Source of the DNA: Mya arenaria | Lineage: Eukaryota; Mollusca; Bivalvia; Myida; Myidae | DNA length: 64,000 nt | Direction: 5' to 3' | NCBI RefSeq assembly: GCF_026914265.1 | Contig: NC_069136.1 | Location: 34,247,368 to 34,311,367, forward strand | In this document: piece after piece, positions 1 to 64,000 of the stretch | How the letters are laid out: each line of letters begins with the position of its first letter | How positions within the stretch are numbered: position 1 is the stretch's first letter | The notes under the pieces: generated by a model | The model's database searches: none | What the model saw: only the letters and a program-made list of their open reading frames with translations | What the model was told of the DNA's origin: nothing | Position numbers and translations under genes: made by a program

Positions 1-1364
1 CTAAACCAAGATCCTGGATTTGACCACACCATGTTTGAGTGGATGCTAGATGAAGCAAAGAGAAGAAACATACCAGAAAGTGAAATGATAGGTGGGATCA
101 TATTTGATGAGATGTCAATTCAAAGTGATGTTCAAATTAATAAAAATGGTGATGTTGTTGAATTAGTTGGATTTACCGATCTTGGAGAAGAAGGAGATTG
201 TGTAACACATTGAGAAAAGGAAGTTCTGATAAACACCTGGGCACGCATGTCCTGCAGCTATTATATCTTGGGATAACAGAGTTTCGCTTCCCCATAGCAC
301 ATTTGATAACACATAACATTCAAGCTTCTGAACTTAATGGATTATTTTGGAAAGCAGAGCAACTTCTATGGACATATGGATTTAAAGTATTGTATACATG
401 CATGGATGGAGCATCATGCAACAGATCCTTCATGCATATATGTGTAGAAGAAAACAATTACCAAAACTACAAATTCCTTTCACTTAATCCTTCTACATTT
501 CAACCAGTTATTTTGATGATGGACATCTCACATGTCATAAAAAAGGCTAGAAATAACATCATTAAAAGTGGTATTACTAACAAATCTACTCGACTTTTAA
601 AATTTCCCAGTGGTTATACTGTACACTGGCAAATGTTCATTGACTGCTACAAATGGGACCAACAAAACAGCCTTCAACTTCATCGAAAGTTAACCAATGA
701 ACATATTTTCCCAGATTCACAATTGAAAATGAGGAACCAACATGCAGAAGATGTGTTAAACACTGAAATGCTCCATGTACTCAATCAATTTAAGAACAGT
801 CTTGGAGAAAAGGGAGAAGTACTTAATGGGGTAATAGAACTCTTAGAACAAACTTCCCTGATGGTATCAATATTTCGGGACATGCGACCAATTAAAACAT
901 ACGATGACACTCGTTTAACTACTTTAAAAGACGTGAGCCAATGGTTTCTAGACTGGGAAAGACACACATATGAAAGTTCTATAGGCAAGACAGAATTGGC
1001 CAAAAAACTAATGTCAACACAGTGTCATGAAGACATACAGTCTTGTATTCAAGGTTTTCTAATGCTCTGTGAGTATGTCCTGAAAATGTCAAGAGAAATT
1101 TACATTACACCAGGACTGATAAATTCAGATGTTATTGAAAACATTTTCAATCAACAAAGGTCCACCTATAATGGTGCCAACACAAACCCCAATGCCCTGC
1201 AGTACAGAAAAACCATTAACAGTATATTGGTGGGACAAAATACAATATCCATGAAATCAAATGCTGGGAAACCCATCTCTAGCACCATTCCATTTACTGT
1301 TGAGATGAAAACTGAAAGGATACCAAAAAGAAAAAAAGCAACAGGGCAATGGTTCCAGTATTAA
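1..1364 (+). pseudogene. P-element-like (THAP9-type) transposase, C-terminal two thirds, frameshifted
   Basis: The reading frame is open from the window edge to 213 and continues in another frame from about 198 to the stop at 1364, roughly 445 codons in all. What is seen: a GGIIFDEMSI block holding the first acidic residue of an RNase-H-like fold, a D-G-A-S-C-N-R block, a MDISHVIKKARN block, and a C-terminal SDVIENIFNQQR...NPNALQY block. Together these are typical of P-element/THAP9-like transposases. The break at 196-201 looks like a 2-base TG gain (GATTGTGTAAC), because the protein pattern resumes immediately in the new frame. Family members also carry an N-terminal THAP DNA-binding domain, which would lie left of the window or be lost. 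No terminal repeats were found on the right side. It is inactive as it stands, unless the shift is an assembly error. Confidence 0.8.
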
Positions 1365-1486
1365 AGTCATCAGGGTGTAAAAGGTAAATTGAAAAATAAT
1401 GTTCCTATAATCAATTAATGTCTTTGGTCATTATATTAAATCTAAAATGCAATTAAAATGATTTTTGGTAACTTAGAACAATCCTT

Positions 1487-1562
1487 GTTAAGCCGGGGAT
1501 CGAACCTGAATCCCTCTGCGTTGAGAGGTGGACAATCTTTGCGACTCTGCCCCACTAATTGC
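1487..1562 (-). repeat. tRNA-like sequence, probable SINE head
   Basis: Read on the minus strand, this has a B-box-like GGTTCGATCCC followed by CGG. Upstream is a possible anticodon arm (CCTCT/AGAGG around a 6-base loop) and a weak A box (GGCAGAGTCG). The loop is one base short and the T stem is imperfect, so it is not a functional tRNA. A decayed tRNA-derived SINE head is the simplest reading. Confidence 0.45.
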
Positions 1563-2105
1563 ACTGCATTACATTTATTTGTTACAACCTGTGATATTAT
1601 GTACATTTTGTATGCATTTCAAATAAAAATATACCTTTTTACAGCTCTGCAACAACTAATATCCGGAGTTGTGGCTTGGGAAGGCTCGTTCATGAACTCC
1701 ATAACAGACTGTGGAGGGGGAATGATATATCGGGGGTGGAAGTTTATCACTCGGAGACCAGAAGATGCAGTTGCCCTAGATATTGCCACAGCGAGCTGAC
1801 CGGCCTTGAATATATCCCTACAGTCAACCTCAACACTGAAATACGTGAAGGTATATTACATTTTATATGAGGATACCAATATAGATAATTATACTAAATG
1901 GCACTTGGATTCATTGTTATCCATGACACAATTAGACTAGAATCACTTTCTAGTCTGCTTCCTCTGTCTAACCATGACCAAGTGTCCATGTGTATGTTCC
2001 TTGACTGGGACTCAAAATGTGGTCTTCATGGTTAGGAGGGGGATATTGTACCTCAAAGCTGTCAGGTTTGTCTGAATTGAATTACTCACTGGATAAAATG
2101 TTCTA
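1563..2105. other. spacer with a possible decayed exon
   Basis: The stretch about 1640-1860 is less AT-rich than its surroundings and is open in two plus frames. One of them reads LVHELHNRLWRG and then LTGLEYIPTVNLNTE. This faintly recalls the C-terminal part of the DDE integrase-like domain of animal transposons, but the match is too weak to assign. The rest holds nothing recognisable. Confidence 0.2.
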
Positions 2106-3795
2106 AATCTCAACTTCCAAACCTGGTCAATGTCATCCCTTGTGCTTTATGGATGGTGATGCCAAATCCAAGCTTCAGAAGATATTGCTCTCTTACAGCT
2201 ATGCCTTTATTCAGCTCCTGACTATAAACTGAAATTTAAAAATGTGATCATGTGATAAATTACAAACGCTAACATTAAAAACCGAGCTTTTGTTTATTCC
2301 TAAACTGCAAGAAATGATTAATAGTGTTGGCAAGCCCAACCCTTTTACACATAGAATATATAAAAATGGAATTTATAAGGATTCCCCATTCAGGAGACTT
2401 GAAATTGTCTGAATGCTATAATTTTTCTTAAAGCTGCACTCTCACAGATACACTGTTTTTACAATTTTATTTATATTATGTCTTAGAATGAGGAAATTTG
2501 TTCATAATTATCTGCAAACCAGTGATAAAACTCTACTCACAAATCATCAGATCACAGCTTCTATTTCTGTTCAAAAATTTTTTTTTAAGGCTTTAAGTGT
2601 AAATATTGGTTTAACAAAAATGAATAAAACATCTTTTTTTGAACTTGAATATAGAAATGACTGGTTTCTATACATTTTCGCATAAATTGGAGTGTTCCAA
2701 GACAAAAATAAAAATAAAAGTTGTCAAAACGTTCAATCTGTGAGATTGCAGCTTTAATACTGTAAAATATTAGCTAACATTTTTCATTTTTACAAGCAAA
2801 CATAAAAATATGCACAGCCAAAATTCAACATCTTCAAGGAAGGCTTTACCTGTAAATTTGACCTTGGGTATCCTTGTTACCAGGTTCACTGATGGAAAAT
2901 TTATAACTAGTCCAGAATCATCTACTTCACTAACGTAACCACTCAGTCCATTGACAAGAGTCTTAGACAAATTCCTCAGAAGTATAACTGGGCAGCTTTT
3001 CTTTATCCATAATAGCCGAGGGCAGTAAGTTTGGCAAGATCTTTTGCTCTGAAACTCAAATATCGTTTCGGGAAAATTGATCAGACATTTCCTATATAAT
3101 CATCTACATAATCATTTCTTGAAAAGAGCTTTACACTTCTGGACCCCTCTTGTACCGTTATTGGCCTGCTTAATTCCAAAATAAATTGTTCACTCTCTTG
3201 TGATGATTTTCCATGAGAGATCTCATTTATTGCCTTAATGAAACTTTCCTCATTTTGCCTTATTGTTTCTTTAAGAATAACACGGTTAGGAAACATTGAT
3301 TTAAAGTATTTTGACTGGAAACAGTATTTCCCTGTGTCGCCATAGGATGTATTGGCGACAGGTGAAAGTTGGAAAAAAATCCCCACAAAATATGATTTGA
3401 ACTCCACCAAAGATAGCAGATGGGTCTTTCATTTGAAAAACTTGTAGAATAGTGTTAAACACTTATTCGCTAATCATTGAGCACTCATCAAGAATGACAG
3501 TATCAACCTTGTTTATGTTGTCAATAACATAGTCATATTATGGATTGTTTTTTAGTATTATTAGTACTATTTCAGTAGGCCCATCAGATATGCCAGTGAA
3601 CTGGTGAATCGTGCATGCATTTTCCTTTTAAACGTTGCAGGCAATGCCCGTTGAACAAGTAATTTGGACCGATTTTCCTCTTGCTTTCAATTGTTTAGCA
3701 ATTTCATTTACGACAAAACAGCAAAAGAAGGTTATGACCTTCGAGCGTAATGTCCATTGCTGCTTGTTGAAGTTGATTTATTCTAGAGGCGACGA
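2106..3795 (-). pseudogene. PIF1-like DNA helicase pseudogene, split by a MITE
   Basis: Reading the minus strand from about 3795 to 2106 gives PIF1-like helicase blocks in the correct order. First comes a stretch with QLKARGKSVQITCSTGIACN (motif Ia side). Then come Walker B VILDECSMIS at about 3470-3500, motif III GDFFQLSPV near 3360-3380, and the IRQNEESFIKAINEI block near 3230-3270. Next is LSKTLVNGLSGYV near 2930-2960 and finally LGFGITIHKAQGMTL (motif V/VI side) near 2120-2175. Damage seen: the Walker A loop GxxGxGK expected before the Ia-side block is absent around 3705-3740, there is an in-frame stop at 3463-3465, and a frameshift lies in the A-run at 3374-3380. There are further stops, and a MITE at 2428-2758 separates the last two blocks. 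PIF1-like genes are both host helicases and parts of Helitron elements; the source cannot be told here. It is dead. Confidence 0.85.
2428..2758. mobile_element. MITE, family 1 (TIR AAGCTGCACTCTCACAGAT)
   Basis: The left end TTAAAGCTGCACTCTCACAG is mirrored at the right end by ATCTGTGAGATTGCAGCTTT, and TTAA sits at both ends. The interior is AT-rich and has no coding potential. Related copies lie at 39913-40273, 48144-48864 and 62332-62667. It interrupts the PIF1-like pseudogene. TTAA may be the target duplication or part of the terminal repeat; one copy cannot decide. Confidence 0.8.
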
Positions 3796-3799
3796 TTAT

Positions 3800-4763
3800 A
3801 ACGCACTGTTATTGTTTATATAAATGTGTACATGTGCGTAATTGGCTTTATACCGTTTCTCAATATTACAGGTTAGACGTAATCGGGAACCAACGTCGAC
3901 TCAGCTGAAATCACTTGTTACCGCTTATTGTGTTACCAGATGTCTTCAAGATGGGAATCAGTAGCAACCAATGAAATAGCTTGTGACAAATATTTTGATG
4001 ATGTAATACTGAGTAAAATGTCAACTCAAATGATGGTGAAAGTAAAAGAAAAACTATTTTACGTTAGTATGTTGGATTAAGACAATATTTGTGCGCCAGA
4101 CTTAGTGCGAATAACAGTGTATGTATAGTTTTAACGAAAAGCACCGATAGTTAAGCCGGATACTAGCGTCAAGTACTGATTTAGTGACGAAAATGGTGTT
4201 GCGACTTCTCGATGGACTAACCAAAACTGGACTATATTTCCAAAGTTGTTCGGCGATTGTGGAAATATGCGTGAACAAATGTTTTTAAGATAAATGTTTT
4301 TTGGTAGAGACTTTTGTTGGCTATGTAATAATGCTTAGTTTTATTAATTTAACGGAAAATGCTCTTTAAAAAAATAGCCTTAATTAAAGTCATGTGGAAA
4401 ACAGGCAGTTTTGAAGCTGGAAACCTTGTTAGTGTATTATGTTTATATAGTGGGTTTTTCAGTTAAATACATTTATGGTGTCATATTTCACAAATATACA
4501 ACATCTTAACCATGTGCTGGCCACCTTTGATCAGGACCAGGTCGAAGTTTTCTTTAAAGGCGCAACAATACATCTTTTAGATTTATAGATACGTGGCCAC
4601 ATATTCCATAGTTTAAAAAACGCCAAAATATCGCTAATATCTTGTATCTTTACCTTAAACATATGCATGTTTTAATAATTAAATTCAAATCAGTTAAATA
4701 CAATAATGCATTCAAATTAAAAAGGCATCAACCTATGTTATACGCCATTAATATTCAAACATA
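3800..4763. other. no feature seen
   Basis: AT-rich sequence with stops in all frames. No repeat, RNA gene or motif is recognised. Confidence 0.6.
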
Positions 4764-4948
4764 AACAGTCGAAACTCGCTATCTTGTACTTACTCTGTCA
4801 TCTCAATGTTCTGGTTATTTCGAACTTTTTTTTTTCGAATGCGTTGAGTTAATTGAAACAAGTTCTGAATTCGGTTGTGTCCAATGTTCGTTATCTCGAA
4901 GTATTTCCCGAGGTCCCAACGTCTTCGACATAGCGAGTGTTTACTGTA
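4764..4948. mobile_element. pogo/Tigger-like MITE
   Basis: The ends ACAGTCGAAACTCGCTAT and ATAGCGAGTGTTTACTGT are inverted repeats. The interior holds further degenerate CTATCTCGAA-like pieces. The CAGT-type ends and nearby TA dinucleotides fit a Tc1/mariner-pogo type non-autonomous element. The family assignment is inference from the ends only. Confidence 0.55.
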
Positions 4949-5129
4949 TATGCTGTTGGATGTATGTTTCCCTTACTACTAAATAAGGTTTACATAACAC
5001 TTTATTTGCTACAATGTAAACTAATAATATTATTGTGTGATCAAACCTTTCCTTTTACACCACAACTATACGCTATATATCGGAAAACCATCTTAAAAAT
5101 GATAAAATAACAAAACGTATAATCTTACA

Positions 5130-5310
5130 TCTTTATCATCATCATTAGCATGATCATCATCATTATCATCATCAATATCATCATCATGATCATCACCATT
5201 ATCATCATCATCATCATGATCATCAGCATGATCGTCATCATGATCATCATCATGATCATCATCATCATCATCATCATCATCATCGATGATCGCCATCATC
5301 ATCATCAACT
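5130..5310. repeat. (ATC/GAT)n microsatellite
   Basis: Imperfect trinucleotide repeat of ATC with interspersed GATC. It produces poly-Asp or poly-His reading frames that are not genes. Block B has a (CAT)n tract in the matching position (43341-43417). Confidence 0.9.
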
Positions 5311-5312
5311 TT

Positions 5313-5412
5313 GGCTATGACATTTCGACATCAAAACTTTGGCTATGACATTTCGACATCAAAACTTTGGCTAAGACATTTCAACATTGAAACTTTAGCT
5401 ATGGCAGTTCGA
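5313..5412. repeat. short run of the 28-bp minisatellite
   Basis: Between three and four units of CTTTGGCTATGACATTTCGA plus 8 bases. This is the same unit that reaches about 65 copies at 8755-10592. In both places the array ends in a variant CTATGxCATTTCGACGT and passes into the same flanking sequence, so the two arrays are allelic-like copies within paralogous blocks. Confidence 0.8.
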
Positions 5413-6567
5413 CGTTACGATTATATAATTGTTTTCTTTATCAATATCATAGAGTAAGTCTGAATATACTGACACCACATTGAGAAAAAACTGCCTTTAA
5501 TCGCAACACAAGTAAACAAAAATCATAAGATTTACATATTTTTATTTCAATAACTTCAAAAATAATCAAAACAAACAGAATTATAAACTAATTAAATCCC
5601 TCGGCTGCCAATCACGTGACCTTTGTTGTGATAAAGTAGAAAAACGAATATCTGCAGTGTCGACGAGCGCCGATAAGTTTTCATATTTTTCATCTGTAAT
5701 CAGTATTTTGTCTCAAATTTTAACGGCCATGTTCTAGAGCCAATTTTCCTCGAAATGTTGATACAATTCTTTCTACAGTATTCGCCGGAGTTTGTTTCAT
5801 TACTTTGCAGAAAGTTTTCAATCGAGCGCATGTGCCTCTGATTTATATGGTTAAATTGGCGAACCGATGTGTTTCTTCCTCCGTGAGGTCAATCCAAGGC
5901 AGATCATACAATGAAAAGTCAAGTAAAATGTCGACTTGATATTCAAAAAGTGTTCAAAAACGGGCTTTTTCCAGAAAGGTCTAAAAAGATTACAAAGATA
6001 AAAAATGAAAAAATAATAAAGTAGGCGAACAAAAATAAATGGATAAAGTAGGCTTACTGTTTAAAGAAATATTTATTAATGTTAGTATATGAGAGACCCG
6101 TCTTTTTTCTTATGAAAAGTATTGTTGCATATTTAACGCATTATTAGTTATGGAAGGTGACCAGAAACTGTACGCGGACTGTGGAAAACGTTTCCGGAGC
6201 AAGTCAGCAAGACACTCAGTCCATCGCAGATGACATCGAAACGACGCCAAGTTCCGATGATGTGACATATCATTTTATACATCTCACTAGCAAATATGTA
6301 AAGAAGAGTGATTCAAACAAACATCATTTTTATACAAAAGCAAGAAATGATAAAATCGTGAAACATGAAAAGCCTTACTGGCGAGGAACTTTCCGTGGAT
6401 GGAATTCAGGAACTTATCAGGAGTAAAATTAGGTGCTTACCACGAGTAAAATTAGGAGCAATAGTTTCATTTTTATACAGTTTTAAGATATATCAGTGTG
6501 TAAATTTTTAAATGAGTAATTTTGAAAATGACATCTCATTATTATTACTATTATCATATTATTATTA

Positions 6568-6644
<77 letters not shown>

Positions 6645-7020
6645 ACCTGGAATTCATTTATAAATAATGCTCACACGACCATGGTGATTGAAATAATACA
6701 CGAATGCGACGCGCGGGTTTATTTATATTTTTAGCAGCAACACTAGCATCCTGAACGGCTCGCACTTTAAAACGGATTCTAATATTATTGACATAACATT
6801 TCATCACAGTTTAATAATATTATATCAATAATATTGAGGACATTTATTTGGTTTGTCAAAATTTATCTTACGCGTCAGTCAATACATTACTCTGGAAGGT
6901 GTATCATAAAGAATCTTAGGGATTGTGTTCGTACCTATTAAAGTATGATTTTCTGTCCTAGGGGTGTTTCATCATATTTTAATCAATTGTATTTAGAATC
7001 ATTAAACTGTGATGAAATAG
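5400..7020. repeat. paralogous block, copy 0 (3' flank without the TRIM-like gene)
   Basis: Shared pieces occur in the same order as in blocks A, B and C, though B lacks the last two. They are: CATTGAGAA...TTTAATCGCAACACAA (about 5480-5580), AAACAAACATC...GCAAG.AATGATAAAATCGTGAA (about 6315-6370), one or two units of the 23-bp array (about 6410-6465), and CCATGGTGATTGAAATAATA (about 6680) with the GCGACGCGCGGGTT region. The last is CTCTGGAAGGTGT.TCATAAA...GATTTTCTGTCCTAGG (about 6890-6965). After about 7000 the similarity stops where the other copies carry the TRIM-like gene. A stretch of about 690 bp (5600-6290) is extra relative to block A. Confidence 0.75.
6538..6643. repeat. (TTA)n microsatellite
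   Basis: Nearly perfect TTA/ATT trinucleotide run of about 100 bases. Block A has a short ATT run at about 11308-11320 in the equivalent position. Confidence 0.95.
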
Positions 7021-7256
7021 TATATCAATGCTATTAGAATCAGTTTTCTAAATTAATCGGACAAACACTATTGTTACAAATAAAGAAGAATGATGAAATG
7101 CAATATATTCATTCTTTTTCAAAGCATCCTCAGTGTCTAACATTGAAGAACATAAATCGCTTGGAGCCTTGGCTGTGTGCTTGTCCGATCTTATTTCTAT
7201 ACAGATATTACTACATAGTTGCATGTATATATCAATTCATTGTGTGTCCCTTAAAG

Positions 7257-8250
7257 GTACGTAAGCCCAAAGTAGAGCGTCAACGCCGTGACAGGATGAA
7301 CGCGAGTACTGACCGTCTCACGTTCCTTATCGCTGACACCATCCGACAACAGGAACGCCCCGACATGACATTTTATGAAGGTTGAAACTTGAAACGCAGA
7401 CTTAGTAAGCCAGCATTTTGTGTATACGTACGATGATTTTGCAATGCTAATACATATATTAAATTATCACTAAAATATGGATAGCGAGAAAAAAATAAGA
7501 TGACATATATCAAAACCTCATGGAAATTTATTGCATATAAATGGGAGGTTGCGTGATTTAAAAAAAATCCACAAATTGTATCTTCATTTTATTTTCATTT
7601 CACCAATGTCGCGTGTGGACAAGGCGGACATCCTTGAGCTGACCGTGTTCCATTTGACACTGCTCCAGCATCAGCCGAGAATCACCCGCATCGCAACCAA
7701 AGCCACGGACGCCGAACCTCCTCCGAAAAATCCTACCACACCGGTTTCAGGGATTGCGCACAAGAGACAGTCATCTTTATAGCTGCAAATGGGCTTGTGG
7801 TCCGATGGTAGCGACCATCCTACGTGGACATTTGAGTGGGGTCTTTGCGCAGAAGCTGACTAGGGGCCAGGCTGCTGAAGGAGGACTTGAGGAATTTGAA
7901 AATCAGATTTCGCAGATAGATTCGGTCGCCCTATACATATACTTATCCAAGCCATTAGTTACTGGCCGTTTTCATGTCAACGCCGTGATATTCTGACGAG
8001 GGGTTGAGAGGGTTGACGGGTCAAATTCCAACTTCCTCCATGAGAACCCAAAAATGTTCGCCGATCTCGAGTATGGTGAAAGGCCACGAAGACGTCATCA
8101 TACATCACTCCAGCACTTCCTGTTCAAGATTTTCCAGTCTTGACGTGTTAACTGACATTCAATCTTTAGGATCAGGTGGCTTTGTTTCATTTGACCGAAG
8201 TGAGAACGACGTAGTTAGTTAAATGTCCAAAGAAGGGAATGCATAGCACC
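7257..8250 (+). pseudogene. HES-type bHLH-Orange transcription factor remnant (copy 1)
   Basis: Exon-like segment 7257-7382 follows CCCTTAAAG and reads RKPKVERQRRDRMNASTDRL, the basic region and helix 1 of a Hairy/E(spl) protein. After about 220 bp, 7609-7670 reads SRVDKADILELTVFHLTLLQ, which is loop/helix 2. The gap matches the intron position usual in HES genes. About 60 bases on, in another frame, SYHTGFRDCAQETVIFIAAN (7731-7790) matches the start of the Orange domain. Damage seen: the pyrimidine-rich end of the intron (CATTTTATTTTCATTTCACC) lacks an AG, there is a frame change between helix 2 and Orange, and a further shift and stop near 7800. The block 8040-8115 (MFADLEYGERPRRRHH) matches the second copy at 30960-31560. 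HES proteins are nuclear repressors with a C-terminal WRPW motif; none is seen here. Confidence 0.7.
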
Positions 8251-8255
8251 CGTGG

Positions 8256-8754
8256 TAAAAAGTTGATTGGTATTTAGTCAATGTATGTTTGTATGTATAC
8301 AAGCTGTTCATGGATATTTTTATAGAAATGTTTAATGAAACATTCATGTAGGTGATTGGCAGCCATAAAAAATGAAGGAATTTTGCCATTTGCCAGAGGG
8401 TTTAACTCCTTCCCCTCATAAATCCCGTTGTGTACCAAATATACTTCAGCTGCTATTCGAATCATGCGCAACAACTGCCATAAATTTATATCTTGAGACT
8501 ACGTACTAAATATAGCGTTTATTTCTAGGTTCCGCCTACCACGTAGCACCCTCTAGGGCCCCGAATACTTACTACAAGCCTCTGAATATAGAGTACTTAA
8601 AAGGGGGTTTCTGCCTCATAGCAGTCTCCATCAGTATTTAGGTACCATCGTGAACAACCTCATTAAAACCCCCAAACATGCATCGACAGCGGTTTCTCAG
8701 TATCACTTGTTTATAACAGTAATCATTGAAACAGTGTATACATATACATACATA
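8256..8754. other. no feature seen
   Basis: Mixed-composition spacer between the HES remnant and the 28-bp array. A 66-codon minus-strand frame (8274-8474) resembles nothing recognisable. Confidence 0.5.
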
Positions 8755-10592
8755 GAAACCTTTGCTATGACATTTCTATATTGAATCCTTTGTCATGACA
8801 TTTCCATATTGAAACCTTTGTCATGACATTTCCATATTGAAACCTTTGCAATGGCATTTCCATATTGAAACCTTTGCAATGACATTTCCATATTGAAACC
8901 TTTGCTATGACATTCCCATTTTGAAACCTTTTCTATAACATTACCATATTGAAACCTTTGCTATGATATTTCTATATTGAAACCTTTGTTATGACATTTC
9001 CAAATTGAATCCTTTGTTATGATATTTCCATATTGAAACCTTTGCTATGACATTTCCATATTGAAACCTTTGTTATGACATTTCTATATTGAAACCTTTG
9101 AAATTACATTTCAATATTGAAACCTTTACTATGACATTACATACTGAAAGCTTTGTTATGACATTTCGATATTGAATCCTTTGCTATGGCATTTCCATAT
9201 TGAAATCTTTGTTATGATATTTCCATTTTGAAATCTTTCTTATGACATTTTCTTATTGAAACCTTTGCTATGACAATTCCATATTGAAACCTTTCCTATG
9301 ACATTTCCATTTTGAAACCTTTGCAATTACATTTCCATATTGAAACATTTGTTATAACATTTCCATATTGAGATCTTTGCTATGACATTTCGACATTTGC
9401 ACTTTAGCTATTACATTTCCATATTGAATTCTTTGCTATGACATTTTCTTATTAAAACCTTTGCTATGACAATTCCATATTGAACACTTTGATATGACAT
9501 TTCCGTATTGAATCCTTAGCAATGACATTTCCATATTGAATCCTTTGTTATGGCATTTCCATATTGAATTCTTTGCTATAACATTTCCATATTGAATCCT
9601 TTGCTATGACATTTCCATATTGAATCCTTTGCTTTGACATTTCCGTATCAAATCCTTTGCTATGACATTTCGATAATTAATCCATTGCTATAACATTTCA
9701 ATATTGAAATCTTTGCTATGCCATTTCCATATTGGAACATTTGCTATGACATTTCCGTATCGAATCCTTTGCTATGACATTTCGATATCGAATCCATTGC
9801 TATGACATTTCCATATTGAAACCTCTGCTATGAAATTTCCGTATCGACTCCATTGCTATGACATTTTGATATTGAATCAAATGCTATGACATTTCCATAT
9901 TGAAACCTCTGCTATGACATTTCCGTATTCAATCCTTTGCTATGACATTTCTGTATTAAATCCTTTGCTATGACATTTTTATATTGAAGCCTTTGCTATG
10001 ACATTTCCATATAGAAACATTTGCTTTGACATTTCCATATTGAATCTTTTGACATGACATTTCCATATTGAAACCTTTGTTATGGCATTTCGATATTGAA
10101 ACCTTTGCAAGACATTTTCATATTGAATCCTTTGTTATGACATTTCCATATTGAAACCTTTGCTATGATATTCCCAGATTGAAACCTTTGCTACGACATT
10201 TCCATATTGGAACATTTGCTATGACATTTCCGTATCGAATTCTTTGCTATGACATTACTATATTGAATCCTTTGTTATGACATTTCCATATTGAAACCTT
10301 TGTTATGACATTTCGATTTTGAATCCTTTGCTATTACATTACTATATTGAATCCTTTGTTATGACATTTCTATATTGAATCCTTTGTTATGACATTTCCA
10401 TATTGAATCTTTTGTTATGACATTTCGGTTTTGAATCCTTTGCTATGACATTACCATATTGAATCCTTTGCTATGACATTTCGATATTGAAACCTTTGCT
10501 ATGACATTTCCATATTGCATCCTTTTTTATGACATTTCCATATTGAAACATTTGTTATGACATTGTGACATTTGCACTCTAGCTATGACATT
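8755..10592. repeat. 28-bp minisatellite, about 65 copies
   Basis: Head-to-tail units of consensus CCTTTGCTATGACATTTCCA plus TATTGAAA. Two successive TCCATATT matches are exactly 28 bp apart (8831 and 8859). Units vary mostly at CC/CG/CT before ATATT, at GAAAC versus GAATC, and at GCTAT versus GTTAT. The period is not a multiple of three and stops are frequent, so it is not coding. The array abuts the flank of block A. Confidence 0.95.
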
Positions 10593-11866
10593 TCGACGTA
10601 ACGAGTATATATTTGTTGTTATTATCAATTACATTGAATTAGACTCTATTTAATAACATCTCATTGAGAAGCAACTTATGTTTAATCGCAACGCAATAAA
10701 ACAATTCTTATATTATTTACATATCTTTTATTTCATTTACTTCAAAATTAATCAAAGCAACAAAATACATCCATATGCATGACACGAGCAATTGAGTAAA
10801 CAAAGAGTGACCATTATTCAAACAAACATCCTTTTTATACAAGAGCAAGGAATGAAAAAAATCGTGAAGCATGAACAACTTTACTGGCGGGGGTCTTTAC
10901 AGGAGTCGAATTCAGGAGTGAAATCAGGAGCTTATCAGCAGTAAATTCAGCAGCAACAGCAGCATAATGCATTGAATATGATTGGAATGGAGACGTTATT
11001 GAATGGTTGCTCGATTATCTGCTTTTACATTATATTGTCACAACGATTCATTGTTGAACATGTTCTCGTTTGTAATAACTGTTCTGTGAGGTTATGTTCT
11101 AATAGTTCAATACTTTATGTATATATATATACTAAATATACATAAAGTTTTAAACTATTAGAATATTCGAATATTCGATCGAAGGAATTACCACATTTTC
11201 GAATATCAATTTTGCCATTCGTTTGCATTCCTAATATACAGGCTTAGAATATTGCCCTGTGCAATTTTGTTAAATAAATGATATAAAAGATGTTCATCGA
11301 CATGACATTATTATTATTATCATAATAACATGATATTCAGCTATAAGTAATGCACCTACTACCATGGTGATTGACATAATACACGAACGCGAAGCGCGAG
11401 TTTTACATAATTTTAGTAGCAACATCAGCAACGACTCGCACCGGCAAACTGATAGTATATGTACACATACAATACAATAATAATCGCAGTTTTATACTAT
11501 TTATTTCTATTGAGGACATGTATTTTGTCTGTTGAAGTTCATCTGACGCTTCCGTAAATACAATACTCTGGAAGGCGTTTCATAAAAAATCTTAATCGTA
11601 AATTGTGTTCGTACCCAAGTATGGTTTTCTGTCCTAGGATTGTTTCATAATTTTGCAATCAATAATATTTAGACATATGCTTATTTTATAAACATATAAC
11701 TACATGACAAAAATAATCGTTGTTTTAAAAATACATTGTATTACTACACGAATCTGATTTACAAACTATCCACATATAATTTTAAAACAGAAAGTTATAA
11801 TTATTTACTTTCATAAAATATAATACATTACACTTGTATTTATTACTAATCTTGACAAATTTTCTT
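10593..11866. repeat. block A, 3' flank of TRIM-like copy A
   Basis: Carries the conserved block pieces: CATTGAGAAGCAACTT and TTTAATCGCAACGCAA (about 10660-10700), AAACAAACATCC...ATCGTGAAGCATGAA (about 10820-10880), about three units of the 23-bp repeat (about 10900-10950), the CCATGGTGATTGA region (about 11360) and the CTCTGGAAGGCGTTTCATAAA region (about 11565). About 10960-11240 is extra relative to block B and contains a hairpin-forming palindrome (11097-11162). Confidence 0.75.
11097..11162. repeat. long AT-rich palindrome
   Basis: TCTAATAGTTCAATACTTTA is mirrored by TAAAGTTTTAAACTATTAGA around a TA-rich centre, giving an almost complete hairpin of about 66 bases. It is followed by GAATATTCGAATATTCGA. 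It may be a minimal MITE or a recombination scar. Confidence 0.75.
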
Positions 11867-13686
11867 TTATTGTTTTATTTTAAACAGTTTCAGTTTCATA
11901 CCGCCTATCAAACAGTTGGTCACGGCCATTTTCGAGCCATCACTGGAGACGGAAACGGCGAACGGATATTCCATGTCGACGTCACATGACGCTAATATCT
12001 CCCCGTCGGACGATATCTGGATGACGGAGTTCGTGTTCTTAATGCAGACAAACACGGAGTCATCGGGACATACACAGGTGCCTCTGGGTTCTCGTATCCG
12101 GTCATTTTTTACCTCGTTGTTGTTGCCGGTCACAGTGTCGTACATGTAAAATGTGTGAGTATACCTGTCTGTAAGGACAAGAGTATCCCTGGATGGTACG
12201 TAGGTACAGAGACTTTCCCAATTTTTATACATCTTTCCCGAAAACTTCACGTTATCGAATTCGCTTTCATTGCCGTCTACGTCAATCATTCGTGCAGGGC
12301 TCGGGTCGTCATAAGTGCTCACTAAGAACGTTCGGTCGTTCAGGGGACAGATGGAGAAGCATTTGGTGGACGTGGTCAGCGTCTTCATCAGCGTGATCGT
12401 GTTGTCGCTGCCCACTGTCAGCAGGCAGATGGCTCGGATATCTCCGTCACTGACGGTTACTGCAATATTGTTATCACAGTAAGAAGTTATGTCACGAGGA
12501 TATGTCTTGAATTTATAAAATGTGCCGATCCTCTTCAATGTGTCACTCAAAATAAAACATTTACAGTTCTTGTTATCCACGGCGACCATTCTCCGGTCCG
12601 GCAGGAAGTCCAGCCCAGTAAACAACGGCTGCATCTCGTCGTCTCCTCTTTTGAAGATGTTCATGGTTTTCAAAAGCTCAAGACTCACCACCCGTTGTTG
12701 AATCTTGTTCACATTTTAGAGCTATTTGCTGGCTTGATTAAATCGTATCCATTTAATGATTGTGTTTTTTGCTCTTGTGTTTCATTTAATGAGAATAATT
12801 CCACATCAGTAGTTTTTATTTTCAAAATGTTTTCGTTGATTTCTAGTCCCACTTTGACGGTGTAATCATTCTTCAACAAAATGTTCAGAATTTGTGATGC
12901 TTTGTCTTGCATCCTTTTAAGAATGAGGTTAAGAATGAACATTTCCGTTTCCGTTCCATTCTCGCGAACGCTATCCGACATTGCCAAGTGCGTGTCAAGT
13001 TCTTTCTTCAGGTTTTCAGCCGCATTTCTTCTCGTATTTAGGCGCTCATCTTCCTGTGTATTATGGTTAGTCATTTCGCTGACAATTCGCGCCTTTGCTT
13101 TCTTAATTTTCGTTAATAAGTCTTCTTTGTAAATATCAATTTCGTTAAAGATTTATTCGACTCTCGAAACGTTGTTCAATTGATCCTCCTCGCATTTCAT
13201 TATAACTTCTGAGGCAGTGATAATGGATGCACGTATATTTTCCCTTTCATTACATTTCACATTCTTAGCCACCTTTGATATTTCGTGGATATTATTGCAT
13301 CTTCGATGACGAGAAAAGGCACAGATTTCACAGCACAAATCCTCGTGGTCTGCACAGTGAAACATGAACACGCGTTTATGTTCACAACACTGATCCAGTC
13401 CCTTCATATCGACATCTGGCTTGACACAGGCTTCATGGGCAGCCACGATATCATGTTCATCTACGTTTGTCATGTGTCCCTTGTGTACAACACAGCAGTC
13501 GTCGCATAGATATACCTTGCATGTATTACAGAACAACGAAGCCACCTCTGACCTGTCCCGACGACGACAAGGTTCACACCTGCTCCCGATTCTTCCACCG
13601 ACGGCGTCACTGCCATATTCCTGAATGTTTTCATGCTTGTTAGTTATCCACTTATGTATAAAACTTGTAAAAATTCTTCCGAACAT
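11867..13686 (-). pseudogene. TRIM-like two-B-box, coiled-coil, beta-propeller gene, copy A (broken)
   Basis: The N-terminal half (13686-13153) has a B-box 1 with the CEPCRRRDRSEVASLFCNTC pattern and a B-box 2 starting CCEHKRVFMFHC. There is no RING finger. A charged coiled-coil region follows (13152-12715), then NHL-like propeller blades in 12712-11867 (GLDFLPDRRMVAVD, TCVCPDDSVFVC, AVSVSSDGSKMAV). Two defects are visible. TAA at 13153-13155 replaces the GAA seen in copies B and C, with the frame otherwise continuing. Indels near 12710-12725 put the propeller half in another frame. The N-terminus differs from copies B and C: the first ATG at 13686 adds about 11 residues and the ancestral start may be lost. 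Such proteins are usually cytoplasmic ubiquitin-ligase-related or scaffold proteins, expanded in molluscs. This copy is probably a pseudogene. Confidence 0.85.
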
Positions 13687-13689
13687 GTT

Positions 13690-14295
13690 TATCAGCTGTG
13701 ACTATACAAATATCAATCTACTTTCGTTTTAGTATAGTTCACTGTGCATTCGCTTCCAGGTAAAATATTATTAATCGAAAGATATCTACTTTCTATTCAG
13801 ATATGTTCACTGTGCAATGACGTTTCATTTACATTTACATTGTTTATAAAGGTCGCTTGTCTGCTAGCGTTATCTATCATGTACGTTAATATATGATATG
13901 ATCAATAAAAGGATCAATCTGACGTAGAATTGAGACAAATTGAAAATGTAAATCTCGTGTTTTATGTGTTGTATGACTTTCAAAATATTTCTAGGTATAG
14001 TCGGAAAAGAAATTTAAATGTATATATTTAAGTATATTAAATGAGTGTAACGCAATTCAATATTGTATTCGTTAATTTCATAACAACACAAAATGCATGT
14101 CCTTGAAAGTTTATTCAAGTAAAATAAACTTGCTTAAATTACACCAGTTTCAAAACAATATACTCCGATAAAGACCTACACAATTATAAGCATAGTTTAT
14201 GAAGATGTTTTCAGGGAAATGTGAAGCTCATCTTTAGACAAGTTTATTAAAAACGGGTAAAAACTATGAAATTGTTTTATCAGACCCTTAAGCAG
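13690..14295. other. upstream flank of TRIM-like copy A; no gene seen
   Basis: A short piece (CTACTTTCGTTTTAGTATAG..TTCA, 13717-13745, repeated in part at about 13788-13810) resembles the region just upstream of copy B. Otherwise AT-rich with no recognisable feature. Confidence 0.5.
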
Positions 14296-14342
14296 GGGTA
14301 GATCCAGATTTGAAGGTTGTGTGTGTGGGGGAGGGGGGGGGG

Positions 14343-14660
14343 GCTTGGAATGGCAATCCATGAGTACTTAAAACATGCAAAGCTTTATTATCAACATCAA
14401 ATCACGGCCGGTAATCGCGCTCCGGGTGTACTCTCAACATTAAAAAACCTTTTATTTCTATGGAATCACGCCTTGGAATCTCACTCCAGAAATACTGAAA
14501 TCTTTTAAACATATATCATTATTATCGAATCACAAATTGGAAACTCACTCCTGGAACACTCAAAACCTTTAAAGCTAACTATACATTAGTAGGTCACGCC
14601 TTAGAATCTCACTCGAGGAACACTCAAAACATTCAAAGCTAGATCATTACTATCAAATCA
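14343..14660. repeat. 64-bp degenerate tandem repeat, about 5 units
   Basis: Units of about 63-65 bp share AATCACGCCTTGGAATCTCA, CTC..GGAACACTCAAAAC and TTTAAAGCTA..TCATTA. Units begin near 14343, 14400, 14463, 14528 and 14593. A poly-G run precedes it (14328-14343). Confidence 0.8.
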
Positions 14661-14854
14661 TGACTGTACATTGTGTTTTACAATACATTAATCTATATAA
14701 AATTGTATGTTTATGCAATTTGAACTAAACAAAGTATCATTATTACAATGTAATCTAAAGGGAGAACCCCAGTAGCCAAACAATAACAATGAACCTCCTA
14801 AAAGGCCTAACTTCAATGCCCAAGGGAGATCACAAGCTTGAGTACCACAAAGTA

Positions 14855-15705
14855 CATTTGTACCACATTCAAAACAACACAAGCATGGCATGTACAAAAC
14901 CATGCAATAATATCAGATACAAGACAAGACAGTCATACCACATACAGACCAACACAATTATGCTGCATACAGAACAACACAGTAATGCCACATACAAGAA
15001 AACACAGCCATACCACATCCAGAACAACACAGTCATGCCAGATACAAAATAGCACTGCTATACGACATACAAAACAACACAGCCATACTACACACATAAC
15101 AACACAGCCATACCACATACAAAACATCAGTCATGTCACATACAAAACAACATTGTCATGCCACATACAAAAAAGCACAATTATATCACATACAAAACAA
15201 CACAGTCATACCACATTCAAAACAACACAGCCATGTCATAAACAAAACAACACAGTATTGCCAAATACAAAATAGCACAATTATATCACATGCAAAAAAC
15301 ACAGTCATACCACATACAAAACAATACCGTCATGCCATATACAAAACAACACAGCCATACCATAAACAGAACAACACAGTCATACCATAAACAAAACAAC
15401 ACAGCCATACAAAATACAGAACAACACTGTCATATCACATAAAGAGCAACACAGTTATTTTCACTTACTAAACAAAACAGTTATGCCACATACAAAACAA
15501 CACAGTCATGCCACACACAGAACATCACAGTCATACCACAAACCAAACAACACAATCATGCCACACACAGAACATCACAGCCATACCACAAACCAAACAA
15601 CACAATCATGCCACACACAGAACATCACAGCCATACCACAAACCAAACAACACAATCATGCCACACACAGAGCAGCACAGTTATACCACATACAAAACAA
15701 CACTG
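14855..15705. repeat. 25-bp minisatellite, about 34 copies, with a 50-bp higher-order part
   Basis: Consensus ACACAGTCATGCCACATACA plus AAACA. From about 15505 to 15670 a two-unit (50-bp) version is repeated three times almost identically (CACAATCATGCCACACACAG..., ATCACAGCCATACCACAAAC...), evidence of recent local amplification. All three frames are open over long stretches, giving His/Thr/Gln-rich frames on the plus strand and Cys/Val-rich ones on the minus. These come from composition and are not genes. Confidence 0.95.
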
Positions 15706-15719
15706 CATCTCAGAAATGA

Positions 15720-16925
15720 ATCGAAACATATTTATTAGCATAATGATGGTCGTCGCCTTGGAACAATCAGTGAAATGGGAATCCTGTATGGATATTAATT
15801 AGTTGACAAGTACTTACCCTCGCACTTTCATGATTCACATTAGAATATTTACACGTCAACTTCCACTCCTTTAATGAACTGCCTTTCGGCAATTACGAAT
15901 ATTTTCGACGAACACAACATCTTTGGATATGTTCGGATCGCGAAACGTTGCTTATTTATATAGATGTGAATTGAAAATCGTTGATCTTGTTATTGTTTGT
16001 ATTGTGTCAGCAGGCAACTAGAACTTAAATTCACATGTTGTTAATTTATGATAGGTTAAATGAATTGTTGTCATTAGCGTTTCAATGATACGTTTAAAAG
16101 TGATTTAAGTTTGAGCAAAACTGATCCTGTCACTGTCACAATTGAACATTGTACAATTCTGTGGCCCGTCCTAATGTTTAATGGCTCGTATACAGAAGTG
16201 GTCAAGATTTATGCAAATAATGTCAACTATGTGTCCTCGATATATACAATTATTCACGTCTTTAAAAATATATACATTATTGATTTCAGGAGATTGGTTC
16301 AAGTACCCGAGGTACTTCAGTTTTCAGGTGGATTAGTTTGGCGGGACACATGATTTCCTCGTGTTTTTGTTGGTTATATGGGGAAAACTATTGTGTTTTC
16401 GTCACTCGAGGTTTTGTAATTGGTGACATTAGAAGGTATTTTACGATGTCTGAAGTGAAGATATAAATTTGATCATATTTCCTGCCCATCCCATCCCTAT
16501 TTTCAGGTTGAATTTGCTATATCATGTGTTCTATTAATATGTATTTTTAATTCATTTACAGAGTTCCACTGTGAGTGTCTTACATAAGTTAGTAACTTAT
16601 TTGTTACGTTTATGATTTCAGATTCACCGTATATTCAGTTTCGTTCCAGTTGCTTCATGATGTTTTCCAAGATTCCGTTATAGTTGTTGCTGACTCTAAA
16701 GGCGACGTGACCACGATTGACCAAGGTTACGATCCAGATGTGCTTAGACGCTATTACAAATCTTCCAGCATCGGAATACTGTCTTTTCCTGTGTACATGT
16801 TCACCAAATACATTGCCAATTCCTAAACTGTTTGTGTTGTTGTATTTTGAGATTAGTTAACAATTAGTTTACTCACGTATTGAGTGAGTAAGCTATATAT
16901 CACCAAGATATTTTGAACCGAGGAC
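15720..16925. other. no feature seen
   Basis: AT-rich spacer with short chance frames only, such as 16111-16353. Nothing is recognised. Confidence 0.5.
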
Positions 16926-17335
16926 AGATTTTGACTCGTGTCCGTATGAATAGCAATGTCGACGATAATGTCCCCTTTTACGAAAAGAGTACAAATATTA
17001 ACGAATACTATACGGTTTATTACGACTGTGATCCGCCTAGCGTGGCTCTGTTACTCCACGGACATGGGCGTTGACTAGTCGCATTGTGTATTTTACTTGA
17101 ACTCTCGTCGTAGAATGGAACGGGGCCAGATATATTGATAGTCGTTCATATGTCGCTGTTACTCGCATTCCTGCCGTGAATAAACCGCAAGTCGTTCAAG
17201 CCATGTTCTTCCTATTCCTACCGATTAACGCCCCATGTGCAAGGATCAACCCTCCGCTGGTCTTTTATTCACAAAGTATAATATAAAGTAGTAAATCGTT
17301 GGTTCATACTAGACGGCATCAGCACGAAATTGTAC
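16926..17335 (+). repeat. duplicated 5' block of unit 1
   Basis: Shares an ordered set of pieces with 26880-27310, including GTGGCTCTGTTACTCC / ATGGCTCTGTTATGG and TCGTCGTAGAATGGAACGGG / TCGTCGTATCATGGAATGGG. Others are AGTCGTTCATA.., CGATTAACGCC / CGATAAACACC, GATCAACCCTCCGCTGGT / GATCGATCCTCTGCTGGT and GACGGCATCAGCA. It lies about 2 kb upstream of the first exon of unit 1, so it may be the promoter region or an older flanking repeat of that family. Confidence 0.7.
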
Positions 17336-18629
17336 TCCTGAAAAATTAATATCGCCTCTTGTGTTTGAGCGCTGCAATAAATAAAATGCAATGTTTGGCT
17401 TCAACAATGACGATTTAAATATATCAAAAATAAATGTTATAGTTTTAAACTTACAGAAAATAAAAGAAAATCAGGCAAATTTCAAATTACCTGATTTAAG
17501 TATAAAATTAAACTATATATACAACCAAGCAGGCAAAAAATACCTCACTGAATTTATTGTTTCAACGCCCAAACCATTCAAGTAGAGTTTTTAAGTGTTT
17601 CATACTTTGTTTTTTTTAAACTTGATTTCGCATTCACCAAGCTTTGGAAGTTAAATAATCTAGATAAAACTTCATTTGAAAAAACATATCATGCATCTTT
17701 CTTATTTCAGCACTGTCGGCGTTTAAGCAGCCGGAAGCGAACCAGACGCGCGCCCCATCTATAAGCTCTTTATACTACGTTTAACAGTTGTTTTTAAACA
17801 TAATGTAATTGAACCGCTGAATCACATCATAAAAACCATTGTCAGTAACCCCCGATACTCTTCTACAATATGGTACGTTGAGTACCGTGGCAGATTTTCC
17901 TGAAACCGCCATTTTATTGGTACATACTCCATTAGCGGTTACGATTTTTTTAATTGCTTGACTATGTTTACATGTTAAGGAGACGATACAATAAAAATCC
18001 TACATACCTCCAACCCAAACAATTGCCAAAACTGGTGAAATGACGAATCCACATGAAGAACATGTACGAAATGAAAACAGTTAAACATGACAAAAGAAGG
18101 AGGCGGGAAAAGAGAATCGGGGACCATCCACACGTGTTCATTAACATTGAATATACCAACGGTCAATCTGATGGAAAGGCGCATGAATTCTTTGAACATG
18201 TTATACATATAGTAATGTATGTCCTAAATTATCATAAATGAGTTATGTTTAGTGAAGAAAATGGTTGAAAAACATACCAAATCTGTATAATAGTGATGTG
18301 TTATGAGCGTGCACATCTGGCATTAGAGTGGATAAAAGTAAAATTAAAGATGCTCTCTTACTCCAAAATATGATTACGTTGTATTCTTAATATGAATGTT
18401 TTAAAATAAAGTGGTATTTTAATCCTTTTAAACCGCATAACACCATTCGTCCAATGTAGTAACCCCGGAACATTAATACCTTGAACGCCTTTCTGATATT
18501 AAACACCTGCAATAAAAAAGTGATACGCAATTAAACATTTTATCAACTTTAAAACTATAAACGTTATGTTATTCTTCCCACTCTGGCAATAATTAATCAA
18601 AAGCCATGTATTATTCTATAAATAATGCA
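17336..18629. other. no feature seen
   Basis: AT-rich. A 64-codon ATG frame at 17391-17585 has no recognisable family and a composition like the background. Nothing else stands out. Confidence 0.4.
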
Positions 18630-18775
18630 TAAGTGTCTAGACGTTGTGGCAATGTTACCACCAACGTTGTCATGACGTTAACTTTATTGATTATATTGTC
18701 CTAACGTTAGGAATGTACAGATTCCTCAACGTTGTTACAACGTTATCTTGACAACCAAAGCACAACATTCATGAA
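18630..18775. repeat. AACGTTGT-rich palindromic repeat patch
   Basis: Contains ACGTTGTGGCAATGTTACCA, CCAACGTTGTCATGACGTTA, CCTAACGTTAGG and CAACGTTGTTACAACGTTAT. All are variants of an AACGTTGTnACAACGTT palindrome, followed by CTTGACAACCAAAGCACAAC. It looks like a decayed tandem of short inverted repeats. Confidence 0.6.
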
Positions 18776-19004
18776 ACCTTGTATCAAGCATTGGGTGAGG
18801 TAAACAAAACAAAAACAAAACGTCTGTCAAATGTAATCGTTACAATAAAAGCACACACATAGCTGAAAATGTATTACCTTGTTTTATCAAATCACATTGC
18901 GCCAGTTGTTGCACTGTTTTATTGCTGGTTTGGTAGATGATTTATTCTAATACAATTGGATGGATATTTATACCATTTACCAATATAAAACGCACATCAT
19001 ATCA

Positions 19005-20215
19005 GCGCGTGATGCCCTTATCTCATTACGACTACACGTAATAATCGCTCTTTGGAAAATCCGTATTTATTTTCCTGTTTGACATCTTTTCCATCGTGAC
19101 CATTGCTCTTTGGAATATAATAATTAATCATTTAGATTGACAATGGGGAAAACTTATAAAAAAGGTAATCATTTTTAATCGTACATCAAAGTATTTAATT
19201 TCACTGGTTTAAATCGAGAACTAGTCCTATATGGGCATATGTTTTAATAACAACGTAAAAACATGTACATAAAGAAACTTAATTATTACAACACAGTTTG
19301 AATAATGATATTCGAATACATATTTACATCAACTTCATTCATGAAAACCATGACTATTTTAACAACACCAATAGTGTGGATCCCAGTGACACAATCTGCG
19401 CAATTATTTTATTGCCTGGGGAGAATGTTTATCATTTGTCCCACATTATATATATATATTAGGTGGGATCCCATTGGGATTTTAAACATATCTCTTTATA
19501 GCACGGGCTTGGTCATCAATCGTAATCTTAAATAACAGTGTCGCGTCTACCAAAGTAAACAAACACATTTTCTATACTCCCCTGCGCAGGGTTATCAAAT
19601 TGGGCTGACAGACTACATAATATTACAAACACGATCAGCTCATGATTAGACTATACCTAAAAATAGTTGTTTCCTTATGTAATCCTTATTTATATTCCTG
19701 TTAAACACCTTCTTAATCGTCACCGTTGCCTGTTGGGATACAATCTTTATTTTTTTCAGATATGGGAAAAGCACAGGGTAACCGTACCAGTAAGTGTTTT
19801 ACTTTACTAATGCAAATTTTGTTGTTTTAACCGAGAGCTATTCCTATATAGGCATCTATTGTATTAATAACGTACAAAACGCATGCACGCAAAGGAACAT
19901 CAATATTTATTTTAACTAGGTTTAAATAATGATATTCGAATACATATTTGCATCAACTTGATTCATGAAAAACACCAACAACAAGAAGTTCGCTTTTAAA
20001 TATTTTAATATGAATATCGAGATGTACTTACTTATACTTAAATTTATTTTGGAATATGTCTACTTTTTGTGAACGATTATACATACTACTTTTCCTCACA
20101 ATGATCAAAGTGTTTTTTGCATTTTCTGAAAACTGAAATTCGGTGGGATCCCGTTGTCTACATATATCTATATATAGCACGGGCTTGAAACTGGGTATTG
20201 ATGAATCATTTAATA
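19005..20215 (+). repeat. tandemly duplicated first-exon block of unit 1
   Basis: Two successive copies (about 19005-19540 and 19615-20215) share TATTCCTGTT(T/A)...ACA(T/C)CTT, an ATG exon, CCTATAT(G/A)GGCAT(A/C)T, ATAATGATATTCGAATACAT and then GGTGGGATCCC(A/G)TTG...TATAGCACGGGCTTG. The same block recurs at 27715-28360 (unit 2) and 33115-33755 (unit 3). Confidence 0.75.
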
Positions 20216-22216
20216 TTAAAATGTGAAGTTTTTTTCATGTATTCGCACATGGGAGGGTTTTTTTGTGGTTGTTATTGCAAACATATTACCAATTTAAATC
20301 CCAGTTCAAACAATTATTACGTAAGATATAAACACTTCTACAAGTTCTACAAGTTTGGAGCTACGGTCCCAGGGTTCCAGCATTTGACACAAGGGGTTGG
20401 GCGTAACCCTCCGACTTTTTTTTTTGATTTCCATATGACATGCTCCGCTCCGACTGCCTTGTTACTTTATCCTTTCCATGTCTTTTTATCTAGGTCGTTC
20501 CGCACGCAAAGAGAAACCCAAGTCAAAATGCAGGGGTGAAAAGAAAAAAGGTAGGAATAGTTAAAACGAAAAGTATTATTTATGAATTTTTTCAGTGTTA
20601 GTGAATCAAATCGTTAAACAATCAAAGTCAATGAGGACGGTTTAGTGATATAAGTATCTGCCTCTCATTCAAATGGTTCAAGCCACATCAGGGACGTTCC
20701 TTTGGCCTATAAATAAGGGGCAGGTTTCTATCAAGGAAACGGACCGGAGGTTGATTTATGTCAAATAATAGATTGGTCACACACGATCTGAACATAATAA
20801 GTATACGAATTCAAAACATAGATGAAGAAAAAAGAAAAGACAATTTAGGACAGGTTTCTACCAAGGGAACGGACCGGAGGTTGAGTTATGTCAAATGATA
20901 GATTGGTCACATACAAGTTGAACGTCATACGTTTACAGATAACAAAAAAGAGAGAAGAAAAAGCAGCATGCATATTATGTTAAATAGTCCAAGTTTAATT
21001 GTTATTGAGCCTAACGATATAATGATAAAACATGCGATTTCCATGGACAATGAAATTAATAGTCAATTTGAGAATAAATGTTGTTTCAGCGTACACCACA
21101 CATGTTAATATTTAAAATTTTCAGCGACATTCAAATCCGATGCTTTTCTGAAGAAATCAAGGTCTGGAGTAAGCACGAAAGATGAATTAAGACGGTAAGC
21201 GAAACTGTGCATACAAAAATGTATTCATATATATATATTAAGATTGTGTTATAAAAGTAACTTAGTATAACAACATGCATTCTTGCTTAAAACATATATA
21301 TCGTCTAATTGTCAATCATGCGCATTTTTCTGGTAAACGAGTAATTTAATTCCTACGGATAAGAACTCTATAAGCAATGCTTTCGTTCCAATCCATTTCA
21401 ATATCAGATACAACTTGTGTGTGAGCAAACACCAGTCTTAGGCGACACCCAATATTATTATAGCATTAAACCCTTTATACGAGCATAAAATATTATTAAA
21501 CTCATGAGATACATAAATTTCTTTGAGACATACCATAACAACCTTATTTATTTATTTATATATTTATATGTGTATATATATTCCTACTCGTGACCGTTAC
21601 CATGTCGAGAAATAGCGTTTAATCTAGTCTGATTGAATTTTTAGCTGTTTACAAACAAAAAAAGTCAAATCATTTGAGAGAATTCGGCGCGGGGGTGGAG
21701 TGGCCGCGTCAGAGAAAAAAAAAGGTAGGGACAGTAAGCACCATAATAATTATTAAAGTCAGAACACTAAATCAAGTAGTTAACAATAGGTAAAAAAGGT
21801 TGTCTAGTGGTATAAGCAGGAAACGGCCCAAAACACGGTACATACATTTCAGCATATAGATCGAACACATTCGAGCTTAGTAGAGCTAGTATTTAATCTA
21901 AAACAACATATTCATTCCAGCGATCACATTTTCTTGAATATTTTACGTTTTAATGCTATTTGTACTTAGCGATAAAAATAATCCGCCTTTTCATGGACTA
22001 TGAAAAAATGCAGGTTTCTGTTGATATCGCACATATAATAGATTATTGAGTCATATTTCAGAGTATGCGCAACCAGATAGAGCAAGGTCGGGAACACAGC
22101 CTGAGCCAGCTGACGTTTTACCGGGCGGAGTTAATCCTCCCTCGGAGATACTGCCGAAACCGAACTTAGATACATTGTTATTCGGTTTTCGGTCAAGCCG
22201 TTTCACAACTCACTAA
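19762..22216 (+). CDS. unit 1: multi-exon gene of unknown function (exons partly duplicated)
   Basis: Candidate exons, each next to GT/AG: 19762-19789 (MGKAQGNRT, phase 1 out, donor AGTAAGTG); an alternative first exon 19143-19164 (MGKTYKK); 20494-20550 (SRSARKEKPKSKCRGEKKK, phases 1/1); 21125-21194 (ATFKSDAFLKKSRSGVSTKD, phases 1/2, donor GGTAAGC); a second Lys-rich exon ending at 21724 (GTAGGG donor); and 22062-22216 (YAQPDRARSGTQPEPAD... to a TAA at 22214-22216). The exon at 21125 ends in phase 2 but 22062 needs phase 1, so the two are probably not adjacent in one transcript; 21724 to 22062 fits if the Lys-rich exon also ends in phase 1. The protein would be short, very basic and low in hydrophobics, with no signal peptide or membrane segment. 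I do not recognise the family. Homologous exons in units 2 and 3 with the same phases support a real gene family, possibly decayed here. Confidence 0.5.
20635..20960 (+). repeat. tRNA-derived SINE-like element, 3' part duplicated
   Basis: GGTTTAGTGATATAAG resembles an A box and AATGGTTCAAGCC a B box, followed by GGGACGTTCCTTTGGCCT and GGCAGGTTTCTATCAAGGAA. The 3' half (CAGGTTTCTACCAAGGGAAC... at 20850) is repeated. A related copy lies at 29206-29365 in unit 2, and a short remnant (GTTGTCTAGTGGTATAAG) at about 21800. Confidence 0.65.
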
Positions 22217-23111
22217 TTTATCCAGAAAGAACTTTATTAGGAATGTGTAAAAGTGAAAAAAACAACATCATATATATCAGTTTCTGATTTGACTTTCTGC
22301 AAAATAATTTACAATACAGGTTTGTCAGACATTTGTGTATACACTGTATGCGTTTATTTCCATGTACAAACATATTGACATATTTTATTTCATAAGTTTT
22401 ATGAGTATTTATCGCTGTACAATGAATAAGTCGGAAATAAACTGTATGCTAAAAGGACACTGAAAAGATTTTGGTTGGTTATGTGACTGTTTCGGCCCCA
22501 ATGTGAGTATCAGTGTTGTTTTGTTGTCAAGCATAATTCACAGACGTAATACTGGTATGAGCTACACTGGTTTATTAACGAGCGGTAGTGTATAACGTTG
22601 ACACACGGGACTTACATTTAACGTCCATCCAGATAGACGATTAGACGTGCTAGTGGTGAGTCATTAAATAAAACAAGCCCTAGGATGACAGACAATTGTT
22701 CTGTTACTAGACCAAGGATTCTCAAATTTTCCCTTTGTGCGTAAGTGGGCTCAATATTTTTTTCTGGTATTTTGGGTTCGAAGCAAGACAAACAAACGCA
22801 AACGGGTAAACAGAAAGCTCTAATTATTTCGGGAATAACTCCCCTAACTGCTCCGGTTTGACTGAACTATCGTTGATTCTAATTGAAACGCTGTTACATC
22901 AAAAAGCACTGGCCTAAGTAGTAAAAACAAACAAAGAAGCAAAGTTCAACGACATCGAGAAACCAGGAAAATGTACATGTGCCTTCATTGTGGTCGTTTA
23001 CGCTCCAGCAATATACCTGTTTTCGCACGATTTGTCAAAAGATAAACATCACGGTAAAACAGTTTACATTCTGGATAATGATCCTTCGAACCCATTTAAT
23101 GCATCCAAAGT
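21195..23111. other. introns and spacer of unit 1
   Basis: Apart from the exons listed under unit 1 (ending at 21724, and 22062-22216), this is AT-rich with nothing recognised. Confidence 0.45.
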
Positions 23112-23885
23112 ATAAAGCAGCAGATTCTAACGCGAAACTGTTTATTGTCCCTAATGGCAAGTGCAGAAGTGCTAACCACGCCGGCTAGTGTAAAAACCAG
23201 CTGCCTCAGTTAAATCGAGACTTTTCACTGACCGCAAGGATAAGTGCAGCACTGCCTACGCTCGCTTGTGTATAAAACAGCAGCCTCGGTTTGATCGAGA
23301 CTATTTATTGTTCGCAAGGAAAAGTGCAGTTCTGTCCGCGCCCGCTAACTTATGAAACAGCAGCCTCGGTTTGGTCGAGACTATTTATTGTTCGCAAAGA
23401 TAAGTGCAGTTCTGTCCGCGCCCGCTAACTTATGAAACAGGAGCCTCGGTTAGGTCGAGAATGTTAATTGTTCGCAAGGGTAAGTGCAGTTCTGTCCGCG
23501 CCCGCTAACTTATGAAACAGGAGCCTCGGTTTTAAAAGAGACTGTTTAATGTCAACAATGGTGAGTGAATAACTGACCACGCCCGCTATGTATCAAACAG
23601 CAGCCTCGGTTTGATCGAGACTATTCATTGATCACAATGGTAAGTGCAGCACTGACCACGCCCACTAGTGTATAAAACAGCAGCCTCGGTTTGATCTAGA
23701 ATGTTTATTGTCAACAATGGTGAGTGAATAACTGACCACGCCTGCTAGTTTATAAAACAGCAGCCTCGGTTTGATCGAAACTGTTCATAGACCACAATGG
23801 TAAGCTGTACTAGCACTGCCTTCATGTGTATGAAACAGCAGCCTCGATTTGATCGAGAAGTGCAGAGTTGTCCACGCCTGCTCTC
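23112..23885. repeat. 80-bp minisatellite, about 9-10 units (unit 1)
   Basis: Consensus runs TATAAAACAGCAGCCTCGGT, TTGATCGAGACTGTTCATTG, ACCACAATGGTAAGTGCAGT, ACTGACCACGCCCGCTAGTG. It is homologous to the array at 30050-30722. Each unit carries a TATAAA box, an ATG and a good 5' splice-site match (ATGGTAAGTG). Unit lengths vary slightly and the end units are degenerate. Confidence 0.9.
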
Positions 23886-24375
23886 AGGCTAGCATCGGTT
23901 TTGGCGTTATTTCTATACTAGCCGAAATAAATAGTCGTGAGCAAAAATAATCACTGGTTATAATGGTTTACAGAAATTTCATAAGAAATTAAACAACCTT
24001 TTAAGATATATATTTTTACACATGTGATTTAAAGGAATATGTCCAGTTAAACTATCACTCACAGTTGCTATATACTCTGATTTGTATAAGCCAGGGCCCC
24101 GTTTAAATAAGAGTTAGTCATATACCTTGCTATGTTTAAGAGCGTCAAGTGACGGGCAGAAAGGAAATTTTATCGCAACGCAGTTTACGGTGTCGGCACA
24201 CAACGAAATGCTTCCGGGTCGTAGTACCCCTTCAAGAAGTTCCTAAAAATGTTTCTCTCCACTCTGGTAGCATTTTATGATGTGTACATTGTATTCTTGT
24301 GTGCATATTCAAGTTTACACATGATTTATATCTTATTTGAAGACAATTATGTGTATTTTTATGATATTTTTTCAG

Positions 24376-24452
24376 GATCTCTTTCTTTGGTGGATGGATT
24401 CAGAGATGACCCCAGAGATGCGGCCATGACTGTGGCACATGGACGTTATTGA
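24376..24452 (+). CDS. candidate terminal exon in unit 1
   Basis: After TATTTTTTCAG, a phase-1 reading gives SLSLVDGFRDDPRDAAMTVA and ends at a TGA after 25 residues. GC content is higher than its surroundings. It would follow a phase-1 donor such as those of the Lys-rich exons of unit 1. There is no homologue in units 2 or 3, so it is only a candidate. Confidence 0.3.
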
Positions 24453-24459
24453 TAGTGAC

Positions 24460-25040
24460 GGTAAAGAAATGATGATAGCAGAAAAACGAAACTATCTTGA
24501 TATGGTTTTCTGGTGTTAAATCAACAGACAACGTGTTCATTATTTGTGGAAAAATAGTGTCATAGTGTCCTTATGCAGAAAACGGTGTTACGCCTGGAAA
24601 TTTACGATCATAAACCTTACAATCTGTATCTAAACGGGAACCAACGCAGTTACCTTTCTTTGCTAGTATCAATTAACGAGTAGCTAAGTTTTATCCAATG
24701 ATCCCTGAATACCTGGGTCCAGTTTCACGAAAGAACAAGAACACAAGGAAACATGTTCCCGCCTGAAATCCTATAGTCCGATTAATATGTAATAAGGTGA
24801 CCGAAAACGATTATCTTAGTTTGTTAGATTAATCACTATTGAATGATTGATTTAATGCATACACTAACAAGAACATTCCACCATGCACATAATGTTGAAT
24901 ATTCCGAGTTTATTGTTATTTGTTGTCAACGCTAAAATGATAAAAATACAATTTAAACGGAGTATTTTATCGAGCAGGTTTTTAAAATAAACCCTGATTC
25001 AGGGGACATAACACATACCATGATAGTCAATGGTCACATA
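24460..25040. other. no feature seen
   Basis: AT-rich spacer without recognised features. Confidence 0.5.
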
Positions 25041-25130
25041 TTTCAAGGAACCACAAACCTGATGGGCTCCCGTAGTAACACAGGTCTGCCGCCGAGCCTG
25101 TTCCCTCTGTCTATATATTAAAAAATGGCG
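25041..25130 (+). pseudogene. decayed copy of the third exon of the unit family
   Basis: GGAACCACAAACCTGATGGG matches GGGACCAACAAATCTGATGC of unit 2, and the following bases (TCCCGTAGTAACACAGGTCTG) keep the alignment. The acceptor AG is changed to AA and the aligned frame stops at TAG after nine codons. The following 90 bp also match the DNA after exon 3 of unit 3 (AGTGTCAAATGAAAAA...ACATGAAGCA). This shows another exon duplication within unit 1. Confidence 0.6.
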
Positions 25131-25209
25131 AAACGATATATACAAGCTGACATTTAAATAGTAACTTATTCCAAGAAGTGTCAAATGAAAAACTAATGGA
25201 CACATGAAG

Positions 25210-26220
25210 CAGAGGCAATTAAATGATGAATTTGACTAGTATTCTACTAAAGCAAATTAAGAAATCTCCCCTCTTTCAATTCAGGAATGTCACAGGAACC
25301 TGACTTATTAAAAAACTACCTTAATAATGAAAGTAAAAGTGAACTTTTATATTAATGCTAGCCACCCTTATAGTAAGTTATTTAAAATATGTATTTTCAT
25401 AATTATAATATTACTAGCTTTTTCAGAGCAAACGCCATTCTTAGTCAACGACAATTATACTTAAGTACGGCAGCGAAATAATGTATCTGAGCTACACCTA
25501 GTTTGCATGGCGGTGTATAGAAAATGTTTTTGGCATACTCTGGTAACCTAGACCTTTTAATACAATAATCCGATTGAAGACCTCGCGCCCCCTTTGGTGA
25601 TTTATTTCATATTAAAGATGGTGTCCAATATGACCGCTGAGTGTTACGAAATCGACAATCTCATTTAATTGTGTGTTAATGATTTCCTCATTTTTTTGCA
25701 AAACTATGATTGATAAATATGAACCAATAAATTCTTATTAAATTTATAACATATTTCAGCCGTCAAAACAAGCAAAACAGAATACTTGTTATGTTTTGTT
25801 GCACATACCGTTTTTAATGAAAAAGTTATTTTTTTTAAACACTCAAAGCCCATTGGTACAGTAGCTCTTGCACATAATATAATCCCGACTTCAAATAAAC
25901 CAAAATGGTGTGCACTGGTTATGATATTTTGTCAGAAATCAATATATGGATTTATTATTTAATGGTACTTGTTTCCAATGTTATATTTAGTGTTTTAAGA
26001 CTTACTGCGATGTAGATTTTTCCATCATTTTTTTCTTAAATATTTTCTTATACATAAAATATATTCATATTTTCTCACAAACAACGCAGAATTTAACTAT
26101 AGTTGATAGGTTAATGTTTGTCTGAAAATAAATAAAAAATATCAGTTCACATTTTGCTACGCATTGTGCAGGTCTTTAAAAGTCGTTCAGGGGTTTCCTT
26201 AAGGTACGATTTAATACGTC
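25210..26220. other. no feature seen
   Basis: AT-rich with no recognised element. Confidence 0.5.
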
Positions 26221-26224
26221 AATT

Positions 26225-26440
26225 TTCTTGACTATTCTATCAATACCCAGCTACTCGACGATATATGACGATGCCTTCACGGTTTATCATGGCATTCTCA
26301 TAGAAGAAAGGTACCGGAAGAACATCAGTCCAGATTTTGAACGATTCGATACGCTTTCTTGATCTTCATTCGAACATTATCTTAGTAGCAACACGTGCCA
26401 GCATATCAGTAGCAGCGTTGTCGATCTTGAAAATAATCGT
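26225..26440 (-). pseudogene. possible decayed coding fragment, unknown family
   Basis: On the minus strand a frame reads DNAATDMLARVATKIMFE, a stop, then RSRKRIESFKIWTDVLPVPF and FYENAMINREGIVIYRRVAG before a stop. The run of about 62 codons with one internal stop and protein-like composition suggests an old exon or transposon fragment. No family is recognised. Confidence 0.25.
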
Positions 26441-26879
26441 AGCTGATCATTTATTATTTTTTGTATTCAAGATAAATTTCATAGTAGACCAATCTGAGGT
26501 CGCGTCTTAACCTTAGCCAAACGTTAAACTCGTACATCGTTTGAAACTGTCTTTGAGCCGAAACAATACGTAACAAAACGTATTTTATTCGTAGTGATTC
26601 AAACTATATTCTTATAAGGAAATCAGGCACAATTACTACTAAAGACAACGAAGATGATATATTTCAGGACATAGTATTTGCTTGTTTGTACATCTTTTTA
26701 GTTTGGACAAAAACAGTTTGTTACAGCCACGTCTAATTTGAAGAGAAAAAAATAAACAGATCTGTGGCCCCTCGAAATATGAATATACTCGTATACATAA
26801 GTGATCAAGACTTGTGACAGAAGGCGTAGCATGTCTCCTCGATAATGGATCCTATTATTATTATACGAAGAGTGTACGA

Positions 26880-27310
26880 ATAATGTGGATACTAACGACT
26901 GCAACTCCCTTCCGCGTAGCGAACTCTTACCCCAGTATATCGACCGAGCATGGCTCTGTTATGGTAGTTTTTTGTTAACCCCACGGTTAAAGACGTCGAG
27001 TAGTTGTAGTTTGTCATGTATAGTTGGGATTTACACTATCGTCGTATCATGGAATGGGACCATTGTCGTGACATATAAATAGTCGTTCATACATTGCAGT
27101 TATCGCATTATCGTCGAGGTAAAACCTCCTGCAATTCATGACATGTTTCTTCTATTTCACCCGATAAACACCTCACTACAATTGTGTCGCTAGAGTGGCA
27201 ACGATCGATCCTCTGCTGGTATTCTACTCACACAATCTCAATGTAAAGAAGCAAATCGTTAACCCAAAACTGACGGCATCAGCATGAATCTTCTGCAGTC
27301 CTTTCAGAAC
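26880..27310 (+). repeat. duplicated 5' block of unit 2
   Basis: Homologous to 16926-17335; the shared landmarks are listed there. It lies about 400 bp upstream of the unit 2 first-exon block. Confidence 0.7.
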
Positions 27311-27714
27311 ATGAACTACTAAGATTGCAGGTAACTTTTAAAATATCTTTAGAAAGACTGTATTTCGGGGCCAATCGATGCGAAATCTGTATAGTGTGAG
27401 TCATGCTTAAATAGTCAACAAATTAAAATAAACATATGCCAGTCTTTATTTCTATCACCATACTATCTCAATGTTGCCATCTTACCATTGTTTATTACAA
27501 AATTATAATTACTTTAATATGTCATCTCTTAAAGGGGGGTACAATGAAGGTTATTACATTTGGCTTTAATGATCAAAGCAAAACAAATGTGCAATGTCAT
27601 ATTAGAGCGTCTCGGTTACATAGATATGCAAAATCATTTCCTATACAAACCGCTGCAGGGTTCTTAACTTCGGCTGCCGGACTTTTACCATATACCCATT
27701 CAAACGCAAAAACT

Positions 27715-28360
27715 CTTATCAGCTAATGACACCCTAATCCCATTGCGACAATACGTAAACAGCGCTTTTTAAAAAATTCTTATTATTTTTCTGTTTGACA
27801 TATTTTCAATATTTTTATATATTTGACATGTTTCGTTGCTTGTTAAATTATAGTTTTAATCTTATTATAACTTTAAGTATTTTATTTTCCTGGTGCAGTG
27901 TTTTCATGTTTTAAACGAAAACTACTCCTATACGGGCATCACCTTTAATGACAACGTACAAAACAGCATGAACAAAAAAGGAACACGAGTATTATAACAC
28001 AAGTTAAAGAACGATATTTGGATGCAACTTGCATCAATATAATTCCTGAAATAACAATAGTTTTCCAACAACTAGGAATCATCAACTAGGGATCCCAATG
28101 CCGTATCACACAACCTGTGCATTAAACAAAAGTATGCTTTTAAAATAGGATAACAATGATACTGAGATTAGTTTACTCAGAATTTAGTTATATGTGGTAG
28201 AATATTTATTTTATGTCCCAGAATATACCTGTACTACATTCTTCTTTACGGTGATCAAAGTTTATACATTTTCTGAAAACTGAAATTTTGTGGGATCCCA
28301 TTGGGTTTCTACACACAACATTTTATAGCACAGGCTTGATCATGAATATTGATGATTCAT
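27715..28360 (+). repeat. first-exon block of unit 2, exon 1 not recognisable
   Basis: Aligns with 19005-20215 and 33115-33755: CCCATTGCGACAATACGTAA, CTGTTTGACATATTTTC, CCTATACGGGCATC, GTGGGATCCCATTGGGTTTC and ATAGCACAGGCTTGATCATG. At the position where units 1 and 3 have the ATG exon, no matching ATG plus donor is present. Unit 2 therefore seems to have lost its start. Confidence 0.65.
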
Positions 28361-28665
28361 TTATAACTACAAAGTTAATGTAATGAATTCATACACGTTT
28401 TCTTGGGGGGGGGGGCTTGTGTTGAGTTTGGCCAATCATTAAAATACCGGGTTAAATATTAAAATCAATCTGCATTAGTGCGAGTAGTAGAATTCCAGTT
28501 TAAACTATGATATCGTACAGTATCGACATTTAGCATTCTAAATGTTAGGGACTAGGATGTCAGGTTTAAATGATGAAACCGCTCCGACTACATTGTATAA
28601 TTTTATATTTGAGTTTTTCCGCTTCGATTACATTGCTTGTTTATAAGCATTTTTATTTCTTTTAG

Positions 28666-29671
28666 ATGCAGGTAGATCCGTACGAAAAAGGCTACCTAAA
28701 TCAGGGAGAAAGACTGATAAGAAAAGAAGAGGTAAACAGATTAAGCAAAAATGATTTTTAAACTATTGTAATAAAATGGATAATTGCTTTTTTTCCGTGT
28801 TAGATCGTAATATATTTAACCAAGTGAGCACCAACAATTTTATTCACGAGATGAAATATATTGCAATCTTACACTAATAAAAACTAAAAATAGGAGTTTA
28901 AAGTCATTTACTAGCAATTTTAAGAAAAACAAGCGCCACACATACACACATAACGGCATTTATAAAATGACGTCGTTGAAATTTTGTCAGAGCCCTTTGG
29001 ACGCTGACGTTTTGATTTGGAACTGAATGCGGGATACGATTTCAAAACATGGAACAATATCAATTTGGTATTTTCACTGTTTCTAACTTTGAAATATCAA
29101 TTCTATTTCACTGGCAAATCTATATAAACCACCGGAAAAATATGATAAATTGTTATTATAGCGTAAGTTTACAGCCTCTAATTGTCGAACATTCAAACCA
29201 AAAGGGTGGTCTAGTGTTATAAGTGTCTACCTCTCATTCAAAAGTCTCGAGCCATATCATGGACGTTTTCTTGGCTTCTAAATAAGGTCAGCTTAGAAAT
29301 GGTTTCTACCACGGAAACGGACTTAAGGTTCTGTAAGCTAATTGATGGTTCACACTCGAGCTGAAATAAATAAGTATACAGTTCCAAAAAGAGGGGAAAA
29401 GGAACAATATCACTATGCAGATTGTGTTAAATATTTGGCAAGTTGAATAGCTCATTTGTATTTAACGATATAATGATAAAATACGATGTTCATGAGCAAT
29501 CCATTAAAGCCGGTTTTAAAACATATCATGTTTCAGACTCCACTGCACATATCATCTTAGCCAATGTTCAAATATTTCAGGGACCAACAAATCTGATGCG
29601 GTCCCGAAGCGACTCAGGTCTGGTATTGAACATGTTCCCTTTGCCGATATATCAAGACGAAGATCTAAACG
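28666..29671 (+). pseudogene. unit 2: partial copy of the unknown multi-exon gene
   Basis: Two exons are clear. One is 28666-28731 after TTTCTTTTAG (AGRSVRKRLPKSGRKTDKKR, phase 1 in and 1 out, donor GGTAAAC). The other is 29581-29671 after AATATTTCAG (TNKSDAVPKRLRSGIEHVPF then ADISRRRSK, phase 1 in and 2 out, donor GTATAT). The second is exactly 91 bp, the same length as exon 3 of unit 3, with conserved S-D-x-V-P-K-R-x-R-S-G. No start exon and no convincing last exon is found, so the copy is incomplete. The exons keep open frames and splice phases despite many base changes, which argues for past selection on the protein. Confidence 0.55.
29206..29365 (+). repeat. tRNA-derived SINE-like element
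   Basis: GGTCTAGTGTTATAAGTGTC (A-box side), CATTCAAAAGTCTCGAGCCA (eroded B box) and GGTTTCTACCACGGAAACGG match the element at 20635-20960. Both copies sit at the same place in their units, between the second and third exon, so the insertion predates the unit duplication. Confidence 0.6.
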
Positions 29672-29699
29672 GTATATTGGAATGTTTTGAATAGTTACT

Positions 29700-30049
29700 T
29701 TGTACCAGGGGTATAAAATGAAAAACAAATGTATGCATGAGGCAATGACAAATAAATGAAGAATTCTGCCAAAATTATATCCAATCCTATATACCTCACC
29801 CTTTCTCTCTGCAGTGCATGCGGTTACGGGAACAATAGTTTTTCCCTTTTGGCCTCTCAAATTAAAGTATATGTTTTTATTATTTTCATGTAGGACACAC
29901 TTATATAAAATCATGTATCTTAATAATTATAATATGTATAAGTTTTATCGGAGCAAACACAAATTTAAGTCTACGATAAATATACTTCTATCATAAACAA
30001 ATATAAACGTGTATAAATCTTATCATGATACATACATTGAGACGACACG
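29700..30049. other. no feature seen
   Basis: AT-rich spacer between unit 2 and the 80-bp array. Confidence 0.45.
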
Positions 30050-30722
30050 CAAAAATAAAACAGTAGCCTTGGTTTAAACGAGACTGTTAATTGACCGCAA
30101 TGATAAGTGCGGTATTGACCACGCCTGCTAGTGTATAAAACAGCAGCCTCGGTTTGATCGAGACTGTTCATTGACCGCAATGATAGGTGAAGTACTGACC
30201 AAGCCTGCTTGTGTATAAAACAGCAGCCTCGGTGTGATTAGGACTGTTCATTTTCCACAATGGTTAGTGCCGTAATGACCACGCCCGCTAGTGTATAAAA
30301 CAGGAGCATCGGTTTGAGCGAGACTGCACATTGTCCACAATGGAAAGTGAAGTACTGACTACGCCAGCTAGTGTATGAAATAACAGCCTCGGTTTGATCG
30401 AGACTTTTGATTGACCACAATGGTAAGTGCGGTACTGAATACGCCTGCTAGTGTATAAACATCAGCTTCGGTTTGATCGAGACTTTACTATCTCCACAAT
30501 GGTAAGTGAAGTACTGACCACGCCCGCTAGTGTATGAAATAGCAGCCTCGGTTTGATCGAGACTGTTGATTGACCACAATTGTAAGTGCAGTACTGACTA
30601 CGCCCGCTAGTATAGTAAACAGAAGCCTTTGTTTGACCGAGACTGTTCATTGACCACAATGGTCAGTGCAGTACTGAGCACGCCCGCTAGTGTATATAAT
30701 AGCAGCTTCGGTTTGATCGTGT
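30050..30722. repeat. 80-bp minisatellite, about 8 units (unit 2)
   Basis: Successive CAGCAGCCTC landmarks at 30141 and 30221 are 80 bp apart. It has the same consensus as 23112-23885, including TATAAAACAGCAGCCTCGG and CACAATGGTAAGTG. Short minus-strand frames repeated in each unit come from the array and are not genes. Confidence 0.95.
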
Positions 30723-30739
30723 TTTGTTGTGTAAAGCTG

Positions 30740-30870
30740 CTTGTAAATATTGCTTGTTGTTGTTACATACAGAAGGGAACTAAAATAAGAAGTTAATCTA
30801 CTTGGCAAGTCTCCTTTATTTATTTCTGCCAATCATATATATAAATGTATCAAATTATGCCTATAATGAA
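30740..30870 (+). repeat. dispersed repeat (copy also at 63785-63920)
   Basis: TTGTTGTTACATACAGAAGG, GAACTAAAATAAGAAGT and GCCAATCATATA occur in the same order and spacing at the right end of the window. No terminal repeats or coding capacity are visible. Confidence 0.75.
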
Positions 30871-30959
30871 GGATACATGTTCTTTATGTTCCTACTTTTA
30901 ATATCTCTGCTGTATCAATTTTAACAAAATCAAATTACATTAACCGTAAACAAAGCAAC

Positions 30960-31560
30960 ATTCTACCATGGGCGCCATACATTGTCTTCGGACACTTGAC
31001 GGACTGCATCATCGTTACTTCGGTAAAATGAAAAACAACCATATGACCCCAAATATTCAAAACGATTTTGGGATTGACTGTCAGTCGAATGTCGAAATTG
31101 GGAAAATCAGAATTGCTACTCCCGAAACTCAAACCGGAAGTAATTGAATAATGTATGGTGACGTCGTCGTAGCCTTTTGCCATCCGCGAGATACGCGAAC
31201 ATTCTAGAATACTCATAGAGGATATTGTACTTTGAGTAGTTTATCCACTCAATCGTTTGTCCAATCTTCTCGCCGTTGACATGAACTCGGCCTGTGGGTT
31301 ATGGCCTTGATGGCTATATGTATAAGGCGCCAGATCCTCTATATGTGGAATCCGATTATCAACTTCCTCAATCCGTCCTTCAGCAGCCTCACTGCTAATC
31401 TGCTTCTATACATAGACGCTCCTCAAATGTCCACTCACATTGGTCGCAACTACCGGATCCCAAGCGCCGTTTGCAGCTACGTATGTGACCGCCTCACGTT
31501 TGCAATCCCGGAAACCGCTGTTGTAGGACGTTGCGGAGGAGGCTGTGTCTGTGGCCTAAG
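30960..31560 (-). pseudogene. HES-type Orange-domain gene remnant (copy 2)
   Basis: On the minus strand 31527-31411 reads SYNSGFRDCKREAVTYVAAN then GAWDPVVATNVSGHLRSVY, a good Orange domain of a Hairy/E(spl)-type repressor, followed directly by a stop. About 190 bp further on, MFAYLADGKRLRRRHHTLF matches the block in copy 1 (8040-8115). The DNA aligns with copy 1 through about 8240, the two copies being on opposite strands. No basic helix-loop-helix exon is found within 1 kb upstream, and no WRPW motif. It is probably a pseudogene or a 3' fragment. Confidence 0.65.
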
Positions 31561-31699
31561 TGGTATCTGCAGAGTGCCTCGTGAGATGGAACGCGGTAAC
31601 TATAGATATGATAAAATGGAAAAAGACACAAAAAACTAACCTTTCTCAGGTATGAAGCAACGTCCCCTAAAGAATTTTGCACGTCTAGATCTATTGAAC

Positions 31700-33110
31700 A
31701 AAATATGTTCTCCGTTCTTGCAAAATGTAAGGGTTTAATGAATCAACTCCTTGTATTTGTGATAGTAATTGTTAAGGGCTTATGTCTGACGGTTGGAGAG
31801 TTTTGCGTGTATATAAAGATTGGGTTTCACGTGTCATTTGGCACGAGATCGTAATTATATCTTCACGTGGACATCCTTAATTGACGCGATTTTTGAGTAA
31901 AGTGGTGTGCAACTTTAAGTAACTGTCAATCTAATTGTTATATTATTATTATTTGATATTTAATTTACCTCATGTGCCCATGCATTAATTGGAATGAGTG
32001 AATAAAGGAAATTAGGCTGACACTATTTGTCCATTATGTAATTTACTACCAGAACGCATTGTGTATTAATGGTAAATCGCTAATAAATGATATTTACTAA
32101 AACTAAGCTCATATTCATATCAAAACAGAAATATTGAAAAATAATTAGCGGCAAAACAGCGTATCGATGGTCAGTGCCCAACATTTAAGTATGTTTATGT
32201 AACGAGCGTTTTAATCGGTCGAAGATGATATCAGGAAAATGACCTTTTTATAGTTTTGCACTGGATTTTGCAAAGAATGAATCAGAGGTAATATTTAATA
32301 TTATCAAACATTTGATTATGAGAATGGACTTTGGCTGCCTTAAAGAAGACGTATAAACATATGGAAGGGCAAAGAAGAAAAAATACATCTTGACTTCCTG
32401 ATTATACATCTTGCATTCTGAGGTGAACATCTTGCATTCTGATTTGTACATCTTGATTCCTTACATGTACATCGTGCTTAATTGCATCCTTGTTGTTTGA
32501 TATATTTAAAGCAGTTGATATTTTAAACCTAATATCAAGTTTGTTGTGTTAAAATTCGCGTAAAATATGATATCGATTAACAATTCCTAGCCAAAACTTC
32601 GTTTCATTTGGGCGAAAGTTCGGAAAGTCGTACAGAAATTAACGGAAGGTTGCGACATAATATGACAATCGGAACTCCTCGGTCAAAATAAATATATCCC
32701 GAAGTTTGCTGGAGATGGCTGAGTTGTTACGATTGATAAAACCTATTTTTTAGAAACTAACGGAAATGACCGACACTGTAAGCTTATTTTAAGCGTATGG
32801 CTATGTGGAATTCGTCCTGGCTTGCTGACATTTTTTATTAGTCATACTTAGGTTTGAGAAACTAAGCCAGCAAAAACAGTAAGCCAAAAAGTAAGCTACA
32901 AATGTATAAAGACAGTAAGACTTAAAGATAGCTTAAACACGATAATAATGGAGATTAATAAATAAACATTCACCAAGCTAGCAATGCAGTTGCTCGGATA
33001 ACGAATTCAGTGTGTAATAGAAAGAAGAACAAGTAAGAAAGCAGGATGTACAAGTCAAAACGCAAGGTGTATCATTTGCTTTAATGTCCTTCAATATAAT
33101 ATTAACGCAC
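31700..33110. other. spacer; short 20-bp repeat at 32385-32480
   Basis: Mostly AT-rich with nothing recognised. At 32385-32480 about five units of TGTACATCTTGCATTCTGA-like sequence occur in tandem. Confidence 0.5.
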
Positions 33111-33114
33111 ATAA

Positions 33115-33755
33115 ATGTTACCAGCTCGTCATACCCTTATCTCATTGCGACTAAAGGTAAACAATGCTTTTTGTAAAATCGTTATTTAAATTCCTGTTGA
33201 ACATTTTCTCAATCTTGACAATTGCTAGTTAAAATATAATCTTTAATTTATTAAGATTGGATTATAGCTGTTTCTAAATTATGGAAGAAACATCCAAACG
33301 AGGTGACCTTTCTAATCATACTAGTAAGTGTTTTATTACTGATGCAATATTCCTATATGGATCTGATGTAATAACAACGTAAGCAAACACAAGAACACAA
33401 AGGCACGTTAATATTACAACACAGTTTTAAAGAATGATATTTGGATACATATTAGCTTTAACTTTATTCATAAAAACCACGAATATTTTTACAACAACTA
33501 GGGATCGTCGTATTACACACAGTGAACATTACACAAAAGTACGTTTTTAAATATTTAACATTACTACTGAAAGGAATTTACTTATCAATTAATGATACGT
33601 GGGAGTATGTATATTGTTTGTTAAAGATTATTGTATACTTCATTTCTTAACGTAAGTCAAATTTGATTCATTTTCTAAAACTCATTCCGGTGGGATTTCG
33701 TTGGTTTTCTACACACATCTTTTAATTGCAGAATCGTTGCAATGAACATTGATGA
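33115..33755 (+). repeat. first-exon block of unit 3
   Basis: Fourth copy of the block described at 19005-20215: ATACCCTTATCTCATTGCGA, CCTGTTGAACATTTTCTCAA, the ATG exon at 33281, CCTATATGGATCTGATG, GAATGATATTTGGATACATA and GGTGGGATTTCGTTGGTTTT. Confidence 0.7.
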
Positions 33756-34686
33756 TTAAATAATTAATTTCAAGTTTCTATAAACTCACACACGCTCGTT
33801 GTGAGGATGATTTGTTATGGCAAGTTGTAATACCAAGTTAAATATATAAAACCTTTTCTAATAGCTCGATCAGTTAAAATCCCTGTTAAAACTATATAGC
33901 AATCTATCGACATTTAACATTTAAAATGTTGAGGGCTACGGTCCCAAGGGATGACCCCCTTACGACAAATTCAGGAACCATTCGAGTGCCTTGTATATTT
34001 TTTCATATTTCATTTTATCCGCTCCTACTGCAAAATTTAAAACTTTTTTGATCAAGGTTGTTCCGTAAACGAAGAGAAGTCTGCGTCAGAGCGCGAGAGG
34101 GGCAAGAAAAGAAAAGGTAGGAACCTTTAAACCCAGAATTTATGTTTAAATAAACAGACCCGAAAGTAATTCTTATCACATTGTTGATGACTTACACTCG
34201 AGCTAAGAAAAATAAGTATATAAACTTAAACATAATTTTATCATGCACATTGTGCAAAATTAACCACGTTTTCTTGCTATTTGCATTTAGAGAATAATGG
34301 TAACACATCCGATGTTCATGGACTTCAGACGACATCACACTTATCATGTTTGTCAAAGTTTACATATTTCAGGGTCCCACGAATCTGATGAGGTCCCGAA
34401 GAGATCTCGGTCGGGTGCTCAGGCCGGTCTTTCTTCAGAGAAGGGAAGAGAAAAGGCCACAAGGTATACATAAAGCTGAATGTGTTTTGATTGTAGCTTA
34501 TTGCAAAAAGTGTCAAATAAAAAAAACGCAAATACACACTTGAAGCAAAGGCGCATTAGTATTAATGCGCTTCCAGACGGACCCAGGTCTGGTGTTGAGC
34601 CTGTTCCCACTGACGATGTGCCAGACGGAGTAGAAAAACCTTTGTCTGGCCTTCCAGACGCCAACTTACGAAAACCCAAACGATAA
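33281..34686 (+). CDS. unit 3: four-exon gene of unknown function, about 109 residues
   Basis: Exon 1 is 33281-33323 (MEETSKRGDLSNHT, donor AGTAAGTG, phase 1). Exon 2 is 34057-34116 (CSVNEEKSASERERGKKRK, phases 1/1, donor GGTAGG). Exon 3 is 34373-34463 after ACATATTTCAG (SHESDEVPKRSRSGAQAGLS then SEKGREKAT, phases 1/2, donor GGTATAC). Exon 4 is 34551-34686 after CAAAG (RISINALPDGPRSGVEPVPT, DDVPDGVEKPLSGLPDANLR, KPKR, stop). The phases join without a shift or stop. The product is charged and disordered, rich in Lys/Arg then Pro/Asp, with R-S-G in exons 3 and 4 and no signal peptide or membrane segment. A nuclear or nucleic-acid-binding role is conceivable but unsupported. The exon 4 acceptor has a poor pyrimidine tract, which is the weakest point. 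I do not recognise the family. Confidence 0.5.
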
Positions 34687-34689
34687 TCA

Positions 34690-35070
34690 ATCGAAATCGT
34701 TTTGTTCCTTTGGTGAAGTATTTGAATAAGGTGAAACCACATCATATGAATTTGCTGAAAATAATTGTGAATACTGCTATGTCAGACATTCGTTAGATGC
34801 AATAATTTGTGTGGAAAATACAAATTGAACTAACAAAAAACGGCTAAATCTTGCTGACAGCCTAATGGCAGAGCTTGTATTAAGATATGATTGTTAAATA
34901 ACATTGAACAAAATAATGAAATAATATCAACAGATCTGAAGAGCTGATCAACTCTTATTCAAATAAGTGTTGATGTCGTTTTGAAAGGGAAATAAATAAA
35001 TTTTCAAATATGTTGTCAGACTATATATTATAAATAGCATTTTTCGAACTTAAACTAATCTTATAATTAA
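34690..35070. other. no feature seen
   Basis: AT-rich spacer. Confidence 0.5.
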
Positions 35071-35328
35071 CCATGCCCCAATTTCTCGAAACTTCTTAAG
35101 TCCCTTATAACAGGATTAAGCTAAACTCACTATTTTTGTAATTCTATAATATACGTTATATTTACTTCTTTAAAAGTTTTTATAAATTATATAAGAAAAT
35201 TCTGTATGCTTATTGGTAGAAACCATTTTTTCATTTATCAAAATCATTATTAGTATGTATTTTGGCTAATTGAAATAAGCAACTTAAGCCTGTTCAGCTT
35301 AAGAAGTTTCGAGAAATTGGGGCCATGT
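35071..35328. mobile_element. MITE with TIR CCCCAATTTCTCGAAACTTC
   Basis: CCCCAATTTCTCGAAACTTC followed by TTAAG on the left is mirrored exactly on the right by CTTAAGAAGTTTCGAGAAAT plus TGGGG. The inner region has a further inverted pair (ACAGGATTAAGCTAA / TTAAGCCTGTTCAGCTTAAG). About 255 bp, non-coding. No clear target duplication is seen. Confidence 0.85.
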
Positions 35329-35382
35329 GATTAAGATAAATCACACACTAAGACGCAGATCATGATTTAAATAAATCACACC

Positions 35383-35793
35383 CTAAAACATGATTAATGT
35401 TACCTGAGACGCACATTTAGACATCAAGATTTTTTTTTGGTGTGGAAGGAAGGATTTATTCTTACTTAACAACATTTTAAACATAACCGTTTCCAGCCAT
35501 TTCCTATAAAAATTCAATATACCAACAGCCCAAAGGTTAATCAACGATGAACTAGAAATGTTGTTTTCAAAGCGCCGCCTTCGAAAACCAATGTCTTTCC
35601 TTGAACTGGAGCTTATTTGAAGCGAGAGTTTAACTGAAGGAAGGGGTAAAATAGCTTGTACATTAAATTTCTTCAAGTATTTTTGAGTAAGTCTGGACAA
35701 ATGCATTATACAAAACAAACAAGGGGAGATCACTTTGTAAATATGAGTCCCAAAGTTATAAATCTTGTAAGGTGCAAAACTTTCCATCACCAC
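35383..35793 (-). other. 136-codon open frame, unknown, doubtful
   Basis: An ATG-started frame containing KYLKKFNVQAILPLPSVKLS and SLINLWAVGILNFYRKWLET. It is longer than most chance frames here and not made of repeats. However, the composition matches the AT-rich background, no domain is recognised and there are no flanking signals. It could be a degenerate mobile-element fragment. Confidence 0.15.
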
Positions 35794-36047
35794 CTATGCA
35801 TAATATAAGTTTTACTTAATTCGAACTCCTTTGAGTAATCTTTTAAGTAAGTGTCTTGAAAAAGGATGACTTATGAGAAACAAACAATGCTAGTTAGTTC
35901 TGCAATTAAGTGCACCCAGAGTTTTTCTTGCAGATTGAACAACATCACATAGCTATCTGTCTTTGTTCCATATTTCAATAAATTCCTTATTGTATTTTTT
36001 TATAAATGAACATTTAAATATTCTGAAGGAAAATGCCCCGGAGTTAT

Positions 36048-36132
36048 GATTAGAAGAAGAAGAAGAAGAAGAAGAAGAAGAAGAAGAAGAAGAAGAAGAA
36101 GAAGAAGAAGAAGAAGAAGAAGAAGAAGAAAG
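36048..36132. repeat. (GAA)n microsatellite
   Basis: Near-perfect AGA/GAA run followed by an A/G-rich tail to about 36175. It produces poly-Phe and poly-Leu minus-strand frames that are not genes. Confidence 0.95.
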
Positions 36133-36239
36133 GAAAAGAAGAAAGGAAAATAAGAAAGGAGAAAAATAACAAGAATAATGCCATATACAGTGTTCCCCCT
36201 TTTAGTCGAAGGGGAGACATAATTAACATAGCATAAGAA

Positions 36240-36668
36240 AGTAACTTTGAGCATGTTCTGACCAAACATGTGTTGCAAGTATATTAAAACTTAATGTAGC
36301 TTTTAAAATGTTCGACTAATGCTGCCGGTATTGCAAGTATTGTGAAACTTAGTGTATATTTAAACTTGTTCTGACCAATATGCTCATGTTGGAATTATAT
36401 TAAAGGCTAAGGTAGTTTTGAACATGTTCTGACCAAACATGCCCGTGTTGCAAGTATATCAATACTTAATGTAGCTCATAACACGTTCTGACCGAACTTG
36501 TCCGAGTTGCAAGTATATTCCAAGTTAATGTAGCCTTAAACATGTTCTGACCAAACATGTCCGTGTTGCAAGTAAATTAAAGGCTAAGGTAGGTTTGAAC
36601 GTGTTCTGACTAAACATGCCCGTGTTGCAGGTATATTAAAGGCTAATGTAGCTTTGAACATGTTCTCA
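36240..36668. repeat. 59-bp tandem repeat, about 7 units
   Basis: Units begin GAACATGTTCTGACCAAACA, followed by TGCCCGTGTTGCAAGTATAT and TAAAGGCTAATGTAGCTTT. GAACATGTTC is itself a near-palindrome. Confidence 0.9.
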
Positions 36669-36679
36669 TTAATCCTCAT

Positions 36680-39084
36680 CGAAATATAGGATAGAAGTAG
36701 ATACTGATGTGCCAAACGACTTCAGTGTACTGTAATATAAGATGCAGTGCAATGCAAAAATTATGTCTGTAAGTCCCTTGATTGCTTGTCAGTGCCCGCA
36801 CATTTCAGTTACACATAGACCCCTTATAGGCCGAAAATCTAAGGCCAAATTCTTGACCATGTCTTTAATTATAATATCATTTGCAAAGAAATTGTGTGGT
36901 TTGTCCGTATGCGTATACAAGAATGCAAAAAAAACAAATGAAACTTGTGAATACATCATTATACTGGTGAAACTTATTAATCTTCGGATGTTTAATTTTC
37001 CTGCATTACTTTTTAAAAGCAATTTCGTAAAACTGTTTGTGATTTAATTTTTAAGTGTTTTAATCAAGAAAACTGCATAGTTGTTTCTGTTCATATTGCA
37101 TTGCATTCATTTCTTGACCGATAAAAGAAAGTATTTTGACCCACATATATTCACGAACCCGGTCATTATTCTTTTGAAAAAGTGACTCCATTTCAGTAAA
37201 ATATTGACTACATCTTGACAATAATGACTCCTTACGTGTCTATAGATTAGTGACCCCAACCAAACAGAAACGAGTGTATTATATTGTAGTAAAATATATA
37301 TTTGATCTACAGTTTTGGGGTTTTAAAGGCTTGTGCTCCTAATTGTTAGTACTACAGCTGGTGCTGCTGCAGCTACTACGTCTTTAGTGCTGCTGCTACT
37401 ATTTCTTTGGTGCTGCTTCTGCTGCTTATCTTGCGATGGTAGTTCTATATAAAGGGATTTAATTTTCATCAGCGTGATGACCCTACATTTATTATATTAT
37501 AATGATGAAGCCACGAAGTAAAATGAACCCTTAGGCCTTTTTTATTTAATTATATGTTTTACGAACGGCGAGTTGTAAAGTGTCGTAGGAGGAGGAAATA
37601 AAAATAAAAATAAAATTACATTTCTGGTCGGGAAAAAACACACAGAAAAGCAAAAGCTATGATGTATCCTCTATGATTTTCTATTTTGAAGTCAAGTCAA
37701 TATGTAAGTGTGTGCACATTTGTTTTTGTTTTATCTGACAAGTTCACTTCATATTTTCATTAATCACTCTTTATGATTGTAAATGCATGTTATAGTAGAC
37801 AAGTGACATAAAAAATCAACTATTTTCGGTAAATTTATTTGCCATTTAGAGTTTTAGGAATCGGCCATCACTCCACTGTGTTGTCTTGGCTGCAAATTGT
37901 CTGATACCAATTCACCAACCATGTCATTGTTACAGTTAGCAAAAGAACTTTTGTTTCCCTCTATGCAGCGACTATTTCACCAGGAACTTGTAAATCAACT
38001 GATTATAGCTGTCTGATAAAACAGAAGCTGTCTATCCAACAGTGATTCAAATAATACTTATTGTCCATCACACATTCTGTCCAACATGCAGTTCAAACAA
38101 AACTGGTGGTCCAACCAACACTTCCGGTCCAACCATTTATAGTTGTTCAACCAACACGTATGGTCCATCCAATAAAGCGGTCTAGTAAGCAATAGATGCC
38201 CAACCAACAATAGTGTTTCAACAGGCATTAGCTTACATCATGTTGCTACCAATCTAGCAGCCCATCCGATTGTAGTGATGTTCTTCATTGAAAGTAATGA
38301 TCTCAGTAGATAACATCAGCATATTTGAATCATATCTGTAAAGAAAGGAATGGATCATTAAAAGTATATTTTTATAAAAAAAATAAGTTACTCTCAGACT
38401 TTTTTTATGGATGGGTTTTTAGACAATCTGGACCCCGATTTAATTCCAGGCCTGGGTGTATGTGACTAGTCCAGTGGCCATCATAATGTTTAAACATAAC
38501 TAACTAGTAACAAATCATTCAGAAGCTGAGAACACTACAAAGGTGACAGCATAGCATAATTACTCCAAATAATTTTTTATTACATATTTATAAAACACAC
38601 AGAGCAGTATAAATATCATAATTTATTTTTATGATGATCTATATATATATTCATTCATAAGACTATTACATAGTTATACTGTACCTGGTAATGTACATAC
38701 AGATTCCTCATTATAGAATATGACTGACAGATAGTAAAACAGACTAATTTATTTGTGTTTATTTTCAAAACAAATGTTTTAGAATAGATGAGAATTATTT
38801 GTTCTTAATAATACATCCAATAAGAAAAGTAACCGCAGTTTTTTTCTGAACCATCTACCCCACCCACCAGAACTAAACTGTCCAGGTAAACAGTCAAGCG
38901 ATTTATAGCTCATGGCATTCAAATTATATCACAATAATGTAATATAAACTCATTTAAATGACAAATCTAATAAAAATAAATAAATAATAACAACCTGGAC
39001 CGATAATTAGTCCATATTTATCGCTGTTATATACTTCGTTATAATCCGGAAATAAACCGGAAGTCACCCTGCCGCAAAGGATCA
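36680..39084. other. mostly featureless; low-complexity patches
   Basis: A CTG/CTA-rich patch lies at 37355-37425. A degenerate run of GGTCCAACCAACACTTCC-like pieces lies at 38020-38290. A 101-codon frame at 36742-37047 has background composition and no recognised domain. Nothing else is seen. Confidence 0.4.
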
Positions 39085-39335
39085 GGGTGAGCTAAAACCC
39101 GGTACCAGGTATCGATATCGAGAAAAGCCATTATCACAGTTAATGTTACCAGATTATGTTGATTCCGTGTTATTTAAAGTATGCATTGGCTGTCAACAAG
39201 CAATTTATAACGGACCGTGGATACTTGGATTTATCATCTGATAATAACCCTGATATCGACATAATCCGGTATTAGAAAGTGATACCGGATACGGGGGATA
39301 CCAGGTACCGGATACCGGGTTTTTAACACCAGCCT
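39085..39335. mobile_element. MITE with ACCCGGTACCAGGTATC-like ends
   Basis: AAAACCCGGTACCAGGTATC on the left pairs imperfectly with GATACCAGGTACCGGATACC then GGGTTTTTAAC on the right. The interior repeats GATATCGA and TACCGGATAC pieces. Non-coding. The superfamily is unassigned. Confidence 0.6.
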
Positions 39336-39339
39336 GCAA

Positions 39340-39912
39340 ATCCGATGAATGTTTTTCATAGGCTTAAACTTTTTCAGAAGTGTTTACACCAATATTTTTA
39401 CAACTATTGCGATGTCCTCTGCTTTAAATAATTTACCGCGATAAAGTTTCATCGGCGGAAATAAAAAAAACCGAAATCACAATTTTATTTTTATTTCCAA
39501 AATGAGTTGTTTTGAGCGGCGGTGTTCGTAAAACATAGAATCAAATAAAAAAGGCCTGACGAAGAGTTTTGACATCGAAAGAACAACTGCCCGCAATTAG
39601 TTTACTTTGTGTACAGTGGTGGTAATACTATCACCCGGAAAACGATGAAAAGTATGAACCGGGGGTCACCTTCTCTACTAAAGAATAATGACCGGGGGGT
39701 CGTGATTCTAAGGTGTCAAAATACATCCTTACACCGTCCAAATCCTGACAGCCTCTTATACAACAACACCGTCATCAAATTGTTAAAGCAAACAACAAAA
39801 TCGAAGTTAAACGGGTTATGTAAATATTTAGATGTTGCGGAAAATATAGACCGTTAAATTTGCACATGATGAATACAAACTTTAAACATAAGTGAGAGGT
39901 CTAGAGAGCTAA
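39340..39912. other. spacer with an 82-codon frame of unknown meaning
   Basis: The plus frame at 39609-39857 (contains SMNRGSPSLLKNNDRGVVIL) has an alternative start and matches nothing recognised. It overlaps a short GGGGGTC-rich patch. Confidence 0.2.
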
Positions 39913-40273
39913 ATAGCTGCACTCTCACAGATTTATCGTTTTTACAACTCTTTTTTTAAGTCTCGGAATGAGCCAATTCTTGCGTAAATATATGCAAACC
40001 AGTAATTAAAGACTGCTGACAAAAGATCAGATCGCAGATTTTCATATTTCTGTTCGAAAATTAATGATTTATGGCTAAAAGCGTTACCATCGGTTCAAGA
40101 AAAATGCATAAAACATCATTTTTGAGCTTAAATATAAAGATCAGCGATCTATTTTTTTTGTCAGCAGTCTTGTTAAACAGGTTTACATGCATTTTCGCAC
40201 AAATATGGCTTGTTCCAAGACAAACAATTTGTAATGTTGTCAAAACGTTTAATCTGTGAGAGTGCAGCTTTAA
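39913..40273. mobile_element. MITE, family 1
   Basis: AGCTGCACTCTCACAGATTT on the left and AATCTGTGAGAGTGCAGCTT on the right form terminal inverted repeats. The interior aligns with 2428-2758 (GCAAACCAGT.AT, CAGATC.CAG.TT, GTTGTCAAAACGTT). Confidence 0.85.
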
Positions 40274-40375
40274 GATATAAGGTTATGATAAGGTGTTTTA
40301 GGGTTCATTTGCCGGCAAACTTGGGTTGGATACGGAACATTGTGCCCCTGTCCGCTAAACATGAAGCTAAAGTTC

Positions 40376-41470
40376 ACAACCACAGGAACACATGATGTGG
40401 TATTTCCTTCGATACAATTGATATCTGGAAGTCAAAGGCACATACACACGACCTCATGATGTGGTACTTCCTTCGATACCATTGATATCTGAAAGTAAAG
40501 GCACATACATACGAACTACTGATGTGGTATTGCCTTTGATACCATTGATATCTGGAAGTAAAGGCACATACACACGAACTAAGAATGTAGTTTTCCTTTG
40601 ATACCATTGATATCTGGAAGTTAAAGGCACATACACACGAACTCATGATGTGGTATTTTCTTCGATATCATTGATATCTGGAAGCAAAGGTACATACACA
40701 CGACCTCATGATGTGGTACTTCCTTTGATCCTATTGATTTATGAAGGTTAAAGGCACATACACACGAGCTCATGATGTGGTACTTCCTTTGATCCTATTG
40801 ATTTATGAAGGTTAAAGGCACATACACACGACCTCATGATATGGTATTTTCTTCGATACCATTGATATCTGGACGTTAAAGGCACATACATACGAACTAA
40901 TGATGTGGTATTTCCTTCGACACCATTGATATCTGGAAGTTTAAAGCACATACACAGGACCTCATGATATGGTATTTTCTTCGATATCATCAATATATGA
41001 TGGTTAAAGGCACATACGCACGACCTCATGATATGGTATTTTCTTCGATATCATCAATATATGATGGTTAAAGGCACATACACAGGACCTCATGATATGG
41101 TATTTTCTTCGATATCATCAATATATGATGGTTAGAGGCACATGCACACGACCTCATGATATGGTATTTTCTTTGATATCATCAATATATGATGGTTAAA
41201 GGCACATACGCACGACCTCATGATATGGTATTTTCTTTGATATCATCAATATATGATGGTTAAAGGCACATACACACGACCTCATGATATGGTATTTTCT
41301 TCGATATCATCAATATATGATGGATAAAGGCACATACACACGACCTCATGATATGGTATTTTCTTCGATATCATCAATATATGATGGTTAGAGGCACATG
41401 CACACAAACTCATGATGATGTTTTTTATTCGATACCATTGATATCTGGAGGTTAAAGGCACATGTTCACG
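40376..41470. repeat. 64-bp minisatellite, about 17 units, two sub-types
   Basis: GGCACAT landmarks at 41009 and 41073 are 64 bp apart. The left part mainly carries GATACCATTGATATCTGGAA, the right part GATATCATCAATATATGATG. The shift from one sub-type to the other marks separate amplifications. The minus strand shows long open frames (CVCAFNFQISM-like) that change frame every unit; they are not genes. Confidence 0.95.
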
Positions 41471-41559
41471 AAAACAAGCGCAAGTAAATATATGGATACA
41501 CATTTGTTTCCCATAAGACCCATACACTGGTTAAGAAGAAGAACATATACCTTTGTTAT

Positions 41560-41784
41560 AAAGTCACTGTGTGAGAGGCCAGAGAACCCACGACCACTTG
41601 CTCACATAGGATGTGCTCTGATTATTCGGGCCGATTACTCGCCTCCCCGACGCACGTTTAAGTAACGTTACCGTGACCTCCGATCTGGAACCCGTCCCCG
41701 AATTTCCAGGATAGAGAACAAGGTCTATAAGATCTCGACAAACCTTGGGTACATATTCAGTCACTGACTCCGTTTGGCGCCAAA
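41560..41784 (-). mobile_element. start of the internal region of an LTR retrotransposon
   Basis: On the minus strand, TTTGGCGCCAAACGGAGTCA follows directly after the LTR end and looks like a primer-binding site (TGGCGCCA type). An open frame of about 66 codons then runs towards 41564. No gag, protease or polymerase motif is present, and the next 1 kb is the 64-bp array, so the element is truncated. Confidence 0.55.
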
Positions 41785-42181
41785 TGTTACCGGGTGTGAA
41801 AAACGTGCACCAATACCGGTGTTCAAACCCGGGACCACCTCGCTGTCAATGCGACTGCAGTACGATTGAGATACGAAGCTGCGTACACACCTTCATAACA
41901 CCTGGATAGGTAACGTTGCCATGACGATCGTAAATGACCGCCTGGAACCGAATTTGTTTCACTTCCGGAAAAGGTGCCTCAATAATTATAATGAAACTAA
42001 CATGTCCTTGAATAATAACCCTTATACGCGCTTTTTCCATTCGGAACTCATCGGCCATTTTCCATCGAAAACAACCTCGGATGTATGACGGTACATCAGT
42101 AGAAGTAGTTTGTAAATTTTGAATAATTGTATTCATTATTTGTAGTGTTTTAACAATTATGTTGTATATCTGAGGTTAACA
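41785..42181 (-). mobile_element. LTR of a gypsy-like retrotransposon, about 397 bp
   Basis: On the minus strand the segment begins TGTTAACC and ends GGTAACA, the expected TG...CA ends, and is followed by a primer-binding-site-like sequence. No partner LTR is seen in the window. Inside, at 41810-41885 (minus), there is a tRNA-like stretch with CGTATCTCAATCG (A-box-like) and GGTTTGAACACC (B-box-like). Confidence 0.55.
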
Positions 42182-42189
42182 TGATTGCA

Positions 42190-43335
42190 AATGAAGGAAT
42201 TATTGCACAAATCATAAGATTCCCAAGGGTAAAGTCATAAACTGTTAAATTAAAATTACTACGCTATATATTTGCACCGTAGTTAAAATGAAAAGGTTCC
42301 TGACATTATAAACCGTCCATATACATTCGAGGTTGTTTTCAATGAAAAACGGCCGAGGCGTTCCAAACGCGCTTTTTCATGTAATGTCCATATCAATCTT
42401 TATCTGACTAACCGCCAACATTGCACGTACCTCACATATTTCATCGAGAATAAATACTTGTCAATAATATGATTTTAATATTTAAATGGGATTGAAACTT
42501 TCGTGTTAGATTTAAAGAATATTTTAACTAACTGCATTCATTAATGAATAACTTTGGAAAACAGCTGATATTTGGGGAAAGGTAAATATCCCATGCAGTG
42601 AGACGGCTTTTTTAAACTGGATATGAGTCATAACCTTTCTAATTGATACGCATAAATTAACTTCCTCTTTATAAGTAAACATGTCAACAATCTTTTTCCT
42701 TATCAATTGTTTTCAATTTCAATTAACAATACAAATGTGTTTGTTTTAGCTCGTATATAAAGTTGTTATTTGAGTTAAAATATTATTATTAAAAATACAT
42801 ATATCGGAAAGCCATGGCCTCTCATTAATATGAAAACTAAAAACACCCAAAATTACATTTATTTTCTGGATTTAAAAGAACTCACACTTTTTAGTTCAGT
42901 TTATTTATTTCATATTCTATTCGATTATCAGAACATCTGGTTTTTAGTTTCCTTTACAGGCGCATGTGTTTAATTCATATCATGTTTAACACATTATTTA
43001 GGTTCAGATAAAAAATATAAGCCTTTTTAAATGTTTTTTAATTGATAGCTACGTGCCCATATATTCCACAGTTAAAGTAACGCCAAAATGATATTTTATT
43101 TATCTGTACCTAAATCATATGCATTTTCTTTTGTTTTAATTATAAAATTCAAGTAAGTTAAATACAATAATACAATAATACATTAAAACGTATATATATA
43201 TATATGAGAATATCGTAAGAGGACATCCAATGTTAATTATTAAATTAAAACGTTTACATACAGGCATTGATGGTATCGTAAAAAAGATTCATTCAACGTC
43301 CTGAAATAATAAACAAGGCGTTTTTAATTGTATAT
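42190..43335. other. no feature seen
   Basis: AT-rich. A short (TA)n run lies at 43192-43204. Confidence 0.5.
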
Positions 43336-43340
43336 ACCAG

Positions 43341-43417
<77 letters not shown>
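43341..43417. repeat. (CAT)n microsatellite
   Basis: Pure trinucleotide run, followed by CAC- and CAG-rich imperfect repeats to about 43600. In the matching position of copy 0 there is an ATC repeat. Confidence 0.95.
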
Positions 43418-43419
<2 letters not shown>

Positions 43420-43599
43420 CCACCACCAGCACCACCAAAATCTTCGTCATCATCATCTTTAACAACAACACCACCACAACTACTTCGAACACCAGCTTTA
43501 TCGCCATCAGCAGCAGTAGCGGCTTCATCATCGTTAATCATCATAACCATCATCATTTTCTGTAGCAGCACCACCTCCACTATCACCACTATCACCACC

Positions 43600-43875
43600 A
43601 CCAATTGAGACGCAGCTTTCTTTAATCGCAACACAAGGAAACAACTCAAATAATATTTACATATTTCTATTTCAATAACTTCAGTATCAACCAAAGCAAA
43701 CATACATCTCAATATTCATAGGTAAACTAAAGCAATCAATATTCATCTCACAAGCAAACATGTAAAAAAGAGTGACGATATTTCAAACAAACATCCTTTT
43801 TACACTAGAGCAAGGAATGATAAAATCGTGAAGCATGAATAACCTTACTGGCGGAAAACATGACAGGATTGGAAT
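43600..43875. repeat. block B, distal flank
   Basis: AATTGAGACGCAGCTTTCTT, TAATCGCAACACAAGGAAAC, AAACAAACATCCTTTTTACA and GCAAGGAATGATAAAATCGT match blocks 0 and A in order and spacing. Confidence 0.8.
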
Positions 43876-45180
43876 TCAGGGGTAAAATCAGGAGCTCAAC
43901 ATGAGTGAAATCAGGAACTTAACAGGAGTGAAATCAGGAGCTCAACATGAGTGAAATCAGGAGCATAACATGACTGAAATCAGGAGCTTAACATGAGTGA
44001 AATCAGGAGCTTAACATGAGTGAAATCAGGAGCTTAACAGGAGTGAAATCAGGAGGTTAACAGGAGTGAAATCAGGAGGTTAACAGGAGTGAAATCAGGA
44101 GCTTAATAGGGGTAAAATCAGGAGGTTAACAGGAGTGAAATCAGGAGCTTAACAGGGATAAAATCAGGAGGTTAATAGGAGTGAAATCAGGAGCTTAATA
44201 GGAGTAAAATCAGGAGCTTAACATGAGTGAAATCAGGAGCTTAACATGAGTGAAATCAGGAGCTTAACAGGAGTGAAATCAGGAGGTTAACAGGAGTGAA
44301 TTCAGGAGCTTAACATGAGTGAAATCAGGAGCTTAACAGGAGTGAAATCAGGAGGCTACCAGGAGTGAAATCAGGAAGTTAACAGGAGGGAAATCAGGAG
44401 CTTAACAGGGGTAAAATCAGGAGGTTAACAGGAGTGAAATCAGGAGCTTAACAGGAGTAAAATCAGGAGGTTAACAGTAGTGAAATCAGAAGCTTAACAG
44501 GCGTAAAATCAGAAGCATAACATGAGTGAAATCAGGAGCTTAACAGGAGTGAAATCAGGAGGTTAACAGGAGTGAAATCAGGAGCTTAACATGGGTGAAA
44601 TCAGGAGGCTACCAGGAGTGAAATCAGGAAGTTAACAGGAGGGAAATCAGGAGCTTAACAGGGGTAAAATCAGGAGGTTAACAGGAGTGAAATCAGGAGC
44701 TTAACAGGAGTAAAATCAGGAGGTTAACAGTAGTGAAATCAGGAGCTTAACAGGCGTAAAATCAGGAGCTTAACATGAGTGAAATCAGGAGCTTAACAGG
44801 AGTGAAATCAGGAGCTTAACAAGGGTAAAATCAGGAGCTTAACAGGAGTGAAATCAGGAGGTTAACAGGAGTGAAATCAGGAGGTTTACACGAGGTAATC
44901 AGGAGCTAAACAGGGATAAAATCAGGAGCTTAACATGAGTGAAATCAGGAGCTTAACATGAGTGAAATCAAGAGGTTAACAGGAGTGAAATCACGAGCTT
45001 AACATGAGTGAAATCAGGAGCTTAACAGGAGTGAAATCAGGAGCTAAACAGGAGAGAGATCAGGAGTTTATCAGGATTAATATCAGGAGCTTATCAGGAT
45101 TAAAATCAGAGCTTAATAGGAGTAAAATCAGGAGCTTATTTGGATTAAAATAAGGACCATATCAAGAGTGGAATCAGGAG
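43876..45180. repeat. 23-bp minisatellite, about 56 copies (block B)
   Basis: Consensus AGGAGTGAAATCAGGAGCTT plus AAC. Variants are CATGAGTG, CAGGGGTAA, GAGGTTAAC and GAGCTTATC. Multi-unit segments recur (for example the CTACCAGGAGTGAAATCAGG stretch at about 44350 and 44611), so amplification acted on groups of units. The same repeat has 1-3 units in blocks 0 and A and about a dozen in block C. Confidence 0.95.
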
Positions 45181-45542
45181 CAAATAGTTTAAAAATATAT
45201 AATTTATATAGGCTTAGGATATTTCACTGTGCAAAATTGCTAAATGAACAATATAAAAGATGTTCTCCGACATATCAGTTTATTATTTAAATGATAACGT
45301 TGAATTAAGCTATAAGTAATGCTATAAGTTTCATCATCTTTCAATCAATTATATTTAGAAACATATTTATCTAATAAACATATCAATACAAGACAAATAA
45401 TGGTCGTTGTTTCAAAAATACATTGTATAACTACAAGAATCTTATTCACAAACTGTTTACATAGAATGTTCAAACATAAATTTATATTATTTTACTTTCA
45501 TAATAAATTATACAAAACGCTGGTATCTTGACAAATAAACTT
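45181..45542. repeat. block B, proximal 3' flank
   Basis: GGCTTAGGATATTTCACTGT and TAAAAGATGTTCTCCGACAT match A and C. Relative to them, about 280 bp between CTATAAGTAATGC and TTTCATCATCTTTCAATC is deleted, removing the CCATGGTGATTGA region. Confidence 0.7.
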
Positions 45543-47333
45543 TTATAATATTATTTGAAACAGTTTCATTTTTCTCACGCCACTCACACTGTTGGTCATG
45601 GCCATTTTCGAGCCATCCCTGGACACGGCAACGGCGTACGGATAATCCATGTCGACGTCACATGACGTCAATATATCACCGTCGGGCGATATCTGGATAA
45701 CTGACTTTGTGTTCATACTGCAGACAAACACGGAGGCATCTGGGCCAACACATGCGCCTGCCGGTTCTCGTATCCGGTCATCTTTAACCTCCTCGCCCTT
45801 GCCGGATACGGTGTTATACATGTAAACTGTGTGAGCAAACCTGTCAATTAGAACAAGCATATCCCGGGATGGTATGTAGGTACATTTACTAGCATCATGC
45901 TTATACGTCTTTCCAGGAAACCTCACGCTGTAAAAGTGACTCTCCTTGCCGTCCACGTCTATCACCCTGGCAGGCCGCGGGTCGTAGAATGTGCTCACTA
46001 CGAACGTGCGGTCGTTGAGGTGACAGATGGATAAGCATGTGGTGGACGTGTTCAGCGTCTTCATCAGCGTGATCGTGTTGTTACTGCGAACTGTCAGCAG
46101 GCAGATGGTTCGGATATCTCCGGAACTTACGGTTACTGCAATATTGTTATCAGAGTACGACGTTACGTCTTGTGGATTCGTCTTAAATTTATAAAATGTG
46201 TCGAACCTCTTCAATGTTTCACTTAAGATAAAACATTTGCAGTTGAATTGATCCACGGCAACAATTTTCCCGTCCGGCAGGAAGTCAAGCCCAGTAACAA
46301 ACGGTTCCATCTGGTCGTCCCCTGTCTTCACGAGCTCAATGGTTTTCAACAGCTCTAGACTCACCGGCCTTTGTTGGTTTGTTTGTTTTTCGTCTATAGA
46401 GTGTTTAGCTGTCTTGATTACATCGTCTCCATTTAATGATTGTGTTTTTGGCTCTTGTGTTTTATTTAACGAAAATAATGCGACATCAGTAGTTTTTATT
46501 TTTTAAATGTTTTCGATGATTTTTAGTCCCACTAAGGCGGTGTAGTCAATCTTCAACAGAGTGTTCAGTGTCTGTGCTGCCTTGTATTGCGTTCTTTTAA
46601 GAATGTGGTTTAGAATGAATATTTCCGTTTCCGTTCCATTCTCGCGAACACTATCTGACATTGTCAAGTGCGTGTCGAGTTCTTTCTTCAGGTTTTCAGC
46701 CGCATTTCTCCTCGAATTTAGACGTTCGTCTTCCTGTGTGTTATGGTTAGCCATTTCGCTGACAATTCGCGCCTTGGCTTTCTCAATTTTCGTTAATAAG
46801 TCTTCCTTGTAGATGGCAATTTCTTTTACGATTTCTTCAACTCGCGAAACATTGTTCATTTGGTCCTTCTTGCATTTCAGGATAACATCTGAGGCAGTTG
46901 CAATGGATTCACGTATGTTATCCCTTTCATCATCTTTCACATTCTTAGCTACCTTCGCTATTTCGTGGACGTCGTCGCATTTTCGATGGTGAGCAATTGC
47001 ACATATCTCACAGCATAAATCGCTATGATCTTCACAGTAGAACATGAACGCTCGTTTATGTTCGCAACACTGATCCAGTCCCCTCATATCGACATTTGAA
47101 TTGACACATGCGTCTAGGGCAGCCACAATTTGATGTCTATCTACGTTTTTCATGTGCACCTTGTGAACATCACAGCAGTCATCGCACATATATATATTGC
47201 ATGTTTTACAAAACAACGAAGCCACCTCTGACCTGTCCCGATGACGACACGGCTCACACTTGCTCCCGATTCTACCACCGGCGGCGTCACTACCACATTC
47301 CTCAATGTTATCATCAATTTCTCCGGTAGCCAT
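45543..47333 (-). pseudogene. TRIM-like two-B-box, coiled-coil, beta-propeller gene, copy B (one stop)
   Basis: One continuous frame of 597 codons from ATG 47333 to the stop at 45543, interrupted only by TAA at 46503-46505 (codon 277). B-box 1 spans about residues 26-60 (C26, C29, C42, C45, C50, H57, H60) and B-box 2 about 89-123 (C90, H92, C100, then a C/H-rich tail). A helical, charged coiled coil spans about 124-275. A propeller of about six NHL-like blades fills 330-596 (GLDFLPDGKIVAVDQ, SYSDNNIAVTV, GACVGPDASVFVC, AVAVSRDGSKMAM). There is no RING. It is the least damaged of the three copies: if the one stop is an assembly error, read through or polymorphic, it would be a full gene. Family roles include innate immunity and RNA regulation; none can be assigned here. 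Confidence 0.88.
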
Positions 47334-47339
47334 AGTTTT

Positions 47340-48143
47340 TAATTATTTATAGCCCTATTCATTAATAAAACAAACATAAACCTTCCGGCAGGTGAAAAAT
47401 CCGTCTACTTTCGATTTAGGTATGTTCATCCAAGGTAGATATTTTAAACCCAAATCCACCTACTTCCGCCGTAGAAATATTTAAAATGTGTCTTAAGGAC
47501 AAATACTTGATAAGCGCTATTATATGACATGTTTCATTTAACATTTAAATGGGTCAGATAATAACTTTAAAATCTGCGTGTAAAGTTTGAACTTTAGTAT
47601 TGATCGTTTTTAATATATTTAAAAATCAGGAGGAATATGTTTGCTTTGTCTTAACATATCGGTAATAAAACATAAGTTAATAACATAATCTGTTTAATGA
47701 ATTTCTTTTTTAAATCATTTTGAGTTAACATTAGAGAATCCAGGGGGCACAACCCGCCCCTTTAAAGCATCAAAGTTTACTTTTTATTTTAACGTAGATG
47801 AAAAAAGTTATTAAATACGCCCTAAATGCACTTGACATTGTTTTAAAAAAATTAGGGAATACCCCAAAACCCTCTTGCCAATACTTTAAACCAAATAAAG
47901 TCAAATCCTGGATCCGCCCATGATTTATCCATGCAGGTAAGTTTCTATGATGTGGATTAATAACAAGATAAATACTTTTGGAGAGCTGTAAGCTATTTGG
48001 CCAATGCCATTAGTTTTTGTTTTCTTCACATTATGACCCCAGGGGCAAAACTTCACGTAATGTTGTAGAAGACCTCTAGTCGATGCCACACATTGAAATA
48101 TCAAATCTGTTGGTCTGGCGGTTTTGGACAAGGAATTTATAAA
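47340..48143. repeat. upstream segment of copy B, duplicated in block C
   Basis: Matches 61480-62331 in order: GGAGGAATATG, AAATACGCCCTAAATGCACT / AAATACACCCAAAATGCACT, CAAATCCTGGATCCGCCC / CAAATCCTGGAGCCGCCC, TATTTGGCCAATGCCAT, and TGGTCTGGCGGTTTTGGACA. It probably includes the promoter of copy B; no clear TATA box is obvious next to the start. Confidence 0.8.
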
Positions 48144-48864
48144 CCTGCACTCTCAGAGAGTGACAGTTTTGACATGTTTTAATTTTTTGTCTTTAAAGTG
48201 ACACTCTTATTCAAAATCAATACATAAACATGTATAAAATACATCATTTTTGACTGATAAACCTTTATCTTCTTACATGTACTAAATAACACATTTATGG
48301 AGAATATTAATTACTGTAAGCAGATTGTAACCGTGTATTTAATAGCAGAATCCGCAATAAATAGTAAATGATTGGTGAATGCTGAAAGATTTACTGTGAT
48401 CTACTATAGTCTCATAAGGTTGAAATACAGTGTTTTAAGCTCATTTCTTTCAAAATAAACTCAGTATCCTACATAAGAACCATTGTTTTCGACATTTATT
48501 CATCTTTTTTTGGAATATTAAACAATATTTTAGTATTATAATAGTGATATATCTTACTTGGGAGTAAGGGTGCATCTTTAAATCAGCTGATTTTGGCATC
48601 AATGCAATCAATTCAGTCATATAAGATAACTCACAATAGAAAATATCTCAAAACGACCGAAAAATTCTAAATTTCATTAAAGCGTTTGTTGCGTTTTTAG
48701 CAATAAAACATCAATTTTGGACCATAAATATTAAAAAGTGAGATCTTATCTTATGTCAGCCTTCTTATATAACTGGTGTGCTGACATTAACGCAAAACTG
48801 GCTTATTTAAAGGCAAAAATAAAACAAGTTGTTGAATCGATCCTTCTGTGAGAATGCAGCTTTA
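48144..48864. mobile_element. MITE, family 1, containing a nested MITE of family 2
   Basis: Left end CCTGCACTCTCAGAGAGTGA, right end TTCTGTGAGAATGCAGCTTT. It sits at the same site as the family 1 copy in block C (62332-62667), so it was inserted before the B/C duplication. The extra length is the nested element at 48194-48583. Confidence 0.75.
48194..48583. mobile_element. MITE, family 2, nested
   Basis: Left TTTAAAGTGACACTCTTATT and right GGGAGTAAGGGTGCATCTTT are inverted repeats. It lies inside the family 1 MITE, between TTTTTTGT and ATCAGCTGA, which are nearly adjacent in block C. A second copy is at 49262-49622. Confidence 0.75.
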
Positions 48865-49261
48865 AAGTGTTTCCTTATCTAAGTCAAACTTAAGCATGTC
48901 ACCTCTGGTTTAGGGCTGATATTGATCCCCAGTCGCATACTTTTAAAATAATGATGTAAAGGACAACTAGATGATTCCATATACCAACTATCACACCTCT
49001 TGGCCTAAACCATGGTCTTTCAAAGAAGTGCTTATATAAATGTATGTAAACTATTTGAAAATAGGGAAGTCAAAACAACCACTAGACGATATTATGTACC
49101 AATTATGAAACCTGTATGCCTTTTTTATATTAAATATTTTATGTGTTTCCGTTGATAAGATCATATAAAACTGCCGGCGCACGGGGCGGTTAACTATTGA
49201 GAACAAATATCCCTTGCATAGGATGGGCACATTTTGTAGTGTTTAAGTCTAAGTTATGCAA
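48865..49261. repeat. continuation of the B/C duplicated segment
   Basis: GTGTTTCCTTAT, CTGGTTTAGGGCTGATATTG, ATACCAACTATCACACCTCT, TTTCCGTTGATAAGATCAT and GGCGCACGGGGCGG match 62668-63060 in order. No gene. Confidence 0.75.
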
Positions 49262-49622
49262 GTCTATGTTAAAGAATCAGTACATAAACATGTATAACAA
49301 TCATCCATTTTTAGTGATAAATCTTTAACTACTTACTAAATAATGCATTAATGGAAAATATTAATTATTGAAAGCAACCTTGTAATAATAGCTGAAAACG
49401 ACAAAATATTAAATGAATGGTGAATGCTGAAAGATTAACTGATCATCTACTATAGTCTCATAAGGTCGACATACCGAGTTATCTGCACCTTTCTTTCAAA
49501 TTAAACTCGGTATCCTTCGTAAGAACCATTGTTTTAGACATTTATGCATTCTTTTTGATATATTAGAATAAATGTATTAATTATGGTAAATCTTATTTGG
49601 GAGTAAGAGTGCATCTTTAAAC
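49262..49622. mobile_element. MITE, family 2, left end truncated
   Basis: ATCAGTACATAAACATGTAT matches the family 2 interior near its left end. The right end GGGAGTAAGAGTGCATCTTT matches the family 2 terminus. It is absent at the corresponding place in block C. Confidence 0.65.
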
Positions 49623-52600
49623 AATTGACCCACGGTGCAGTGACTACACACATCTACATTGCGTCCAGGTTGTATTGTCGATGCTACTTAGAAAATATCA
49701 CAATCCAGTGATTTGAATTCGAACAAGAATATTTTGATTGTGACATATATCTTTCTATGACAAACAGGTAAACCTCCGAAGAGCAACTGTTGGTAAATTT
49801 AAAATATCTTTGTAAATTGTTGCCATGGTTCATACAAATATATGAAAAGAAGATTTAAAATATTTAGGCCGTCATGAAAAAGAGAATTATCGTGCAGTTC
49901 GGCTTAAAATGTCCCAATGAATGGACTAACACTCTGTACGGATTTCAAAGACCTTTATTTGTCATGCATTGAGATGTCAAAGAATACATTTTGTATAACA
50001 TACATACAGACATAAATCATGGTTTTAAGGAATTACGAAAGTTTACCTTCAACTCATGCTAAACTGACTTATTATATCGAAATCTATGTTATTCTGCTAT
50101 AGCAAATATAAGTCATGCTGCATTTAAGATACCAGGTTATCAAACATCTTTTTAAAAAAAAAACATCATCGAATACGAACGGCTGACTTACTCCGTTGTT
50201 CTACACGTTCAGATGTAGATTTACGAAATCGGTTAGCCGTAATTCAATCATTGAAGCTTCTACCATGGGGTTTTCTTTATGAAAAATGGCATAATATCAG
50301 CAAAGATAATGCAAGAGTTTGTGTGCATTTTGATGGCTAAACAGATATGACACTGCAGTTCAGTAAATTTGGCTCCATATTAGACTTCTTTGAAATAAAA
50401 GTAAACTGTTCTGAAATTGAGTTAAATTGTTAAAAATCTCAATGTAATACATCAAGTTGTTGCTGAGATATTAACCTATGTGTGCTTACATACAAAACCT
50501 CAACCAGATTTTGTAAATGGAGTAATAAAGGTCCATAATTTGCCTTATACTCAAGAAACATTTATTTTACTTCATTTATTAAGTAGGATGGATAGTTAAG
50601 AACACTAAAGTTGCAATGCAATACATGATGTACCTGCTGAGATATACTACAACACAATGACTAGGTATAAAAAGTAAAAGCCATACATTTCTCAGTTATG
50701 CATCCCTTATAAACCCTGGTTATACCAACACAATATCAACAGAATCGTATAATTACAGTTTATATTCTGAGGCAAATCAGAGATAAGTATCCACATCCAT
50801 CAATAACTATCTTTTCTAAGAAGAAGCACCAACATGTTAAGTTCAGATAAGTTCAGTTTGCGTTGGTATGCACTTACACATATCAAAACATCTTACCAAC
50901 ATGCATACTACATGTATATGTGTTTCATATATTGGTATATTTATTTAACGATTAAAAATTGAAAAATCACTTATTACTATTACAAAAAGCATATGTTGCG
51001 AGGTGGCATGTTTGCAGAGAATCAAACTTACATGGTATATTATGCCTAAACTTACATCTATCAAGTTCGTTAAATATTGGACAAGAAATTAATAAAACGA
51101 GGATCAATCATATTTTGAAAATTTAAGGGTCATTATTACTCATAGGCTGAGAAAAGGCTTTCTATCGAAATTGGATGAGAAATGTTCATGTTCCCATAGT
51201 GTAAACAAGTTTAGTAATGATTAGATAATGTTTGAGTTAAAGAGCGGACAATGTTGAAAAATGAGGGGCAATAACTCTGGAGTTAATTGTGTGATTGTGC
51301 TATTGATGAAATTCAGTTAAGATATTATGCTAACAAACAATGCGACAAAGTTTGGTAAAGATTCCTATATATGTCTGCCAAGCCATTCGACTGAGTCTGC
51401 CATGCTACAAATTTAACGATAGGATGCTGCTCAACCATAGCTGGTCAAACAGTGAAAAACGCTACTTAATGCAAAGGGTAACACACATTTAATCTCGTAA
51501 AGACATAATCTTAAGATTTTTCCTCAGTCTAATCAAGGAACTTTTTAAGTTTTATATAAATCAATGCAAAGAGTATATCGGATATCAAACAATAAAACCT
51601 AAAATATACCAATATTGCACTTCTCATGATAAGTGGCACCAGTTATTATGCAAGTACTAAGGGTAACTCTTGCCAATTTAAAGTAAAATCAACCCTACAG
51701 TTACATCCCTTTAAGTATTATAATAAGTGATAACACACACTCCATTTACAGCATTACAATGAATAATATCATGTTGTAAAGCAAGGGTCTTAAACAAGCC
51801 AATGTGATCACCCTACCAACATGTACACTATGTTATAATGGCAAAAATCAAGAATGTCAAATTTCGCTGAGAAATCCAACTATTAATAACTTCAGAATTA
51901 TACTTCACTTATACAAAATATTGTTGCGTAAACAACTGTACGATACAAGAGTTGGCCCATTGCGTTAAAAATGCAATTTAACCTTTTGCTACAGTTTGTA
52001 AGTATCTATGTGTTTAAAATATATAGTGCAAATGCGATATGACCTATTGCTAAAGCTTTAAAGCATCTTTGAAGATGCAAGTTTTTTCGGCTAATTGGGC
52101 ATTTTAGAATGATTCAAAGTATATCATGTACAATTCAGCTAATGATTGTATCATGTCATTAGCAATCAAGTTCATTTTTATACCTGGTGACCCTGTGTAT
52201 TTTTGGTACAGTTTGAGAATGTACTATTTGCTAATATTACAAACAGGTAACTTAAATGACAGAAAATACATTATAGATAAAGTAATTTCAGCTTGTATTT
52301 TTGTATTTAAGTTCAACTGAAATCGGACATAATTTGGTGACTTTTGTTCATAGTCAAAATTAAGTACTCAAATTTAAATATTCTTTTTCTAAACATTAAA
52401 CTATTTCAAATGATACCAAAATTGTGCGGGGTTACCAGCCGTCCAAAATTCTCTGAATCGTTCATAGGATGACTAAATTGAATGAAATATTTTGAGTACA
52501 TAGCCTTCCATATAAAATGTTTCAACACAATACATATATATGAATTTTGCTGAAAAATGCTAAAATATGCCAATCACTTATCCAATTAAAATCACTCTTA

Positions 52601-53174
52601 CATTTACAACTGGCAAAAGAGGAAAGAATGCTTCAAAACAAGCATTCTGATTGGCTGATATCACAACCTATGTACAATGAAGGCAAAATACATTCATAAA
52701 TAAAAGCAGTGCTATTAAATAAACATCTTGACAAAAATAATGTCTTTATATATATATATAAACATTTTGGTGAAATATAAGTTTGGTTTTCTGGTAAAAC
52801 AGCAAGGTTCATTCCAAACAAAAACGTTTAAAGTTTTGAAAGAGATTCTAATTGTGTGTATCTGGAAGTATCCTTTGTAACAAATCGCTGCAACATACTG
52901 TAGTAGATTAGTCAAACAGTTATCCCGCATTTTGTCTCATCTATTGTGTTACTTGGCTGCAACCACCGGTTTCTGCTTTCCATCGTTTTCATGGTATTGA
53001 AACTTAAATCCAAGTGATCCAGGCTATACTTGTTGGATTGACCGGATGATAATATACCGATCAACAGTTTCCTATTGTATACATATGTGTGTAAAAAGCT
53101 AACCGCATGACCATTTCAAGAGTAAAAATGTCTATGTTGTCTTTTAGGTGTATCACGTTCACCATTGTATGATA
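49623..53174. other. duplicated tail to about 50330, then no feature seen
   Basis: Pieces such as CACATCTACATTGCGTCCAG, AACAGGTAAACCTCC and GAAGCTTCTACCATGGGGTT match 63085-63360. From about 50330 to 53170 the sequence is AT-rich with short chance frames and no recognised gene, repeat or RNA. Confidence 0.5.
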
Positions 53175-53500
53175 CATGATACAGAGTCGCACGTTCACAA
53201 GAGTATGTACATGAGTAACTTGACACAGAGTCGCACGTTCACCAGAGTATGTACATGAGTAGCTTGACACAGAGACGCACGTTCACCAGAGTATGTACAA
53301 GAGTAACTTGACACAGAGTCGCACGTTCACCAGAGTATGTACAAGAATAAATTGACACAGAGTCGCACGTTCACCAGAGTATGTACATGAGTAACTTGAG
53401 ACAGAGACGCACGTTCACCAGAGTATGTACATGAGTAGCTTGACACAGAGACGTACGCTCACCAAAGTATGTACATGAGTAACTTGAGACAGTTTAGCAG
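53175..53500. repeat. 44-bp minisatellite, about 7-8 units
   Basis: Consensus ACAGAGTCGCACGTTCACCA, GAGTATGTACATGAGTAACT, TGAC. The last unit is degenerate. Confidence 0.95.
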
Positions 53501-53604
53501 ATTCACAACAGTAGGCATGTTTGTTTTTAGGTCTCAAAGGCTGAGGATGTAACAATTTGTCAACTTCGTATCAAAACCCTGAGTCTGAATACACAAGCTA
53601 ATGC

Positions 53605-53880
53605 ATCAGTCAATTGTAACCATGCCCGGTCCAGGGAATAGTGGGGACTTTTACTTTCGGTCCAGCCAACCCCAGCTAAAATCCCCGTCTTGCGGAGATG
53701 ATCTGATGGTAAAGTCCCCACCAAATGCCCCCGCACCCAATGGACATAAGGTTAAGCCCCATCCACACTGTATTTTCCGCAAAGACCCGGCACTGCGGGG
53801 CCACCTGAAAGGTAAAAACACGGCCCATTTCGCTGGCTATCTCCGGTATACCCACATATGTGGGGGCCGTGGTTACAATT
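53605..53880. repeat. GC-rich repeat-like block
   Basis: Its GC content is well above the surroundings. It includes AAGTCCCCACCAAATGCCCC and ends GGTTACAATTGACTGGTGC. The end recurs at 54281-54330 (GGTTTACCCACGAGGGGGAC, GGTAACAATTGACTGGTGCA). An open frame of 93 codons follows from composition, and no domain is recognised. It is probably a dispersed element of unknown class. Confidence 0.5.
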
Positions 53881-54861
53881 GACTGGTGCTTAATGATCCA
53901 TAGTGATCCAATCTCATGCCAAGACGATTTCTGGTCTTACATCGCCAGAATACTTATTCTTAAGCATAAAAAAGCCTGGACAGCATTTGAGAAAGACTGT
54001 TGTGAGTTTAAGTCTTCATTACTTCACTATTTCACAACATTGCGTGATAAGGGAACTTTATTGAATATTTTGATTTTCATTTTGTTCCCTAAAGTCACAA
54101 GTCAACTGATCTATACAAATTCGATTCTATCTCCACAATACTCAGCACTGTATTGTTAAATAAAACTCAAAAGTTACACTTGTAAATTATTTAATCTAAT
54201 ACCTTTCCCTCAAATATTTCACAAATTTATATTGATCTATCAACAACAATGCATCACCAATGCAACCACCGCAATCACCTGGCCCGGTTTACCCACGAGG
54301 GGGACGTGGTAACAATTGACTGGTGCAGTATAAGAGAGGAAATCAAAATTGAGTAGTCAAGATTGCTTTACCAACGGCGATGGTTTGTCACAATGTCATT
54401 GAACAGAACGTACTTACACTGAGAGTGGCTCCAAGACTTTTCTATGCACATAGGTAAACAATCATCATATTCATAAGCCAGATGCTGTGCACATATTCAT
54501 ACATTTAGCTTCTTTTAGAATGAAACTTCATATATAAGTATGCGCAAATTTGATATTTCTTTATCTCCATTTTGCAAAATTGAAATCACATGATTTTATC
54601 AAACGAACTTGTATTGCTTGAAATTTTACGTGTCAAATTAAAAATGTTACCCACGGTAAGGTGAAAATAAATCCGTTTGATGATAGCAATCATTCAATGG
54701 AGGCTTTATTGATAAATTTCGTCAATAAAACACGTATAAAATTAAAGGTCGAACACTGTAACATATTTACAAAGCAAGCAAAGTGACCTTTGCACATAAT
54801 TACTTTCCCTTTTCAAGGTAAAACATATAACGAAATAAAGATGTCTCCTCATTTTATGTCA
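53881..54861. other. no gene seen
   Basis: Apart from the short repeat at 54281-54330, this is AT-rich. A 99-codon frame (53860-54159) has no recognised domain. Confidence 0.4.
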
Positions 54862-54991
54862 GCAATGCAGACAGCCTGACTCGATGGTGGGCCTCATCAA
54901 GAACCCGGATGGAGTCGTTGTTACCATGGACGTGTTCCGAGAGAGCGTGTATGACTATGCCATACACCTTGAGGCTCCCATTTATTTGTAA
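54862..54991 (+). CDS. candidate isolated terminal exon, unknown family
   Basis: A GC-rich island in AT-rich DNA. After TTTATGTCAG or AATGCAG the frame reads PDSMVGLIKNPDGVVVTMDV, then FRESVYDYAIHLEAPIYL, and stops. Composition and length look like a real last exon. No upstream exon is identified and no family is recognised; a captured fragment is equally possible. Confidence 0.35.
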
Positions 54992-55177
54992 ATGAATTTC
55001 ATTATTTCACCAGAGAAAATTCAACAGTATTTCTATGTGTATTTAAACGTATGTGTAAAAGATTAAGTTGAATTTAAAAATCGTTCGCGAAATTTAACTT
55101 CAAACTTGCTGATATTTGTATAGATCACTTTTCTTGTTATGCGTATAAATGGTGCTTCTCAGCCTATCTACTCGTAG

Positions 55178-55492
55178 CCGATCCGTGGTCTAGTGGTAAC
55201 TCACTTGACTGTCAATCCAGGGGTCGCAGGTTAGATTCACCGACGCACCTAGTCCATCGCCTCAACCACTCGCACAGCTAAACAAATACTAATCTTCTTT
55301 CGGTGGGTACGTTAAGTAATAGTTCTATACACTGGTGCAAGTTAATGAACCAGAGTAGCTCTAACCAGGGCAACAATCAGTCTGTGCACAATGCTCTTAA
55401 AACAAAAAATGACTAACAATCTTATCGGAGCATTCGCCGAATGTGCAGAGCCCGAGTGCGAGTATAAATAAGCTTACACACCACCACCATCT
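55178..55492 (+). repeat. tRNA-derived SINE
   Basis: The head GATCCGTGGTCTAGTGGTAA (A box), GACTGTCAATCC (tRNA-Asp-like anticodon arm, GTC) and GGTTAGATTCACC (B box) are followed by a body of about 240 bp. The body holds CGGTGGGTACGTTAAGTAAT and GCATTCGCCGAATGTGCAGA, and the element ends in ACCACCACCAT. It is a full-length-looking element on the plus strand. Confidence 0.8.
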
Positions 55493-55775
55493 ACTCGTTA
55501 AACCCTTCAGCACGTTCTTTGTAGAACATCGATTGTTATGAAGTATGGATAAATCGTTTAAGCGAGTGACTTACGTAATACTAGTATAAACATATGGCCA
55601 TTAAACTGTGAACTTAAACGTAAAACTAATGCTGTCAAAACAGTTTGGATATTTTAAAACTCAGCTATCTGATCTGACATATTACCAAAAGAGTCCATGC
55701 TCTTGTACACGCATTATACGATAAAAGGTGTATCTCATCATTATCAAGATAATTGTATTCGGTAATGGATAAGCA

Positions 55776-55854
55776 GTTATCGTGGCTAAGTGGTTAAGGC
55801 GATAAACTAGAATTTCATCTTAAACCCGCGCAGGTTCAAATCCTGATGACAACG
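55776..55854 (+). tRNA. tRNA-Ser-like sequence (anticodon AGA), probably decayed
   Basis: The segment folds as a class II tRNA. The acceptor stem GTTATCG pairs with the 3' TGACAAC with one mismatch and one wobble. The D arm is GTGGCTAAGTGGTTAAGGC, the anticodon loop CTAGAAT gives AGA, then a variable arm and the T arm GCAGGTTCAAATCCTG. TTTT follows at 55859-55863. One anticodon-stem pair is mismatched and the variable arm pairs poorly, so it may be a pseudogene; no SINE body follows. Confidence 0.6.
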
Positions 55855-55894
55855 CGTATTATTTTGTTTAAGTGAATTACCTGTTCCGAATTTC

Positions 55895-58800
55895 AGGAGC
55901 TTACCATGAGTAAAATCAGGAGCCTGCCAGGAATAAAATCAGGAGCTTAACATGAGTGCAATCAGGAGTTCATCAGCAGCCAATTGTATAAACAGATTTA
56001 CCCAGGGTAATATTTTACCGGCGGTAATTTTTCTGGTAAATTGGCGGTAAGCAATTGTATAAAACTAAACTAAGATTTTACCAAGCTATTAACCGCGGTA
56101 ATATTTACCCTCCTCCAAGAGGTGGGTAAATTGATTTACCGTCTCAGTTACCAGAATCAAGATGGCCGACCAGACATAAACAAGCGCTCGATTCACAACT
56201 CATTTTGTCGATTTTAAAGACAAATTGAAACTTCGTGAATAGAAAACTGTTCCATTTCATCCATATCAATAGAAGACAGGAATACAGAGGTAAGAAATCG
56301 CCAATAACCACTGTGTAAACAAATAAATGCTTTGGAAATATTTCAACGAACAAGTTTCATGTGCAAAAACGGTGACACAAGAAATATTCAGTTTAAGAAT
56401 GTATTTACCTTGTTTCGCGTTTAAATAATTCAAAAATCTTTCAAAATTAAATGCAAATGGTTCGAGACCAACACTTGATTGCTGGTCTCGACCTTACTTT
56501 GTTGAAATGTATCCCACTTTGCACATATTTTGAGTATTTTGCACATAAATATTTACAATCAAATTGAACCGCCTGTAAACATTCAACAATAAATGACAGC
56601 TATGACGTCATTTTCTATGAAAAATACCTCAGTCTATAGTCAATTTCTACAGTTTTCTTTTATATAGAGGGGCACACAATTGGGTGGTTGCTAACCAAAT
56701 ACTGTAAAGTGCATTGATAATATAAAGGTTTACTGTATATTTGACAAACACAACAGCTGTGGTATGACAACATACCCAAGTATGTTACTTTGAGTTTGTT
56801 AAAATGTATATAAATTATACCAGTACTGTGACATATACAGTTCTATGATAAACATGTTTATGTTCAATTGTACACAACCATTTTATAATTGTGATAATGA
56901 ATAAAAATAATCATTTTAGGCTTTTCATCAGCGAAAGCCAGCAGAGCCAGTGTGATGTTAGAACATTTAACAGGCACATGATTAAAGACACCAAGAGCAG
57001 TGAGGTAATAATAAGATGATTTTTTCTTCTGTAAATTATCAGTATACTGTCATTTTAGTGAAAGCAAAATATTAATAACTTGTTTGTTTATTGTGAAAGC
57101 CATCATCTCTTACCGACGCTCTTGTTAATTTACCTTTCAAATTTATAGAAACATTGGCCTCTAGGGAACGCCGTCACCCCCACCCCCCCCCCCCCAAAAA
57201 AAAAGAGTGCATAATTTCATATCTGCGCCAAATATTCATTAATCAGCCATTTAAGATATGAAGCTGATTTTCACAGACAACATATAATTTTAATGATTAC
57301 AAAATAATTTTTCTTTTTTTTTAGATTGCTACCAGTGGAGGACCAAGGTTATATGACAAATGTGCCGTCAAAAAAAATCATCACAAAATGAACTTCATGG
57401 AGCCGCTAGTGTATTATATGCTGTTTAACATTGCTGATTCTGGTTATTGGTATCTACATAAGAATTGACTTTGGTTTTGAATTTAAGACCATTTATAGTT
57501 TAATGAAAATAGAAAATAAATGTTACACTCCTTGTATATTGACTTTATGCTCCTGTAAAATGGAAATATGGTGACTATATGAGTAAGTACTTTTAACACT
57601 TAAATTTGACATCCACAATGGGACTGCTTAGCTTTTAAATAGTTAAAAAATACTATTAAATAGTGCTGACAATAACTGAAGAGATCATGTTTTATTATAT
57701 TTTAAACAGAAACAATGATGACATAAATAAGCAGACACTAAAAATAATTTCATTAAGTTAATTATACATGATTGCACTTTTAGTGCCAAGTTGAGACTAC
57801 TGCAAGCCTATTGGTAGGAACATAATATAACATATACATACATATATATATATATACTACAAACAAGATCAAAGAAAAAGATTCAAGATCATTTGGTCAT
57901 TAATAATAAGCATAACTGATATACAAATGTCGCATGTATTTTAATAATCTTATGAATTTTCAAAGTGGTTGGATGCAGCATAAATGGAATTCTTCAAGAA
58001 ATGACATTTCACATAGGAGATATAGAAAAGATCATGACTTAATACACTTATAATATGTGATTGTATTGACACTAAAAGAATCAGAGGTGTTTGCTAACAT
58101 ATATTCTTAATTTAAGCAATAATTCAGTTTAAAATATAATAATGGACTCACAGCTTTAATTAAGAAATACATGGAATACTGAAAAAATGGTACATATTAG
58201 ATTAAATTATGAATTATTGAACACTTTAATGAGAATCAATTCTAAGAAAGTCAGTGCATCATTTCTATGACAAGTTGAAACTGACTATAAATTCCTTAGG
58301 TGTCAGCGTGAGAAAAACGGACGATGCCATTAAATTTTATTCAAAGATATTTTTTTTTTGTAATTTGTGTAAGCAAGTATAATTTCTTGTCAGTTAATAT
58401 CTGTTTTTTTAAATTATTCAGATATGTTGTGTCATTATGACTTGCATATCATTGCAATAATGTTCACATTTTTCTGGGTATTCGTTGACCGTTTTATATG
58501 AAGTAAAGAGAAACACCCCTGAATTCAGAATAAACCTACCCCTTAAAGTGTTGCATGTGTTTTATTGATCAGCCACAGGAGTAGCTTATAAATATTTTTA
58601 AAGTTACTTTGTACTGTTTTGTTGAATATTGACCATGTAACTTGTAGAACCGATTTAATGAATTTTGTCATTAAACCTGCCTTTTAGATTTTTTTTATAA
58701 AAATGGAATGTGGACGTTCATATTTATATAAAAAAGATACCTCCTATCTGACAGCTGTGCGGGAAAATGACGTCACTATTGCATTATGGGACATTTTGGT

Positions 58801-59120
58801 AAAATTTACCCTGGTAAATTTACCGCCTTGGTAATTTCTTTTATACAACATACTTAGCGCCATGGTAATATTACCACGGAATTTACCGGTGGTTTTACTT
58901 ACCGAGGTAATTATTTACCAGTTTTTATACAATAGGCTGCAGGAGTAAATTCAGGGGATTAACAGAAGTAAAATCAGGAGCTTATCAGGAGAGAAATCAG
59001 AAACTTATCAGGAGTACAATTAGAAGCTTAACAGGAGCAAAATCAGGAGCTTATCAGATGTAAAATCATGAGCTTATCAGATGTAAAATCAGGAACATAT
59101 CATGAGTAAAATCAGGAGAT
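55895..59120. repeat. 23-bp minisatellite of block C, split by a transposon
   Basis: Units at 55895-55976 and 58940-59120 (CAGGAGTAAAATCAGGAGCT type), together about a dozen. Joining the two sides at the CAG duplication restores an ordinary array sequence, showing that the element at 55977-58939 landed in a pre-existing array. Confidence 0.9.
55977..58939. mobile_element. 2.96-kb TIR DNA transposon with TTTACC/GGTAAA-rich ends, CAG target duplication
   Basis: The left end CAGCCAATTGTATAAACAGA is mirrored by CAGCCTATTGTATAAAAACT read from the right end. CAG occurs directly outside both ends (55974-55976 and 58940-58942). Both termini, about 190 bp each, hold many GGTAAA/TTTACC motifs and a second inner copy of the ATTGTATAAAA-like start. 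The interior is AT-rich. A possible exon is at 56929-57004 (LFISESQQSQCDVRTFNRHM) with a following GT, and another after TTTTTTAG at 57325 (GGPRLYDKCAVKKNHHKMNF). No transposase is recognised. It is probably non-autonomous; a 3-bp duplication and these ends do not let me name the superfamily. Confidence 0.8.
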
Positions 59121-59749
59121 TATAGTTTTAAAGTCTATAATATATACATGTATTGGATACTGCACTGAGCAAATGTCTTATAATAATATAAAAGATGTTC
59201 CTCGACATGACATTTTTAATTTTAACATAATAATCTGAAATTCAGCTGTAAGAAATGCACACACTGCTATGGTGATTGAAATAATACATGAACGCGAAGC
59301 GCGAGATTAAAATAATTTAATTAGCAACAACAGCATCCTGAACGACTCGCACCTTAAAACTGATAGTATATGTACATATGCAATACAATAATACATCGCA
59401 GTTGAAAAATAATTATTTCTATTGAGGACATGTATTTTGTTTGTTAAAGTTTCTCTTACGCTTCAGTAAATATACTATTCTGGATGGTGTTTCATGAAGA
59501 ATCTTAGGAATTATGTTCGTACCTAAGTATGATTTTCTGTCCTAAGGGATGTTTCATTTTTCAATCAATTATACATATTTTTCTTATAAACATATCAATA
59601 CAATAGAAATAATAGTCGTTGTTTTAAAAATACATTCTATAAATACAAGAATCTTATTTACAAACTATTCACAAATAATGTTCAAAGAATTCTTATTTTT
59701 ACTTTTAAAATGTATATTACTAAACACTTATTTCTTGCCAAATACACTT
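59121..59749. repeat. block C, proximal 3' flank
   Basis: TAAAAGATGTTCCTCGACAT, CTATGGTGATTGAAATAATA, CATGAACGCGAAGCGCGAGA, ACGACTCGCACCTTAAAACT and GATTTTCTGTCCTAAGGGAT match blocks 0 and A in order. Confidence 0.8.
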
Positions 59750-61470
59750 TCATTGAATCATTTTAAACAGTTTCAGCTTTTTAAAGCCTTTCGCACTGTT
59801 GGTCACGGCCATTCTCGAGCCATCCCTGGAGACGGCAACGGCGCACAAAAACTTCATGTCGACGTCACATGACGTCAGTATGTACCCGTCGGGCGATATC
59901 GGAATGACGGAATTTGTATTCTCACTGCAGACAAATACGGAATCATCGGGGCCCACACAGGCGCCTGTCGGTTCCCGTATCCGGTCATCCTTCACCTCGG
60001 TGATCTTGCCGGATACGGTGTTATACATGTAAACTGTGTGAGCAAACCTATCCGTAAGGACAAGACTATTCCGGAATGGTAGGTTGGTGCATCTACTTTC
60101 ATCAAGCGTATACGTCTTTCCAGGAAACTTCACGTTATCAACGTCGCTCTCCTTGCCGTCCACGTCGATGAATCGGACAGGCCGGGGGCCGTCCATCGTG
60201 CTCACTACGAACGTGCGGTCATTCAGGGGACAGATGGAGTAGCAGTAGGTGGACGTGGTAAGTGTCTTCATCAGCGTGATCGTGTTGTCACTGCCCACTG
60301 TTAGCAGGCAGACTGTTCGGATATCTCCGGCACTGACGGTTATTGCAATATTGTTATCAGAGTAAGAAGTTACGTCCCTAGGATATGTCTTAAATTTATA
60401 AAATGTGTCGAGCCTCTTCAATGTGTCATTCAAGATAAAACATTTACAGTTAGAGCTATCCACGGCGACGATTCTCCCGTCCGGCAGGAAGTCCAGCCCA
60501 GTAACAAACGGCTCTCTCTTGTCGTCTCCTGTATTCACGAGATCCATGGTCTTCAACAGCTCCAGACGCACGGCTGATGTTGTCTTTGGCACTTGTGTTT
60601 TATTTAATGAGAATAATGAGACATTAGTATTTTTTGTTTTAAAAAAGCTTCCGTTGATTTTTAGCTCAACTTTAACGGTAAAATCATTCTTCAACAAAGT
60701 GTCAGTTTGTGTGCTACCTTGTCTTGCGTCCTTTTGTGAATGTGGTTTAGAATGAATATTTCCGGTTCCGTTCCATTCTCACGAACGCTATCCAACATTG
60801 CCAAGTGCATGTCGAGTTCTTTCTTCAGGTTTTCAGCCGCATTTCTCCTCGTATTTAGACGTTCGTCTTCCTGTGTGTTATGGTTTGTCATTTCGCTGAC
60901 AATTCGCGCCTTGGCTTCCTCAATTTTCGTTAATAACTCTTCCTTGTAAATATCAATTTCTTTACCGATTTCTTCAACTCGCGAAACGTTGTTCAATTGA
61001 TTTTCCTTGCATTTCATTATAACTTCAGAGGCAGTAATAATAGATGCGCGTATCGTTTTCCTTTCAGTATCTTTCACATTCTTAGCGACCTTTGCTATTT
61101 CGTGGATATTTTCGCATTTACGATGAAAAGAGAAGGCACATATTTCACAACACAAATCTTCGTGGTCTTCACAGTGAAACATGAACACGCGTTTATGTTC
61201 TAAGCACTGATCCAGCCCCTTCATATCGACATCTAGCTTGACACAGGCTTCATGGGCAGCCACGATATCATGGTCATCTACCTTTGTGATGTGCACCTTG
61301 TGTACAACACAGCAGTCGTCGCATATATATACCTTGCATGTATTACAGAACAACGAAGCCACCTCTGACCTGTCCCGACGACGACAAGGTTCACACTTGC
61401 TCCCGATTCTCGCACCGACGGCGTCACTAGCACATTCTAGAAGTTTATCGTCATTTCTCACTGAAGCCAT
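59750..61470 (-). pseudogene. TRIM-like two-B-box, coiled-coil, beta-propeller gene, copy C (1-base deletion)
   Basis: The N-terminal frame runs from ATG 61470 to a stop at 60691. The propeller half runs in another frame from about 60697 to 59750. Comparison with copy B places a single-base loss at about 60700 (CTGACACTTTG versus CTGAACACTCTG), after which the two frames join and cover the whole protein. B-box 1 (CEPCRRRDRSEVASLFCNTC), B-box 2 (CLEHKRVFMFHC, where C replaces the second C of CC by L), coiled coil, and NHL-like blades (GLDFLPDGRIVAVD, GACVGPDDSVFVC, AVAVSRDGSRMAV) are all present. No other disabling change is seen, so loss of function is recent, or the base is an assembly error. 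Confidence 0.87.
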
Positions 61471-61479
61471 AGTTTCATG

Positions 61480-62331
61480 TTAAGTTAGTGCCTTTAAATG
61501 TATAAAACAGGCGTGGGATGAAACACTCATGCGCTATCGATTTAAAAATAGTTTAAACCGAAATCCACCCACTTCCGATCGTAAAAAATGTACAATGTTT
61601 CAAAAGTCCATATCTTTGATAAGCGTATCTATATCAAATGCTCCTTTAAACGTTCAACAAGGCCAGATAATGAAACTTCTGCGTACAATCTTTAAACTTC
61701 AATATTAATTGAATGTGATCGTTTTTAAAAAATATTTGAAATATGGAGGAATATGCATGACTTTGCGTTTACACTTCAGTTAATAAATCCTTGGTTTACA
61801 GCATAATATTTTTAATGAATTTCTTTAAAATCGTTTTGAGTTTACACTAGCGCATTCGGTGTCCCCCGCCCCGCCTCCAAAATATTCCAAGTTTACCTTC
61901 TTTCTCGACATAGGAGAAAAAATTAATAAAATACACCCAAAATGCACTATTTCGGACTGGACATTGTTCAAATTTGCTTAAGGAAGTATCCCAAAACCTT
62001 CATGCCAGCACTATAAGTCAAATAAATTCCGGTTCTGAGGGAGGGGTGCAAGTCAAGGAAACGTCACGCCTCCTCAGTTTAGCCCCCCCCCCTTACGTCA
62101 AATCCTGGAGCCGCCCCTGGTTTATTCATGAGAGTTGTGTTTCTATGATCTGAATTATTATAAAGAAAAAAAAGAAATATGGAGAGTTGTTTCCTATTTG
62201 GCCAATGCCATCACTTTCGTTTTCTTCACAATAGGACCACATAACTTCATGTAATGTTGTAGAGGACCTTAAGTCGATGCCATTCACCAAATATCAAATA
62301 TGTTGGCCTGGCGGTTTTGGGCAAGGAATTC
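61480..62331. repeat. upstream segment of copy C, duplicated from or with block B
   Basis: Collinear with 47340-48143; landmarks are given there. It adds a C-rich patch (CAGTTTAGCCCCCCCCCCTT) not present in B. Confidence 0.8.
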
Positions 62332-62667
62332 TTAAAGCTGCACTCTCACAGATTGACAGTTTTGACATGTTTTATTTCATTTGTCTCAAAATCAGCTGAA
62401 TAAAGCATCAACAATCATCATTCAAATAAGATACTCCACAATAGAACATTTCTCAATTGTTCGTAAAATGGCCGAAAATTTCAATTTTCTTAAAGTGTTA
62501 GCTACGCCCTTAGCTATAAAACATCAATTTTCGACCATAAATATGTAGAACTGCGATCTTACCTTTAGTCAGTCTTCTTATAGTACTATTGTACTGTCAT
62601 TTACTCATAGGCTCATTTCAAGTCACACAAAATGTCGAAACGATCCATCTATGAGAATGCAGCTTCA
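62332..62667. mobile_element. MITE, family 1 (block C)
   Basis: TTAAAGCTGCACTCTCACAG on the left and ATCTATGAGAATGCAGCTTC on the right. Same insertion site as 48144-48864 but without the nested family 2 element. Confidence 0.85.
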
Positions 62668-63784
62668 AGGTGTTTCCTTATATTAATCTAAGTCAAGCTA
62701 GTGATATCTGGTTTGGGGCTAATATTGACCCCAGCCGAGTACTTATAAAATACTAAGGTAGACGATTCCTCATACCAAGTATCAAACCTCTTGGCCTTAA
62801 AATATATTCTAAAAATGTTATTATATAAATATGTAAACTATTTGAAAATAGAAGCCAAAAGTCCACGTAGACGATACTAGTATGTACCAACTAACCTCTA
62901 GGCCTTGTAGTTTTGGATTTAATATTTTTAAGTGTCTTCGTTGATAAGATCATTTTTAATCCATTTTGACTCCCGGCCCACGGGGCGGGGCAACTATTGT
63001 GAACAAATATCCCTTTCCATTGGATTTGACGTTGTGTAGTGTTAAAATCTAAGTAATGCAAATATGTTTAAAAGTTACCGAAGGGGCGGTGACAACTCAC
63101 ATCTGCATAACTTCCAGATTGTTTGGTAAGGATCTAACAGACGATGATACACGAAAATACCACAATCAAATTACTTGGATTCGGACGAGATTATTTTAAA
63201 CGTGTACACTTACACAATTATATGTCTAACAAGTAAACCTCCCAGGGACAACCTTTGACGACTGATAAATTTGAAATATGTTTGTTAGTAGTTATTAGAC
63301 CTTGGTTCATACAGATCATCTACAATTGAAGCTTCTAACATGGGTTTTCATATGTGAAAACACACATATTGTAAGCACATATAATACAATAGTTTGTGTA
63401 CATAAAGATAGCTAAAACTTTTATTAAGAATATGAGGTAAAGATCTAAAGGATTTTTGTAGTATATTCAGGACCATTCCTTTTGATATAAGTGCAAATTT
63501 TCTCTTATCTATGAAGAAAATTAAAGATTTTTTACAAAGAACATTTTTTAAGATATGTCAGGTTAATCTATCAATCTTTTGAGGGTGTTTATGCTGGATA
63601 TAAGCATTGCTCATATAGTGCATTCAGTATTGCCCACAGTTTCCATTCTGTGTACATTGATGATATACAGTGGTTCAGTGAAAATATTGAGTGACATTTA
63701 GGAAATTGGGATTAATTTTTATTCTAGGTATTTTAATTTGAGTATTACCTATATGAAATTTATTATGAACAGCTGCTAGCTTAT
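62668..63784. repeat. tail of the B/C duplication, then no feature seen
   Basis: Alignable with 48865-49261 and 49623-50290 up to about 63370. The rest is AT-rich without recognised features. Confidence 0.65.
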
Positions 63785-63920
63785 ACATTTTGTTGTTGTT
63801 ACATACAGAAGGGAACTAAAAATAAGAAGTAAATTAAGTTGGCAGATCTCATTAATTATTTATTTTTTTGCCAATCATATACATGGATGTATCAAGCTTT
63901 GTCTGAAATGCAGAGGCCAT
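63785..63920 (+). repeat. dispersed repeat (copy of 30740-30870)
   Basis: TGTTGTTGTTACATACAGAA, GGGAACTAAAAATAAGAAGT and GCCAATCATATACATGGATG match the copy that follows the 80-bp array of unit 2. Similarity fades after about 63920. Confidence 0.75.
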
Positions 63921-64000
63921 GGTCCTTAAATCCATATTTAATTTTTACTACTTAAACAATTATTAAACAATTCAATAACATGATTGATATACATTATATG

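Follow-up and report, generated by a model that had tools for sequence, protein, structure and literature searches.

The window analysed here, a 64,000-nucleotide stretch of Mya arenaria DNA at C15:34.247-34.311 Mb in a 1.216-Gb, 18-contig genome, carries short open segments that recur in three places, and it raises the question of whether these are exons of a protein-coding gene family and, if so, whether selection acts on the product. The original prediction recognized three tandem homologous units with short exons bounded by GT and AG, an arrangement that is borne out. It also proposed a multi-exon family without known relatives; the family is real and unlinked to known families, but the gene model was wrong, and an exon of phase 2/1 had been overlooked. 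We conclude that these exons come from a genuine family, as yet without a name, whose products are small and probably disordered; it is amplified in a large single-chromosome cluster among many TRIM-like genes, and the window holds one copy that looks complete and two that are damaged. None of the literature titles surveyed names such a family.

Gene Architecture and the Complete Copy

The gene consists of five or six short exons with phases 0/1, 1/1, 1/2, 2/1, and, in the longer form, 1/1, and it ends in a last exon whose entry phase is 1; because the exons measure only about 30-160 nt, the family is easily overlooked by annotation. Unit 1 is complete, with five exons, 129 residues, and GT/AG at every junction, and is apparently functional. 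On the + strand, as are all features of the three units described here, its exon 1 (19762..19789, phase 0/1) opens with ATG and encodes MGKAQGNRT; the MGKAQGNR start is identical in all five class-1 copies, with GTAAGT or GTAAAT as donor. A strong acceptor stands immediately before this ATG, which makes an upstream exon likely, and upstream lies an exon-1-like duplicate (19143..19164) whose flanking sequence matches that of exon 1 at 71-75% identity. The Lys/Arg-rich exon 2 (20494..20550, phase 1/1) has a homologue aligned in 17 other loci, and exon 3 (21125..21194, phase 1/2, TFKSDAFLKKSRSGVSTKDELR) was placed by alignment with other copies. The exon missing from the original model is exon 4 (21645..21724, phase 2/1, CLQTKKVKSFERIRRGGGVAASEKKK), whose counterpart is open in the same phase in four of the five class-1 copies (80, 71, 71, and 77 nt), the fifth being truncated. 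The last exon with the stop codon (22062..22216) is followed by AATAAA at 22436, and an alignment of 13 last-exon sequences contains nine invariant positions. The predicted constancy of splice phase holds across the three units, both for exon 2 (always 1/1; 57, 60, and 60 nt) and for exon 3 (always 1/2; 70, 91, and 91 nt).

Damaged Copies in the Window

Unit 3 comprises exon 1 (33281..33323, MEETSKRGDLSNHT), which together with its 30-nt flanks is identical in sisters 34214669 and 34219342, exon 2 (34057..34116, phase 1/1), 100% identical with its flanks in two sisters, exon 3 (34373..34463, phase 1/2), 98-99% identical with its flanks in three sisters, and a last-exon remnant (34565..34686) with a deletion junction at its 5' edge and AATAAA at 34991. 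Three sisters carry about 1.2-1.5 kb that is absent from unit 3 and that contains exons 4 and 5 and a TTTCAG acceptor, so that unit 3 has lost both exons and the last acceptor; compared with its sisters, it is a deletion copy. The original prediction had joined four exons here into a 109-residue product, and the frame is indeed open, but its last AG is poor and the true acceptor is deleted along with exons 4 and 5. By a splice-site scoring matrix, 47% of the AGs across the window score no lower than the acceptor at 34551, and 85% no lower than the homologous AG at 34560. We reject the four-exon model on this weak acceptor score and on the sequence present in the sisters. Codon usage favors the unit 3 frame in its present state, with a score of 17.6 where the highest of 2000 background draws reached 9.1, but the other two forward frames (13.0 and 11.8) likewise exceed background; as joined for this test, the frames of units 1 and 2 were unsupported. 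The lesson is that a tidy open frame in a lone copy may stem from a damaged gene.

Unit 2, aligned with its homologues, retains exon 2 (28672..28731, phase 1/1) and exon 3 (29581..29671, phase 1/2); exon 1 is absent in alignment with the other units, no later exon is recognized in the 1.6 kb starting at exon 3, and the unit is, as far as its sequence tells, a relic that has lost exon 1. Its exon 3 is 73% identical to the last exon of unit 3 over 67 columns; treated as paralogues, exon 3 and the last exon reveal no constraint (p 0.7-0.75). A further relic, an exon-3-like copy found by alignment at 25047..25132, contains two stops and a shifted AG.

The Chromosomal Cluster

All three units fall within a cluster that spans C15:33.88-34.95 Mb and numbers at least 25 loci; 24 of 25 lie on one strand, and a distant pair lies elsewhere on C15. 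Among the matches listed in genome-wide searches, all 17 exon matches fall on C15 on the same strand, none contains a stop, and no family exon lies outside C15; within the cluster, 13 of 15 last-exon matches are free of internal stops. Distant relatives of the last exon occur at C15:37.12 and 37.88 Mb, and a search around the latter found no convincing upstream exons.

Six copies have complete spliced frames, with GT/AG at every junction and no internal stops: three five-exon copies of 129 aa (unit 1, 34185798, and 34374344) and three six-exon copies of 138 aa (34219372, 34431073, and 34595807). The exon 3 donor is lost in copies 34187 and 34375, where a GT 12 nt beyond preserves the phase. 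Damage elsewhere takes the form of stops (34570272 and 34614316), a stop within exon 2 (34194), an exon 1 donor that reads TT instead of GT (three class-2 copies), an exon 3 whose frame is disturbed (class-4 copy 34415), loss of the AG before the last exon (34094), and, in both class-6 copies, an exon 4 match interrupted by a stop.

Conservation and Selection

The original argument for selection was that exon frames are conserved while the surrounding DNA has drifted. Within the window this is rejected on the identities, downstream flanks excepted: the exons show no higher conservation than the introns preceding them, the 100 nt before exons 2 and 3 being 68-74% identical in the three unit pairs (z 4.7-9.4 against shuffled sequence), but the 100 nt after them align more weakly (z 0.0-4.7), which speaks for the original argument. 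Units 2 and 3 agree at 653 of 1012 positions across the exon 1-2 region, at 41 of 56 in exon 2, and at 58 of 90 in exon 3. When the exon 1-2 region of all three units is aligned and scanned on both strands, 10 AG..GT segments of 30-200 nt are kept in every unit, and exon 2 alone among them both agrees in length modulo 3 and shares an open frame; looser pairwise scans add a few further segments. Exons 2, 3, and last have a GC content of 0.40-0.56 against a background of 0.34, and five of eight fall within the top 3.1% of background stretches.

Across copies, likelihood tests reject omega = 1 for the last exon (omega 0.52, p=0.0007) and for exons 2, 3, and last joined in eight copies (omega 0.50, p=5e-5), but not for exon 2 (p=0.12) or exon 3 (p=0.21) singly. 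The refuting outcome that the original prediction had named, dN/dS near 1, is therefore rejected for the last and the joined exons and not for exons 2 and 3 taken alone. In the three class-3 copies, nonsynonymous changes in exons 1, 2, 3, and 6 (7/243) are rarer than noncoding ones (161/2085, p=0.004), as they are in exons 3 and 6 of classes 4 and 5 pooled (6/302 vs 208/2960, p=0.0002); class 4 alone is not significant (p=0.10), class 2 is weak (13/139 vs 202/1326, p=0.08), and the class-1 pair 34185/34374 reveals no constraint (7.5/235 vs 51/2028). Over the entire reading frame, the class-3 copies give pN 0.042, pS 0.040, and noncoding divergence 0.052, and unit 1, compared with the two class-1 copies that are likewise intact, gives pN 0.20-0.21, pS 0.34-0.35, and noncoding 0.18-0.19. 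We count against an active family these whole-frame ratios, the results for exons 2 and 3 alone, and the class-1 pair. Purifying selection on the protein is nevertheless indicated for the last and joined exons, for class 3, and for pooled classes 4 and 5. The proposal of past or present selection thus survives on genome-wide copies, omega likelihoods, and exon/intron rates, but not on conservation within the window or on the unit 3 product.

Protein Properties and Comparison with Known Systems

The description of the product as basic suits unit 1 (net charge +20 over 129 residues) but barely the unit 3 type (+5 over 138); FoldIndex is negative for both types, and no signal peptide is apparent at the start of the products, as judged by eye. 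That the product belongs to no known family is upheld by Pfam, in which three full-length products had no match at E <=1, and by PDB, which gave no match above the cut-off (best E 0.84). A peptide from a damaged copy matched FRG2 in Pfam at best (E=0.069, failing the cut-off), and the damaged-copy and unit 2 peptides reached at best E 0.16 in NCBIfam. A known non-coding RNA is rejected, as Rfam at gathering thresholds returned one tRNA only, and tblastn with a query lacking one Glu confirmed none of 33 pattern matches in viral contigs.

HMGN proteins, of about 100 residues encoded by several short exons, are Lys/Arg-rich, disordered, and nucleosome-binding; they have a nucleosome-binding core motif, and Pfam includes a model for them. 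The clam family resembles them in size, short exons, Lys/Arg content, and probable disorder, a functional analogy only; it is most conserved in a C-terminal Pro/Gly motif, and its full-length products matched no Pfam family at E <=1. Among bivalve families, the C1q-domain family is described as expanded, with tandem duplication in the title of the paper (PMC6835236), and C-type lectins likewise as an expanded family (PMC10140915); the products of both carry known domains, whereas the clam family has none.

Weighing the Explanations

The exons, their phases, six complete spliced frames, clustered relatives, and constraint on the last and some earlier exons, all as read from the DNA, are probably those of a tandemly amplified family of Lys/Arg-containing, probably disordered proteins of about 130-140 residues with five or six short exons. 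Should the family instead have been coding only formerly, with mostly dead pieces spread by segmental duplication, its constraint would be historical and no protein would be made now. Two of the three window units are broken, classes 2 and 6 and copies 34568 and 34612 have stops or lost splice sites, and the class-1 pair is unconstrained; we nevertheless regard such a relic as unlikely, given six complete spliced frames and nonsynonymous rates below those of their own introns in the recent copies of class 3 and classes 4 and 5. Rather unlikely, too, is that the exons are part, or alternative ends, of a larger gene with a bigger product: the strong acceptor before the unit 1 ATG fits this, as do the relatives at C15:37.12 and 37.88 Mb, known from the last exon, but ATG and stop are conserved in complete copies, an upstream exon could be untranslated, and AATAAA follows the stop by 220-310 nt in units 1 and 3.

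It is very improbable that a mobile element or non-coding repeat with chance frames accounts for the exons. The window is rich in other repeats, and the stretch surrounding exon 1 and intron 1 has four matches on C7 and C13; yet three of these four were examined and contained no convincing exon, the recognized exons, among the matches listed, are confined to C15, where they form one cluster and a distant pair, the 2.2 kb around unit 3 contain just three short internal inverted repeats and no terminal ones were found, the full-length products lack any Pfam match, to a transposase-type domain or otherwise, and constraint is seen at the codon level. We reject this explanation on the inverted-repeat scan and the C7/C13 matches without convincing exons.

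Under the favored reading of an amplified protein family, the protein would be produced and might, as a guess, be nuclear. The basic stretch near its N terminus (KKRK, PKRSRSG) could carry it into the nucleus or touch nucleic acid, the constrained motif at its C terminus could conceivably dock a partner, and its middle would be free, or driven, to vary.

TRIM-like Neighbors and Biological Meaning

The window contains three TRIM-like genes, one of them, with a B-box and a propeller-like part, at 45543..47333 on the - strand (Pfam zf-B_box E=3.1e-7). Relatives were scored in 40 places genome-wide, and their amplification coincides with that of the family in two C15 regions; they are unrelated to it in sequence, lie on the opposite strand in the window, and have a B-box where the family has no domain. 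In class-3 exons 4 and 5, a grouping made post hoc, amino-acid changes in the three recent copies exceed the intron rate (13/70 vs 161/2085, p=0.003); exon 4 of classes 4 and 5 goes in the same direction without significance (9/72 vs 208/2960, p=0.10), and the class-1 pair does not follow this trend (0/53). A bolder and doubtful reading is that of a new animal family in an arms race, whose disordered protein has constrained ends and a hypervariable middle and has been amplified with, and perhaps serves, the TRIM-like genes. The finding places a gene family that has had no name in parts of the chromosome where amplified TRIM-like genes abound, and if the variable middle and the TRIM link were true, its product would be a candidate fast-evolving immune or reproductive protein.

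Gene structure of the three units

The three units of the window (about 19.1–25.1, 28.7–29.7 and 33.3–34.7 kb) belong to a genuine gene family, as yet unnamed, that has five or six short exons and has been amplified in tandem; the window holds one apparently complete copy, unit 1, together with two damaged copies. On inspection of the sequence, AG and GT bound exons 1–3 of unit 3 (33281–33323, 34057–34116 and 34373–34463), exons 2 and 3 of unit 1 (20494–20550 and 21125–21194) and exons 2 and 3 of unit 2 (28672–28731 and 29581–29671), all in the phases of the original prediction, including 1/1 for exon 2 and 1/2 for exon 3. Other AG..GT segments also turn up in pairwise scans of the units, some on the minus strand. 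In a three-way alignment, ten such segments of the exon 1–2 region are common to all units (four on the plus and six on the minus strand), exon 2 being the only one that keeps both its length modulo 3 and a common open frame; of the five conserved segments of the exon 3 region, one, 37 nt long and beginning at the exon 3 acceptor, passes the same criteria.

Because the exon 3 donor is of phase 2 and the last-exon acceptor of phase 1, an additional phase 2/1 exon is needed. It lies at 21645–21724 in unit 1, and its counterparts in three other copies of the same group (class 1) are open, in the same phase and different in length by whole codons. In three sisters of unit 3, that is, class 3 copies elsewhere on the same chromosome (C15), this exon is 50 nt long and SSATTETKLTERYGSYV-like, and is followed by a 42-nt phase 1/1 exon (MHSPWVPEDNKRK-like) and then by the last exon, preceded by TTTCAG. 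Two class 1 copies lack the GT of exon 3 of unit 1, and a GT 12 nt downstream preserves phase and frame. Six copies, named here by C15 position, have a complete frame whose junctions are all GT and AG: 129 residues in unit 1, 34185798 and 34374344, and 138 residues in 34219372, 34431073 and 34595807.

Unit 3 has a deletion that begins inside intron 3 and ends where the last exon starts (in its sisters this DNA measures about 1.2–1.5 kb), and the four-exon, 109-residue frame proposed for it fails at its last acceptor, a poor AG close to the deletion junction. Unit 2 is without exon 1; three class 2 sisters have TT, not GT, after exon 1, and one of them has a stop in exon 2.

Tandem arrays of an 80-bp repeat (8–9 copies) stand behind units 1 and 2 (23133–23858 and 30055–30719), with none reported behind unit 3, and a 73% identical repeat (227 aligned columns) occurs right behind the unit 2 array (30723–30940) and at the window end (63759–63981). 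An exon-like segment at 24377–24452 (+), preceded by TTTTTTCAG and ending in a stop (...LVDGFRDDPRDAAMTVAHGRY), is unlike the family, and its frame has no Pfam match. The window also contains a tRNA-Ser (AGA) at 55776–55854 (+), its sole Rfam match at the gathering threshold, and a transposase-like remnant, a 388-residue open frame at 198–1364 (+) with a TNP-like RNase H N-terminal match (E=2.7e-6).

Genomic distribution and the TRIM-like neighbors

The window occupies C15:34247368–34311367 of a 1.216-Gb genome. The 17 matches to a 70-residue query in a genome search all fall at C15 33.89–34.60 Mb on a single strand and are free of stops, and a search with a DNA query placed 30 of its 34 matches on C15. 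The other four, on C7 and C13, include three that cover intron 1 and one that additionally spans the place of exon 1; no convincing exon was found in the three of these four that were examined. Exon searches found recognizable exons at a minimum of 25 loci between C15 33.88 and 34.95 Mb, 24 of them sharing one strand and the whole arranged as a repeating series of classes; nearly identical copies could partly be assembly duplicates. Among the best candidates scored, the cluster has 15 last-exon matches, and 13 are free of internal stops. Two remoter last exons (C15:37117804 and 37882929) are each preceded, in the same phase, by TTTCAG. The second of them has, some 10 kb upstream, an open frame at C15:37892890–37893140 (−) that ends in SLPPPNLRK-stop and recalls the family C-terminus.

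Three TRIM-like genes (B-box and propeller) lie at 11867–13686, 45543–47333 and 59750–61470 of the window, on the minus strand, opposite to the family; they are so identified by a Pfam B-box in the single gene scanned and by DNA similarity for the other two. Minisatellites of 28 and 23 bp occur near them (8755–10564, 43877–45181 and 58940–59123). In a genome search with the propeller part, the best 40 of 66 candidate places were scored: 22 are at C15 34.02–34.67 Mb, 7 at 37.14–37.94 Mb and 5 at 54.2–54.5 Mb, and 6 lie outside these three groups; C15 carries 36 of the 40 in all. Since TRIM-like genes occur in both the 34-Mb and the 37-Mb group, and in the latter are reversed in strand just as the distant last exons are, the two families share both regions of amplification, with opposite orientations. 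Last-exon searches of the genome, in which the best candidates were scored, found no match for the 54-Mb group.

Constraint on the exons

The units are old tandem copies, units 2 and 3 being 64% identical over about 1.1 kb, introns included. The proposal that exons were conserved while their surroundings drifted stands on one side only: the downstream 100 nt align less well, and the upstream 100 nt are at least as conserved as exons 2 and 3. Neutral-substitution simulations indicated constraint in the last exon between units 1 and 3 (p=0.003–0.004) and gave no significant signal in the six pairings of exon 2 or exon 3 copies among the window units (p 0.06–0.57) or in two comparisons of exon 3 with the last exon (p 0.7–0.75). 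With the TRIM-like propeller frames of the window as control, constraint was detected in full frames (0/1000 simulations in each of three pairs) and in just 11/25, 8/26 and 15/25 of their 34-codon sub-windows, so the test has little power for short exons.

Across copies, an MG codon model with omega free or fixed at 1 gave 0.52 for the last exon (13 copies, p=0.0007) and 0.50 for exons 2, 3 and last combined (p=5e-5, in the 8 copies with an alignment of each). Exon 2 (0.64, 18 copies, p=0.12) and exons 2 and 3 together (0.78, 15 copies, p=0.17) gave no significant departure, and for exon 3, the test suggested with the original prediction, omega was 0.74 (16 copies, p=0.21) and a value of 1 was not rejected. 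Excluded beforehand were the stop-bearing last exons 34570272 and 34614316, copy 34612, the two distant last exons and any copy read in part, and within the alignments one stop codon and columns gapped in more than half of the rows; some damaged copies (unit 3, 34094 and 34568) were retained.

Within classes, all p values being uncorrected for multiple testing and gene conversion between classes possibly contributing to the rates, the three complete class 3 copies (the incomplete unit 3 and 34214 left out) have a lower nonsynonymous rate per site in exons 1, 2, 3 and 6 than the rate of change in introns (7/243 vs 161/2085, p=0.004) and a higher one in exons 4–5, a grouping chosen after the alignment was inspected (13/70, p=0.003); over the whole frame pN is 0.042, pS 0.040 and noncoding divergence 0.052. 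Exons 3 and 6 of classes 4 and 5 are likewise depleted (6/302 vs 208/2960, p=0.0002; class 5 alone p=0.0008, class 4 alone, with three codons skipped, p=0.10), exon 4 giving 9/72 vs 208/2960 (p=0.10). Class 2 exons 1–3 gave 13/139 vs 202/1326 (p=0.08), and class 6 copies are too similar for discrimination (1/142 vs 13/2075). The class 1 pair 34185/34374 shows no constraint (7.5/235 vs 51/2028), its exon 4 being unchanged (0/53); unit 1 differs from this pair by pN 0.20–0.21, pS 0.34–0.35 and noncoding 0.18–0.19.

Nature of the product

Three full-length products had no match in Pfam, and the best hit of a PDB search had E 0.84. FoldIndex is negative for the unit 1 and class 3 products, with net charges of +20 and +5, respectively, and an alignment of 13 last-exon sequences contains nine positions that never vary. 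We infer that the product may be small, disordered and nuclear, its N-terminal part basic, its middle variable and its C-terminus carrying a docking motif. The kind is already known, that of an expanding family without a known domain, and, within the libraries that were searched, this member of it is new.
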